From Candidatus Omnitrophota bacterium (lineage in GTDB: Bacteria > Omnitrophota > Gorgyraeia > Zapsychrales > Aceulaceae), in NCBI GenBank assembly GCA_028693815.1, contig JAQUUP010000015.1, positions 1 through 45,229 of the forward strand: a stretch of 45,229 nt of DNA. Direction: 5' to 3'. The translations under genes were made by a program, and so were the position numbers. Shown here in pieces: positions 1 through 45,229 of this stretch (the first letter of the stretch is position 1; each line of letters opens with the position of its first letter). The notes beneath the pieces are model-generated. The model was not told where the DNA came from. It worked only from the letters and a program-made list of their open reading frames with translations, and did not search any database.

Positions 1-2
1 AT

Positions 3-1394
3 ACCAGTGATGACTATTATTGTAAAATGCTTTTTCAATCGCCTGAATATTTTAGAAAAGATATGGAATATTTAGGAAAGCGGTATTCTTCGCAGCATAA
101 TGTAGGGCTTTTTTTAGCAAATACGAATTTTGGTCTTTTCGAAAAAGATTTTGAAATTGCTAAAATAATAAGAGAAACCCAGGATAAATATGATTGGCCC
201 AAAGTTATTAATGTTAATTCAGGAAAAGATCCTGATAAGTTGCTCAAAACAGCTTCTATTTTAAAGTATAAATTTAGTCCTTCAATTGCGTTACAAACAC
301 TTACGCCAAAGGTTCTAAAAAATATAGGCCGTAAAAATATTGAATTTGAAAAGTTTGTAGATTTCCAAAAAACAGTTTCAGAAACCATAGACAAAAACAC
401 TTCTACGGAGCTAATTTTAAATTTGCCTGGCGAAACTAAAAGTAGCTTTCTGGAGGTGATATCTTCAGTTCTGAATTCAAGTGTGGAGAGGATTGTTATA
501 TATACTCTGATGGCTCTGAGGGGAACGCCATTGGCTTCTAAGGAAAGTGCTCAAAAGTATGACTACGATATGCGCTATAGAGTGGTTCCTCGATGTTTTA
601 CTGAAATAGATGGAATTAAAATATTCGAACCCGAGAAAGTTGTTGTTGGAACAAAGGATATGTCGTTTGATGATTACCTGTATTTAAGGGGTCTATCACT
701 TATTATAACTATTTTTGATAGTTCCGTAGAAATGGCTCCAATTAAAAAGTTTTTAGCTGATTTTGATATTAACATTGATAAATGGATATTCGGCATTCAT
801 TCTAGTATTTTAGATTCTAAAGTATTGCGTTCAATATATAATAATTTTATGGATGAAACTGAAAAAGAGCTTTTCAAATCTATTAATTCTTTGAAAAGTT
901 TTTTTAATAAAAAAGAAAACTACGAGCTTCTTTGTTCAGGGAAGCTTGGAGATAATCTGTCTAGAAAATATAAAACAATATTTCTTTCGCAGTGTTATGG
1001 TGAGTGTTTGAAGGTAGCTTGTGCTGAATTGAGAGTTTTAGCCAAGAAAAAGGAAGAAAAAAAGCAGTGCGATGATATGATAGATGCTTTAGAATCATAC
1101 TTAGAAAGCAGGGATATAAATTATTTATTTGAAGGAAAAGATGTGCGAAAAGAGCCAAGAAATATTGTATTAAAATATGATATTCCAAAATGGCTTGAAA
1201 ATAAAAACAATAAAACTTTGAAAAAGTATAAAGGGGAATTCTTGTATTCAGTTGTTGTGACAGATTATGCTTATAATCGTGTTAAGAATTTCTATCTTGC
1301 AAATCGAGATCCGCAACTTTCATTGCAAATATTATTTCGAGATGGGGATATCAAAGATTTTTGGCCAAAATGGAATTATAGCGAGAGGAAATAG
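3..1394 (+). CDS. Radical SAM / B12-binding-type protein, C-terminal part (5' partial)
   Basis: The reading frame is open to the left edge, so the gene begins outside the window and only about 463 C-terminal residues are visible. The segment ELILNLPGET followed by helices and RIVIYTLMALRGTPL matches the second half of a radical SAM TIM barrel as found in B12-binding radical SAM proteins. The cluster-binding CxxxCxxC motif must lie upstream and cannot be seen. The C-terminal 250 residues are poorly conserved and rich in Lys and Asp. The stop is one base before the amidotransferase start at 1396, so the two are very likely co-transcribed. This suggests a role in modifying a sugar or its carrier, but the substrate is unknown. 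The domain assignment is by motif resemblance; function is inferred from the neighbours. Confidence 0.6.
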   Translation, partial: TSDDYYCKMLFQSPEYFRKDMEYLGKRYSSQHNVGLFLANTNFGLFEKDFEIAKIIRETQDKYDWPKVINVNSGKDPDKLLKTASILKYKFSPSIALQTLTPKVLKNIGRKNIEFEKFVDFQKTVSETIDKNTSTELILNLPGETKSSFLEVISSVLNSSVERIVIYTLMALRGTPLASKESAQKYDYDMRYRVVPRCFTEIDGIKIFEPEKVVVGTKDMSFDDYLYLRGLSLIITIFDSSVEMAPIKKFLADFDINIDKWIFGIHSSILDSKVLRSIYNNFMDETEKELFKSINSLKSFFNKKENYELLCSGKLGDNLSRKYKTIFLSQCYGECLKVACAELRVLAKKKEEKKQCDDMIDALESYLESRDINYLFEGKDVRKEPRNIVLKYDIPKWLENKNNKTLKKYKGEFLYSVVVTDYAYNRVKNFYLANRDPQLSLQILFRDGDIKDFWPKWNYSERK

Positions 1395-1395
1395 T

Positions 1396-2502
1396 ATGCA
1401 GTATTGTAAAGAATGTCTGAATGTCTCTACTCGTCCACGAATTACGTTTAATGAAGATGGCGTGTGTAGCGCTTGTCAATGGGCGAGAAATAAAAAGGAA
1501 AGTATAGATTGGAAAAAAAGGTATAAAACTTTAGAAGAGTTATGCAATAAATATCGGTGTAATGATGGGTCAAATTGGGATGTGCTTGTTCCTTGTAGTG
1601 GGGGCAAAGATGGTTCATATGTTGCATGGAAATTGAAGCATGAATTTGGGATGCATCCTTTATGCGTAACATTGGTACCTCAGCTACAAACTGATTTAGG
1701 AAGAAAAAATTTAGAAAATTTTCAAAGATCAGGATTTGATCATATTTTAATAACACCGAACCTTCAAGTGTACAAAAAGCTTGCAATAAGAGGATTTAAG
1801 GAGCAGGGACGCCCTAAACTTCCGTTTGTAACAGGTGTAAGTACGGTCACCATTAAAACAGCTTTCAAGTTTAACGTTCCCTTTGTTATGTATGGCGAAG
1901 AAGGTGAAAGTGAATATGGAGGCGTGACTTCTCAATCAGTGGCACCAAAAATTACCAGAGATTATTTGGTTAACTATTATTATAGTGGGCATGATACAAC
2001 TGAATATTTGGATGAGTTTTCAAAGGATGATCTGAAGTGGTGGCTGCTTCCAACAGATGAAGAAATGCAAGATGTAGACCTTTTCCCAACACACTGGTCT
2101 CATTATGAAAACTGGAATCCTTATGAACATTATTTAATTGCAAAGAAACATTGTGGCTTAAAGACTTTAACTGATAGAAGCGTTGGAACTTACACAAATT
2201 TTGCACAACTAGATGATTATTTACAAGATTTACACGCTTACATAATGTTTCTTAAGTTTGGTTTTGGAAGAGTTACTTCCGATGTTTGTATCGACATACG
2301 AAGAGGGGCGTTGGATAGAAAACAAGCTCTCACGTTAATTAAAAGATATGATGGCGAATATCCGGAGGAATTAACACCACATTTTTTAAAATACTTTGAA
2401 ATGAATAGAGAAGAGTTTGAAGGTGTTCTTGACAAGTTCGCGAATAAAGATGTTCTTGAGAAGATTGAAGGTAAATGGAGATTAAAGGAAGATCCACATT
2501 AA
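1396..2502 (+). CDS. N-acetyl sugar amidotransferase (WbpG/PseA family)
   Basis: This 368-residue protein resembles the N-acetyl sugar amidotransferases WbpG and PseA/PtmG, which use ammonia from a HisH/HisF pair to turn an acetamido group into an acetamidino group. A four-cysteine zinc site is visible (C4, C7, C24, C27), followed by a PP-loop ATPase motif PCSGGKDG around residues 66-73. This is the adenylation signature, with Gly in place of the usual Ser in SGGKDS. The start at 1396 is chosen because it opens directly at the MQYCKEC zinc motif, with AGAGGAA just upstream; an in-frame extension to 1267 lacks homology. HisH-like and HisF-like genes follow immediately, which is the diagnostic operon arrangement. 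The likely substrate is a CMP- or UDP-linked diacetamido sugar, but this is inference. Confidence 0.9.
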   Translation: MQYCKECLNVSTRPRITFNEDGVCSACQWARNKKESIDWKKRYKTLEELCNKYRCNDGSNWDVLVPCSGGKDGSYVAWKLKHEFGMHPLCVTLVPQLQTDLGRKNLENFQRSGFDHILITPNLQVYKKLAIRGFKEQGRPKLPFVTGVSTVTIKTAFKFNVPFVMYGEEGESEYGGVTSQSVAPKITRDYLVNYYYSGHDTTEYLDEFSKDDLKWWLLPTDEEMQDVDLFPTHWSHYENWNPYEHYLIAKKHCGLKTLTDRSVGTYTNFAQLDDYLQDLHAYIMFLKFGFGRVTSDVCIDIRRGALDRKQALTLIKRYDGEYPEELTPHFLKYFEMNREEFEGVLDKFANKDVLEKIEGKWRLKEDPH

Positions 2503-2504
2503 TC

Positions 2505-3140
2505 ATGGGAAACAATAATATGATATCCATTGTAGATTATGGAATGGGTAATATTCGATCCGTTCGAAATGCCTTGGATTTTATTGGAGTCAAAAATAAG
2601 GTTATAGATTCTCCATCGAAAGTTTTAGCAAGTGAAAAACTTATTTTGCCTGGCGTAGGTTATTTTAGCGAGGCAATGAAAAATATACAGGCTAAAGGTC
2701 TTTTAAGCCCATTGAATGAAGCAGTTTTAGTAAGAAAAGTGCCTGTTCTTGGGATTTGTCTAGGCATGCACTTGTTGCTAAAAGAAAGTGAAGAGGGTGG
2801 GGCTACCAAGGGTTTTGGATGGATAGATGGTAAGGTCAAGCGTATTCCAGAAGCACCTTTGTTGAAAGTTCCTCATATTGGTTTCAATACAGTTTATTTT
2901 CAAAGGCCCTCTTTAGGTCTTTTTGAAAACTTGGGCGAACATTCTGATTTTTATTTTGCTCATTCTTATAGAGTTTTATGTGATGACGTTCAGACTGTTT
3001 CTGGATGGGTAGACTATGGGGATAGGTTTGCAGTAAGTATAGAAAAAAATAATATTTTTGGGACTCAATTTCATCCTGAAAAAAGTCAAAGTAATGGGCT
3101 TGCAGTGCTAAAGAATTTCTGTAAATTAAGAAAGAATTAG
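2505..3140 (+). CDS. HisH-like glutamine amidotransferase subunit
   Basis: This is a class I glutamine amidotransferase of the imidazole glycerol phosphate synthase HisH type, about 211 residues. The N-terminal IVDYGMGN motif, the nucleophile elbow GICLGMHL (Cys about residue 85) and the His-Glu pair in FHPEKS (about 190 and 192) complete the catalytic triad. It hydrolyses glutamine and channels ammonia to the HisF-like partner encoded 4 bp downstream. The context with the WbpG-like gene says it serves sugar amidination, not histidine synthesis; no other his genes are nearby. The start could be ATG 2505 or ATG 2520. I prefer 2505, three bases after the previous stop. Confidence 0.92.
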   Translation: MGNNNMISIVDYGMGNIRSVRNALDFIGVKNKVIDSPSKVLASEKLILPGVGYFSEAMKNIQAKGLLSPLNEAVLVRKVPVLGICLGMHLLLKESEEGGATKGFGWIDGKVKRIPEAPLLKVPHIGFNTVYFQRPSLGLFENLGEHSDFYFAHSYRVLCDDVQTVSGWVDYGDRFAVSIEKNNIFGTQFHPEKSQSNGLAVLKNFCKLRKN

Positions 3141-3144
3141 AGTT

Positions 3145-3963
3145 ATGGTAAAAAATCGTTTAATTTTTACTTTATTATCAGATAACGGAAATTATATGCT
3201 GAGTAGAAATTTTTCTCTTCAAAAAGTAGGGGATTTGAATTGGCTACGTGAGCATTATAATTTCGATGCGATTGCTTACTCCATAGATGAATTAATTCTT
3301 CTTAATGTTGCCAGAGAAGATAAAAATTTTAAGCAGTTTTCAGAAAACATAATGGAATTAGGTAAGCAATGCTTTATTCCTATTGTAGCAGGCGGGGGGA
3401 TCAGAAAATTAGAGGATGCATACTTGCTCATGAATTCTGGTGCAGATAAGCTTGTGGTAAATTCTCCTGTAACTACAGATCCAGCGCTAGTCAAGGCGTT
3501 GGTTAATATTTTCGGAAGTCAGTGTATAGTCGCCTCTATTGATTATTTTGTGACACAAGACAAGACAGAGGTTTATATTTCCAATGGTTCTAAAGCTACA
3601 GGTATGACGGTAGAGCAAGCTATAGAAAAAGCACAGGGCTTAGGATGTGGTGAGATATATTTAACTTCAATGGACAATGATGGTACAGGTGAAGGTTATG
3701 ATTTAGAGACAATTAAAAAGGCGAGCAGTTTTTCGAAAGTTCCAATAATTGTTTCAGGAGGAGCAGGCAAGTATGGACACTTAGCTGAGGGGATTGTTCA
3801 TGGAGGTGTTACTGCATCAGCTACAGCCAATCTTTTTAATTTTATGGCTGATGGATTAAGTGAGGCTAGGGATGTTATGAAGCAACGGGGCATAGAGATG
3901 GCTTCATGGGAAATTATATTGTCGAAAGAAAATGGGTTAATTGAAAAAGATAAAGTATATTAA
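3145..3963 (+). CDS. HisF-like synthase subunit paralogue for sugar amidation
   Basis: This is a 272-residue TIM barrel of the HisF family, with the phosphate-binding segments AGGGIRKLEDA and SGGAGKYGHL and the conserved LTSMDNDGTGEGYD loop. The N-terminal strand that carries the catalytic Asp (LD in true HisF, about residue 11) reads FTLLSDNG here, so the acid/base Asp appears replaced by Leu. This fits the divergent HisF copies of polysaccharide loci, which need only pass ammonia to the WbpG-type enzyme rather than carry out the imidazole cyclisation. It lies 4 bp after the HisH-like gene. Identity as a HisF paralogue is secure; the loss of histidine-pathway activity is inferred from the missing Asp. 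Confidence 0.9.
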   Translation: MVKNRLIFTLLSDNGNYMLSRNFSLQKVGDLNWLREHYNFDAIAYSIDELILLNVAREDKNFKQFSENIMELGKQCFIPIVAGGGIRKLEDAYLLMNSGADKLVVNSPVTTDPALVKALVNIFGSQCIVASIDYFVTQDKTEVYISNGSKATGMTVEQAIEKAQGLGCGEIYLTSMDNDGTGEGYDLETIKKASSFSKVPIIVSGGAGKYGHLAEGIVHGGVTASATANLFNFMADGLSEARDVMKQRGIEMASWEIILSKENGLIEKDKVY

Positions 3964-3975
3964 AGAAATGAAATA

Positions 3976-5046
3976 ATGTCAGAAACAGTGGATCAGTCTC
4001 ATACAATAGAAATAAGTCGTAAAGGTTTTTTTGCAGATAAGATTGTTTTTATTGATGGCCAGCCAGGTTGCGGGAAAACCATGTTGGCTTCAATTGTGGC
4101 TGCTTTGGATAAGGCGGAGCTTTTAACGTATTCTTATGAAATTGAGCTTATTTGTATGATGCGTTATCTTGGCAGGATTGAACTTGATGCTGCGAGCGCT
4201 GCTGTGGGACTTCATACGGATCTTGCGCTTTATAATTTGATGATGTCCCGTGAAGTAAATTTTCGTATTGGAGATTTGTCCAGTATTTTTTCTTCAGCGT
4301 ATCCGTGGCGGTATATTAAGCGATTGTTTATGAAGGGGGATGAACATGTGCCTGGGAGGATCAGGGAGTTGAACCCTATTTTGACATTGACAACGCATTT
4401 ATTAACAGGTATGTCTGAGTCGATTTTTTCTCAATTGGGAGATCGCGTTGTTTTTATTGAGGGCGTGAGGCATCCTGCTTATATGGTTAGGCAACAAGAG
4501 TTAAATATGGAGCGTCTTGTAAGGAATCCGAGAGATTTTATTATTTATCATTTTTACAAGGGAAAAGATTATCCTTTTTGGGCGCGAGGATGGGAAGAAG
4601 AATTTGATCAGGCTAATGCTGTAGAAAAGGCGGCTTTATTTATCAAGCATGTTTCCGAATGGACAAATAAAACAAGAAAGAAAGTGAGAGACCAGTATGG
4701 GGCCAAGATTATTACGGTTCCTTTTGAATCTTTTGTGTTAGATCCAGAGCCATATTTAGATGAGATGTGTCAATGTTTGGGGACTCGTGTTACGTCGGTT
4801 ACACGAAAAGCAATGAAAAGACAACGCGTTCCAAGGGCGAAAATTGCAGACGGTATTGGTTTAGGAATTTATAAACGTTGCGGCTGGGAGCCAGGCGAAA
4901 AGAATAGCGATGAGCGCAAGGAGTTAGATAAAAGGATGGCTTATGTGCGTGATCGTGTTTCAGACAATATTTATCAGGATTTTAAGAAACTATCTGATGA
5001 TTATCAGAATACTTATTGGTCAGAGTTAGCGATTGAGCGAGTTTAA
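3976..5046 (+). CDS. P-loop, sulfotransferase-like protein
   Basis: This 356-residue protein begins with a strand and a P-loop, FIDGQPGCGKTMLA, near residues 25-38. Later elements resemble the 3'-phosphate binding part of sulfotransferases: GVRHPAYMV and RNPRDFIIYHFYKG, then VPFESFVLDPEPYLDEM, typical of the Sulfotransfer fold, where 'FE...DPE' marks the C-terminal helices. The loop has GCGKT rather than the usual sulfotransferase SGTT, so it could instead be a nucleotide kinase-like enzyme. It sits 12 bp after the HisF-like gene and one base before the next start, inside a polysaccharide operon. Sulfation of a glycan is plausible but not shown. Confidence 0.55.
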   Translation: MSETVDQSHTIEISRKGFFADKIVFIDGQPGCGKTMLASIVAALDKAELLTYSYEIELICMMRYLGRIELDAASAAVGLHTDLALYNLMMSREVNFRIGDLSSIFSSAYPWRYIKRLFMKGDEHVPGRIRELNPILTLTTHLLTGMSESIFSQLGDRVVFIEGVRHPAYMVRQQELNMERLVRNPRDFIIYHFYKGKDYPFWARGWEEEFDQANAVEKAALFIKHVSEWTNKTRKKVRDQYGAKIITVPFESFVLDPEPYLDEMCQCLGTRVTSVTRKAMKRQRVPRAKIADGIGLGIYKRCGWEPGEKNSDERKELDKRMAYVRDRVSDNIYQDFKKLSDDYQNTYWSELAIERV

Positions 5047-5047
5047 G

Positions 5048-6394
5048 ATGACAAATGTAAAGCCAAAAGTTTTTTTGATTGTTGATAATCCACTACGAGA
5101 TTTACAAGGGCTAGCGCTTTTGTCTTATCAGATGGCACACCGTGGTTTTGAGGCTTATTTGGTTCCTATGTATGAACAATTTGTTGCTTCTGCGATTATC
5201 CGCCCAGATATTATTATTTTGAATTATGCGCGTTTTGCTAATACGCCATATTGTTTATGGTGTAAAAGTATGGGTATTAAATTAATGGTGCTGGATACTG
5301 AAGGTGGAGTATTTGATAACATTCAAAATGATTTTGTAGATCGCATTCCCCGTTCTTTAGCACAGCATGTGGATCGTTATATAACGTGGGGTGATGTGCA
5401 ACGTAAGGCAATCATAGATCAGGGTTTGTTTGCTGAGGATGAAATTGTGGCGACAGGTTGTCCACGTTATGATTTTTGCGCTCAACCATGGCGCAAGGCG
5501 TTAGAGAAAAAAGGCAAAGGAAAGTTTATTCTTATTAACATGCGATACGGCCTACTTTTTCCAAGGTATGCCAAAGATACAGTATCGGAAATTGAAAAGC
5601 CATTTAGAAAAGAAATAGTGTCGATTCATTGGTGCTGGCGATTTATTAATAGCATGAAAGGCTGTGTTTCGATTTTTGAATCGATTGAGTATCTGACCAA
5701 GGCGTTTCCTGACTTAGAAATTATCGTTCGTCCGCATCCTTTTGAGCGTGACGATATTTATAAGATTGTTTTTGAGGACATGCCTAATGTGAAAGTTATT
5801 CGTGAGGGATTTTCATTGGAGTGGATTAATTCGGCTTTGGCTGTGATTCAGAAGGAATGCTCCACTGCTGTGGAGTCTAAGCTACTGAATGTTCCGGTGT
5901 TATCCATCAATTGGCTAGGAGAAACTTTTACTGGGTCAGAAGCTACATATAAGGTGGCACATCCTATTAACAATCCACAGGAATTGATTGATATCATTCG
6001 TGCATTACGTGAAGGTCGAGCAGATATAAAAAATCATGAAATAGATACGATGATTTATGATTATTTTGGCGCTTTAGATGGTCAGGCTTCAGAGCGCGTA
6101 TGCAGTGAGGTTGAGAGTGTATTGGCTTCTGAAAAGAAAAACATTCCTATTAATTTTTCTGTACGTTTTTTTGCTTGGAATAATATAATTAAGACTTTTA
6201 TTAGAAAATTTTTAGGAAGAAAAATTATCCAGTGGATACGAAAGCTGAAAGGGGGCCGTGATAATAGTTCAAAATATTTTAGCAAAGAATGGGTGGAAAG
6301 AATCATGGTGCGTATTAAAAACGCTGATCCTGATGGAAAGCCAGTGGAAATAACTAGTTCTGTTTTTCGGTTTTTTATTAAAATTGTAACTTAA
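5048..6394 (+). CDS. Surface carbohydrate biosynthesis protein, GT-B-like
   Basis: This 448-residue protein has the layout of the 'surface carbohydrate biosynthesis' family. The N-terminal FLIVDNPLRDLQG strand is followed by TGCPRYDF around residue 140, the region IIVRPHPFE around 230, and the donor-site-like CSTAVESKLLNVPVLSINW around 275. The PHP and glycine/serine-rich segments are those of GT-B folds such as CDP-glycerol transferases and KpsS/KpsC-like proteins. No membrane segment is obvious. The start is taken at ATG 5048, just after the preceding stop, rather than the in-frame extension at 5033. It probably transfers a sugar or polyol phosphate to the glycan. Donor and acceptor cannot be read from sequence. 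Confidence 0.6.
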   Translation: MTNVKPKVFLIVDNPLRDLQGLALLSYQMAHRGFEAYLVPMYEQFVASAIIRPDIIILNYARFANTPYCLWCKSMGIKLMVLDTEGGVFDNIQNDFVDRIPRSLAQHVDRYITWGDVQRKAIIDQGLFAEDEIVATGCPRYDFCAQPWRKALEKKGKGKFILINMRYGLLFPRYAKDTVSEIEKPFRKEIVSIHWCWRFINSMKGCVSIFESIEYLTKAFPDLEIIVRPHPFERDDIYKIVFEDMPNVKVIREGFSLEWINSALAVIQKECSTAVESKLLNVPVLSINWLGETFTGSEATYKVAHPINNPQELIDIIRALREGRADIKNHEIDTMIYDYFGALDGQASERVCSEVESVLASEKKNIPINFSVRFFAWNNIIKTFIRKFLGRKIIQWIRKLKGGRDNSSKYFSKEWVERIMVRIKNADPDGKPVEITSSVFRFFIKIVT

Positions 6395-6428
6395 TAATAT
6401 GTGATTCTTTTCTTTAAGGAGGCAAAAG

Positions 6429-6989
6429 ATGTTGATGGAATATTATGAGAATATGAAAAAAGTTTTTGATGCTTTTGTTGACAGGTCTGAAAATTTAGAG
6501 AATATGGCCAAGGCAAAAGATATTCTTGAGAACACAAGAAAGGCTGGCAAATGTATTTATCTTATTGGCAATGGAGGGTCTGCTTCAGTAGCTGAGCATG
6601 TGGCCATTGATCTAACAAAAAATGCTGGTCTTCGTGCCACGGCTTTAAGTGGCGCGACCATGATAACAACGTTTTCTAATGATTATGGTTATGAAAATGT
6701 TTTTAAAAAGTATCTTGAATCATTTGCATTTGAAGATGATGTGTTGATTGCTATTAGCAGCAGTGGCTCATCGAAAAATATTGTTAACGCTTGCGATGAA
6801 GCGCGACGTAAGAGCATGCATGTTATCACACTTTCAGGGTTTAAAGGTGACAATCCTTTACGCATGAAAGGAGATATTAATTTTTGGGTTGAGACTGAGG
6901 CTTTTGGATTTTTAGAAATCTTGCATAGCTTGATTCTCCATTGGATAAATGATTCTATTATTGGCAAGGAAGTCTACATGATAAGGTGA
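6429..6989 (+). CDS. SIS-domain sugar isomerase, GmhA-like
   Basis: This 186-residue single SIS domain resembles phosphoheptose isomerase GmhA, which converts sedoheptulose 7-phosphate to D-glycero-D-manno-heptose 7-phosphate. The phosphate-binding stretch IGNGGSASVAEHVAIDL and the second loop ISSSGSSKNIVNA are intact, and the length matches GmhA (about 190). A strong AAGGAGG ribosome site precedes the ATG. A fresh Shine-Dalgarno and a 34-bp gap make this a likely new translational unit at the head of the oxidoreductase/cyclase run. No HddA kinase or HddC guanylyltransferase follows, so the product may feed the neighbouring cyclase or cytidylyltransferase rather than GDP-heptose. Substrate is inferred. 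Confidence 0.85.
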   Translation: MLMEYYENMKKVFDAFVDRSENLENMAKAKDILENTRKAGKCIYLIGNGGSASVAEHVAIDLTKNAGLRATALSGATMITTFSNDYGYENVFKKYLESFAFEDDVLIAISSSGSSKNIVNACDEARRKSMHVITLSGFKGDNPLRMKGDINFWVETEAFGFLEILHSLILHWINDSIIGKEVYMIR

Positions 6990-6992
6990 TTT

Positions 6993-7817
6993 ATGAAAAC
7001 TTACTTTAATACAAAGACATTTGATGCTTTTTTAAAGAAATCGCCGCTCGTGATTACGGATGATGTGAATGAAGCATCGCTGCTTGTGTTGGGGGCAAAA
7101 AAAATTGATTTTTCAGTTTTTCCGAAATTAAAAGCGGTTTACCGTTTTGGCGTAGGGCAAGAAAATGTCGATTTTAATTATTTAAAAAGCAGGGATGTGG
7201 CGATTCATTTTCCGGCGGAGGCTGTTAAAGATATCGTTTATGAAGGAACGGCAAACTTTACTGTTTTAGGGATTATGTCATTGATCTTTGACAATATTTG
7301 CGGAGATGCGGAAAGCTGGACCAAAGAAAAGCGCGTCTTTCTCAAAAATAGAAAGGCTCTGGTGATCGGCATGGGGCACATTGGACGAAAGGTATTTGAG
7401 AAATTATCAGTGTTCATGACTATGCAGTCATTTGATGTGTTGAAAAATTCTATGGATGAGCTTGAGCTACTTATTCGAGAGGCGGATGTCATTACAATCC
7501 ATATCCCATTGAATGATCAGACTAAGAATTTTTTTGATGAAGAAAAATTATCTTGGGTTAAAGAGGATGTGATTCTGGCTAATACGGCACGTGGTGATTT
7601 GTATAATGAAGGCGCTTTGTATAAGAAATTGACGCAAAGCAAATGCCGCGCATTTTTTGATGTGTTTTGGCAAGAGCCATATTCAGGAAAATTGAAAGAG
7701 CTCGGATATAAGAAATTCTTGATGACGCCTCATTCGGCCAGTAACACCAGAGACTTTGTTGAAAAAGGATTTTCAGAAATTCTTGAAATTGATAGGAGCT
7801 TGAAGCGTGATGGGTAA
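6993..7817 (+). CDS. D-isomer-specific 2-hydroxyacid dehydrogenase family protein
   Basis: This 274-residue NAD-dependent dehydrogenase has the family layout. The catalytic Arg region is YRFGVGQENVD. The Rossmann loop is VIGMGHIGRKV near residue 125. ADVITIHIPL and NTARGDLYNE follow, and the catalytic His lies in TPHSASN near residue 250. It is shorter than the usual 310-340 residues, mostly through a trimmed N-terminal substrate domain. It starts 3 bp after the isomerase gene and overlaps the next gene by 8 bp. The enzyme presumably oxidises or reduces a hydroxyacid or ketose intermediate of the sugar made by this run. Confidence 0.8.
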   Translation: MKTYFNTKTFDAFLKKSPLVITDDVNEASLLVLGAKKIDFSVFPKLKAVYRFGVGQENVDFNYLKSRDVAIHFPAEAVKDIVYEGTANFTVLGIMSLIFDNICGDAESWTKEKRVFLKNRKALVIGMGHIGRKVFEKLSVFMTMQSFDVLKNSMDELELLIREADVITIHIPLNDQTKNFFDEEKLSWVKEDVILANTARGDLYNEGALYKKLTQSKCRAFFDVFWQEPYSGKLKELGYKKFLMTPHSASNTRDFVEKGFSEILEIDRSLKRDG

Positions 7818-8808
7818 AACAATTAATTTTGGTATTGTTGGCTATGGAAAGATGGGGAAAATTCGCTATGAAACATTATCAGAGATGGACGGATGTTGTG
7901 TTAAGTCAATCTATGAGGCTGCAGAAGGGGTTGAGTTTCCTGAAGATGTAACGATTGCGAGATTTCCCGATGACATTTTTACAAATCCTGATATTGATGC
8001 GGTAGTGATTAGCACGCCGAATCATTTTATCAAAGAGTATGTTGTTAAAAGTTTAGAACAAGGCAAGCATGTATTTGCTGAAAAGCCTCCGGGAAGAGAC
8101 CTTGAGGAAGTTTGCGCTATGCGCGAGGCATTAAACAAAGCGAAGGATTCTAAGTTGATGTTTGGTTTTAATCATCGTCATCATGAAAGTATGATCAAGG
8201 CTAAAAGTCTTATTGATTCTGGGGAATATGGTAAAGTTTTATGGATGCGTGGGCGATATGGGAAAAGTGTGGATGATACTTTTTTTGGCAATTGGCGATC
8301 GAAAAAAGATTTGGCTGGCGGTGGCATTTTTTTGGACCAGGGTATTCATATGCTGGATTTGTTTTTAATGTTCTGCAAGGATTTTGACGAAGTGAAGGCC
8401 CTTGTATCGAATTTATATTGGCATCTGGATATTGAAGATAATGTCTTTGCCATTTTTCATAATAAAGAAGGACAGGTTGCGTCTTTACATTCTACGATGA
8501 CCCAATGGCGTCATATTTTTTCGCTAGAGATTTTTTTGGAACACGGATATATGACGATCAATGGATTGAAAACAAGTTCAAACAGCTATGGGGATGAGAT
8601 TTTGACTGTAGCCAAAAACAGAAGTCTTCCGCCGGCAGCTAGTTGGACGGATGAAGAAAAACATGCTTATCATGTGGATACGTCCTGGAAAACTGAATTA
8701 GAAATTTTTGTCGACGCTGTGGCCAACAATAAAGATATTTCTGTGGGCAGCATTGATGATGCGGTAAAGTTAATGACCTTAGTGGAAAAAGTTTATGCTC
8801 AACAATAG
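7810..8808 (+). CDS. Gfo/Idh/MocA family oxidoreductase
   Basis: This 332-residue NAD(P)-dependent oxidoreductase has the N-terminal Rossmann motif GIVGYGKMGKIR, the hallmark Lys in AEKPPGRDL near residue 95, and the C-terminal GGGIFLDQGIHMLDL segment that carries the catalytic Asp-His of the Gfo/Idh/MocA fold. The start is set at ATG 7810, preceded by TAGGAGC; the GTG one codon earlier is less likely. It overlaps the previous gene by 8 bp and the next by 14 bp, so translation is probably coupled. A role in oxidising or reducing a ring or chain carbon of the sugar nucleotide precursor is inferred from context. Confidence 0.87.
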   Translation: MGKTINFGIVGYGKMGKIRYETLSEMDGCCVKSIYEAAEGVEFPEDVTIARFPDDIFTNPDIDAVVISTPNHFIKEYVVKSLEQGKHVFAEKPPGRDLEEVCAMREALNKAKDSKLMFGFNHRHHESMIKAKSLIDSGEYGKVLWMRGRYGKSVDDTFFGNWRSKKDLAGGGIFLDQGIHMLDLFLMFCKDFDEVKALVSNLYWHLDIEDNVFAIFHNKEGQVASLHSTMTQWRHIFSLEIFLEHGYMTINGLKTSSNSYGDEILTVAKNRSLPPAASWTDEEKHAYHVDTSWKTELEIFVDAVANNKDISVGSIDDAVKLMTLVEKVYAQQ

Positions 8809-9526
8809 TTTGAATAATCTTACAGTTTTAGTGACTGGTGGAACGCGTGGCATTGGATGTGCCATTGTTGAAGTCTTCCTCGATCAGGGTGCAACGGTGA
8901 TTTATACCGGTATCAAAAAGGAGGATCCAAACAAGAATAATCGTGCGAAATATGTTCAGTTGGATTTTTGTTCGGATGAAAGCGTCGCTCAGGCATTAGA
9001 AACAATTTTATCTCATCATCGTATTGATATTTTGATCAATAATGCAGGAATTAATATTATTGAGCCTATTGATCAACTTAAAGAAGAGCATTGGGATCGT
9101 ATTTTTAAAGTTAATTTGAAAGGAAGTGCTTGGCTCATCAAAGAGTTTTCTAGGCATATGATTGATCAGGGGATTAAAGGAAAAGTTCTCAATATCAGTT
9201 CAATTTTCGGAGTAGTTTCCAGGGCGAAGCGAGCGAGCTATTCATCTTCAAAATCAGGGATATTGGGGTTAACTCGGGCATCTGCCTTGGATTTGGCACC
9301 GCATCAAATCTTGGTGAATGCATTGTCGCCGGGGTTTACAGATACTGAATTAACGCGCGAAGTTTTAGGTGAAGAGGGAATGAGGGAGTTGGCTCAGCAA
9401 ATTCCTCTTAAACGTTGTGCTGATGTTAAAGAAATTGCTCACTGGGCATTGTTTTTATGCTCGCCGCATAATTCTTATATAACGGGTCAGAATTTTGTTG
9501 TTGACGGAGGGTTTATTATTCAATGA
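8795..9526 (+). CDS. SDR family oxidoreductase (first of tandem pair)
   Basis: This 243-residue short-chain dehydrogenase has the cofactor motif TGGTRGIG, the NNAG motif at about residue 80, and the catalytic Ser-Tyr-Lys in ISSIF and YSSSKSG. The C-terminal GQNFVVDGG is the classic SDR (FabG-like) ending. It is the first of two adjacent SDRs that are alike in length and in their last residues (GGFIIQ and GGYIIQ), which suggests a local duplication. It overlaps the upstream gene by 14 bp and the second SDR by 4 bp (ATGA). The pair likely act on successive carbons of one intermediate, but their substrates are unknown. Confidence 0.88.
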   Translation: MLNNSLNNLTVLVTGGTRGIGCAIVEVFLDQGATVIYTGIKKEDPNKNNRAKYVQLDFCSDESVAQALETILSHHRIDILINNAGINIIEPIDQLKEEHWDRIFKVNLKGSAWLIKEFSRHMIDQGIKGKVLNISSIFGVVSRAKRASYSSSKSGILGLTRASALDLAPHQILVNALSPGFTDTELTREVLGEEGMRELAQQIPLKRCADVKEIAHWALFLCSPHNSYITGQNFVVDGGFIIQ

Positions 9527-10251
9527 GTACGTTAGATTTTAATAATAAGACAGTTTTGGTGACCGGCGCAAGCCGAGGAATTGGTCAATTTGTGGCACGT
9601 AAGTTTCATGAGCTTGGAGCAGATCTGATTTTAACGGCAACAGCGCTAACCAGCTTTGAAGGCATGATTCCTGATGCTGAACAGCATGCTCTTGATTTTA
9701 CTGATCAGGCCTCTGTTGAGGTTTTTATAAAGGTTCTTGATGGGAAAAAAGTTGATGTTTTGGTCAATAATGCTGGGATTCATTCTTTGCAAGCGGTTGG
9801 AGAGATGGACTCTGAAACATTTGATAAAATTTGCCGTGTAAATCTTTGGGGTGCGGCAGTGTTGTGTAACGCAGTGGCCAAAGGAATGAAAGAGAGAAAG
9901 GGCGGGCGTATTGTTAATGTTAGTTCTATTGCAGCGATGGTCTCAAAACCTGGTTCTGGAGCTTATTCTGCGTCTAAGGCAGGGCTGTTGGGATTTACTC
10001 GATCTTGCGCTCTTGATATGGCACCGTTTAATGTATTGGTTAATGCGGTTTGCCCTGGGACAACACAAACAGATATGGTTGAGAATATTTTAAGTGATGA
10101 GCAAAAGAAAAGAATTATTAGTCATGTTCCTTTAAAACGATTAGGCAATCCTAAGGAGGTTGCGGAGCTAATTGTTTTCTTGTGTTCTGATTTAAACACC
10201 TATATGACAGGGCAGTCATTAATTATCGATGGAGGATATATAATACAATGA
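9523..10251 (+). CDS. SDR family oxidoreductase (second of tandem pair)
   Basis: This 242-residue SDR has TGASRGIG, NNAG at about residue 83, catalytic Ser in SSIAAM and YSASKAG, and the terminal GQSLIIDGGYIIQ. It overlaps the first SDR and the downstream cyclase gene by four bases each (ATGA), so all three are translated as a coupled set. It is homologous to its upstream neighbour, and both resemble FabG/PtmA-type enzymes used in nonulosonic acid and other sugar pathways. The duplication implies two distinct redox steps or a heteromeric enzyme. Confidence 0.88.
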   Translation: MSTLDFNNKTVLVTGASRGIGQFVARKFHELGADLILTATALTSFEGMIPDAEQHALDFTDQASVEVFIKVLDGKKVDVLVNNAGIHSLQAVGEMDSETFDKICRVNLWGAAVLCNAVAKGMKERKGGRIVNVSSIAAMVSKPGSGAYSASKAGLLGFTRSCALDMAPFNVLVNAVCPGTTQTDMVENILSDEQKKRIISHVPLKRLGNPKEVAELIVFLCSDLNTYMTGQSLIIDGGYIIQ

Positions 10252-11336
10252 AAATAGAGTCACGTGTAAAAAATTATGATGTGGAGATGGCTGATGCCAT
10301 TTTGCAAAATAAGCAGATGCTGCTTGATGGGTTTTCCTGCAGCAATGAATTTTATTTTATTGATGAAAATGTTTATAAGATTTATCAGAAGGAAATTGAT
10401 GTCTTTACGCAAGGGGCTAAGATTCTGGTTATCGAGGCGCATGAAACTAATAAAGAATACATTAAACTTGCTGAGTATTATTCATGGCTCATTGAGCACC
10501 AATTTACGCGTAAAGATGTTTTGATCACAATTGGCGGAGGAATTTTACAGGACATAAGTGGGTTTATCGCCTCAACCCTTTATCGCGGCATGAAGTGGAT
10601 TTTTTTACCAACAACATTGCTTGCTCAGGCGGATAGCTGTATTGGGTCGAAAACATCTATTAATTTCAAAGATAGTAAAAATTTGATCGGATCGTTTTAT
10701 CCTCCAGACCGTATTTTTATAGATTCAGCCTTTTGCAAAACGCTTACACCGGAATATTTTAATAGTGGCGTTGGAGAGGTAATCAAATTTCATTTGTTGT
10801 CTAATCAAGAGGGATATAAAAAATTAAAGACTTATATTTTTGCAAAAGATGGGCATGAGTCTCAATTGCTTAAAGATATTATTTGGTCAACGTTGAATAT
10901 TAAGCGATCTTATTTTGAAGAAGATGAATTTGATACTGATAGAAGAAATCTATTAAATTACGGACATTGTTTTGGTCATGCGTTAGAGTCAGCTAGTCAT
11001 TTTGAGGTGTGTCATGGAGAGGGCGTACTAGTCGGGATGTCTTTTGCGGATTTGTTATCTTTGAAAAGAGGCGCGATGTCGCAGTCTTTATATGGTGAGT
11101 TTCAGAAAATTTATGAAGGCCATTACCCGGATTTTGATTTAAGCACTATTGCTGCCGAAGAGATTGTTAAATACTTAAAAAAAGATAAGAAACGTGTTGG
11201 CAAGGATCTAACGATGGTTATCGGAGAAGATATTGGTAAATTTCATAAGTGCGACAATATCACTGAAGATGAAGTTCACAAAGTGTATCAGGAATTTTTA
11301 GTGAAATGGCAAACGTATAGAAAGTTGGACTCATGA
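10248..11336 (+). CDS. Dehydroquinate-synthase-family sugar phosphate cyclase
   Basis: This 362-residue protein is clearly of the AroB superfamily. It has GGGILQD (about 96-102), RGMKWIFLPTTLLAQADS (113-130), KNLIGSFYPP (144-153), the metal/substrate motif GEVIK (176-180), and NYGHCFGHALE and CHGEGV with the metal-binding His residues. The segment that reads DSSVGGK in AroB is DSCIGSK here, and no other shikimate genes surround it. Its neighbours are a GmhA-like isomerase, oxidoreductases and a cytidylyltransferase. The superfamily also contains 2-epi-5-epi-valiolone and 2-deoxy-scyllo-inosose synthases, so a carbocyclic or modified sugar product is plausible. Fold and metal site are seen; the substrate is inferred. 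Confidence 0.82.
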   Translation: MKIESRVKNYDVEMADAILQNKQMLLDGFSCSNEFYFIDENVYKIYQKEIDVFTQGAKILVIEAHETNKEYIKLAEYYSWLIEHQFTRKDVLITIGGGILQDISGFIASTLYRGMKWIFLPTTLLAQADSCIGSKTSINFKDSKNLIGSFYPPDRIFIDSAFCKTLTPEYFNSGVGEVIKFHLLSNQEGYKKLKTYIFAKDGHESQLLKDIIWSTLNIKRSYFEEDEFDTDRRNLLNYGHCFGHALESASHFEVCHGEGVLVGMSFADLLSLKRGAMSQSLYGEFQKIYEGHYPDFDLSTIAAEEIVKYLKKDKKRVGKDLTMVIGEDIGKFHKCDNITEDEVHKVYQEFLVKWQTYRKLDS

Positions 11337-12478
11337 GTAGAATAATTGCTATGATCCCCGCCCGATTAGGAAGCAAGCGAGTGCCGCGTAAGAATTTGAG
11401 GTATCTCGCTGGAAAGCCATTGATCTGTCATTGTATCGAAACGGCTAAGGACAGCGGAGTTTTTGATGAGATTTATATTAATTCCGAGGCGGAAATTTTT
11501 GCTCAAATAGCACAGGAGAGTGGTATCAGTTTTTATAAGCGAGATGAAAAATTTTCGACCGATCAGACGAATAATGATGAATTTGCGCATGATTTTATTC
11601 AAAATACCGATGGAGATATTTTAGTCCAGATTTTACCAACATCGCCGCTTATTACGGCTGAGGAGATTCGGAATTTTGTGGTGATGATGACTGAAAAAAA
11701 ATATGAAACTTGCGTGTCTGTTGTGCCGCATCAAATTGCTTGTGTTTATGAGGGTGAATCTGTTAATTTTTCTTATGAAGAGGCACATCGCTCGTCTCAG
11801 ACCATGTCGGCAGTGTGTTCTTATGCAACCGTGCTGATGGGGTGGACATATGAGAGCTTTAAACGCAATATCAAGGAAAAAGGGTTTGCGTATCATGGAG
11901 AGAAAGGTAAGATTGGTTTTTTTCCGATTACAGGATTATCTACTATTGATATTGACCATGAAGAAGACTTTCAATTAGCTGAAGCGGCTATGGTGTATAG
12001 ATCTATGAGCCAGCAGAATAAGATTCCTAAGTATTATGGTGATGATCAAAATGAAAGCTTGCGTTCAGAGGTGGATGTGCCAACGATCTTGAAAAAAGAT
12101 GGAGTCAATAAAAGTAATTTTGAACAAGAGAATACATTTTTGATCAACATTGATCATATCATTAAAAATTATGATAACACGCAGTCTTGGTGTCATAGAT
12201 TAGTTAATACAGAAAATAATTCAGCTACGTTGATCTCGCAGATGCCTGGAGAAGGTAATCGTCGACATTTTCATCCGGATTGGAATGAATGGTGGTATAT
12301 TTTGCGAGGGCAGTGGAAATGGGAGATTGAAGGCAAGGAGCATGTTGTTAAAGAGGGAGATGTTATTTTTATTCCTAAGGGGAAATGGCATTGCATTATA
12401 GCGATTGGTGATGAGCCTGCGATTCGCTTGGCTGTTAGTCGGGCCGATGTTGCCCATGTTTATAAGGGGGATACATGA
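11333..12478 (+). CDS. CMP-sugar cytidylyltransferase fused to a C-terminal cupin
   Basis: The N-terminal 225 residues are a CMP-acylneuraminate/KDO synthetase-like domain, with MIPARLGSKRVPRKN at the start and QILPTSPL near residue 102. A linker of about 60 residues leads to a cupin (about 285-375), with the metal-site motifs HFHPDWNEW (about 312-320) and KGKWHCI (about 349-355). The domain order implies that one polypeptide both activates a sugar with CMP and isomerises, epimerises or binds it through the cupin. It overlaps the cyclase and YhcH-like genes by four bases each. Residues such as the P-loop-like RLGSKR are intact, so it should be active. Which sugar is used is unknown; a nonulosonic or carbocyclic acid fits the locus. 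Confidence 0.85.
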   Translation: MSRIIAMIPARLGSKRVPRKNLRYLAGKPLICHCIETAKDSGVFDEIYINSEAEIFAQIAQESGISFYKRDEKFSTDQTNNDEFAHDFIQNTDGDILVQILPTSPLITAEEIRNFVVMMTEKKYETCVSVVPHQIACVYEGESVNFSYEEAHRSSQTMSAVCSYATVLMGWTYESFKRNIKEKGFAYHGEKGKIGFFPITGLSTIDIDHEEDFQLAEAAMVYRSMSQQNKIPKYYGDDQNESLRSEVDVPTILKKDGVNKSNFEQENTFLINIDHIIKNYDNTQSWCHRLVNTENNSATLISQMPGEGNRRHFHPDWNEWWYILRGQWKWEIEGKEHVVKEGDVIFIPKGKWHCIIAIGDEPAIRLAVSRADVAHVYKGDT

Positions 12479-12930
12479 TATTTGATTCTTTAGATCGATT
12501 AAATTTATATGAGAGCATTCCAAGGAGTAAGGAGATTGTTGAGTTTCTGAATGCGAATGATTTTCTTAATCTGGAGTTGGGAGATCGTAAAATTATTGGG
12601 GATGATTTGATTGCAAAGGTCATGGAATATGAAACTAAGCCTCATGAGGAACTTTTTTTTGAAACTCACGACCACCATATTGACGTGCAAGTGATGTTGA
12701 GTGGTGGGGAAGTGATGCAGGTTATAAATACGGAGCACCTCATTCCTGCGCAAGGTCCGGATATTCAAGGGGATTTTCATTTTTATAAGCCGAATGGGCC
12801 GTTTTCTTCTATTTATGTGGCCAAAAGATTCTTTACAGTCTTTTTTCCATGGGATGCTCATCGCCCAGGATGCTCACTTGATCAAAATAAGACTGTTAAA
12901 AAAGTGGTATTTAAAATCAAAATAGTCTAG
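12475..12930 (+). CDS. YhcH/YjgK/YiaL family protein (NanQ-like anomerase)
   Basis: This 151-residue cupin-like beta-barrel belongs to the YhcH/YjgK/YiaL (DUF386) family. Recognisable parts are the N-terminal MIFDSLDRL, the central HDHHIDVQVMLSG, and the C-terminal FFPWDAHRPG with metal-binding residues. In E. coli, YhcH (NanQ) speeds up anomer conversion of N-acetylneuraminate. Here it follows a cytidylyltransferase, whose family uses the beta anomer, so it may supply the right anomer for CMP activation. It overlaps the upstream gene by four bases. The family call is firm, and the anomerase role is carried over from NanQ. Confidence 0.85.
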   Translation: MIFDSLDRLNLYESIPRSKEIVEFLNANDFLNLELGDRKIIGDDLIAKVMEYETKPHEELFFETHDHHIDVQVMLSGGEVMQVINTEHLIPAQGPDIQGDFHFYKPNGPFSSIYVAKRFFTVFFPWDAHRPGCSLDQNKTVKKVVFKIKIV

Positions 12931-12953
12931 ACAAGGGAAGCTGCGTTTTTATT

Positions 12954-14243
12954 ATGACTTTGTTAACAAAGAAACATTTTGTATTTTTTGTTTTAAAGGC
13001 CACCAGTGAGCTTGATTTTTTTGTTCCATTGATTTGGGGGATTAAAAAGCGAGATTGGGACGTCGATGTTCAGGTGATTTATCTTTCTTTTAATAAAGAC
13101 AATATTCTTAGAGAAACACAGTTTTATTCTTCTACGTTAAAGCAGCTTGGTGTCAGAGAGTATGATCTTTCTGATATTCTGCGCCCTGCTTTTGCTATTT
13201 TAAAACCGTTAATTAGGCGGTGGAATCGGACATCATTATGGGATACTCCTAATACGCTTGGTGGAAAATTTCAGCGTATTTTTTGGAAAATCGGTAAAAA
13301 GATCTGTGAGCTTTTTATTGATCTCAAAGGACATTTGGATTGTCTTAATCCATCTATTGTTTTTTTTCCGATAAGAAGTTTTTCAGCGCCGGGCGTGGAT
13401 CAGTTTTTGTCTTATGCCTATGAGAAAAAAAAACCGGTTGTCTTGTTTCCGCATGGCACGTTTGGGAGCACTGGGTTTCAAAGCTTATATTTTGGCAAAG
13501 AGGAAGGGTTGCCGGAATTTTGTTATTATTGGTATCCTTTTCCTTTAGAAGAAACGATTGACCGTTATCCTCAATTTCATGAACGAATACAATTTTCAAG
13601 TTATCCAGGCAATGATGCTTCATGGATTGATTTTTTGAAAACACAGCACTCTAAGCAGGGTGAGCATTTGCGAGTGCTTTTTGTAATTCGAAAATTTGGT
13701 AGGTCAGAAAATGCGGCTCAGACGGATAGTACATTGACAGCTGATGAGTTTAAAAAGACATTGAGTGCGGTTGTGCAGGCAATGAAACAAGCCCAAGCCC
13801 AATTGGTTATTAAGCCTCATCCGCAAAATAATTATGAAGCAGTCAAAGAGATTATGAAGGAGTTTGATTATGATGATTGGATAATTACCTATGAGCCGAT
13901 TTATGCTGAATCGTTGCAGGCTGATATTGTCTTATCATTTGGGTCAACGACGGTGACCATTCCGTCTTTGCAGGGAAAGCCGGTGATCTTGTTTAATGAT
14001 TCGATTGCTCAAGAATTTCTGGAGTGGGAGGGGTCGCGTAAGGTATTTGAAGGACTTGTGTATCAACTGAATGATATTTATGAATTTCAAACTACTTTTA
14101 TAGAAGTTTGCTGTTTGGTTCGCGATCCAGAATTGCTGTGTGTTTATCAGGAAAAGGCGCTTACATATTTTAGAAATTACTATTCTGCAGCTGCCATTAA
14201 TAATTGTCTTGCATTTCTCGATAAGATGGGAGAGAGGTTTTGA
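12954..14243 (+). CDS. GT-B-like capsular/LPS polysaccharide transferase
   Basis: This 429-residue protein carries late motifs of the capsule-synthesis/CDP-glycerol transferase type. VVLFPHGTFG lies near residue 163, QLVIKPHPQNNY near 283, and SFGSTTVTIPSLQGKPVILFND near 330, which forms the donor-binding C-terminal Rossmann domain. No signal peptide or obvious transmembrane span is present, so it is probably cytoplasmic or membrane-peripheral. It begins 23 bp after the YhcH-like gene and its stop overlaps the flippase start. Because it directly follows CMP-sugar genes, a CMP-sugar transferase role is attractive but unproven. Confidence 0.6.
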   Translation: MTLLTKKHFVFFVLKATSELDFFVPLIWGIKKRDWDVDVQVIYLSFNKDNILRETQFYSSTLKQLGVREYDLSDILRPAFAILKPLIRRWNRTSLWDTPNTLGGKFQRIFWKIGKKICELFIDLKGHLDCLNPSIVFFPIRSFSAPGVDQFLSYAYEKKKPVVLFPHGTFGSTGFQSLYFGKEEGLPEFCYYWYPFPLEETIDRYPQFHERIQFSSYPGNDASWIDFLKTQHSKQGEHLRVLFVIRKFGRSENAAQTDSTLTADEFKKTLSAVVQAMKQAQAQLVIKPHPQNNYEAVKEIMKEFDYDDWIITYEPIYAESLQADIVLSFGSTTVTIPSLQGKPVILFNDSIAQEFLEWEGSRKVFEGLVYQLNDIYEFQTTFIEVCCLVRDPELLCVYQEKALTYFRNYYSAAAINNCLAFLDKMGERF

Positions 14244-15763
14244 AGCAGTTGATTTTTAAAAATACATTTTTTTGCGGCCTATCAACCTTTGTTATTGGCT
14301 TGACGGGGTTGTTTTTGTTGCCTTTTATGATTATTAAATTGGGGGCTGAGCAGTATGGCCTTATCGCTATTGTTTATATTTTTACAATGAATGGCTATAT
14401 CAATCTTTTTGAGTTGGGATTTCAGGGTGGAGTAGCGCGTTATGTGGCTAAATATAAAGAAGAGCAGAATGTTCAGGGTCTATTTTCAGTAACCATTTCT
14501 TCGTTTGCGATTTTTCTTGCTTTAGGTGTTGTTTTATTAGCTGTTTCTTTTTTGTTTAAAGGCTTTTTAGTTGATCTTTTTAAGATTCCAGCGTTGTATG
14601 CAAGCTCAGTATCTACTGTCTTGGGATGGGTATTTTTATCTTATTTGTTTGTCTTTCCTTCAGTTGTCTTTATGGGTTATTTTCAAGGGTTGCAGCGATA
14701 TGATGTTTTAAAAATTACTGAAATCGTAACTTATTTGAGCTATGCTCTGGGCACCTTTTTTTATCTGAATAGCGGCGGTAGTAATTTTCAAATGATTTTA
14801 TATTTTTTTCTTATTTCTTTATTTTTTCGTTTTGTGACATACGGGGTATTTTTTGTGTTTGATTTTTCTCAGTCTGGGGCTCGGGTCTTGTTCGACAAAG
14901 AGGAGGTGGCTAAAGTCTGGGGGATGGCAAAATATTTGTTTGCTGGAAAGCCCGCGAGCATGCTCTATCATAACGCCCCTCGTTTAATGGTGGCCATTTT
15001 TTTAGGACCTGTTGCGATGACAGGCTATGAGATAGTTATGAAGATTCCTCGTTTTTTAAAGAGTGGGTTAGGTTTTTTAAACAGCGCGGTGATGCCTGTT
15101 GCTAGCACTTTAGAAGCAAGAGGGGATCAGGTTAGATTAAAAAAGCTGTTTTTGTGCGGATTTAAGTATCAGTTTCTTTTTCTTTTGCCGGCCTTGAGCG
15201 TTTGTTTTCTTTTCTCCAGAGAAATTCTTCACTTCTGGATGCCGGCTGAATATGAGCACTTATTTCCTTTGTTGCGGATTATGTTTGTTTGGAATCTTTT
15301 GGCGCCCCTGGTTGCTTATAGTAATTCGATTATGACAGGTATGGAGCGAAAGCTTAAGCTTATGGCATTTTGGGTTTGGGGCGTTGTTCTTATTTCGACT
15401 TTATTTATTGTGCTGACGATTCATTGGTGGGGTCTGTATTCAGCGGTTATTGGTTATCTTTTAGGAACAGTTTTGTGGATTCCATTTATTGCTATTTGGA
15501 CCTGTAGGGAGACGGGGTCATCTTCGACTGAATTTTTCTTAATTTTAGGAAATGGATTGAAATATGTTTTTATACCATTAACATTGTATGTAATATTTCG
15601 ACATTTTTTAAGCAATATTGTTTTGGTTGCCTTGTTTGCAGTATTGTGCATGGCAAGTTATTTTGTTGTGTTATTTTATAAATACTTAACTCAAGAAGAG
15701 CGAGGGTTCATAGTGAGCCTTTTACCGATGTCTGCTGAGAATTATTTTCGAGGACGGAAATGA
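14240..15763 (+). CDS. Wzx-type oligosaccharide flippase
   Basis: This 507-residue protein is almost wholly hydrophobic with a dozen or more predicted membrane helices. It has the N-terminal signature FVIGLTGLFLLPFMIIKLGAE and the conserved GFQGGVARYVAKY loop typical of the polysaccharide transporter (MOP/PST) family. It would flip lipid-linked repeat units across the inner membrane. The start is TTG 14240 with GGGAGAGAGG immediately upstream, overlapping the previous stop by four bases; it overlaps the NeuA-like gene at the other end. Wzx sequences are specific to the repeat unit, so this gene belongs with the sugars of this locus. Confidence 0.88.
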   Translation: MKQLIFKNTFFCGLSTFVIGLTGLFLLPFMIIKLGAEQYGLIAIVYIFTMNGYINLFELGFQGGVARYVAKYKEEQNVQGLFSVTISSFAIFLALGVVLLAVSFLFKGFLVDLFKIPALYASSVSTVLGWVFLSYLFVFPSVVFMGYFQGLQRYDVLKITEIVTYLSYALGTFFYLNSGGSNFQMILYFFLISLFFRFVTYGVFFVFDFSQSGARVLFDKEEVAKVWGMAKYLFAGKPASMLYHNAPRLMVAIFLGPVAMTGYEIVMKIPRFLKSGLGFLNSAVMPVASTLEARGDQVRLKKLFLCGFKYQFLFLLPALSVCFLFSREILHFWMPAEYEHLFPLLRIMFVWNLLAPLVAYSNSIMTGMERKLKLMAFWVWGVVLISTLFIVLTIHWWGLYSAVIGYLLGTVLWIPFIAIWTCRETGSSSTEFFLILGNGLKYVFIPLTLYVIFRHFLSNIVLVALFAVLCMASYFVVLFYKYLTQEERGFIVSLLPMSAENYFRGRK

Positions 15764-16452
15764 AAACAGTTGCTATTATCCCTGCGCGAGGAGGAAGCAA
15801 GGGAATCAAAAATAAGAATATTATTGAAGTGGCAGGAAAGCCGCTGGTTGTGTGGTCGATTGAGCAGGCACTTCAGTCAAAAAGCATTGAGGCTGTTTTT
15901 GTAACAACTGATGATGAAAAAATAGCTGAAATTTCTGAGAAGGCAGGGGCGAAAGTTATAAAAAGGCCGGAGGAGTTATCATTAGACACAGCCACTTCAG
16001 AAGCTGCGTTGTTACATGCGATTAATGTTATTGAAGAGGATTTACAGATAGATTTTGAGATAGTTGTATTTTTACAGGCGACATCGCCGGTTCGCGAAAG
16101 TTTGGACATTGATCATGCGTTTGAAAAATTTAACAGAGAAAATCTGGATTCTTTGTTCTCCTGCTGTAAAGTAGAGGACAGGTTTGTATGGGAAAAGCAG
16201 GGCGAGGACTATCAAAGCATTACATATGATTACCGTAACCGTCAGCGCCGTCAGGATATCAAGCCCAGATTTTTGGAGAACGGCTCGATCTATATTTTTA
16301 AAAAGGATATTCTGCGTCAAACCAGTAACCGGCTGGGCGGAAAGATCGGCATATATGAAATGCCCTTCTGGAAGTCGTTTCAGATCGATAAGGAAGAGGA
16401 TATCGATATTTGTGAATATTATCTGAATAGGCTGTGTCAGAAAAATGGATAA
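15760..16452 (+). CDS. neuA: NeuA-like acylneuraminate cytidylyltransferase
   Basis: This 230-residue enzyme has the full CMP-nonulosonate synthetase pattern: IIPARGGSKGIKNKN at residues 6-20, FLQATSPVR near 106-114, and RRQDIKPRFLENGSIYIF near 161-178. It is a stand-alone domain, unlike the cupin fusion at 11333. Together with the NeuB-like enzyme at 18237 it should make and activate a sialic, legionaminic or pseudaminic type acid. The gene overlaps the flippase by four bases and the next SDR by eight. Base composition rises in GC at about 16190, within the gene, which hints at a recombination junction. Exact substrate is not readable. Confidence 0.9.
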   Translation: MKTVAIIPARGGSKGIKNKNIIEVAGKPLVVWSIEQALQSKSIEAVFVTTDDEKIAEISEKAGAKVIKRPEELSLDTATSEAALLHAINVIEEDLQIDFEIVVFLQATSPVRESLDIDHAFEKFNRENLDSLFSCCKVEDRFVWEKQGEDYQSITYDYRNRQRRQDIKPRFLENGSIYIFKKDILRQTSNRLGGKIGIYEMPFWKSFQIDKEEDIDICEYYLNRLCQKNG

Positions 16453-17284
16453 GAAAATGACGAACTTTTTTGACCTAACAGGAAAAACGATTTTCATCAC
16501 AGGGGCAACCGGATTTTTCGGCAAGTATATCTCAGAGGCAATGCTTGAGGCTGGTGGGAATGTCATCCTTTTGGGCAGGTCAAAAAAGGTGACGGCCTTT
16601 GTTGGCCAATGTAATGAAAAATATGGATCAGGAAGAGCGACTGGTTTTCTTCAAGATATGTATGATCTGGAAGGGTTAGAGAAGCTTCTGCAAACCATTG
16701 CGCAAGATTTTGATATTGACGCGATCATTAATAATGCTTATGACCTTGGTAAAAAAACCGGGTTCAATTCCAAAGAATCCTGGTTCGAGAATTTAGATCA
16801 TCAGACATGGAAAAATGCTTTTGAAAGCGGCATATATTGGAGTGTCTTGACTATAAAGATTATTGGGGAAACATTCAAAAAGAAAAAGGCAGGAAGTATT
16901 ATTAATATCAGCTCGATGTATGCCACGGTTTCGCCCGATCCCGGCCTTTATGAAGGAACGGATTTTATGAATCCGGCCACGTACGGCGTCAACAAATCCG
17001 GTATTTTGGCTTTTACAAGATATATTGCCTCTTTTTGGGGAAAATATAATATACGATGTAATGCTGTTGTGCCTGGTGCGTTTCCAAATCTAGAAACGGA
17101 AACAGAGAACAGCGTTAGTGACGACAATGATTTTTTTATTGAACGGCTTAAAGAAAAAACAGTATTAAAAAGGGTTGGGCATCCTAAGGATCTGGTCGGG
17201 ACATTTATTTTTCTTGTTTCAGATGCCTCGAGTTATATGACGGGCCAGTCTATTGTTATTGATGGCGGTTGGACGATAAAATAG
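16445..17284 (+). CDS. SDR family oxidoreductase, PtmA-like
   Basis: This 279-residue SDR has the cofactor motif TGATGFFGKYI, NNAYDLG at about 95, Ser in ISSMYATVSP, and catalytic YGVNKSG, ending in GQSIVIDGGWTIK. Placement between NeuA- and NeuB-like genes resembles ptmA, the SDR of legionaminic acid and flagellin-glycan loci. It contains a longer mid-section (KESWFENLDHQTW) than plain FabG-type SDRs. Overlap with neuA is eight bases. It sits in the stretch of higher GC that runs to about 18180. The redox step on the nonulosonic acid or its precursor is inferred. Confidence 0.85.
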   Translation: MDKKMTNFFDLTGKTIFITGATGFFGKYISEAMLEAGGNVILLGRSKKVTAFVGQCNEKYGSGRATGFLQDMYDLEGLEKLLQTIAQDFDIDAIINNAYDLGKKTGFNSKESWFENLDHQTWKNAFESGIYWSVLTIKIIGETFKKKKAGSIINISSMYATVSPDPGLYEGTDFMNPATYGVNKSGILAFTRYIASFWGKYNIRCNAVVPGAFPNLETETENSVSDDNDFFIERLKEKTVLKRVGHPKDLVGTFIFLVSDASSYMTGQSIVIDGGWTIK

Positions 17285-17304
17285 TCATGATGTAAGGAGT
17301 TGTA

Positions 17305-18177
17305 ATGAAAAAATGTTTTAATGGATTAACAACGGTGAACGTTGAATTGACCAGCAGATGCAATAAAGAATGCTGGATGTGCGGACGTCGAAAGGTCGAT
17401 AAGGATTATCCGGAAATCGCCATGAATTACGGCGATATGGATTTTGTGCTTGTTGAAAAAATTGCCGCTCAGTTACCGGAGAATATTGTTGTGCAACTAC
17501 ATAATAATGGTGAGCCGCTGCTGTATCCACGGTTTAAAGAAGCCGCACAGCTTTTTGCTCGGCAGATCACCAATTTTGATACAAATGGAAAGCTTTTAGT
17601 TGAAAAGGCCGATGAGATCATTGATGTGGTAGATACGATGGCCATTTCTGTTTTTGAAAATGACGAGGAAGCGGATGAACAGTATGAAATCATCGAAAAG
17701 TTCTTAAAAATAAAAGGCGAGAGGAAACCGTATGCCATCTTGAGAATTAACGGAGATGTTGATGTCAAACGGTATGAAAAATTCGGGCTTGTGATGGCGT
17801 CGCGTGTTCTACATGCCCCTATGGGAAGCTTTAATTATAAAAAGGCCGAGCCCACGGTGCCTGAGGTGGGTATCTGCCTGGATTTTTTAAACCATATGGC
17901 GATTGATCGGAATGGGGAGGTCTCGATCTGTGTGCGGTTTGATCCCAAACGGCTGGGAGTGATCGGGGATGCAAATAAACAAAGTTTGTTTGATATCTGG
18001 AACGGCGAACAACGGATGAAGTGGCTTGAATTGCACAAGAAAGGTAAAAGGAAGGATATTCCGTTGTGTTCGTATTGTCATTTTTGGGGTGTGCCCACAG
18101 GCAGAGGAAACGCGGTTCATAATGTTAAAGAAAAGGTTGATGATTCAGATGTTGTTAATAAACAAAGGGCTGAGTAG
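17305..18177 (+). CDS. Radical SAM protein with SPASM-like C-terminus
   Basis: This 290-residue protein has the radical SAM cluster motif SRCNKECWMCGRR (C19, C23, C26) and the early LHNNGEPLLYPRF 'GGE-like' segment. It has a C-terminal Cys set (C192, CVRFD, LCSYCHFWG) that looks like a SPASM/twitch auxiliary cluster region with the typical motif MAIDRNGEVSIC. A GTAAGGAG ribosome site lies just before the ATG. It lies between the SDR and NeuB-like genes, so it may modify the nonulosonic sugar, for example by deoxygenation, epimerisation or dehydrogenation. Radical SAM identity is firm; the reaction is unknown. Confidence 0.83.
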   Translation: MKKCFNGLTTVNVELTSRCNKECWMCGRRKVDKDYPEIAMNYGDMDFVLVEKIAAQLPENIVVQLHNNGEPLLYPRFKEAAQLFARQITNFDTNGKLLVEKADEIIDVVDTMAISVFENDEEADEQYEIIEKFLKIKGERKPYAILRINGDVDVKRYEKFGLVMASRVLHAPMGSFNYKKAEPTVPEVGICLDFLNHMAIDRNGEVSICVRFDPKRLGVIGDANKQSLFDIWNGEQRMKWLELHKKGKRKDIPLCSYCHFWGVPTGRGNAVHNVKEKVDDSDVVNKQRAE

Positions 18178-18236
18178 TGCAGTCTGTTTAAAGATGTGTT
18201 GAGGAATGCAAGTTGAAAAAGGAAAAGGAGAGTTAT

Positions 18237-19082
18237 ATGTGGGAAAAAGAAAAAATTTTTATTATTGCGGAGATCGGCATCAATCATAACGGGGACCTGT
18301 CTATAGCAAAAAAACTTATTGATATGGCAAAAGAATGCGGTTGCGATGCAGTAAAATTTCAAAAGCGTACGATTGATATTGTCTATACAAAAGAATTGCT
18401 GGATTCTCCTAGAGAAAGTCCCTGGGGAAACACTCAAAGAGAGCAGAAAGAAGGATTGGAGTTCGGAAAAGAAGAATATGATGAAATAGACAGGTATTGT
18501 AAAGAAAAAGGCATTATCTGGTTTGCTTCAGCATGGGATCTTGAAAGCCAGAAATTCTTAAAGCAGTATGATTTAAAATACAATAAAGTCGCGTCGGCGA
18601 TGTTGACGCACTATGACTTGTTAGAGATGATCGCGCAGGAGAAAAAACACACGTTCATTTCTTGCGGGATGAGTGATTGGGGGATGATCGATAAAGCCTT
18701 GGAGGTCTTTGAGAAGAAGGGTTGTGTGTATACATTGCTTCATTGCGTTTCTACTTATCCTTCGGATGATGAGGAATGCAATTTAAACGCAATAAAAACG
18801 CTGAAAAAGAAATATGGATGTGAGGTAGGATATAGCGGGCACGAGCGAGGGGTTTTACCCTCTATTTTGGCTGTTGCCGCTGGCGCTGTGGTTCTCGAGA
18901 GGCACGTTACTCTCGATAGGACTATGTATGGCAGTGATCAGGCGGCATCACTTGAACATAGGGGTTTAGAGCTTCTTGTAAGAGATGCACGTAGGGTTAA
19001 GGATATTTTAGGTGATGGAAATAAGGCTGTTTCTGAGAAGGAAGCATCAATCGCGAAAAAGTTACGATATTATGAGGAATGA
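18237..19082 (+). CDS. neuB: NeuB-like nonulosonate synthase lacking the SAF domain
   Basis: This protein of about 281 residues matches the TIM barrel of sialic/legionaminic/pseudaminic acid synthases: AEIGINHNGDL, DAVKFQKRT, ISCGMSDWG, LLHCVSTYP, YSGHERGV and ERHVTLDRTMYGSDQAAS. Such enzymes condense phosphoenolpyruvate with an N-acetylhexosamine-type sugar. Usual length is about 340-350 because of a C-terminal antifreeze-like SAF domain, but this protein stops right after the barrel (KKLRYYEE). The start is ATG 18237, with AAAGGAGAG seven bases before, in preference to TTG 18213. It overlaps the next gene by 11 bp. No NeuC/LegG epimerase or LegBC genes are in the window. Confidence 0.9.
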   Translation: MWEKEKIFIIAEIGINHNGDLSIAKKLIDMAKECGCDAVKFQKRTIDIVYTKELLDSPRESPWGNTQREQKEGLEFGKEEYDEIDRYCKEKGIIWFASAWDLESQKFLKQYDLKYNKVASAMLTHYDLLEMIAQEKKHTFISCGMSDWGMIDKALEVFEKKGCVYTLLHCVSTYPSDDEECNLNAIKTLKKKYGCEVGYSGHERGVLPSILAVAAGAVVLERHVTLDRTMYGSDQAASLEHRGLELLVRDARRVKDILGDGNKAVSEKEASIAKKLRYYEE

Positions 19083-20421
19083 TCCACATTGGATTAAGGC
19101 TACAAAACAGGCGACTAGAGGTGTTCGGGAGAAATCTCTGCTGATTACCTCGTTGCTGACGATTTGGGCGTTATATTCTCTAAATTTTTATTTTATATCA
19201 GCTAAATCACGTTTTGATAAAACTCAGTCTCAAGCGACAATTATAGTTATTGTCTTTTTTTTCTTTGTATTTGCTGGCTTTTTGATAACTAAGAAAGTCT
19301 TTATGAAAAAGAAGAAATATACGGTTGCTGAAAGCGAAATTTTTTCAGTGAACATAGCTTGGGGTTTTATTTTAATTTTTACTCTCTTGGCCTTGGCCGG
19401 ACTGTCTTTTCATTTTTATGATAAAATTTTCAATCTTGAAGTTGATTATTCTAAGAGCATTGCCTATGCTCGCCACGCATGGATAAGTGCGTCTGTCGCG
19501 AGAAAACAAGCAGGAATATTGTCGTGGTCAAGTGCTCTTGGTCACGTATTGTGTAATTTTTACTTTATTCCTATTTTTTTACTTTTATTTTCTTGGGAAC
19601 AGTTGATTTCTAAGGCTAAATATGTGTTGTTGTTTTTGAATGTTTTTATCATGTTAATATATGCATCAACCATGGGATCGCGGACGATTCCCTTCTTTTT
19701 TTTATGTTTCTTTTTTGGCTTGATTTTGCTAAAGTGTAAAACTTGTCCAGGTAAAAAAATAAGAAGCTATGTCTTTCTATGCTTAGTTGTTGTATTGCTG
19801 GTGACTTCTTATAATTTCTATATTTTTAAGTTGAGAGTAAATGCGTTTGGAAAAAAGAACGTAAAATATTATTCCGAGTCGTTTTACGCATTTTTAGGAG
19901 GAGAAAAGAAGAAGATTGAAAAGGTCGAGAAGGTTGAGAATATTTTTGTAAAGATATATTATTATTATGAGCTGACAAGTATTTATATCATTCACAATCA
20001 TTGGACTTTCGCAAAAGTTTTAGAGATGGAAGATTATAGGAAAGAAATGATGTTTCGATATTTATGGTTTCCGTTAGAGCGAATAGGCATTAAGGTTCCT
20101 TTTAATCAGACTCCCTCTAGAACTCCGGGCAAGTTTTTATCTTTGCCGGGTAGCGCTTATGTCACGTATGGGAAGAGAGGGATGTTTATTTTTGCGTTTA
20201 TTTTAGGATGTTTTATTGGGTTGGCTGAAATTTTAGTTAATATTAAAAAGCAGAGTTTGGGCGCGGCGTTTTTTTATGTTTTAGTAGGAATATTTGTTTT
20301 CTCATCTTTCTTAACTTCAGCTGGAAGCTTATTACCCTTTCCTTTTTTTTGTTGTGCGTTTTTTATTTTTTTGATTTCGTATAAAACATTTACAAAGCTT
20401 AAAGGGAGAAGATATGCCTAA
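19072..20421 (+). CDS. Polytopic membrane protein, Wzy-like O-antigen polymerase candidate
   Basis: This 449-residue protein has about ten strongly hydrophobic segments with an internal Lys/Glu-rich periplasmic loop (about residues 270-290). A short motif, RTPGKFLSLPGSAYVTYGKRGMF, lies near 345-368, in the position of the large periplasmic loop of O-antigen polymerases. The start is ATG 19072 because an upstream in-frame extension only overlaps neuB. It overlaps the next gene by eight bases. Wzy proteins are too variable for a sure call from sequence, but size, topology and locus fit. The three Wzy_C/ligase-type genes at 33685-37538 are a different family. Confidence 0.6.
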   Translation: MRNDPHWIKATKQATRGVREKSLLITSLLTIWALYSLNFYFISAKSRFDKTQSQATIIVIVFFFFVFAGFLITKKVFMKKKKYTVAESEIFSVNIAWGFILIFTLLALAGLSFHFYDKIFNLEVDYSKSIAYARHAWISASVARKQAGILSWSSALGHVLCNFYFIPIFLLLFSWEQLISKAKYVLLFLNVFIMLIYASTMGSRTIPFFFLCFFFGLILLKCKTCPGKKIRSYVFLCLVVVLLVTSYNFYIFKLRVNAFGKKNVKYYSESFYAFLGGEKKKIEKVEKVENIFVKIYYYYELTSIYIIHNHWTFAKVLEMEDYRKEMMFRYLWFPLERIGIKVPFNQTPSRTPGKFLSLPGSAYVTYGKRGMFIFAFILGCFIGLAEILVNIKKQSLGAAFFYVLVGIFVFSSFLTSAGSLLPFPFFCCAFFIFLISYKTFTKLKGRRYA

Positions 20422-21793
20422 GAAGATAGCTTTATTAGTCATGCGGATTCCTGAGGCAGAATTTTACATAAAAATGTGTCCTTTTTTTGATAGAGTGGGC
20501 ATACAGGCCGAATTTATTTCATGTCACCAGGCAGCTTCAAAAGTAATTAGAAAAAAAGGGTATATATGCCACGATATATTTGAAATTCAAGCGCCAGGGG
20601 GTTTTTCTGAATCAGAAGTTTTATTGACAGAAAAGAAGTTTGGAATACCGAATATCAGGGAGGTTTATTTTCGAGAGTCTGTGCAATTTAATATTAAGGA
20701 TGAAAAGTTTTTATTGGAGAAAACATTAAGATATTTAAGAGTTATGGATCAAATCTTAAATGAATCTTCTTTTGATCTGGTCGCGCAAGAAACAGCAGAT
20801 TTTATTGCCCCTTTGACTTTGTATTATGCTTCAAAAAAGAATAATATTGAGCATTTGTTTATTGAACCATCGATGCTCAAAGGAAAAATTGTTTTTTCTA
20901 AAAATACATTATTTGCTGATATTTGCGATGAGAGTTTATCATCAAGAATTGAGCAAGAACAGCTTGATGAAGCGACTTGTCTTATAAACGAATATATTGA
21001 AAGCAAAGATATAAGGATGCCTGAAAAAGATAAGGTGTTTTTTTTAAAAAGGGGCTGGAGAGATTTATTTTCAGCTCAGAAAATAAAAAGTTTATTTAGA
21101 AAACTGAATCATAAATATTTCACAAAAGAAAAAGAAGAATACGGTGCTATCTTTAATCGTTGCATGATGATTTTAGAAAGAGCTTTTACTTTAAGAAAAA
21201 TGAAAAAACTATATACAAGTAAGGTTCCGGATTGTAATTACATATATTTTCCATTTCATGTCCCTTTTGACCTACAGCTTACAACTAGATGTAATGAATT
21301 TTTTGACCAAATAGGATTGGTTGAATATATTTCTCGAAAGTTACCTTATGGATGGGTTTTGGTTGTCAAAGAGCACCCTGCATCTGTTGGCATGTATCCT
21401 TTTAAAAGGATACGGGATACACTTAAAGCGAACCCCAGTATATGCCTTTTAAATCCATCTATTAATTCATTTGATATCATAAAGGATTCGAGGGCGGTGA
21501 TTGCGGTTAATTCGAAAGCTGGGGTGGAGGCTGTTTTGCAAGGTAAACCCGTAATTGTGGTTGGAAAGACTTTTTATCGCGGGAAGGGAATTACGCTAGA
21601 TGTTGATAGTTTAAATAAATTGTCAGAAGCAATTCATAAAGTGAGAAACGGGTGGGCGCCAGAATACAATAAAGTCTTGAAATTTTTAGCGCAGGTTTTT
21701 TTATGGTCAAAAGATGGAGAATTGTTTGGATTTTCTGAAGATAGTCCTAGAAAAACAGCAAAGTCTTTAATCGAGCAAATAGGAACTGTTTAA
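20414..21793 (+). CDS. Capsule polysaccharide biosynthesis-type glycosyltransferase
   Basis: This 459-residue protein resembles the Capsule_synth (KpsS/LipB-like) family. An N-terminal Rossmann-like half begins IALLVMRIPEAEFYIKM. The C-terminal half has YFPFHVPFD near 278, VLVVKEHPASVGMYPF near 317, and AVIAVNSKAGVEAVLQGKPVIVVG near 361. The latter carries the conserved Asn-Ser and Gly-Glu positions seen in Kdo-like transferases. A ribosome site AAGGGAGAAG precedes the start, which overlaps the upstream gene. The KEHP motif is diagnostic for this group. It may add a Kdo- or nonulosonic-type sugar. Confidence 0.72.
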   Translation: MPKKIALLVMRIPEAEFYIKMCPFFDRVGIQAEFISCHQAASKVIRKKGYICHDIFEIQAPGGFSESEVLLTEKKFGIPNIREVYFRESVQFNIKDEKFLLEKTLRYLRVMDQILNESSFDLVAQETADFIAPLTLYYASKKNNIEHLFIEPSMLKGKIVFSKNTLFADICDESLSSRIEQEQLDEATCLINEYIESKDIRMPEKDKVFFLKRGWRDLFSAQKIKSLFRKLNHKYFTKEKEEYGAIFNRCMMILERAFTLRKMKKLYTSKVPDCNYIYFPFHVPFDLQLTTRCNEFFDQIGLVEYISRKLPYGWVLVVKEHPASVGMYPFKRIRDTLKANPSICLLNPSINSFDIIKDSRAVIAVNSKAGVEAVLQGKPVIVVGKTFYRGKGITLDVDSLNKLSEAIHKVRNGWAPEYNKVLKFLAQVFLWSKDGELFGFSEDSPRKTAKSLIEQIGTV

Positions 21794-21849
21794 ATAATTT
21801 ATAATTGTAATGTCATTTTACTGAAAATTAAGAATGAGATTTCTTGAAT

Positions 21850-22608
21850 ATGAATCAAGAATTTGCAGTATCCATTATCACTCCGACCTTTAATTCTGAT
21901 AGATTTCTAGCTGATGCGATTAAGTCTGTTCAAAAGCAAGTGTTTAATAATTGGGAAATGATTATTGTTGACGATTGTTCAAGTGACAAAACAACAGAGA
22001 TTGCTGAAAGCTTTGCAAAGAATGACAAACGAATTCGTTTATTTAAGAATCTTCACAATAGCGGCCCTGCTGGGACGCGCAATAAAGCATTATTAGAGGC
22101 TAGGCATCGTTTTGTTGCCTTTTTAGATAGTGATGATATGTGGTTGCCTGCTAAGCTCGATAGACAGGTTTCTTTTATGTTAAGGAAAAATAGTGCTTTT
22201 TCTTTTACTGAATATAGAAGAATTTCTGTTTTAGGAAATAAGCAGGGAAGAATTATTCGAATTCCAAAGCTTGTTAGATATGATGATTTGCTTAAGAATA
22301 CTGTAATTGCAACATCTTCTGTAGTAATAGATAAAACTAGAGTTGGGGATTTTTTTATGAAAGAAACATATTATGATGATTTTGTTCTTTGGCTTGATAT
22401 TTTAAAGAGGGGGTTTTTAGCTCATGGATTAAAAGAAGATCTGATGCGGTATCGAGTTGTTGGCGGATCTATCTCCAGAAACAAGGTTGCTTCAGCAAAA
22501 TATGTTTGGAGTACATATCGAGAAGATGAAGGATTAAGCGTGATATATTCAACGTGGTGTTTTATTAACTATGCTTTGAATGCATTTTTAAAATATATAA
22601 TTTTTTAA
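21850..22608 (+). CDS. GT2 family glycosyltransferase
   Basis: This 252-residue family-2 transferase has SIITPTFNSDRFL at the N-terminus, the nucleotide-binding IIVDDCSSD (about residue 40), GPAGTRNKAL, and the DxD metal motif in FLDSDDMWLPAK near 95. This is the GT-A fold and it probably adds one sugar to the repeat unit at the cytoplasmic face. ATG 21850 is used rather than TTG 21844. A 56-bp gap separates it from the preceding gene. The sugar is unknown. Confidence 0.9.
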   Translation: MNQEFAVSIITPTFNSDRFLADAIKSVQKQVFNNWEMIIVDDCSSDKTTEIAESFAKNDKRIRLFKNLHNSGPAGTRNKALLEARHRFVAFLDSDDMWLPAKLDRQVSFMLRKNSAFSFTEYRRISVLGNKQGRIIRIPKLVRYDDLLKNTVIATSSVVIDKTRVGDFFMKETYYDDFVLWLDILKRGFLAHGLKEDLMRYRVVGGSISRNKVASAKYVWSTYREDEGLSVIYSTWCFINYALNAFLKYIIF

Positions 22609-22661
22609 GATATTGGAAAAAGACAAGAGCTTGATGTGGAATAATAAATAATGGATAGGTG

Positions 22662-23603
22662 ATGACTGTTCCAAAAAAAATATTGGTTACTGGCGCTAGC
22701 GGATTTATTGGTCGCAATTTGTGTGCTTCTTTGAGAGCGAGAGGCTATTTTGTCCGAGTCGCTATTCGAAATAATATGCACGATGTTTTTGGTGCTGATG
22801 AATATATTGAAATTAGTGATGTTGGTCTTGAAGCTGATTGGGCTCAAGCATTAATCGGAATTGATGTGGTTATTCATTTGGCAGCGCGTGTTCATGTTGT
22901 TAAAGAATCAGCTGCTGATTCGCTTGAAGTTTTTCGAAAAGTGAATGTGTTGGGCACAAAACGATTGGCAGAGCAGTCAGTAAAGGCAGGGGTGAAACGA
23001 TTCTTTTTTATGAGTTCAATTGGTGTTAATGGAGAAGTTGATTCGGGAAAGCCTTTTGCGGAACAAGATACTCCTTGTCCGGTTAGTGCCTATGCAATCT
23101 CAAAATGGGAGGCTGAGCAGATTCTCTGCGAAGTTGTAAGGGGTACTGGTATGGAAATTGTGATTTTTCGTCCAACTCTGGTCTATGGACCCAGCGCTCC
23201 GGGTAATTTTGCACGATTAATGCGCTTGGTTAAGCTGAAAGCTCCTCTGCCATTTGGAGGCTTTAAGAATTTACGGAGTTTTCTTTATGTTGGTAATTTA
23301 GTGGATGCGATTATTACTTGCATGACTCATCCAAGAGCTGTAGGTGAAACTTTTTTGTTAAGTGATGGTGAGGATGTGTCCACGCCGGATTTAATACAGA
23401 TGATTGCAGTTTCAATGAACAAGAAGGTAGTTTTGTTTCCTTTTCCTCAGAGTGTATTAAAAACATTGTGTAAAATTATTGGTAAAGATAAAGAGTTGGA
23501 GAAATTAACAGGAAATCTCACTGTTGATTGTAGCAAGATTCGTAATTTATTAGGATGGAAGCCTCCGTTTACGATGGAAGAGGGAATAAGGGAAAGTATT
23601 TAG
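22662..23603 (+). CDS. NAD-dependent epimerase/dehydratase, WbpV-like, end clipped by repeats
   Basis: This 313-residue extended SDR has the TGASGFIGRNL cofactor motif, YAISKWEAEQ with catalytic Tyr and Lys, and VYGPSAPGNFARLM. It most resembles the 4-epimerase/4-reductase enzymes that precede initiating sugar transferases, as WbpV precedes WbpL and WbpM in Pseudomonas aeruginosa O6. It would supply the UDP-sugar used by the transferase at 31226. The protein ends at MEEGIRESI, a few residues short of the usual family end, and its TAG stop (23601-23603) is made by the first GTATTTA heptad of the repeat array. This suggests that repeat invasion trimmed the C-terminus. ATG 22662 is preferred over GTG 22659. 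Confidence 0.86.
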   Translation: MTVPKKILVTGASGFIGRNLCASLRARGYFVRVAIRNNMHDVFGADEYIEISDVGLEADWAQALIGIDVVIHLAARVHVVKESAADSLEVFRKVNVLGTKRLAEQSVKAGVKRFFFMSSIGVNGEVDSGKPFAEQDTPCPVSAYAISKWEAEQILCEVVRGTGMEIVIFRPTLVYGPSAPGNFARLMRLVKLKAPLPFGGFKNLRSFLYVGNLVDAIITCMTHPRAVGETFLLSDGEDVSTPDLIQMIAVSMNKKVVLFPFPQSVLKTLCKIIGKDKELEKLTGNLTVDCSKIRNLLGWKPPFTMEEGIRESI

Positions 23604-23665
23604 TATGTGGTATTTGGTATGTAGGATAATAGCGTATAGCGGATAGCGGATGTCATGCGGATATC
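23582..23665 (+). repeat. Phased heptad repeat array R1
   Basis: Twelve consecutive 7-bp units run without a slip: two purine-rich units, then GTATTTA, GTATGTG, GTATTTG, GTATGTA, GGATAAT, AGCGTAT, AGCGGAT twice, GTCATGC and GGATATC. The array overlaps the end of the WbpV-like gene and leads into a hairpin core element at 23665. Confidence 0.8.
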
Positions 23666-23753
23666 CCCGCGTCGCTTTAGAAGTGCTCCTTGGGATAAAT
23701 TCGCGCTTTAGTTTACATCCCTGAAGGTCACGTAAACTATGCGCTCATTCAGA
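23665..23753 (+). repeat. Hairpin core element, copy 1
   Basis: This 89-bp element begins CCCCGCGTCGCT and ends CTCATTCAGAG. It holds an imperfect stem: GCGC (23703-23706) with GCGC (23741-23744), and TAGTTTAC (23709-23716) with GTAAACTA (23732-23739), around a 15-base loop. It recurs almost identically at 23854 and in diverged form at 39942. Confidence 0.75.
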
Positions 23754-23843
23754 GTGAAGTGTGAATAGTGAAGCGAAAAAGTATTTAGTATTTGGAGTGT
23801 AGGATAGCGTATAGCGTATAGCGTATAGCGGAGAGCGGATGTC
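23754..23843 (+). repeat. Phased heptad repeat array R2
   Basis: The units are GTGAAGT, GTGAATA, GTGAAGC, a 6-base spacer, GTATTTA, GTATTTG, GAGTGTA, GGATAGC, GTATAGC three times, GGAGAGC and GGATGTC. It joins core copy 1 to core copy 2 and forms part of a 189-bp direct repeat. Confidence 0.8.
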
Positions 23844-23853
23844 ATGCGGATAT

Positions 23854-23942
23854 CCCCGCGTCGCTTTAGAAGTGCTCCTTGGGATAAATTCGCGCTTTAG
23901 TTTACATCCCTGAAGGTCACGTAAACTATGCGCTCATTCAGA
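23854..23942 (+). repeat. Hairpin core element, copy 2
   Basis: This is an identical copy of the core at 23665, offset by 189 bp, with the same stem-loop. The identity extends over 130 bp (23646-23775 against 23835-23964) with a single visible mismatch (T at 23766 against G at 23955), so the duplication is recent. Confidence 0.78.
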
Positions 23943-24033
23943 GTGAAGTGTGAAGAGTGAAGCGGGAAAAGTATATAGTATGTAGCATGTAGTATATGGT
24001 ATGTAGGATAGCGTATAGCGCATAGCGTAGAGC
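23943..24033 (+). repeat. Phased heptad repeat array R3
   Basis: Thirteen uninterrupted 7-bp units: GTGAAGT, GTGAAGA, GTGAAGC, GGGAAAA, GTATATA, GTATGTA, GCATGTA, GTATATG, GTATGTA, GGATAGC, GTATAGC, GCATAGC, GTAGAGC. The order of unit types (GTGAANN, then GTATNTR, then NNATAGC) matches R2 and R4. The whole 23604-24133 intergenic stretch is these arrays plus the operator-like repeats next to the ATPase gene. Confidence 0.82.
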
Positions 24034-24064
24034 AAGTACTTGGTTTTAAATTTGTATAGTTTAG

Positions 24065-24113
24065 CCTTGTATTATAGCCAATATTAGTATATTATATCCT
24101 TGTATATTAGCCA
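24065..24113 (+). promoter_or_regulatory. Pair of direct repeats upstream of the ATPase, operator candidate
   Basis: CCTTGTATTATAGCCA (24065-24080) and CCTTGTATATTAGCCA (24098-24113) are imperfect direct repeats 33 bp apart, about three helical turns. They end 20 bp before the ATG at 24134. Such spacing suits a regulator bound on one face of the DNA. No repressor gene is adjacent, so autoregulation is only a guess. Confidence 0.45.
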
Positions 24114-24133
24114 TATATAGAAAGGATTTTTTT

Positions 24134-25477
24134 ATGAAAAGAGACCTAGAAAGAGATTTGTTCGATTGGAAAGAGCGTAAAGACAGGCTTCCTTTATTAT
24201 TACGAGGGGCACGGCAAGTAGGCAAAAGTTACATTGTGGAAGAGTTTGGAAAAAAGGCATTTAAAAATGTCGTTATCGTTAATTTCGAATTTAAACCTGA
24301 ACTCAAACAATGTTTTACCACGCTTGATCCTATTGAGATTATTAACAAGCTACAGCTTCTTACGGGTGAACGCATTGAAGCCGAGAAAACATTGCTCTTT
24401 CTTGATGAGATTCAGGAATGCTCTAACGCGATTATGGCCTTGCGGTATTTCAAAGAAAAGCATGGCAGACTTGCTGTTATTGGAGCAGGTTCATTGATGG
24501 AATTTGCTCTAAACAACTCGAATTTTCGGATGCCGGTAGGCAGGATTCAGTTTATCTTTCTTGAGCCATTATCGTTCGGTGAGTTTTTAACGGCGTCAGG
24601 AAATGAGCCTTTGCGTCAATATTTGTCGGAAATACGATTGGATCGCACCCTTGATGACGCGATCCATCAGAAGCTGATGGATTTGTTGCGGATATATCTC
24701 ATCGTGGGAGGTATGCCAGCTGTGGTTAAAGAGTACCTTGAAAATAAAAACTTTTTAAATTGCCAGCGCATTCAAAATTCTTTGCTTCAAACATATCGCA
24801 GTGATTTTGGGAAATACGCGAAATTTTCTGAATTTAAATATTTGCAAAAGGTGCTAGATGAAGCTCCGAGACTCGTCGGCAATCGCATCAAGTATTCCAA
24901 CATTGATCCGGACAGCAAATCAAGGGACGTTAAGCGGGCGCTCAACCTTTTAAAGTTAGCGGGCATTATTTATCCTGTCTATGCTACGGCGGCTTCGGGT
25001 CTTCCTTTAGGAGCGCAAGCGAATGAAATGAAATTTAAACTGAACTTTCTTGATATAGGCCTGATGCAGAATGCCTGCGGTTTGCAAACCGAACTTACAT
25101 TAACGAATAATTTCTTTCAGATCAATGCTGGTGCTGTGGCTGAGCAGTTTATTGGCCAAGAATTACGGGCTCATGGCGACAGTTATTTAGAGCGCGGTCT
25201 TTTTTTCTGGGCGCGTGATAAAAAGAGTAGCTCGGCTGAGGTTGATTACGTCGTGGCGGTTGATTCTCTGATATTGCCGGTGGAGGTTAAGGCAGGCAAA
25301 ACCGGTACGCTTAAATCTTTAAAATTGTTTATCGAGGAAAAAAAATCGTTGTTTGGCTTGCGTTTTTCGCAGGAGAAATTGTCTTTGCATGATAAAGTGT
25401 TAACACTGCCGCTATATGCGGTAGAGCAGATGAAAAGATTGGCTCGGGAAGTGGGGGACGCGGGAAGTGAAAAGTGA
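24134..25477 (+). CDS. COG1373 AAA ATPase with DUF4143 domain (1 of 4)
   Basis: This 447-residue protein has Walker A in LRGARQVGKS (about 23-32), Walker B in LLFLDEIQE (about 95-103), sensor-1-like GAGSLMEFA, and a winged-helix middle region. The C-terminal DUF4143 domain has a nuclease-like pattern, EVDY (about 374-377) and VEVKAGK (about 388-394), recalling D...ExK of PD-(D/E)XK folds. AAAGGA lies before the ATG. The last residues (REVGDAGSEK) are coded by heptad repeats that begin about 25446, so the C-terminus has been overwritten or extended by the array. The family is common and often mobile in uncultured bacteria, but its biological role is not established; DNA-linked or defence functions are conjecture. 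Confidence 0.85.
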   Translation: MKRDLERDLFDWKERKDRLPLLLRGARQVGKSYIVEEFGKKAFKNVVIVNFEFKPELKQCFTTLDPIEIINKLQLLTGERIEAEKTLLFLDEIQECSNAIMALRYFKEKHGRLAVIGAGSLMEFALNNSNFRMPVGRIQFIFLEPLSFGEFLTASGNEPLRQYLSEIRLDRTLDDAIHQKLMDLLRIYLIVGGMPAVVKEYLENKNFLNCQRIQNSLLQTYRSDFGKYAKFSEFKYLQKVLDEAPRLVGNRIKYSNIDPDSKSRDVKRALNLLKLAGIIYPVYATAASGLPLGAQANEMKFKLNFLDIGLMQNACGLQTELTLTNNFFQINAGAVAEQFIGQELRAHGDSYLERGLFFWARDKKSSSAEVDYVVAVDSLILPVEVKAGKTGTLKSLKLFIEEKKSLFGLRFSQEKLSLHDKVLTLPLYAVEQMKRLAREVGDAGSEK

Positions 25478-25613
25478 AGCGGGTTAAAGGATAAGGGGTA
25501 AAGTCCTAAGTCTGAGGTCGGAAAAAGACAAAGGACGTGAGACGTGAAGCGGGAAAAGTATTTAGCATATAGTATTTGGTATATAGTATGTAGCATGTAG
25601 TATATGGTATGTA
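25446..25613 (+). repeat. Phased heptad repeat array R4, longest
   Basis: Twenty-four 7-bp units can be read in one phase over 168 bp. They begin with purine-rich units inside the ATPase reading frame (GGGAAGT, GGGGGAC, GCGGGAA), pass through GTGAAAA, GTGAAGC, GGGTTAA, GTGAGAC, GTGAAGC and GGGAAAA, and end in eight GTATNTR/GCATNTA units. Nothing else is visible in the gap before the HipB operator. Confidence 0.78.
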
Positions 25614-25645
25614 GATTTGTGTATGAATTCATCTGAGATTAATAG

Positions 25646-25659
25646 TTACCTATCGGTAA
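25646..25659 (+). promoter_or_regulatory. HipB-type operator, distal site
   Basis: TTACCTATCGGTAA has 5-bp inverted arms around a 4-base centre and lies just before the -35 of the hipBA promoter. A second related site lies at 25696. Paired palindromes flanking a promoter are typical of HipB autorepression. Confidence 0.55.
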
Positions 25660-25666
25660 TTTTATC

Positions 25667-25694
25667 TTGCTTTTTTAATTTTATATGCTATATT
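25667..25694 (+). promoter_or_regulatory. Sigma70-type promoter for hipBA
   Basis: The -35 TTGCTT (25667-25672) and the extended -10 TGC-TATATT (25686-25694) are separated by 16 bp. Transcription would start near 25701, leaving a short leader with a GAGGG ribosome site before the ATG at 25714. Confidence 0.55.
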
Positions 25695-25695
25695 A

Positions 25696-25709
25696 TTACC
25701 GAGAGGGAA
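25696..25709 (+). promoter_or_regulatory. HipB-type operator, proximal site
   Basis: TTACCGAGAGGGAA shares the TTACC half-site and a degenerate GGxAA half with the site 50 bp upstream. It covers the expected transcription start and ribosome site, so a bound repressor would block both. Confidence 0.4.
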
Positions 25710-25713
25710 TACT

Positions 25714-25950
25714 ATGATTGAGCTTATAAAAAATACAAAACAATTAGGTCAGGTTATTCGCAAGAGACGCAAAGAGTTGAAGCTAACTCAGAAAGAAGTA
25801 AGCGATCTCTGTAACACTGGTAATCGCTTTATTTCCGAGCTTGAAAATGGTAAGCCAACTGTTCAGCTTGAGAAAGTATTAAAAATTATCAATGCTCTTG
25901 GTTTAGAAGTTCAAATTGTGCATAAAGGGTTTGAGACATGGAAAAGTTAA
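25714..25950 (+). CDS. hipB: HipB-like XRE family antitoxin/repressor
   Basis: This 78-residue helix-turn-helix protein has an RKRRKELKLTQKEVSDLC ... RFISELENGK pattern (about residues 15-50), which is the XRE/Cro fold. The C-terminal strand LGLEVQIVHKG resembles the HipB dimerisation strand. It overlaps the hipA start by 13 bp, the standard antitoxin-first arrangement. It should dimerise, bind the two palindromes just upstream, and hold HipA inactive. Confidence 0.9.
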   Translation: MIELIKNTKQLGQVIRKRRKELKLTQKEVSDLCNTGNRFISELENGKPTVQLEKVLKIINALGLEVQIVHKGFETWKS

Positions 25951-27161
25951 ACGTTTTCTTTCAAGAGAATATAGTTGGCTTTCTTAAAGTTGATGATAAT
26001 CAAATTTGGGAGTTTCAATATTCGCCACAATGGCTGTCATTTAAGAATAGATTTCCCATATCTATTTCTCTCCCATTACAAGAAAACAGGTTTTCTCACA
26101 AGCTTTCTTTAAGCTTTTTTTCAAACCTTCTTCCTGAGGGCGATGTTCGCGCTCAAGTTGCTAATTATTTTAATATATCACAAGATAATTCTTATGCGCT
26201 GCTAAAGGCTATCGGAGGGGATTGTGCTGGAGCTTTGATTATTTTGCCTGACGGAGAATCTTTAGATTTACATAATGATTATCGTGTCATTTCTTTAGAC
26301 GAAATGGATGATATGATTCAGAATCTTAATACCAAGCCTATTTTGGTTGCTGATGGCCATGTCCGATTATCTCTTGCTGGTGCGCAACAGAAGATTCCTG
26401 TTTTTTATAAAGATGAGAAAATAATGCTTCCGTTAAGGAATAGTATCAGTACGCATATTTTAAAGCCTATTAATTTGCGATTTCCGGGCTTAATTGAAAA
26501 TGAATTTTTTTGTATGAAATTGGCAAAAAGTATTGGGCTTGATGTTCCTGAAGCATGTTTATTAAATATTAAAAATATCAATGCCCTTTTAATTGATCGC
26601 TATGACAGGGTTTTTATTAATGGGAAATGGAGTAGGTTACATCAAGAAGATTTTTGTCAGGCATTAGGAATAGCTTCGTATAATAAGTATCAATCAGAGG
26701 GAGGCCCTGGAATTAAAGAATGTGTTTCTTTAGGAAAAGAGTTCTCTGGCAATTCAATATCTGATGTAAAACGTTTGATCAATTGGATTTGTTTTAATAG
26801 TATTATCGGCAATGCGGATGCTCATGCTAAGAATATTTCTTTTTTGTATGATGCCAAAGGAATTAAAATAGCACCTTTCTATGATTTAGTTAGCACGATA
26901 TTTTATTCGGGACTATCTAAAAGCTTAGCTATGAAAATTGGCGGGGCAAAGAAAATTGACAATATTTATAATAAGAATTGGGTGTCATTAGCTGAATCAA
27001 TTGATCTTAAGGCGGATTTAGTTTTGCGGTTAAAGAATGAAATGATTGATATGGTTTTGAGAGAAGGAAATAAATTAAAGAAAGAGTTCGCAGGCGTATC
27101 GACAATTAACGATATTTACAAATTAATTGAAAAGAATACCTTAAGGTTAGCCAGGGAGTAA
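25938..27161 (+). CDS. hipA: HipA-like serine/threonine kinase toxin, full length
   Basis: This 407-residue protein has the Couple_hipA N-subdomain (residues 1-100, SFFSNLLPEG), the Gly-rich loop with RLSLAGAQQKIPV, the catalytic GNADAHAKN segment and the metal-binding APFYDLV, all intact. HipA phosphorylates an aminoacyl-tRNA synthetase in E. coli (GltX), inducing growth arrest. It is a little shorter than E. coli HipA (440). The start ATG 25938 lies inside hipB, so the two are translationally coupled. No lesion is visible, so the module should work. Target specificity cannot be inferred. Confidence 0.92.
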   Translation: MEKLNVFFQENIVGFLKVDDNQIWEFQYSPQWLSFKNRFPISISLPLQENRFSHKLSLSFFSNLLPEGDVRAQVANYFNISQDNSYALLKAIGGDCAGALIILPDGESLDLHNDYRVISLDEMDDMIQNLNTKPILVADGHVRLSLAGAQQKIPVFYKDEKIMLPLRNSISTHILKPINLRFPGLIENEFFCMKLAKSIGLDVPEACLLNIKNINALLIDRYDRVFINGKWSRLHQEDFCQALGIASYNKYQSEGGPGIKECVSLGKEFSGNSISDVKRLINWICFNSIIGNADAHAKNISFLYDAKGIKIAPFYDLVSTIFYSGLSKSLAMKIGGAKKIDNIYNKNWVSLAESIDLKADLVLRLKNEMIDMVLREGNKLKKEFAGVSTINDIYKLIEKNTLRLARE

Positions 27162-27200
27162 CGAGGATGTTGAGAGGGTGAAAGATTTTTGACAAAATGA

Positions 27201-27256
27201 GTGAAAAGTATGCAGTATTTTGTATATAGTATATAGCATATAGTATTTGGTATATA
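27201..27256 (+). repeat. Phased heptad repeat array R5
   Basis: Eight perfect-phase units: GTGAAAA, GTATGCA, GTATTTT, GTATATA, GTATATA, GCATATA, GTATTTG, GTATATA. It lies between hipA and the nuclease-fusion gene. Confidence 0.82.
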
Positions 27257-27289
27257 GATTAAAGGATTTATAGAGATAAAGAAATTCTT

Positions 27290-28327
27290 ATGACAAAAAC
27301 TCTTTCTAGTCATTTTTATCAGACAATTTTAAAGAAAATTAAAGATGAGATTGTTCGCGGAAGAAAAACAATTGAAGAATCTTATCGACGAGAAGTGCTA
27401 AAGACGCATTGGAATATTGGGCAAATCTTAGAGCAGCCATTTGTGGGTGAGCTTGGATGTAATTCTGAGCGTGCAAGTATGGTTTCAAAGCTTGCGAAGG
27501 ATTTAAATCGCCCAAGAAGTTTTTTTTATGATTTATCGAAGTTTTACCGTTTTTATTCGTCTATCCCAAAGACATCTTTGTCGTGGAGTCACTATTCTAA
27601 TCTGATTCGCGTTGAAGATGAAAAAGAGCGCAAAAAGCTTGAAGATAAGGCGATCAAAGAATCGCTGTCAGCGCTAAAACTTTATCAGTTAATTTTTTCA
27701 GAAAAAATCGAGAAGAAAAAGAAAGAGGAAAATAAACAGCTTGAGATTTTGGCAAAGCCGGGAATTTTGCCATGTATTCGAGGCAAGCTTTATCGATATC
27801 GATGCTTGTTTCGTAAAGGTATCCCTTGTGCTAAAGCTCAAGCGTTGGTGGATATGGGATTTGGCTTTTTGCGTACTATCAATATTCCTGATTGGAAAAG
27901 CAATGGAAGCCCAACGCCGATTCGTTCTTATAAAAATAAAAAAGGTTATTTTGTTCGTCGTGCGACAAAACATCCAGAATATCTTTATACATACCAGGCA
28001 ACTGTAACGCGCGTGATTGACGGGGATACGATTATTTTAAACATTGATCTTGGTTTTGATTCATGGATTGAGCAAAAATTACGTTTGCGAGGCATTGACA
28101 CGCCTGAGATTTCATCGGTTTCAGGAATAGCGGCCAAAGAGTATGTTAAGAAAATTTGTGCAAAAGTTGATTTTGTTATTTGCAAAACATACAAAGAAGA
28201 TAAGTATGGTCGATATTTGGCGGATATTCTTTACCACTTGAATGAAAAGGACCCAGAGCTTGTTGCTGAAAAAGGGACATATCTTAATCAAGAACTTATT
28301 GATCAAGGGTATGCGGTTATTTATTGA
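27290..28327 (+). CDS. DUF1016 N-terminal-like domain fused to a staphylococcal-type nuclease (SNc)
   Basis: Residues 1-150 resemble the DUF1016/YhcG N-terminal domain: THWNIGQILEQ, LAKDLNRPRSFFYDLSKFYRFY and SLSWSHYSNLI. The end of the protein (about 232-345) is a thermonuclease-like SNc domain with VIDGDTI (calcium Asp 244 and 246), RLRGIDTPE (catalytic Arg 265 and Glu 273) and DKYGRYLAD (Arg 308), the counterparts of Asp19/21, Arg35, Glu43 and Arg87. A middle part has KRG-type basic residues. YhcG proteins usually end in a PD-(D/E)XK nuclease, so the swap to SNc is unusual. The gene sits between two Hip modules in the repeat-bounded island, suggesting a defence or stability role, which is inference. 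Confidence 0.83.
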   Translation: MTKTLSSHFYQTILKKIKDEIVRGRKTIEESYRREVLKTHWNIGQILEQPFVGELGCNSERASMVSKLAKDLNRPRSFFYDLSKFYRFYSSIPKTSLSWSHYSNLIRVEDEKERKKLEDKAIKESLSALKLYQLIFSEKIEKKKKEENKQLEILAKPGILPCIRGKLYRYRCLFRKGIPCAKAQALVDMGFGFLRTINIPDWKSNGSPTPIRSYKNKKGYFVRRATKHPEYLYTYQATVTRVIDGDTIILNIDLGFDSWIEQKLRLRGIDTPEISSVSGIAAKEYVKKICAKVDFVICKTYKEDKYGRYLADILYHLNEKDPELVAEKGTYLNQELIDQGYAVIY

Positions 28328-28333
28328 AATAGA

Positions 28334-28375
28334 GTGCATAGTGTGTAGTATATAGTATGTGGTATTTGGTATGCA
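28334..28375 (+). repeat. Phased heptad repeat array R6
   Basis: Six in-phase units: GTGCATA, GTGTGTA, GTATATA, GTATGTG, GTATTTG, GTATGCA. It begins seven bases after the nuclease-fusion stop and precedes the operators of the hipBST promoter. Confidence 0.78.
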
Positions 28376-28385
28376 TAATAAGAAT

Positions 28386-28469
28386 ACCCTATAGGGTGTA
28401 GTAGTAGGATATTTATACCTCTTAGGGTTCATGATAGTAAATAATTTATTGATATTATACCCGAAAGGT
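28386..28469 (+). promoter_or_regulatory. Triple operator set for the split Hip module
   Basis: ACCCTATAGGGT (28386-28397) is a perfect 12-bp palindrome. Related sites ACCTCTTAGGGT (28417-28428) and ACCCGAAAGGT (28459-28469) share the ACC...GGT arms. Spacings are about 31 and 42 bp, close to three and four helical turns. The last site sits inside the -35/-10 spacer, so HipB binding would block the promoter. Confidence 0.6.
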
Positions 28470-28477
28470 GATATATT
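28449..28477 (+). promoter_or_regulatory. Promoter for hipBST
   Basis: TTGATA (28449-28454), a 17-bp spacer and TATATT (28472-28477). The expected start seven bases past the -10 is position 28484, the A of the ATG, which makes the transcript leaderless if that start is used. Confidence 0.6.
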
Positions 28478-28483
28478 ATTAAT

Positions 28484-28717
28484 ATGATAAGATTAAATGT
28501 TTCTGATAAATACATGGCTAATATGGTTTTCCAAATAAAAGAATTGCGTAAGAAAATTGGCTTAACTCAAGTGGAATTTGCTAAGAGGGCTGGAGTTGGT
28601 TTGCGTTTTTTAAGGGAGCTTGAGCAAGGGAAAGCCACTGTGAGAATGGATAAGCTTGTGCGTGTTCTGGATTTTTTGGGATATCATTTGGAATTAAGGA
28701 AGAATGAGGCGAAATGA
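28484..28717 (+). CDS. hipB: HipB-like XRE regulator of the split Hip module
   Basis: This 77-residue XRE helix-turn-helix protein has RKKIGLTQVEFAKRAGVGLRFLRELEQGKATVRM (about residues 22-55) and a terminal strand LGYHLELRKNE like HipB. Its stop overlaps the hipS start by four bases (ATGA). Start choice: ATG 28484 coincides with the predicted transcription start; ATG 28514 or 28523 is possible, but no ribosome site is seen before either. It likely binds the ACC...GGT palindromes upstream. Confidence 0.88.
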   Translation: MIRLNVSDKYMANMVFQIKELRKKIGLTQVEFAKRAGVGLRFLRELEQGKATVRMDKLVRVLDFLGYHLELRKNEAK

Positions 28718-29049
28718 ATATCATGAGAAAAGCGGAAGTTTTTTATAATGACGAATTGGCAGGATACTTGTCAGAGGCTACAAGTGGGTATATCTTTCAA
28801 TATGATTTTGAATTCTTAAAGAAAAACATCCCGATTGCAGTGTCTTTACCTCCTCGCGCAGAGCCGTATCAGTCTAAAGAATTGTTTCCATTTTTTAAGG
28901 GACTTTTACCTGAAGGATGGTATTTAGATATTGTTAGCGCAACGCAAAAAATTGACAGCAAAGATTATTTTGGGTTGCTGATTGGCACGGCTAGCGCAGA
29001 CACAGCTGGCAGTGTTACTATTCAGAAAGTTGATACGGGCCATGAATAA
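28714..29049 (+). CDS. hipS: HipS-like protein (separate HipA N-subdomain 1)
   Basis: This 111-residue protein matches only the Couple_hipA N-subdomain of HipA: VFYNDELAGYLSEATSGYIFQY, IAVSLPP, FPFFKGLLPEGW and DYFGLLIGTASADTAGSV. In the E. coli O127 HipBST system a free subdomain of this kind (HipS) acts as the antitoxin for the HipT kinase. It starts on the hipB stop and overlaps hipT by eight bases, so the three are coupled. The clean start/stop arrangement argues for a genuine split rather than a broken hipA. Confidence 0.83.
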   Translation: MNIMRKAEVFYNDELAGYLSEATSGYIFQYDFEFLKKNIPIAVSLPPRAEPYQSKELFPFFKGLLPEGWYLDIVSATQKIDSKDYFGLLIGTASADTAGSVTIQKVDTGHE

Positions 29050-29899
29050 AAAGATCTTAAAAGAGATGTTTCATTGTTCAAAATGGCCGAGCATAGACTT
29101 TGGCTTGGCAGATGTGCCGCAACAGGCACAAAAGTTAGCGGGAAAATTTTCTATTTCTGGTGTTCAGCCAAAGCTATCTGTTAAGTTGGATAAAAAACAA
29201 AATATGCTCATTGTCGTGGATGCGGGAGGAGAATATATTCTAAAACCGCAACAAACTTTTTTGCGTATTCCAGAGAATGAACAATGTTGCATGGATATTG
29301 CACAAGAATTGGGTATTGAAGTTCCGCCTCATTGCCTTCTTTCTTTAAAGGACAAAAGTCTTGCCTATGTAATCAAAAGATTTGATCGGGATAAAAGGGT
29401 TAAAATTCAGCAGGAAGATTTTGTTCAGATCATCGGGGTCAATGATAAATACAAAGGATCGGTAGAGCAAATTGGCCGAAAATTGAAAGAGATATCTTCA
29501 GCGCCAGGATATGATGTTCAGCTTTTTTTTGATCGGGTTGTGCTTAACTTTATTGTCGGTAATGGTGATGCGCATTTGAAGAATTACGCCATATTACATA
29601 AAGAAGGAGGCATTCGGTTAGCTCCAGCTTACGATATCGTGTGTTCAAAATTGGTAATTCTTAACGAGGATGAGTCCGCGATAAACATTAATGGCAAGAA
29701 AAATCATTTATTAAGAAAAGATTTTGATTGTTTAGCTGAATATTTTAATGTGCCGATTAAGGTGCGTTACGAACGATTTGAAAAGAAGTTTAATCTGATG
29801 AGAGAGATTGTTCTGACGTCTCAAATGAATGATGCAGATCAGGCAAGATTTCTTGATATTATCAAAGAAAGGCTGGATCGGCTAAAGATAGTACAATAA
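29042..29899 (+). CDS. hipT: HipT-like serine/threonine kinase toxin
   Basis: This 285-residue HipA core kinase lacks the N-subdomain. The Gly-rich loop FSISGVQPK carries an SIS motif (Ser37, Ser39), the loop whose serines are autophosphorylated in E. coli HipT. YVIKRFDRD, the catalytic GNGDAHLKN and the metal site APAYDIV are intact. E. coli O127 HipT targets tryptophanyl-tRNA synthetase; the same target here is only a possibility. The start is ATG 29042, since an in-frame extension to 28982 merely overlaps hipS. It lies only 1.9 kb after the full-length hipBA module. Confidence 0.85.
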   Translation: MNKKILKEMFHCSKWPSIDFGLADVPQQAQKLAGKFSISGVQPKLSVKLDKKQNMLIVVDAGGEYILKPQQTFLRIPENEQCCMDIAQELGIEVPPHCLLSLKDKSLAYVIKRFDRDKRVKIQQEDFVQIIGVNDKYKGSVEQIGRKLKEISSAPGYDVQLFFDRVVLNFIVGNGDAHLKNYAILHKEGGIRLAPAYDIVCSKLVILNEDESAININGKKNHLLRKDFDCLAEYFNVPIKVRYERFEKKFNLMREIVLTSQMNDADQARFLDIIKERLDRLKIVQ

Positions 29900-29961
29900 T
29901 TTGTTTTTTGTTATGCTTTTATGTGTTTTTAGAAGGGGTGAGGGAGCGGTAATATAGAAAA

Positions 29962-30010
29962 GTATTTAGTATGTAGTATTTAGTATGCGGTATGTAGTAT
30001 TTAGTATTTG
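29962..30010 (+). repeat. Phased heptad repeat array R7
   Basis: Seven in-phase units: GTATTTA, GTATGTA, GTATTTA, GTATGCG, GTATGTA, GTATTTA, GTATTTG. It ends ten bases before the -35 of the next ATPase promoter. Confidence 0.82.
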
Positions 30011-30019
30011 ACGTTGCCA

Positions 30020-30047
30020 TTGACAACTCCAAAAATATGTGTAGAAT
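30020..30047 (+). promoter_or_regulatory. Promoter giving a leaderless ATPase mRNA
   Basis: TTGACA (30020-30025), a 16-bp spacer and TAGAAT (30042-30047). The predicted start, seven bases downstream, is the A of the ATG at 30054, so no 5' untranslated region is expected. Confidence 0.6.
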
Positions 30048-30053
30048 GGAATT

Positions 30054-31190
30054 ATGTATTCCAGATTAATTCACTTCCCCAAAGATAAAAGTTTTTTCTT
30101 ATTTGGTCCACGAGGCACAGGCAAGACTACGTGGGTCAAAGCTGCTTTTCCTAAAGCCATTTATGTGGATTTATTGGAGGCGGAGCTTTTTAATAGTCTT
30201 CTGGCTAATCCGCAACGCTTAGAAAATTTAATATCTGAAGGTTTTAAGGATTGGATTATCATCGATGAAGTTCAAAGAGTTCCCGAGTTGTTAAACGAAG
30301 TTCACCGTCTGATAGAAAAGCATAAATATAAATTTATTTTAACCGGTTCAAATGCAAGAAAGATAAAAAAAGAGGGGCAAAATTTACTGGCTGGTCGTGC
30401 CCTTACTTGTTATATGCATCCGTTTACTGTTTCGGAATTAGATAAAGATTTTGATTTAGGCTTTTCGCTGGCCCATGGACATTTGCCTAGTGTTTATACG
30501 GAAAAGAACCCCAAGGCCTATCTTGCAAGCTATGTCAAGACTTATCTCGAAGAGGAAATACGGCAGGAGGGCTTAACTAGAAATTTGGCAGGATTTGCCC
30601 GCTTTCTCGAAGCTGCAAGTTTTTCGCAAGGCTCGATTCTTAATATTTCATCTGTTGCCAGAGAGTGTTTTGTCGAGCGCAAGGTTGTGGAAAACTACTT
30701 TTCAATATTAGAAGATATGCTTATGGCGTACAGGGTTCCTGTTTTTGTCAAGAAATCAAAGAGACGCATGGTGAGTCATCCTAAATTCTATTTCTTTGAC
30801 GCGGGAGTTTATCGCACCTTGAGGCCTGCGGGCCCCTTGGATATGCCTGAAGAGATAGAAGGGGTCAGCCTTGAGACGCTTCTTTTTCAAGAACTCAACG
30901 CTGTCAATACGGATTATGGGCTAGGTTATAAAATATATTATTGGAGAACGGCGGATAATTCGGAAGTAGATTTTGTACTGTATGGAGATAAAGGGATCCG
31001 GGCTTTTGAAATTAAACGGACGAAACGGATTTCGGGAGGCATGTTGAAAGGATTGAAGTCTTTTCTTGTGGATTATCCCATGTCAAACGCATATTTTTTG
31101 TATGGCGGCAGCCGCGAAATGAGGGACGGCAAAATTTCGATTCTTCCTATAGAAGATGCATTAAGACGCCTACCTGAAATCTTGTCTTAG
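30054..31190 (+). CDS. COG1373 AAA ATPase with DUF4143 domain (2 of 4)
   Basis: This 378-residue protein has Walker A FGPRGTGKTT (about 18-27), Walker B DWIIIDEVQRVP (about 67-78), sensor TGSNARK, and then the segments FTVSEL and EEEIRQEGLTRNL. The DUF4143 part has SEVDFVLYG (about 303-311) and AFEIKRTK (about 317-324), the D...ExK-like pattern. It is the most divergent of the four in the window. It begins at a predicted transcription start and ends 35 bp before the polysaccharide genes resume, so it is the last cassette of the island. Function of the family is not known. Confidence 0.86.
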   Translation: MYSRLIHFPKDKSFFLFGPRGTGKTTWVKAAFPKAIYVDLLEAELFNSLLANPQRLENLISEGFKDWIIIDEVQRVPELLNEVHRLIEKHKYKFILTGSNARKIKKEGQNLLAGRALTCYMHPFTVSELDKDFDLGFSLAHGHLPSVYTEKNPKAYLASYVKTYLEEEIRQEGLTRNLAGFARFLEAASFSQGSILNISSVARECFVERKVVENYFSILEDMLMAYRVPVFVKKSKRRMVSHPKFYFFDAGVYRTLRPAGPLDMPEEIEGVSLETLLFQELNAVNTDYGLGYKIYYWRTADNSEVDFVLYGDKGIRAFEIKRTKRISGGMLKGLKSFLVDYPMSNAYFLYGGSREMRDGKISILPIEDALRRLPEILS

Positions 31191-31225
31191 GTATTCTTGA
31201 TAATCTAGGGGCATAATAATTAATT

Positions 31226-31798
31226 ATGAGAAGCATGATAAAGCGTATTTTTGATATTATTTTGTCCCTATTTTTAATCATTCTTTTAAGCATTCCGATG
31301 TTGATCATTGCTTTATGGATTAAATTAAGCTCTAAGGGTTCTGTCATCTTTTGGACAGATCGTGTTGGGATTAATAACGCTATTTTTAAGATGGCAAAAT
31401 TTCGGACAATGAAAGTTGGTACGCCTCAGGTTGCTACGCATTTGATGAAAAATCCTGACCAGCATTTGATTCCTTGTGGGAAATTCTTACGTAAATATAG
31501 TCTCGATGAATTACCACAATTATTCAATGTTTTAAAAGGGGACATGAGTTTTGTTGGTCCAAGGCCAGCATTGTTTAATCAAGATGATTTGGTGGCAATG
31601 CGCACAGAGAAGGGAATCTCTGCCCTTGTTCCTGGCGTAACAGGATGGGCGCAGGTTAACGGGAGAGACGAGCTTCCGATTCCTGTGAAGGTTTCTTTTG
31701 ATGAGTATTATTTAAAGAATCGTTCTTTTTTGTTTGATCTTCGTATTATTTTTTTAACGGCTTTGAAAGTTATTAAAAGAGAAGGTGTGTCTCATTAG
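31226..31798 (+). CDS. Initiating undecaprenyl-phosphate sugar-phosphate transferase
   Basis: This 190-residue monotopic PF02397 sugar transferase starts with a single hydrophobic anchor, IILSLFLIILLSIPMLIIAL. The core motifs KMAKFRTMK, LRKYSLDELPQLFNVLKGDMSFVGPRPAL and PGVTGWAQVNGRD follow. It starts repeat-unit synthesis by moving a sugar-1-phosphate from UDP to undecaprenyl phosphate. In P. aeruginosa-like loci this gene directly follows the WbpV-like epimerase and precedes WbpM; here 7.6 kb of cassettes intervenes. The substrate is likely a UDP-N-acetylated 6-deoxyhexosamine made by the flanking enzymes. Confidence 0.93.
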   Translation: MRSMIKRIFDIILSLFLIILLSIPMLIIALWIKLSSKGSVIFWTDRVGINNAIFKMAKFRTMKVGTPQVATHLMKNPDQHLIPCGKFLRKYSLDELPQLFNVLKGDMSFVGPRPALFNQDDLVAMRTEKGISALVPGVTGWAQVNGRDELPIPVKVSFDEYYLKNRSFLFDLRIIFLTALKVIKREGVSH

Positions 31799-31815
31799 TA
31801 AATATGGTTAATTAG

Positions 31816-31843
31816 TTGCCAAAATAATTCTCTAGTATATAAT
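31816..31843 (+). promoter_or_regulatory. Promoter upstream of the CapD-like gene
   Basis: TTGCCA (31816-31821), a 16-bp spacer and TATAAT (31838-31843) precede the ATG at 31853. The expected start near 31850 would leave only a three-base leader. Confidence 0.55.
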
Positions 31844-31852
31844 AAAAATCTC

Positions 31853-33688
31853 ATGAATATTAAAGCATTAATTTTAAAATTTCGTCGAGTGATTACGATC
31901 GGAATTCATTTTTTTCTGATTATCTGTGCGTATATCCTTGCTTTTTGTTTGCGTCTAGATTTTAATATTGACCCAAAATTCTGGGACACGATCTTAAAAA
32001 CATTTCCTTTGCTTATTCTTATCAAGATGGTTCTTTTTGGCTATCATGGCCTTTTTTCTGGCTTATGGAAATATGCTGGGATCGAGGATATTTGGAGAAT
32101 CTTTAAGGCGAATGTGTTGTCTACGATAAGCTTTGTGGTTGGAGTTACTTTTCTTTATCCTGGTCTTGTCATTCCGAGATCGGTCATTGTTCTAGACTGT
32201 CTTTTGTGTTTTTGTTTAATGACAGGAGTTCGTTTTGCTGTTCGTCTTTTTAGAGAGAAATTTCGCCCGATGTTTAGGGCTCAACGAAAAAGAGCGCTTG
32301 TTGTTGGGGCAGGAGAAGCGGGTGTTTTGGTTTTAAGGGAAGCGCGTATTAATGCAAAAGCTGGCATGGAGGTGGTTGGGTTTATTGATGATGATCCTAG
32401 AAAAAAAGGCTCTCGCTTGCAGGGGGTAAAAGTTTTAGGAACGCGTAGCGATATTGAGGCGTTGGTAGAAAAATACAGAATTGATGAAATTATCATTGCG
32501 ATTCCTTCGGCAACTGGAGCTGTGATAAGAGATGTTGTTTCTCATTGTAGGATTCCTTCTGTTAAAATACGAATAGTTCCTGGCTTACAAAAGATATTGA
32601 GCGGAGAGCAAGAAGTAAGGGCGCGAGCGATTACGCCGGATGACCTTTTAGGTCGCGAGAAGGTGGAAGTTAATGAAGATGAGATTGGTGGGTACCTTGA
32701 AGGTAAAATTGTTTTGGTGACGGGCGCAGGAGGATCGATTGGGTCTGTTCTTTGCAAGCAAATCGCTAGGTTTAACCCAAAAGAAATATTGTTGTTTGAT
32801 CATAATGAAAATGATGTTTATTTTTTGACTATTGATTTCTTAAAGGAATACAAGGACATTAAGTTTACAACCATTATTGGAGACATCAAAGATGTCGGAG
32901 TTTTGAAATATGTTTTTTCGCGCTATAGCCCTGAAGTTGTATTTCATGCGGCGGCGCACAAACATGTTCCGTTGCTGGAAGAAAATCCAGTTGCGGCTGT
33001 TAAGAATAATGTTTTAGGCACAGGTAATATGATTTATGCTGCGCATCACTATAAGGTTGAGCGGTTTATTTTAATTTCAACGGATAAGGCGGTTAATCCG
33101 TCTAGCGTGATGGGCTTTACAAAACGTGTTGCTGAGATGCTTTTGCAGGCAAAATCGCAGAAAAGCCAAACAAAGTTTATGGCGGTGCGTTTTGGCAACG
33201 TGCTAGGTTCGGCTGGAAGTATTGTGCCGCTTTTTATGAAGCAAATTGAGGAGGGTGGTCCACTTACCGTAACCCACCCAGATGTGCAGCGGTATTTTAT
33301 GAGTATCAATGAAGCGGTTTTGTTGGTTTTGCAAGCAAGTGTCATGGGTCAAGGCGGAGAGATTTTTGTTTTGGATATGGGCGAGCAAATTAAAATTGTT
33401 GATTTGGCAAAAGATCTTATTATCCTTTCTGGGCTTGTGCCGGAAAAAGATATCAAGATTTCTTTTGTTGGGCTTCGGCCAGGAGAGAAATTGAAAGAAG
33501 AGCTATTTTTGAATAGAGAAAGAGATGCTGCAACAAAATATGACAAAATTTTTGTCGCTCCTCCTGATAAAATTGATATTCGAAAATTAAGACAAGAAAT
33601 TCGTAAGCTTTTGGCGTATGCTCAAAATTATGATTATGCAAAGGTTTGTGAGCTGTTAAATGAGATTGTTTTGAAAGTAAAAAAATGA
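31853..33688 (+). CDS. CapD/WbpM/PglF-type UDP-sugar 4,6-dehydratase
   Basis: This 611-residue enzyme has four N-terminal membrane helices, a first Rossmann-like domain (VVGAGEAGVLV near 145), and a catalytic domain with TGAGGSIGSVL (about 290). It also has HAAAHKHVPLLEENP and the SxnMxxxK active site in STDKAVNPSSVMGFTKR, with Met in place of the usual SDR Tyr, as in long-form WbpM. It dehydrates UDP-GlcNAc to the 4-keto-6-deoxy sugar used for QuiNAc, FucNAc, bacillosamine or nonulosonic precursors. It overlaps the next gene by four bases. Its own short-leader promoter suggests independent expression. Confidence 0.93.
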   Translation: MNIKALILKFRRVITIGIHFFLIICAYILAFCLRLDFNIDPKFWDTILKTFPLLILIKMVLFGYHGLFSGLWKYAGIEDIWRIFKANVLSTISFVVGVTFLYPGLVIPRSVIVLDCLLCFCLMTGVRFAVRLFREKFRPMFRAQRKRALVVGAGEAGVLVLREARINAKAGMEVVGFIDDDPRKKGSRLQGVKVLGTRSDIEALVEKYRIDEIIIAIPSATGAVIRDVVSHCRIPSVKIRIVPGLQKILSGEQEVRARAITPDDLLGREKVEVNEDEIGGYLEGKIVLVTGAGGSIGSVLCKQIARFNPKEILLFDHNENDVYFLTIDFLKEYKDIKFTTIIGDIKDVGVLKYVFSRYSPEVVFHAAAHKHVPLLEENPVAAVKNNVLGTGNMIYAAHHYKVERFILISTDKAVNPSSVMGFTKRVAEMLLQAKSQKSQTKFMAVRFGNVLGSAGSIVPLFMKQIEEGGPLTVTHPDVQRYFMSINEAVLLVLQASVMGQGGEIFVLDMGEQIKIVDLAKDLIILSGLVPEKDIKISFVGLRPGEKLKEELFLNRERDAATKYDKIFVAPPDKIDIRKLRQEIRKLLAYAQNYDYAKVCELLNEIVLKVKK

Positions 33689-34938
33689 GAGAAAGAATAG
33701 CAAGCTATTTTAGAAAGACGGATTTTAGGTTGAATCGTCAAAAAGCTATTATGATATCTGAAAAGATGATTGAATGTGGCTTTTATGGAGTAATATTTTT
33801 TCTTCCGATATCGAATGCTTTGCTTGAGTCTTTTGTAGGTTTTGTTGTTTTTGGTTTTATTATAAACAAGGCGCTGACTCGGGATTTTACAAGTTTTAAG
33901 GCAGATGCGAAAATATTTTGGCTCTTACTCGCGTTATTTATTTTCAGCGCATTGTCATTGATTAATAGCGGGCCGTTTTTGGCTAAGGGGTTTAAGGCGT
34001 TGTTTTCTAAGTGGGCAGAGTATTTTCTTGTTTTTGCGATCGCGATAGATCATTTTAGAGACCGAAAATCAATAAAGAATTTTTTTTATGTTTTTCTTTT
34101 TGTTGGAGGACTTGTTGGGCTATCGGCCTTATCTCAGAAGTTTTTAGGTTTTGAATTCTTTAGAAATAAAAGTATGGTAATGCGTGCTGTGACAGGGCCT
34201 TTTGAAAATCCTAATTCTTTGGGGTCTTATTTTGTCTATTGTTTGCCAATCTTTATTTTGTTGGCATCTTGGAAATGGAAGAAAAAAATAGTCCGGATAT
34301 TAATATATTTTGTAGTGGTTGCTTTGGGCATGTCTCTTCTTTTAACTTTTTCTAGGTCTGCATGGCTTGGATTTTCTGTAGGGCTTTTGATGATTATTAT
34401 TTTATCTAAAAAAAAGAAATTTCCTTTAGCAGTTTTTGGTCTGTTTTTTTCAAGTCTATTTTTAGTTCCTTCTTTCTTTAAAAGAGTGATGTATTCTTTT
34501 GGTTCAGCAGGAGACTCTCAAAGGTATGTGATTTGGCAGGGAGCTGTTGACATGATCAAGGAAAATCCTTTTTTTGGCAAGGGGTTGGGCACTTTTATGA
34601 ATTATTTTGATCAATATGTTCCTGATATAGGTATTTATTATGCTCATAATTGTTATCTTCAGATGTGGGCAGAGAGCGGAATTTTTACGCTTATAGCTTT
34701 TTTGAGCTTAATAGGATTTATCTTATATCGAGGAGTTTGGATTTCTCTGAAAAATAAGCAAGATGAATATGGAATTCTCTTGATTGGCCTAGTTGCCGGG
34801 GTTTTTGGGTTTTTAGTCGTAAGCTTTTTTGATACTCAGCTGTATTCACTTCAATTGAGTATTTTATTTTGGGTAATGCTGGGAATGACTGTGGCTGTCC
34901 AGCGGGTTCTTTTAGAAAGGAGAGCTAGTCTTGAATAA
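33685..34938 (+). CDS. O-antigen ligase/polymerase family protein (1 of 3)
   Basis: This 417-residue polytopic protein has about twelve hydrophobic segments and the Wzy_C signature region: MIKENPFFGKGLGTFMNYF, then IYYAHNCYLQMWAESG around residues 315-335. The conserved His in YAHN is characteristic of WaaL ligases. It is very similar to the next protein, sharing LINSGPFLAKG, QKFLGFEFFR, VTGPFENPNSL and the C-terminal FDTQLYSLQL, so the two arose by tandem duplication. Ligase and polymerase functions cannot be separated by sequence alone. Confidence 0.85.
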   Translation: MRERIASYFRKTDFRLNRQKAIMISEKMIECGFYGVIFFLPISNALLESFVGFVVFGFIINKALTRDFTSFKADAKIFWLLLALFIFSALSLINSGPFLAKGFKALFSKWAEYFLVFAIAIDHFRDRKSIKNFFYVFLFVGGLVGLSALSQKFLGFEFFRNKSMVMRAVTGPFENPNSLGSYFVYCLPIFILLASWKWKKKIVRILIYFVVVALGMSLLLTFSRSAWLGFSVGLLMIIILSKKKKFPLAVFGLFFSSLFLVPSFFKRVMYSFGSAGDSQRYVIWQGAVDMIKENPFFGKGLGTFMNYFDQYVPDIGIYYAHNCYLQMWAESGIFTLIAFLSLIGFILYRGVWISLKNKQDEYGILLIGLVAGVFGFLVVSFFDTQLYSLQLSILFWVMLGMTVAVQRVLLERRASLE

Positions 34939-36232
34939 AGAAAAGATCATAAAAATAGCAGATAAGATAATAGAATATTCTATCTATGGATTGATACTTT
35001 TTATTCCGATCTCAAAAGCAGGAGTTGGAATCTTTTGCGTTTTGGCTATTGTTGCTTTTTTTGTAAAAAAGTCTTTGTGTCCTGATTTTTCTTTTATTAG
35101 AGATAACAAATCTATTTATATTTTTCTTTTTTTATTTGTTGTTTTTATGGCCATGTCTTTATTGAATAGTGGGCCTTATTTGGCCAAGGGTTTAAGGGCT
35201 TTGGGCGGTAAATGGGTACAATACATTTTTATTTTTATAATCGTTGCTGACACACTTAAAACATCAAAACGAATAAGAAATGCAGTTATTTTAATGTTAA
35301 GTGTGGCAGGCCTGGTTGTTTTGTCTGGGTATTCTCAGAAGTTTTTAGGGTTTGAGGTCTTTAGAGGTAGACCTCTTTTTGGAGGTGTTGCTGTGACAGG
35401 GTCGTTTGAAAACCCGAATGATTTTGCTGCGTATCTTGTTCTTCCTGCAATTTTAGCTTTGAGCGTGAGTATTATTAATTTTAAGAATAAGATTTATGGT
35501 TTTTTTGTGCCTATGTTTGTATTTTTGTCTGGAGGTGCGCTTTTATTAACGCTTTCTCGCGGGGCATGGATGGGATTTTTGCTTGGCGGGGTTTTGTTGG
35601 CCATAATAATAAAGAAGTATCGGCATATTTTTCTTTTTTTGATTCTTTTTTTGGTTGGAATAGCTTCGTTGCCCGTAGCCTCAGCGAGAGTGATGAATAC
35701 TTTTGCATCAGTCAGAAATAGTGTCAGCAATCCTGCTGGAGGTCTCGTAGGAGGATTGTCCGAAGCGAGCGCTGAAAGCAGTATTATTGGAGACCCTGCA
35801 AGGATTGCTATTTGGCGAGGCGCGATTGCCATGATTAAAGAGAATCCTTTTTTGGGTAAAGGATTAGGGACGTTTATGGATCGTTTTTCTCAATATGTTC
35901 CGTCCATGGGTGGCAGTTATTATGCGCATAATTGTTATTTGCAAATTTGGGCTGAGAGTGGGGTTTTTTCACTTATTGCTTTTCTTTGTTTTGTTGGCTT
36001 TATTTTTTGGAGATCTGTGCGTTTTTCATTTCTTAACCGGCAAAATAATTTGGGGCTTATTTGTGGGGGTCTGACCGCTGGGCTTTTTGGATTTTTGGTT
36101 CATAGTTTTCTTGATACTCAGCTGTATTCCTTACAACTTAAAACGCTTTTTTGGGTAACGCTGGGAATGCTGCAGGCGATGTCTACATTCCTTTCTGCTG
36201 AAGGAGACAAAGGAGGACTTAGGAATGATTAA
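34931..36232 (+). CDS. O-antigen ligase/polymerase family protein (2 of 3)
   Basis: This 433-residue paralogue shares LLNSGPYLAKG, QKFLGFEVFR, VTGSFENPNDF, MIKENPFLGKGLGTFMDRF, YYAHNCYLQIWAESG and LDTQLYSLQL with the upstream gene. It has a unique Gly/Ser-rich insert (SNPAGGLVGGLSEASAESS, about residues 265-283) in the periplasmic loop. It starts at TTG 34931 with AAAGGAG eight bases before, and overlaps its neighbours by eight bases on each side. The pair may differ in acceptor or repeat-unit specificity. Confidence 0.85.
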   Translation: MNKEKIIKIADKIIEYSIYGLILFIPISKAGVGIFCVLAIVAFFVKKSLCPDFSFIRDNKSIYIFLFLFVVFMAMSLLNSGPYLAKGLRALGGKWVQYIFIFIIVADTLKTSKRIRNAVILMLSVAGLVVLSGYSQKFLGFEVFRGRPLFGGVAVTGSFENPNDFAAYLVLPAILALSVSIINFKNKIYGFFVPMFVFLSGGALLLTLSRGAWMGFLLGGVLLAIIIKKYRHIFLFLILFLVGIASLPVASARVMNTFASVRNSVSNPAGGLVGGLSEASAESSIIGDPARIAIWRGAIAMIKENPFLGKGLGTFMDRFSQYVPSMGGSYYAHNCYLQIWAESGVFSLIAFLCFVGFIFWRSVRFSFLNRQNNLGLICGGLTAGLFGFLVHSFLDTQLYSLQLKTLFWVTLGMLQAMSTFLSAEGDKGGLRND

Positions 36233-37538
36233 GCGAGAGAAAATAGGTAAATTTTGTGAGAGTGTGATTTTTTGGTTGATTGTTGCCATTCCTTTTGTGG
36301 CTAGTTTTTCTTCGGCAGCGGTTGACGGATGTATCGGAGCTCTTATTTTTTTCTTTATTTTTAAAAGAGTTGTTTTGAAAGAAAGAAATTCTATCCCGTT
36401 AGAAAAGAAATCTTTTCTAAAGGGGATTACTATTCATCCGGTACTTATTTTATTTTTTGTTTTGTTTGTTATTGCTTTGTTGTCTTTTTGGAACACGATT
36501 AGTATTGATGATAGTTTGAAGGGGATGGGGAAGCTTCTTAAATACGGCTTTCTTCTTATCATTGTTTTTTTTGAAGTTCGGGATGTTCGTCATATCCAGA
36601 AAATTGTTTTGGCGGCGATTTCTGGGCTTCTTTTGGTTTCGTTAGATGGGATTTATCAGCTGGTATTCGGCGTGGATCTTTTGCGGCAACATCATTATGA
36701 TGTGGCGATTGGGGTGATTCGGCTGAATGCCACGTTTCCCCATACGAATATCTTTGCTGGTTATCTTGCTCTTTTTATTCCAGCCTTAATTCCTGTGGTT
36801 TTGTATTATGCAAAGAAAAAACAAAAGGTTGCTGGGATTATAGTTGTTATTCTTGCATTGTTTTGCCTGGCTTTTACTTTTTGCCGAAGTGCACTCTTGG
36901 GAGTGTTTCTTGTCTTGCTCCTTATGAGTGTAGTTAGAAAAGATAAAGTAATTTTTGTGTTGTTGTTGGCGTCTATCTTGGTAGTTCCATTTGTCATTCC
37001 TAGAAATGTTAAGGATTGGTCGAAGACAACTAATTCTTGGGTAGAGATTTTTCTTGGCAAAGATAGGCCGATTATTTATGAAACGGCTTTTAATATGATA
37101 AACCACCATCCTTTTTTGGGAGTGGGTGTAAATACATTTTCTCGTAATTATCAGAAGTACAAATTGCATAACGCTATTTTGGATCCTGGAAATGAAAATA
37201 ATGTTAATGGGAGCTGGTATGCACATAATAGTTATTTGCAAATGGCAGGAGAAACCGGAATAGTTTATTTCTTAGTTTTTGTAGTCTTGATGTTTGCTGT
37301 GTTTAGAGAGGCAATATTTTTTTATAGGTGTATGAATAATGATTTTTTGAAGTTTTGTAGCTTGGGGATTATGATGGGCTTGGTGTCCTTTATGGTGCAT
37401 GGTTTTACAGAGACCAATTTGTATAATCCTAAGATTGCTGTGTTATTTTGGTTTCAGGTTGCATTTTTGATGGCTGTTGTGCGGATAGGTAAAGATTCGC
37501 GTACGTCTTGTTCTGACTATTTGGAGGAGCTTTCTTGA
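36225..37538 (+). CDS. O-antigen ligase/polymerase family protein (3 of 3)
   Basis: This 437-residue polytopic protein is of the same Wzy_C family but more diverged. It has MINHHPFLGVGVNTFSRNY and WYAHNSYLQMAGETG (about residues 325-340), LNATFPHTNIFAGYLAL in place of the FENPN segment, and a final HGFTETNLYNPK. It overlaps the second paralogue by eight bases. Having one ligase-type and two polymerase-type proteins, or three ligases for different glycans, are both possible. Confidence 0.84.
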   Translation: MIKREKIGKFCESVIFWLIVAIPFVASFSSAAVDGCIGALIFFFIFKRVVLKERNSIPLEKKSFLKGITIHPVLILFFVLFVIALLSFWNTISIDDSLKGMGKLLKYGFLLIIVFFEVRDVRHIQKIVLAAISGLLLVSLDGIYQLVFGVDLLRQHHYDVAIGVIRLNATFPHTNIFAGYLALFIPALIPVVLYYAKKKQKVAGIIVVILALFCLAFTFCRSALLGVFLVLLLMSVVRKDKVIFVLLLASILVVPFVIPRNVKDWSKTTNSWVEIFLGKDRPIIYETAFNMINHHPFLGVGVNTFSRNYQKYKLHNAILDPGNENNVNGSWYAHNSYLQMAGETGIVYFLVFVVLMFAVFREAIFFYRCMNNDFLKFCSLGIMMGLVSFMVHGFTETNLYNPKIAVLFWFQVAFLMAVVRIGKDSRTSCSDYLEELS

Positions 37539-37609
37539 TGTTGGCATTGTGCAACAGGAGAGATTTTAGAGAGTGGTAAAAAGTATTGTTTTTTAAAAAA
37601 GGCGACAAG

Positions 37610-37627
37610 CGCTACCCTTAATTAGCG
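37610..37627 (+). terminator. Weak hairpin after the ligase trio
   Basis: CGCTA (37610-37614) and TAGCG (37623-37627) form a 5-bp stem with an 8-base loop, and a T-run follows at 37634-37638. The stem is short, so this is at best a weak terminator. The rest of the 210-bp gap holds only a ribosome site (AAGGGGGAG) before 37749. Confidence 0.25.
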
Positions 37628-37748
37628 ATGCGTGTTTTTACGTTTAGTTTTTTTAAATCGACAGAGAGAGTCTCTTGCGGATATTTTGCTAGAGGTTATT
37701 TGGCTAGAAAAGAAATTAGTTTATTGTTAAGGGGGAGACAGGGAGAGA

Positions 37749-38876
37749 ATGGATTTTTATCAAGTAAAAGATTATCCAAAAGAGGTTTTTGAGCATTTTG
37801 CACGTAGAAAAAGGTATCTACGCTTACAAGAAGCTGTAAAAACTATCGTGTTTCATAAGCCAGGAGCTGGGCTTGGCGATCTTGTTTTGTGCATTCCTGT
37901 TCTCCGAGCGCTCAAGAAAATGTTTCCATCAGCAAAATTGTATTTTTTTGGCTCTTATAACTCTGTTTATGATTCTATTTTTAAGGCTATTCCTTATATT
38001 GATGGTTTTATTTCAAATGTTGAGCCTGGAAAGAAAGAACTTTTTAAAGGTTTCTCTAATTTTTTTAGGAAATATTTTAAGAAATTTGATCTTATTGTTT
38101 CTGGGCAGTCTAAGTTTAAGCCGTCTCTACGCTTATGGTCGCTATTTCCGGTGATTTATATTTCTAGAAATCCTTTTTTTTCACGATGGAAGATACTAGA
38201 TTTTCGATTTTATAAAAAAAGGAATGTTCATGTTGTTTCTCAGATGGCGGCACCCATTAAAGTTCTTGGCGCAGGAGACATTGACTATAGTCCTGCAATC
38301 GAGATTTCAGAGCAGTATCTTTTTGTCGCCAAAACTTATCTTGCTAATTTTAGTGGTCCTTTTATATCTATTCTTCCTGCTTCAGGCAATTTTCATAGAA
38401 ATTGGGATGAAGATAAGTATGCTGCGCTTTCTGATAAATTGATAGAGATGGGTTATAACATTATATTAGTTGGCAATGAAAAAGATATTCTTGTTCGTAT
38501 AAAAGAAAAAATGCAGGCAAATCCGTTAATACCATTTCTAGAAGAAGAGAGATTTGGGCAGGACCCAATTTATAGCATTGGTCTTTTAAAGTTTTCACGT
38601 TTGGCAGTTGGAAGCGATGGAGGGGGCGTACATCTTGCGTCTTTAGCGGGTTGTCCTGTTGTGGCGTTGTATGGGCCCAATACACCTATTAAGTGGGGTC
38701 CTTTGGGGCGAGAAAATGTGGTTATTTATAAAGATCTTGAGTGCTCGCCTTGTCGGTATGTGCACATGAAGGAATTGAAAGAATGTGAATCTGATCGAAA
38801 ATGTTTGCGATCAATTACTGTAGATGAAGTGATGGATGCGGTTAATTTTATTTTGGAGAATACGAATCCACGCTAG
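37749..38876 (+). CDS. GT9 family heptosyltransferase
   Basis: This 375-residue protein has GT9 motifs: KPGAGLGDLVLCIPVLRALKK at about residues 37-57, ILPASGNFHRNWDEDKY near 211-227, and the donor site GSDGGGVHLASLAGCPVVALYGPNTPIKWGPLG near 282-314. CSPC near 328 is a Cys motif found in many GT9 enzymes. These add ADP-heptose to the LPS core, so the host probably has a heptose-bearing LPS. The gene is separated from the ligase trio by 210 bp and may start a new transcript. Confidence 0.9.
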   Translation: MDFYQVKDYPKEVFEHFARRKRYLRLQEAVKTIVFHKPGAGLGDLVLCIPVLRALKKMFPSAKLYFFGSYNSVYDSIFKAIPYIDGFISNVEPGKKELFKGFSNFFRKYFKKFDLIVSGQSKFKPSLRLWSLFPVIYISRNPFFSRWKILDFRFYKKRNVHVVSQMAAPIKVLGAGDIDYSPAIEISEQYLFVAKTYLANFSGPFISILPASGNFHRNWDEDKYAALSDKLIEMGYNIILVGNEKDILVRIKEKMQANPLIPFLEEERFGQDPIYSIGLLKFSRLAVGSDGGGVHLASLAGCPVVALYGPNTPIKWGPLGRENVVIYKDLECSPCRYVHMKELKECESDRKCLRSITVDEVMDAVNFILENTNPR

Positions 38877-38920
38877 AATAATATAGCAAGTATGAATAAA
38901 AGGTGGAAAGGAAAAGTCTT

Positions 38921-39796
38921 TTGGGCGTTAATGAGAAAGAATTAATTTCTGTTATTGTTCCTGCTTATAATCGTGCGGAGATGTTGACTAGGGCCATTAA
39001 AAGTGTCTTGGCTCAAGATTATATAAATTTTGAGATCATTGTTGTTGATGATGCTTCGACAGAAGATATAAAGCAAGCTGTAGAGTCTTTTAAAGATGAG
39101 CGAATTCTTTATTTTCGCCAACAGGAAAATAGAGGTGCAGCTGCGGCTCGTAATATTGGGATGCGAAAGGCTAGAGGCGAGTATCTTGCTTTTTTGGATT
39201 CTGATGATGAATTTGTTCCTAATCGGCTAAGCCGACTTTTAGAGGTATTTAGGTCTTTAGAGCAGAAGCCAGGAATGATTTTTACTAATGCTTCAGAGAT
39301 TAATACTAAAAGGGAAAAAGTATCAACTGTTGACAAAGATTTTCGTTCAGGTTACGTGACAACAGAGTGTAAGTTTCCAGCTAGTGTTTTTACGCCAACA
39401 AGCTGTTGGATATTTCGTCGCGAGGCTTGTCGAGGAGATTTCTTTGATGAAGAAATACAAGTTGGTGAAGATTGTGATTATTTTGCGAGGATTGTTCGCA
39501 AGCAACCATCGTATTTCTTAAATGAATTGCTGGTTGTCAAGCATGTTCATGACAATGCTCAAGGAAGGGTACCTCTTCAATGCTTAGAGCAAACAAAACA
39601 GCGGATACTGAAGAAATGGTTTCCTAAAATGAAAAAAGATAAGAAGTTCTTAGTTAATTTTTATTGTGCAATGGCCAAGGATCTTGTACGTTGTGGCAAT
39701 AAGAAGAAAGCTAGGGATGTTTTGTGGAAGGCGTTTTTGCTTTCGCCTTTTAATTTTAGGGTGTTCGGTAAATTCATGAGTGCTTTGGGTAGATAA
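38921..39796 (+). CDS. GT2 family glycosyltransferase
   Basis: This is a GT-A family-2 transferase of about 291 residues. It has VIVPAYNRAEMLTRAIKSVLAQ near the N-terminus, IIVVDDAST, AAARNIGMRKARGEYLAFLDSDDEF (DxD in DSDD), and a short C-terminal helical tail. The start is set at TTG 38921 because AAAGGA (38907-38912) lies 8 bases before it; GTG 38903, six codons earlier, is the alternative, with no ribosome site. It probably acts on the LPS core or the repeat unit. It is the last gene before the second repeat-rich patch. Confidence 0.88.
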   Translation: MGVNEKELISVIVPAYNRAEMLTRAIKSVLAQDYINFEIIVVDDASTEDIKQAVESFKDERILYFRQQENRGAAAARNIGMRKARGEYLAFLDSDDEFVPNRLSRLLEVFRSLEQKPGMIFTNASEINTKREKVSTVDKDFRSGYVTTECKFPASVFTPTSCWIFRREACRGDFFDEEIQVGEDCDYFARIVRKQPSYFLNELLVVKHVHDNAQGRVPLQCLEQTKQRILKKWFPKMKKDKKFLVNFYCAMAKDLVRCGNKKKARDVLWKAFLLSPFNFRVFGKFMSALGR

Positions 39797-39852
39797 GGAA
39801 AAATGAAAATAAAGAAAAGCGCGAGATAGTTAAAGTTTTGAAGGGAGTGAGA

Positions 39853-39898
39853 ATGTTTATGGACGAACAATATCTAGAGACACAAAAAGAATATTTGG
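39853..39898 (+). pseudogene. 5' fragment of a ManC-type cupin gene, cut by heptad repeats
   Basis: After GGGAG and an ATG at 39853 the frame reads MFMDEQYLETQKEYLV. This closely matches EEEFLETQKEYLV at the start of the cupin gene at 41403. Exactly at the end of this match the heptad array begins, and the frame continues as repeat-derived sequence to a stop near 40026. It is therefore a decayed second copy of the cupin gene truncated at the repeat junction. Confidence 0.65.
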
Positions 39899-39932
39899 TA
39901 TGTAGTATTTGGTATGTAGAGAGTAGTAAAGA
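39898..39932 (+). repeat. Phased heptad repeat array R8
   Basis: In-phase units GTATGTA, GTATTTG, GTATGTA, GAGAGTA, GTAAAGA follow the cupin fragment directly and lead into the third hairpin core element. The array is only five units long. Confidence 0.72.
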
Positions 39933-39941
39933 TGGTGGAAG

Positions 39942-40030
39942 CCCCGCGTCGCTGAAAATTGCTTCTGGGGTAAATTTGCACAGTGATTTATGCTCGCTGT
40001 GCTCCATAAAGCACGTGCTCATTTAGAGTG
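39942..40030 (+). repeat. Hairpin core element, copy 3 (diverged)
   Basis: It shares CCCCGCGTCGCT at the start, GGGGTAAATTTGC in the middle and CTCATTTAGAG at the end with the cores at 23665 and 23854, and is also 89 bp. The stem has changed sequence but is kept: TTTATG (39987-39992) pairs with CATAAA (40005-40010), and GCAC (39978-39981) with GTGC (40015-40018). Conserved fold with altered bases suggests selection for the hairpin. Confidence 0.65.
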
Positions 40031-40044
40031 CGCAGCGTACACAG

Positions 40045-40072
40045 TTGACAATGCACTTTAATATGATATAAT
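40045..40072 (+). promoter_or_regulatory. Strong sigma70-type promoter for the third ATPase
   Basis: TTGACA (40045-40050) and TATAAT (40067-40072) are both consensus and separated by 16 bp. The start is expected near 40079, within the inverted repeat that follows. Confidence 0.75.
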
Positions 40073-40095
40073 TAGGTCAGTTAGATGACCTAATT
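40070..40095 (+). promoter_or_regulatory. Perfect inverted repeat overlapping the -10, operator or leader hairpin
   Basis: AATTAGGTCA (40070-40079) and TGACCTAATT (40086-40095) are exact 10-bp inverted arms around GTTAGA. The left arm overlaps the -10 box, so a bound dimeric repressor would block transcription. Read as RNA it would form only part of a hairpin. Confidence 0.7.
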
Positions 40096-40114
40096 AGTAT
40101 TAATAGGGGTGATT

Positions 40115-41245
40115 ATGTATATTCGACAGAAACAACTTGATAATTTAATAAATTCTTTAAAGTTTGGGAAAGTTCATGTTATTTATGGCGCAAGAAGATG
40201 CGGAAAAACAACGCTTTTAAAGAAATTTATTGAAGAAATTCAAAAAACATGTCTTTTTGTTAGCGGGGAAGATATCGCTGTACAGGATATTTTGTCGAGT
40301 CAATCGATTGAAAAGCTAAAAGGGTTTGTGAGAAGAAATCGATATGTGATTATTGATGAAGCTCAGAAAATAGATTTTATTGGTCTTAATTTAAAGTTAA
40401 TTGTAGATCATATTCCAGATGTTGCTGTTATTGCGACAGGGTCTTCAGCTTTTGATTTAGCACGAAAAATGGGGGAGCCTTTAACTGGCAGAAAGATGTC
40501 TTTTCATCTTTTTCCTCTAGCACAGATGGAGCTTGCCTCTAGAGAAAACACTGCTTTGACTCAGTCTTTCTTGGAGAGCCGATTATTGTACGGGTCTTAT
40601 CCTGAGGTTGTTCTTGAAAAAGATAATAGAGAAAAAGAGATTTATTTGCGCGAGCTTGTTGCTTCGTATTTGTATCGGGATATTCTTGAATTTGAAACAA
40701 TACGAAATTCAGACAAGCTTTCGAGATTATTGCAAATGATTGCTTTTCAGATAGGAAAGGAAGTTTCATTAACCGAAATTGGCAGTTCTTTAGGTATCAG
40801 CAAGAATACTGTTGCGCGATATATGGATCTTTTAGAAAAGTGTTTTGTTATCTTTCGTGTTGGGGGATTTAGCCGAAATTTGCGAAAGGAAGTGTCGAAA
40901 TCGTCGAGGTATTATTTTTTTGACGTAGGAATTCGTAACGCGCTTATTAAAAATTTTAATTCGTTAAATTTACGTAATGACGTCGGGATGCTATGGGAGA
41001 ATTATATTATTGCGGAGCGATTAAAAAAACAGGCGTATGATCAAATGTTGGTGAATAATTATTTTTGGCGAACGTATGACCAAAAAGAAATTGATTGGGT
41101 TGAGGAGAGGGATGGCGGACTGTTCGGATACGAAATGAAATATGGAAAAAAACAAAAGAGAATACCGAAAGAATGGATTGAAACATACGCAGGCGCGCAA
41201 TTTTCTGTTATTGATCAGGAAAATTATATAAAATTTATTGTATAA
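40115..41245 (+). CDS. COG1373 AAA ATPase with DUF4143 domain (3 of 4)
   Basis: This 376-residue protein has Walker A YGARRCGKTT (about 22-31), Walker B YVIIDEAQKI (about 81-90), sensor ATGSSAF, GEPLTGRK, a winged-helix segment SLTEIGSSLGISKNTVARYM (about 221-240), and DUF4143 with KEIDWVEE (about 326-333) and YEMKYGK (about 340-346). It is the close paralogue of the ATPase at 42663, with shared GEPLTGRK, FQIGKEVSL and SRNLR blocks. ATG 40115 is preferred over GTG 40109, since TAGGGGTG lies just before it. The promoter and operator-like palindrome upstream suggest autoregulation or a partner repressor. Confidence 0.87.
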   Translation: MYIRQKQLDNLINSLKFGKVHVIYGARRCGKTTLLKKFIEEIQKTCLFVSGEDIAVQDILSSQSIEKLKGFVRRNRYVIIDEAQKIDFIGLNLKLIVDHIPDVAVIATGSSAFDLARKMGEPLTGRKMSFHLFPLAQMELASRENTALTQSFLESRLLYGSYPEVVLEKDNREKEIYLRELVASYLYRDILEFETIRNSDKLSRLLQMIAFQIGKEVSLTEIGSSLGISKNTVARYMDLLEKCFVIFRVGGFSRNLRKEVSKSSRYYFFDVGIRNALIKNFNSLNLRNDVGMLWENYIIAERLKKQAYDQMLVNNYFWRTYDQKEIDWVEERDGGLFGYEMKYGKKQKRIPKEWIETYAGAQFSVIDQENYIKFIV

Positions 41246-41281
41246 AAGTCGTTGTGATGTTAGTTATTTTTATTTTGGGAA

Positions 41282-41344
41282 GCATGTAGTATTTAGTATG
41301 TAGTATTTAGTATTTGGTATGTAGGATGTAGGATGTAGTTGAGA
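41282..41344 (+). repeat. Phased heptad repeat array R9
   Basis: Nine in-phase units: GCATGTA, GTATTTA, GTATGTA, GTATTTA, GTATTTG, GTATGTA, GGATGTA, GGATGTA and GTTGAGA. It lies between the third ATPase and the broken cupin gene. Confidence 0.8.
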
Positions 41345-41402
41345 AAGAAGCATGTAATTTGTTAAATCTAGGAAGGATTCTTAGAAAGGATTTTTTTTAA
41401 AC

Positions 41403-41795
41403 ATGAAAAATAATCACAGCGAAGAGGAATTTTTAGAAACACAAAAAGAATATCTTGTTTCTTTAGGCGAGAGGCCGTTGGGGGTATTATTTAGTTTTAG
41501 CAAATGAAGTAGATATGAAGATTAAAAAGTTGTGGTAAACCCCGGCAAACGATTGAGCCTTCAGAGGCATAAATTAAGGGAAGAGCACTGGTTTATTGCT
41601 GAGGGGCAGGCAAATATTTTTATTGATGAGAAAAAGATTGTTTTGAAAAAAGGCGAATCGATTGATGTTACGCGAGGCCAAATCCATCGTATTGCAAATG
41701 ATACAAACAAACCTTTGGTATTTATTGAAGTGCAGACCGGCGATCATTTCGGCGAAGATGATATTGAGCGATTAGAGGATGATTATAATCGATAA
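41403..41795 (+). pseudogene. ManC-type cupin (mannose-6-phosphate isomerase type II C-terminal-like) with two frameshifts
   Basis: The frame from ATG 41403 reads MKNNHSEEEFLETQKEYLV, then GERPLG. Shifting frame at 41478 (one extra T, so TTG should be TGG) gives GERPWGYYLVL...VDMKIKKLW up to 41535. Shifting back there (one G short before TAAAC) gives VNPGKRLSLQRHKLREEHWFI, then GESIDVTRGQIHRI and the family end VQTGDHFGEDDIERLEDDYNR. This is a complete cupin of about 130 residues, with the phosphomannose-isomerase type II signature PGKRLSLQ.H..R.EHW. The two shifts cancel, so the damage covers about 19 residues. It may be a real pseudogene or a pair of sequence errors. Only the part from GTG 41532 (87 residues) is open in one frame. 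Confidence 0.75.
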
Positions 41796-41858
41796 AATAG
41801 TGAATCGAGTTTAGAGAAATAAGAGTTTAGCTGGTAGCATTTATAGCGAGGAGAAGAA

Positions 41859-42200
41859 ATGAAAATATTAGATACAATGATTGCTATTGATGAGTTGAAG
41901 CAATTAGCGCAGAATATTTTTGGTAATTTAATTAAAGCTGTTGTTGACGTTGATCGTGAGTTGATTGCTGTTGATGCTGAGCTACATTCTGATTTGGAGG
42001 CTTTGCTTTTGGAAAAGGGATCAAAGCAAAATAGTCTTTGGGGTATTAATTTTTATCCTGATGCAGAAGGGGATGATTTTTTAGAATTTGATTCGATGAT
42101 TAATATGCGTCCATCTCAAGGGAATCTAAGCAGAGGCGTTGATTCTGAAGATATCCAAAAGAAAATTGTTGAGATTGTTAGCAAAAGGATAAGCCGATGA
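41859..42200 (+). CDS. DUF5674 family protein
   Basis: This 113-residue protein has the conserved core of the DUF5674 family: KAVVDVDRELIAVDAELHSDLEALLLEKGSKQ, LWGINFYP, and EFDSMINMRPSQGN..RGV. It has no signal peptide or membrane helix. GAGGAGAAG precedes the ATG. It overlaps the next small gene by four bases, and this pairing looks like a fixed two-gene unit. The function is unknown. A small gene pair in a repeat-bounded cassette with its own ribosome site would fit a toxin-antitoxin-like or accessory module, but there is no direct evidence. Confidence 0.8.
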   Translation: MKILDTMIAIDELKQLAQNIFGNLIKAVVDVDRELIAVDAELHSDLEALLLEKGSKQNSLWGINFYPDAEGDDFLEFDSMINMRPSQGNLSRGVDSEDIQKKIVEIVSKRISR

Positions 42201-42529
42201 CGATTCAGCATCAAGATCTTGCTAAGGGTCGTTGGGCGCAGATGTCTTTTTGTGAGCAAATGGCTAATGTTGGTAGCGAGGTAAGTCGAGCTCTTAACTG
42301 GCGGAAAAAAGAAAAAGATGATCTTTCGAAAGAAGCGGTTGTGCGAGCGCTAGAGTTGCTTGATCTTGTAATCATGCCAACAAAGAAATATTCTCGGCTC
42401 AAAGAGCTTCTTCGTGTAAGAGAGGCTTTGGTAGATTTTTTTTATGGGGCGAATGAATTTTTATCATCTGAAGTATTATGGCGCAAGTATTTTGATTGTT
42501 TTAATTATGCCTCGAGAAAGCATTATTAG
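42197..42529 (+). CDS. Conserved small protein paired with DUF5674
   Basis: This 110-residue, helix-rich, charged protein begins MTIQHQDLAKGRWAQMSFCEQMANVGSEVSRALNW. It has a helical core VRALELLDLVIMPTKKYSRLKELLRVREALVDFFYG and ends YFDCFNYASRKHY. The layout recalls small conserved proteins found beside DUF5674-like genes in uncultured bacteria. It is translationally coupled to the upstream gene (ATGA overlap). No catalytic motif is visible. Function unknown. Confidence 0.7.
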   Translation: MTIQHQDLAKGRWAQMSFCEQMANVGSEVSRALNWRKKEKDDLSKEAVVRALELLDLVIMPTKKYSRLKELLRVREALVDFFYGANEFLSSEVLWRKYFDCFNYASRKHY

Positions 42530-42546
42530 AATTTGTTTTGAACCTA

Positions 42547-42569
42547 TTTTCAACCTCGTAGGTTGAAAA
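42547..42569 (+). repeat. Perfect 10-bp inverted repeat
   Basis: TTTTCAACCT (42547-42556) and AGGTTGAAAA (42560-42569) are exact inverted arms with a 3-base loop, CGT. It lies 17 bp after the small-gene stop. No T-run follows, so an intrinsic terminator is doubtful; an operator or a mobile-element end is possible. Confidence 0.6.
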
Positions 42570-42627
42570 GTGTTGTAATCTTGTCTACCTGGAATAGTGC
42601 CATTATAGGGAATGTAGATCCCCAATA

Positions 42628-42656
42628 TTGACATATTATGTTATTTATGGTATGTT
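42628..42656 (+). promoter_or_regulatory. Promoter giving a leaderless ATPase mRNA
   Basis: TTGACA (42628-42633), a 17-bp spacer and TATGTT (42651-42656). The expected start seven bases past the -10 is the A of the ATG at 42663, and there is no ribosome site, as for the ATPase at 30054. Confidence 0.62.
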
Positions 42657-42662
42657 TGAATT

Positions 42663-43790
42663 ATGCATATACCACGTTTTTATGATAATTTAAATTCTTT
42701 TTTAAAGCCAAACAAGGTTTTAGTTATTTTTGGCCCACGGCAAGTAGGCAAGACAACTTTGATCCAAAAGTTTCTTGACACATGTCAGCTTCGGTATAAA
42801 TTAGATTCCGGAGATAATGTGCGCACAAGGAATATTCTTGGTTCTCAGAATTTTGATGCAATTAAAGAATATGCGCAGGGATATTCGTTAATTGTTATTG
42901 ATGAGGCTCAGAGAATTCCCAATGTTGGTCAGGGATTGAAAATCTTGGTGGATCAGATTCCTGGTATTCAAGTTATTGTGACAGGTTCTTCTTCTTTTGA
43001 GTTGGCCGGACAGATGGGGGAGCCTTTGACAGGAAGAAAAACTACCTTAACGTTGTATCCGGTTGCGCAATTAGAATTACAAAATCTTTATAATCCTTAT
43101 GAATTAAAAGATAATCTTAAGGATTGGCTTGTTTTTGGAGGATATCCTGAAGTTGCGATTACCGAAACAAGGCAAGAAAAAATTCGTTTGCTTGAAGAAT
43201 TAGCTCAGTCATATTTGTTTAAGGATATTTTGGAGCTTGAGCAGGTCAAAAATTCTAAAACTCTCATAGATTTATTGCGTCTTTTAGCTTTTCAGATTGG
43301 GAAAGAAGTTTCTCTTAATGAGTTGGGTCGGCAAATTGGGATGGATCACAAGACGGTAGCTCGCTATCTTGATCTTTTTGAAAAAACATTTGTTATTTAT
43401 AATGTGCGGGGTTTTAGTCGTAATCTGCGCTCTGAGGTTGTGAAAAAAAGTAAATATTATTTTTATGATAATGGTATTCGCAACGCGATTATTTCGAACT
43501 TTAATAAATTGGAAATGCGTGATGATGTTGGAGCATTGTGGGAAAATTTCTTATTTATAGAGCGTTTGAAAAAGCGTTCTTACCAGGGAATTTATGCCAA
43601 TAGTTATTTCTGGCGAACGTGGGAACGTCAAGAGATTGACTTGGTTGAAGAGAGGGAAGGAAAACTGTTTGCGTTTGAATTTAAATCTGGCAAAAGAAAA
43701 ACTAAGATTCCACGTCAATGGACAGAGGCTTATCCTGAAGCATTGTTTGAAATTATCGATAGGGATAATTATTTAAAGTTTATTGTCTAA
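42663..43790 (+). CDS. COG1373 AAA ATPase with DUF4143 domain (4 of 4)
   Basis: This 375-residue protein has Walker A FGPRQVGKTT (about 23-32), Walker B LIVIDEAQRI (about 80-89), sensor VTGSSSFEL, GEPLTGRK, winged helix SLNELGRQIGMDHKTVARYL, and DUF4143 with QEIDLVEE (about 325-332) and FEFKSGK (about 339-345). It is closely related to the protein at 40115 in order, length and motifs. The predicted transcription start falls on the ATG. This copy lacks an adjoining heptad array, unlike the other three. The fold is clear; the function is not. Confidence 0.88.
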   Translation: MHIPRFYDNLNSFLKPNKVLVIFGPRQVGKTTLIQKFLDTCQLRYKLDSGDNVRTRNILGSQNFDAIKEYAQGYSLIVIDEAQRIPNVGQGLKILVDQIPGIQVIVTGSSSFELAGQMGEPLTGRKTTLTLYPVAQLELQNLYNPYELKDNLKDWLVFGGYPEVAITETRQEKIRLLEELAQSYLFKDILELEQVKNSKTLIDLLRLLAFQIGKEVSLNELGRQIGMDHKTVARYLDLFEKTFVIYNVRGFSRNLRSEVVKKSKYYFYDNGIRNAIISNFNKLEMRDDVGALWENFLFIERLKKRSYQGIYANSYFWRTWERQEIDLVEEREGKLFAFEFKSGKRKTKIPRQWTEAYPEALFEIIDRDNYLKFIV

Positions 43791-44099
43791 AGTCAGTTAG
43801 AGAAGTTTTCTAGCAGTTTGAGCTGACGGTGGCATTTCCATTTGAGGCTGATTAGTCTCAGGCTGAGAATTATCGTCGACTCCAATTGGCGGCTTTCTTT
43901 AACAGGGTAAATGTTTTTGCTTCGGGGATGTTCGCTTTTTTATATATAGTTAAATTAAGAGGAAAAGCTCTTATCCGCCTACGCAAAAGGTATTTTTAGT
44001 TATAAAACGGATAAATGTGAAAAGTAAAGTTTTTTGTTTCGGTGGGGTGTTCGCTCCATTCTTAATATGTATTAATATTCAACTTAAAGGAAGAGCTCT
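43791..44099 (+). other. 309-bp intergenic stretch with a diverged tandem motif
   Basis: No open reading frame of note. Two related blocks share a T-rich GTTTTTxxTTCGG core followed by TGTTCGCT, at about 43913-43936 and 44029-44055. Between them a hairpin, TAAGAG (43955-43960) with CTCTTA (43967-43972), is seen. An AAAGGAAGAG ribosome site lies before the ATG at 44100. A leader or two-copy regulatory element is possible. Confidence 0.4.
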
Positions 44100-44864
44100 A
44101 TGATTAACGGAAAAAAAGTTGTTGTTGTTTTACCGGCTTATAACGCCGAGAAAACTCTTGAAAAAACTTACCAAGAAATTCCAAAAGATATTGTTGATGA
44201 AATTCTTCTTGTGGACGATCAATCAAGCGATGAAACGATCAAGGTTGCAGAATCTTTGGGGATTCCGACGATTGTGCATGCGCAAAATCTTGGATATGGA
44301 GGAAATCAAAAAACCTGTTATCAAGAAGCTTTAAGAAGAGGCGCTGATATTGTGGTGATGCTTCATCCTGATTATCAATATCCGCCAAAGCTGGTAGGGC
44401 CTATGGCATCGTTGATTGCGACGGGTATGTTTGATGTTGTTTTGGGGTCACGCATTTTAGGCGGGTATGCCTTAAAAGGTGGGATGCCGATTTATAAATA
44501 TATTGCTAATCGTGCTTTGACCGCTTTTGAAAATATTTTGACCGGGCAAAAGTTATCGGAGTATCATACGGGCTTTAGAGCGTTTTCTAGAGAGGTTCTT
44601 CTAGGTATTCCATTGTTAGAAAATTCCGATGATTTTATTTTTGATAATCAGATTTTGACGCAAATATTTTATTTTGGGTACGCAATAGGAGAAATTAGCT
44701 CGCCATGCAATTATAATAAGGGGTGTTCTTCGATTAGTTTGAAGAGAAGCACGATTTATGGTCTTGGGGTTTTGAAAGTTGCTTTTCAGTATGCGTTGGC
44801 AAGACTAAAAATGAGCCATAATATTATATTTGATAATGAAAAAGGAAAGAAACTAGCTTTGTAG
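44100..44864 (+). CDS. GT2 family, dolichol/polyprenol-phosphate sugar transferase-like
   Basis: This 254-residue protein has VVVVLPAYNAEKTL, EILLVDDQSSDETI, and a metal motif in MLHPDYQYPP near residue 87-96, which matches DPM1-like enzymes that transfer a sugar to a lipid phosphate. GSRILGG and TGFRAFSREVL complete the pattern. No membrane helix is obvious at the C-terminus, as in short DPM1 proteins. It is preceded by a long intergenic stretch and followed by pgk, so it may be an isolated unit. The lipid-linked product could serve glycan modification. Confidence 0.88.
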   Translation: MINGKKVVVVLPAYNAEKTLEKTYQEIPKDIVDEILLVDDQSSDETIKVAESLGIPTIVHAQNLGYGGNQKTCYQEALRRGADIVVMLHPDYQYPPKLVGPMASLIATGMFDVVLGSRILGGYALKGGMPIYKYIANRALTAFENILTGQKLSEYHTGFRAFSREVLLGIPLLENSDDFIFDNQILTQIFYFGYAIGEISSPCNYNKGCSSISLKRSTIYGLGVLKVAFQYALARLKMSHNIIFDNEKGKKLAL

Positions 44865-44892
44865 GCTGGTTGAAGGATCCTTTGTTGCTTCA

Positions 44893-44920
44893 TTGACAAA
44901 ACCCATAATTTCGATATAAT
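44893..44920 (+). promoter_or_regulatory. Strong sigma70-type promoter for pgk
   Basis: TTGACA (44893-44898) and TATAAT (44915-44920) are both consensus, with a 16-bp spacer. Transcription should start near 44927, giving a leader of about 62 bases with AGGAAGGA before the ATG at 44989. Confidence 0.78.
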
Positions 44921-44988
44921 AGTCCCTTCATTAGAGAATTATCCGTATATTGTATAAGCATTTAGGCAAATTAGGAAGGAAAAAGAAA

Positions 44989-45229
44989 ATGAACAAAATG
45001 ACTGTCAAAGATTTGGATATTAAAGGTAAAAAAGTTATTATTCGAGCTGATTTTAATGTTCCTTTGGATAAGAACCTTAAAATCACAGATGATCGGCGGA
45101 TCCAGGCCTCGATGCCGACCATTAAATATGTTCTTGAGAATGGTGCTTCGAAGGTTATTTTGATGAGTCATTTGGGGCGACCAAAAGGAGAGGGTCCAGA
45201 AGATGAGTTTCGCCTGACGCCTGTGGCGG
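44989..45229 (+). CDS. pgk: Phosphoglycerate kinase, N-terminal part (3' partial)
   Basis: The first 80 residues of phosphoglycerate kinase are visible and the gene runs off the window. [12 protein letters not shown] (substrate-binding Arg-Asp-Asn), [14 protein letters not shown] and [10 protein letters not shown] are family signatures. It makes ATP from 1,3-bisphosphoglycerate in glycolysis. A ribosome site AGGAAGGA precedes the ATG. This housekeeping gene marks the right border of the polysaccharide and accessory region. Confidence 0.97.

What the first reader, a model, noticed from the sequence alone, without database searches (positions are those of the whole stretch)
6429..12930. Putative pathway to a CMP-activated carbocyclic or otherwise novel sugar
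An isomerase acting on sedoheptulose-type sugars, a dehydroquinate-synthase-family cyclase, two SDRs, a Gfo/Idh enzyme, a hydroxyacid dehydrogenase, a CMP-transferase and an anomerase-like protein are coupled in one run. Sedoheptulose 7-phosphate is the substrate of valiolone-type cyclases, so a carbasugar in a bacterial surface glycan is a testable idea. The set does not match the legionaminic, pseudaminic or GDP-heptose pathways.
Basis: partly seen in the sequence, partly recalled or inferred. Interest (0 to 1): 0.75.

Follow-up and report, generated by a model that had tools for sequence, protein, structure and literature searches.

The report
Conserved cyclase-to-CMP sugar gene cassette
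Eight tightly packed genes in an uncultured bacterium look like an assembly line for an unknown, probably ring-shaped, acidic surface sugar; variants of the cassette occur in many unrelated bacteria, and I found no description of what it makes.

Summary
Window 6429-12930 holds eight co-directional genes that touch or overlap: SIS isomerase, 2-hydroxyacid dehydrogenase, Gfo/Idh, two SDRs, a dehydroquinate-synthase-family cyclase, a CMP-transferase fused to a cupin, and a YhcH-type protein. The cyclase is not the cell's AroB: a true AroB lies elsewhere in the genome, and grouping the window cyclase with AroB is rejected (p=0.0005). It belongs to the uncharacterised NCBIfam clade TIGR04425. Relatives from many phyla almost always have an SDR directly upstream, and sit in two mutually exclusive settings. 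Type A has a TPP enzyme plus an HpcH- or NeuB-like protein. Type B, the window's, has CMP-transferase, Gfo/Idh, SIS and 2-hydroxyacid dehydrogenase. All 14 dehydroquinate-synthase active-site residues are kept (one varies in 9 relatives), whereas known sedoheptulose-7-phosphate cyclases have lost several. The SIS protein departs from GmhA at two active-site positions in every cassette copy examined. Best reading: an oxidised, carboxylate-bearing sugar phosphate is cyclised, reduced and CMP-activated for a surface glycan. Reaction order and product are inferred. Novelty: a new, uncharacterised variant of the sugar-phosphate-cyclase kind.

The parts
6429..6989 (+). SIS-domain sugar-phosphate isomerase, a variant subfamily (Asp and Glu where GmhA has Glu65 and Gln172)
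6993..7817 (+). D-2-hydroxyacid dehydrogenase (PGDH/PdxB-like) with intact Arg-Glu-His triad
7807..8808 (+). Gfo/Idh/MocA dehydrogenase with EKPPGR and DQGIH motifs largely conserved in cassette copies
8795..9526 (+). SDR oxidoreductase 1 (YxxxK motif present)
9523..10251 (+). SDR oxidoreductase 2; an SDR lies directly upstream of the cyclase in 78 of 84 loci examined
10248..11336 (+). dehydroquinate-synthase-family cyclase of the TIGR04425 clade; all 14 DHQS active-site residues kept
11333..12478 (+). CMP-transferase (PseF/NeuA-like, residues 5-218) fused to a cupin domain (about residues 295-372)
12475..12930 (+). YhcH/DUF386 protein, related to the N-acetylneuraminate anomerase family (94 bits, below its cut-off of 160)
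15760..16452 (+). second CMP-transferase, possibly for a separate ulosonic acid
   Evidence: the block 15760-19082 recurs after the cyclase in L040
18213..19082 (+). NeuB-family synthase (PEP condensation); link to the cassette uncertain

Best explanation
The operon makes a CMP-activated acidic sugar unit for a surface polysaccharide, and its skeleton is formed by a dehydroquinate-synthase-type cyclisation of a carboxylate-bearing (2-ulosonate-type) 7-carbon sugar phosphate rather than of sedoheptulose 7-phosphate. Proposed order, all inferred: the SIS protein makes an aldose phosphate; the Gfo/Idh enzyme oxidises it to an aldonate phosphate; the 2-hydroxyacid dehydrogenase oxidises C2 to give an ulosonate phosphate; the cyclase eliminates phosphate and closes a cyclohexane ring (a hydroxylated dehydroquinate-like acid); the adjacent SDR reduces the ring ketone; the KdsB/NeuA-type CMP-transferase activates the hydroxyl next to the carboxylate. 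Shown here: the gene set, its conservation, the clade, the conserved active site and the presence of separate housekeeping AroB, KdsA, KdsB and GmhA-like genes. Not shown: any substrate, product or reaction order.
For: TIGR04425 score 398 bits (cut-off 400) against 285 for aroB (cut-off 305). One fully supported clade apart from AroB, EEVS, DDGS, Ebo and DOIS; grouping with AroB rejected, p-AU 0.0005. All 14 DHQS active-site positions kept in the window protein and in 80 relatives, except one position (Lys197 of A. nidulans) that is His in 9 type-B members; S7P cyclases differ at positions 250, 268 and 275, and DOIS at 264 and 268. Type B set (CMP-transferase, Gfo/Idh, SIS, 2-HADH, SDR, cyclase, not every member in every locus) in about 30 loci from many phyla, with no overlap with the type A set. 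None of 27 AroB loci has any of these partners within 1.5 kb. Cassette-specific SIS residues in 19 of 19 loci. Two relatives that carry cassette CMP-transferases have a separate canonical KdsB. 2-HADH, DHQS-type cyclases and KdsB/NeuA-type transferases all act on alpha-oxygenated carboxylates (established knowledge).
Against: CMP-transferases of this family normally activate an anomeric hemiketal hydroxyl; a saturated carbocycle has none, so glycosyl transfer from such a CMP ester is chemically doubtful. The YhcH protein (also in L093 and L097) hints at an ulosonic acid that still has an anomeric carbon. About half of type B loci also carry an HpcH aldolase that this route does not use. Which residues contact the carboxylate rests on my knowledge of DHQS structures, not on a test here. 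Active-site conservation could reflect descent from AroB rather than substrate.
Confidence: 0.4

Rival explanations
1. One reading: the cyclase converts sedoheptulose 7-phosphate to a valiolone-type C7 cyclitol that is then reduced and CMP-activated as a carbasugar.
For: Same superfamily; Gfo/Idh and SDR enzymes would fit cyclitol modification; the SIS protein's closest solved relatives are phosphoheptose isomerases.
Against: The S7P-cyclase substitutions at positions 250, 268 and 275 are absent in all TIGR04425 members examined. The tree does not place the clade within the S7P-cyclase group. No cyclitol kinase or glucose-1-phosphate-adenylyltransferase-like enzyme in the cassette, unlike acarbose and validamycin (PMC9200736). 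The SIS protein is not canonical GmhA.
Confidence: 0.15
2. The cyclase, SDR, Gfo/Idh, SIS and 2-HADH make a (possibly carbocyclic) aldehyde or acid building block; a pyruvate aldolase (HpcH) or NeuB then extends it to a true 3-deoxy-2-ulosonic acid with an anomeric carbon, and that is what the CMP-transferase activates.
For: HpcH of the HpaI/GarL type sits in about half of type B loci and NeuB in the window and L040; a YhcH anomerase-like protein is in the window, L093 and L097; it avoids the chemical problem of a non-anomeric CMP ester.
Against: No HpcH or NeuB is linked in the other type B loci; the window genome has no clear HpcH aldolase; the window NeuB block may belong to a separate ulosonic acid.
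Confidence: 0.25
3. The cyclase is a redundant dehydroquinate synthase that feeds a quinate- or shikimate-like decoration; the other genes serve a different sugar.
For: Complete conservation of the DHQS active site in the window protein; DHQS enzymes are the closest solved folds.
Against: Long, fully supported separate branch; about ten clade-diagnostic residues, several next to catalytic ones; tight linkage to the same partners across phyla; host has AroB and DAHP synthase already.
Confidence: 0.12

Closest known systems
NCBIfam TIGR04425, AroB-related putative sugar phosphate phospholyase (cyclizing)
   Same: Window cyclase scores 398 bits, far above its aroB score; one relative (G053) passes the cut-off of 400
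   Different: Just below the curated cut-off; the family is a hypothetical equivalog without known substrate, so the name is itself a prediction
3-dehydroquinate synthase (AroB)
   Same: Fold (TM-score about 0.86) and all 14 active-site residues
   Different: Separate clade, clade-diagnostic residues, different operon, second copy beside a true AroB
C7-cyclitol pathways (EEVS: ValA, AcbC; DDGS; EVS)
   Same: Sugar phosphate cyclase superfamily; cyclisation plus redox plus nucleotidyl activation
   Different: S7P-cyclase fingerprint absent; no cyclitol kinase; nucleotidyltransferase of the KdsB/NeuA kind rather than the AcbR/ValB kind
Ebo cluster (EboD)
   Same: Uncharacterised DHQS-like clade in a conserved multi-phylum operon (PMC5133447)
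   Different: EboD-like proteins have different active-site residues and entirely different partners
CMP-Kdo, CMP-sialate and CMP-pseudaminate pathways
   Same: CMP-transferase, YhcH-like anomerase, NeuB nearby
   Different: Those pathways have no DHQS-type cyclase, Gfo/Idh plus 2-HADH pair or coupled SDRs
Caryose and bradyrhizose, known carbocyclic or bicyclic monosaccharides of bacterial polysaccharides (PMC9671505)
   Same: Precedent that surface polysaccharides contain carbocyclic sugars
   Different: No link to this cassette was found in the papers searched

Membership tests
TIGR04425 | HMM score at or above the cut-off of 400 bits | tested here: inconclusive
   398.3 bits; clade membership supported by tree
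TIGR04425 | groups with other TIGR04425-like proteins to the exclusion of AroB | tested here: met
   fully supported branch; AU test against AroB p 0.0005
AroB (3-dehydroquinate synthase) | TIGR01357 score above 305 bits | tested here: not met
   285.0 bits for the window; 365.8 for the own-genome AroB on C7
AroB (3-dehydroquinate synthase) | 14 DHQS active-site residues | tested here: met
AroB (3-dehydroquinate synthase) | makes dehydroquinate from DAHP | not testable with these tools
   needs enzyme assay
Sedoheptulose-7-phosphate cyclase (EEVS/DDGS/EVS) | substitutions at positions 250, 268 and 275 of DHQS numbering | tested here: not met
   window has K, N, H; EEVS M, D, P; DDGS M, A, P; no EVS sequence was in the comparison
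2-deoxy-scyllo-inosose synthase | Gly and Glu at positions 264 and 268 (from the single solved enzyme BtrC) | tested here: not met
   window has R and N
GmhA (sedoheptulose 7-phosphate isomerase) | equivalog score above cut-off and active-site Glu65, Gln172, His180 | tested here: not met
   99-107 bits against 209-265; Asp, Glu, His in the window
CMP-ulosonate transferase (KdsB/NeuA/PseF) | CTP_transf_3 domain | tested here: met
   88.7 bits against cut-off 22.6; below the PseF and KdsB equivalog cut-offs

The most novel reading that the evidence does not exclude
A widespread, undescribed pathway builds a carbocyclic sugar acid (a quinate-like analogue of Kdo) by oxidising an aldose phosphate to a 2-ulosonate phosphate, cyclising it with a dehydroquinate-synthase relative and activating it as a CMP ester for bacterial surface glycans.
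Probability: 0.2. Interest if true: 0.85.

Novelty: new variant of a known kind. Interest (0 to 1): 0.62.

Why it matters
It would add a branch with a new substrate class to the sugar phosphate cyclases and give a function to a gene set whose members score as relatives of AroB, phosphoheptose isomerase and Kdo cytidylyltransferase but are not those enzymes. If carbocyclic acids are common in bacterial surface glycans, structure surveys would have to look for them. The clean two-module arrangement (type A and type B around one SDR-cyclase core) makes the question testable with a few purified enzymes.

Tried and rejected
Own AroB: rejected. S7P/valiolone cyclase: disfavoured by active-site residues and tree. 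Canonical GmhA: rejected. Cassette CMP-transferase as the cell's Kdo enzyme: rejected, because KdsB and KdsA lie together on C24 and relatives G053 and G035 also have both kinds. Literature searches for the cassette, for TIGR04425 and for a dehydroquinate-synthase homologue in polysaccharide loci gave nothing relevant; the key fingerprint papers (Wu 2007, Kean 2014, Osborn 2017) are not held. The plasmid search listed only distant relatives (at most about 37% identity): AroB, S7P cyclases and Ebo-like proteins where annotated. A second AU test, of the clade against the S7P-cyclase side, did not finish.

Full report
Observation. Eight ORFs lie head to tail on the + strand between 6429 and 12930, with gaps or overlaps of +3, -11, -14, -4, -4, -4 and -4 bases. 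Pfam assigns SIS_2, 2-hydroxyacid dehydrogenase, Gfo/Idh, SDR, SDR, DHQ_synthase with DHQS_C, CTP_transf_3 with a C-terminal cupin, and DUF386 (YhcH), all far above cut-off. The surroundings are a polysaccharide locus: a flippase, a Capsule_synth-type protein, a family-2 glycosyltransferase, a NeuB synthase and HisH/HisF-like proteins.

The cyclase is not AroB. It scores 285 bits to the aroB model (cut-off 305) and 398 to TIGR04425 (cut-off 400), a hypothetical equivalog named AroB-related putative sugar phosphate phospholyase (cyclizing). The same genome has a second family member on contig C7 that scores 365.8 to aroB. In a 74-protein tree, TIGR04425-like proteins form one fully supported clade with a long stem, apart from AroB (including the own AroB), EEVS, DDGS, Ebo and DOIS. 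Forcing the window protein into the AroB clade costs 85.5 log units (p-AU 0.0005). The AlphaFold model is confident (pLDDT 94.6) and its nearest solved structures are DHQS enzymes.

But the sedoheptulose argument fails. I aligned the window protein, 80 TIGR04425-like proteins, 17 AroB-family proteins and reference or annotated S7P cyclases, DOIS and Ebo-like proteins, and read off 14 DHQS active-site positions. TIGR04425 members keep all 14, apart from A. nidulans Lys197, which is His in nine type-B members. EEVS-type proteins have Met, Asp and Pro at positions 250, 268 and 275; DDGS has Met, Ala and Pro; DOIS has Gly and Glu at 264 and 268; Ebo-like proteins have His at 250 and Asp at 268. 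His275 takes part in proton transfer during C5 oxidation in DHQS (PMC7144000). That Lys250 and Arg264 hold the DAHP carboxylate, and the A. nidulans numbering used here, are my knowledge of the DHQS literature and were not tested. I infer a substrate with a carboxylate, a 2-ulosonate 7-phosphate. Since DAHP itself would only duplicate AroB, and since about ten clade-diagnostic residues separate the clade from AroB, several next to catalytic ones (C131, S137, G176, N234), the substrate is probably not DAHP.

Conservation of the cassette. A scan of genomes of 84,980 species gave 80 loci with relatives (the search keeps only the best 80 and starts from the window's family, so the sample is biased). 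In 78 of 84 examined loci an SDR lies directly upstream, usually overlapping by a few bases. The neighbourhoods fall into two sets with no overlap: type A, 49 loci, TPP enzyme and/or an HpcH-like or NeuB-like protein; type B, 32 loci (30 distinct), with 2-HADH or Gfo/Idh, mostly together with a KdsB- or NeuA-like CMP-transferase and often SIS and an HpaI-like aldolase. Type B loci come from eleven named phyla (metagenome bins can be misassigned). Of 27 AroB loci, none has any of these partners within 1.5 kb, so the association is not a general feature of the superfamily. Type B occurs in three places in the tree, which suggests that the SDR-cyclase pair and the partner set have been recombined.

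The partners are themselves special. Cassette SIS proteins have Asp and Glu where GmhA proteins, including the GmhA-like one on C7 of this genome, have Glu65 and Gln172 (20 of 20 against 3 of 3). The 2-HADH keeps its Arg-Glu-His triad in 32 of 32 and the Gfo/Idh its EKP motif in 28 of 29. The host has its own KdsB with KdsA on C24, DAHP synthase on C30 and a GmhA-like protein on C7 (named from sequence and position), and G053 and G035 have a canonical KdsB besides the cassette one. The cassette is thus an extra pathway, not a relocated housekeeping one.

Mechanism. The 2-HADH, a DHQS-type cyclase and a KdsB/NeuA-type transferase all handle alpha-oxygenated carboxylates. A coherent order is aldose phosphate (SIS), aldonate phosphate (Gfo/Idh), 2-ulosonate phosphate (2-HADH), carbocyclic keto acid (cyclase), reduced acid (SDR), CMP ester (CMP-transferase). 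Only the genes are shown; every reaction is inferred. The weak point is the last step: without an anomeric carbon the CMP ester would be a poor glycosyl donor. The YhcH protein and the aldolases support a rival in which the cassette feeds a true 3-deoxy-2-ulosonic acid. I put 0.4 on a carboxylated cyclase substrate leading to a CMP-activated unit, 0.25 on the aldolase rival, 0.15 on S7P and 0.12 on redundant AroB.

Origin.

Prior knowledge. TIGR04425 shows that the cyclase family was noticed before; I found no paper describing it, the cassette or its product in the held library, and subscription papers are mostly missing. Known carbocyclic or bicyclic polysaccharide sugars are caryose and bradyrhizose (PMC9671505). 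Acarbose-type pathways use an S7P cyclase, cyclitol kinases and an AcbR/ValB nucleotidyltransferase (PMC9200736), and the cassette lacks the last two.

Noticed in passing
window 1402-3963: Amidotransferase triad next to the cassette: a WbpG-like protein (assigned by eye, no Pfam match) with HisH-like and HisF-like partners, as in loci that add acetamidino groups to sugars.
   Followed up: no
window 15760-19082: Second CMP-transferase, SDR, SPASM radical SAM protein and NeuB in a row; the same block follows the cyclase in L040, so it may be linked to the cassette or make a second ulosonic acid.
   Followed up: partly
window 24134-31190: Two DUF4143 AAA ATPases, two HipA-domain proteins and a DUF1016-SNase protein between two polysaccharide stretches.
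   Followed up: no
L043-L102, type A loci: A second uncharacterised module: acetolactate-synthase-like TPP enzyme plus an HpcH-like or NeuB-like protein (apparently interchangeable), SDR and the TIGR04425 cyclase, often with a family-2 glycosyltransferase and GtrA.
   Followed up: partly
type B cyclases, 9 of 30 sequences (e.g. L033, L034): DHQS Lys197 equivalent replaced by His, possibly a second substrate specificity within the clade.
   Followed up: no
L037, L048: Cassette loci in bins labelled archaeal (Thermoplasmatales, Micrarchaeota); could be transfer or bin contamination.
   Followed up: no
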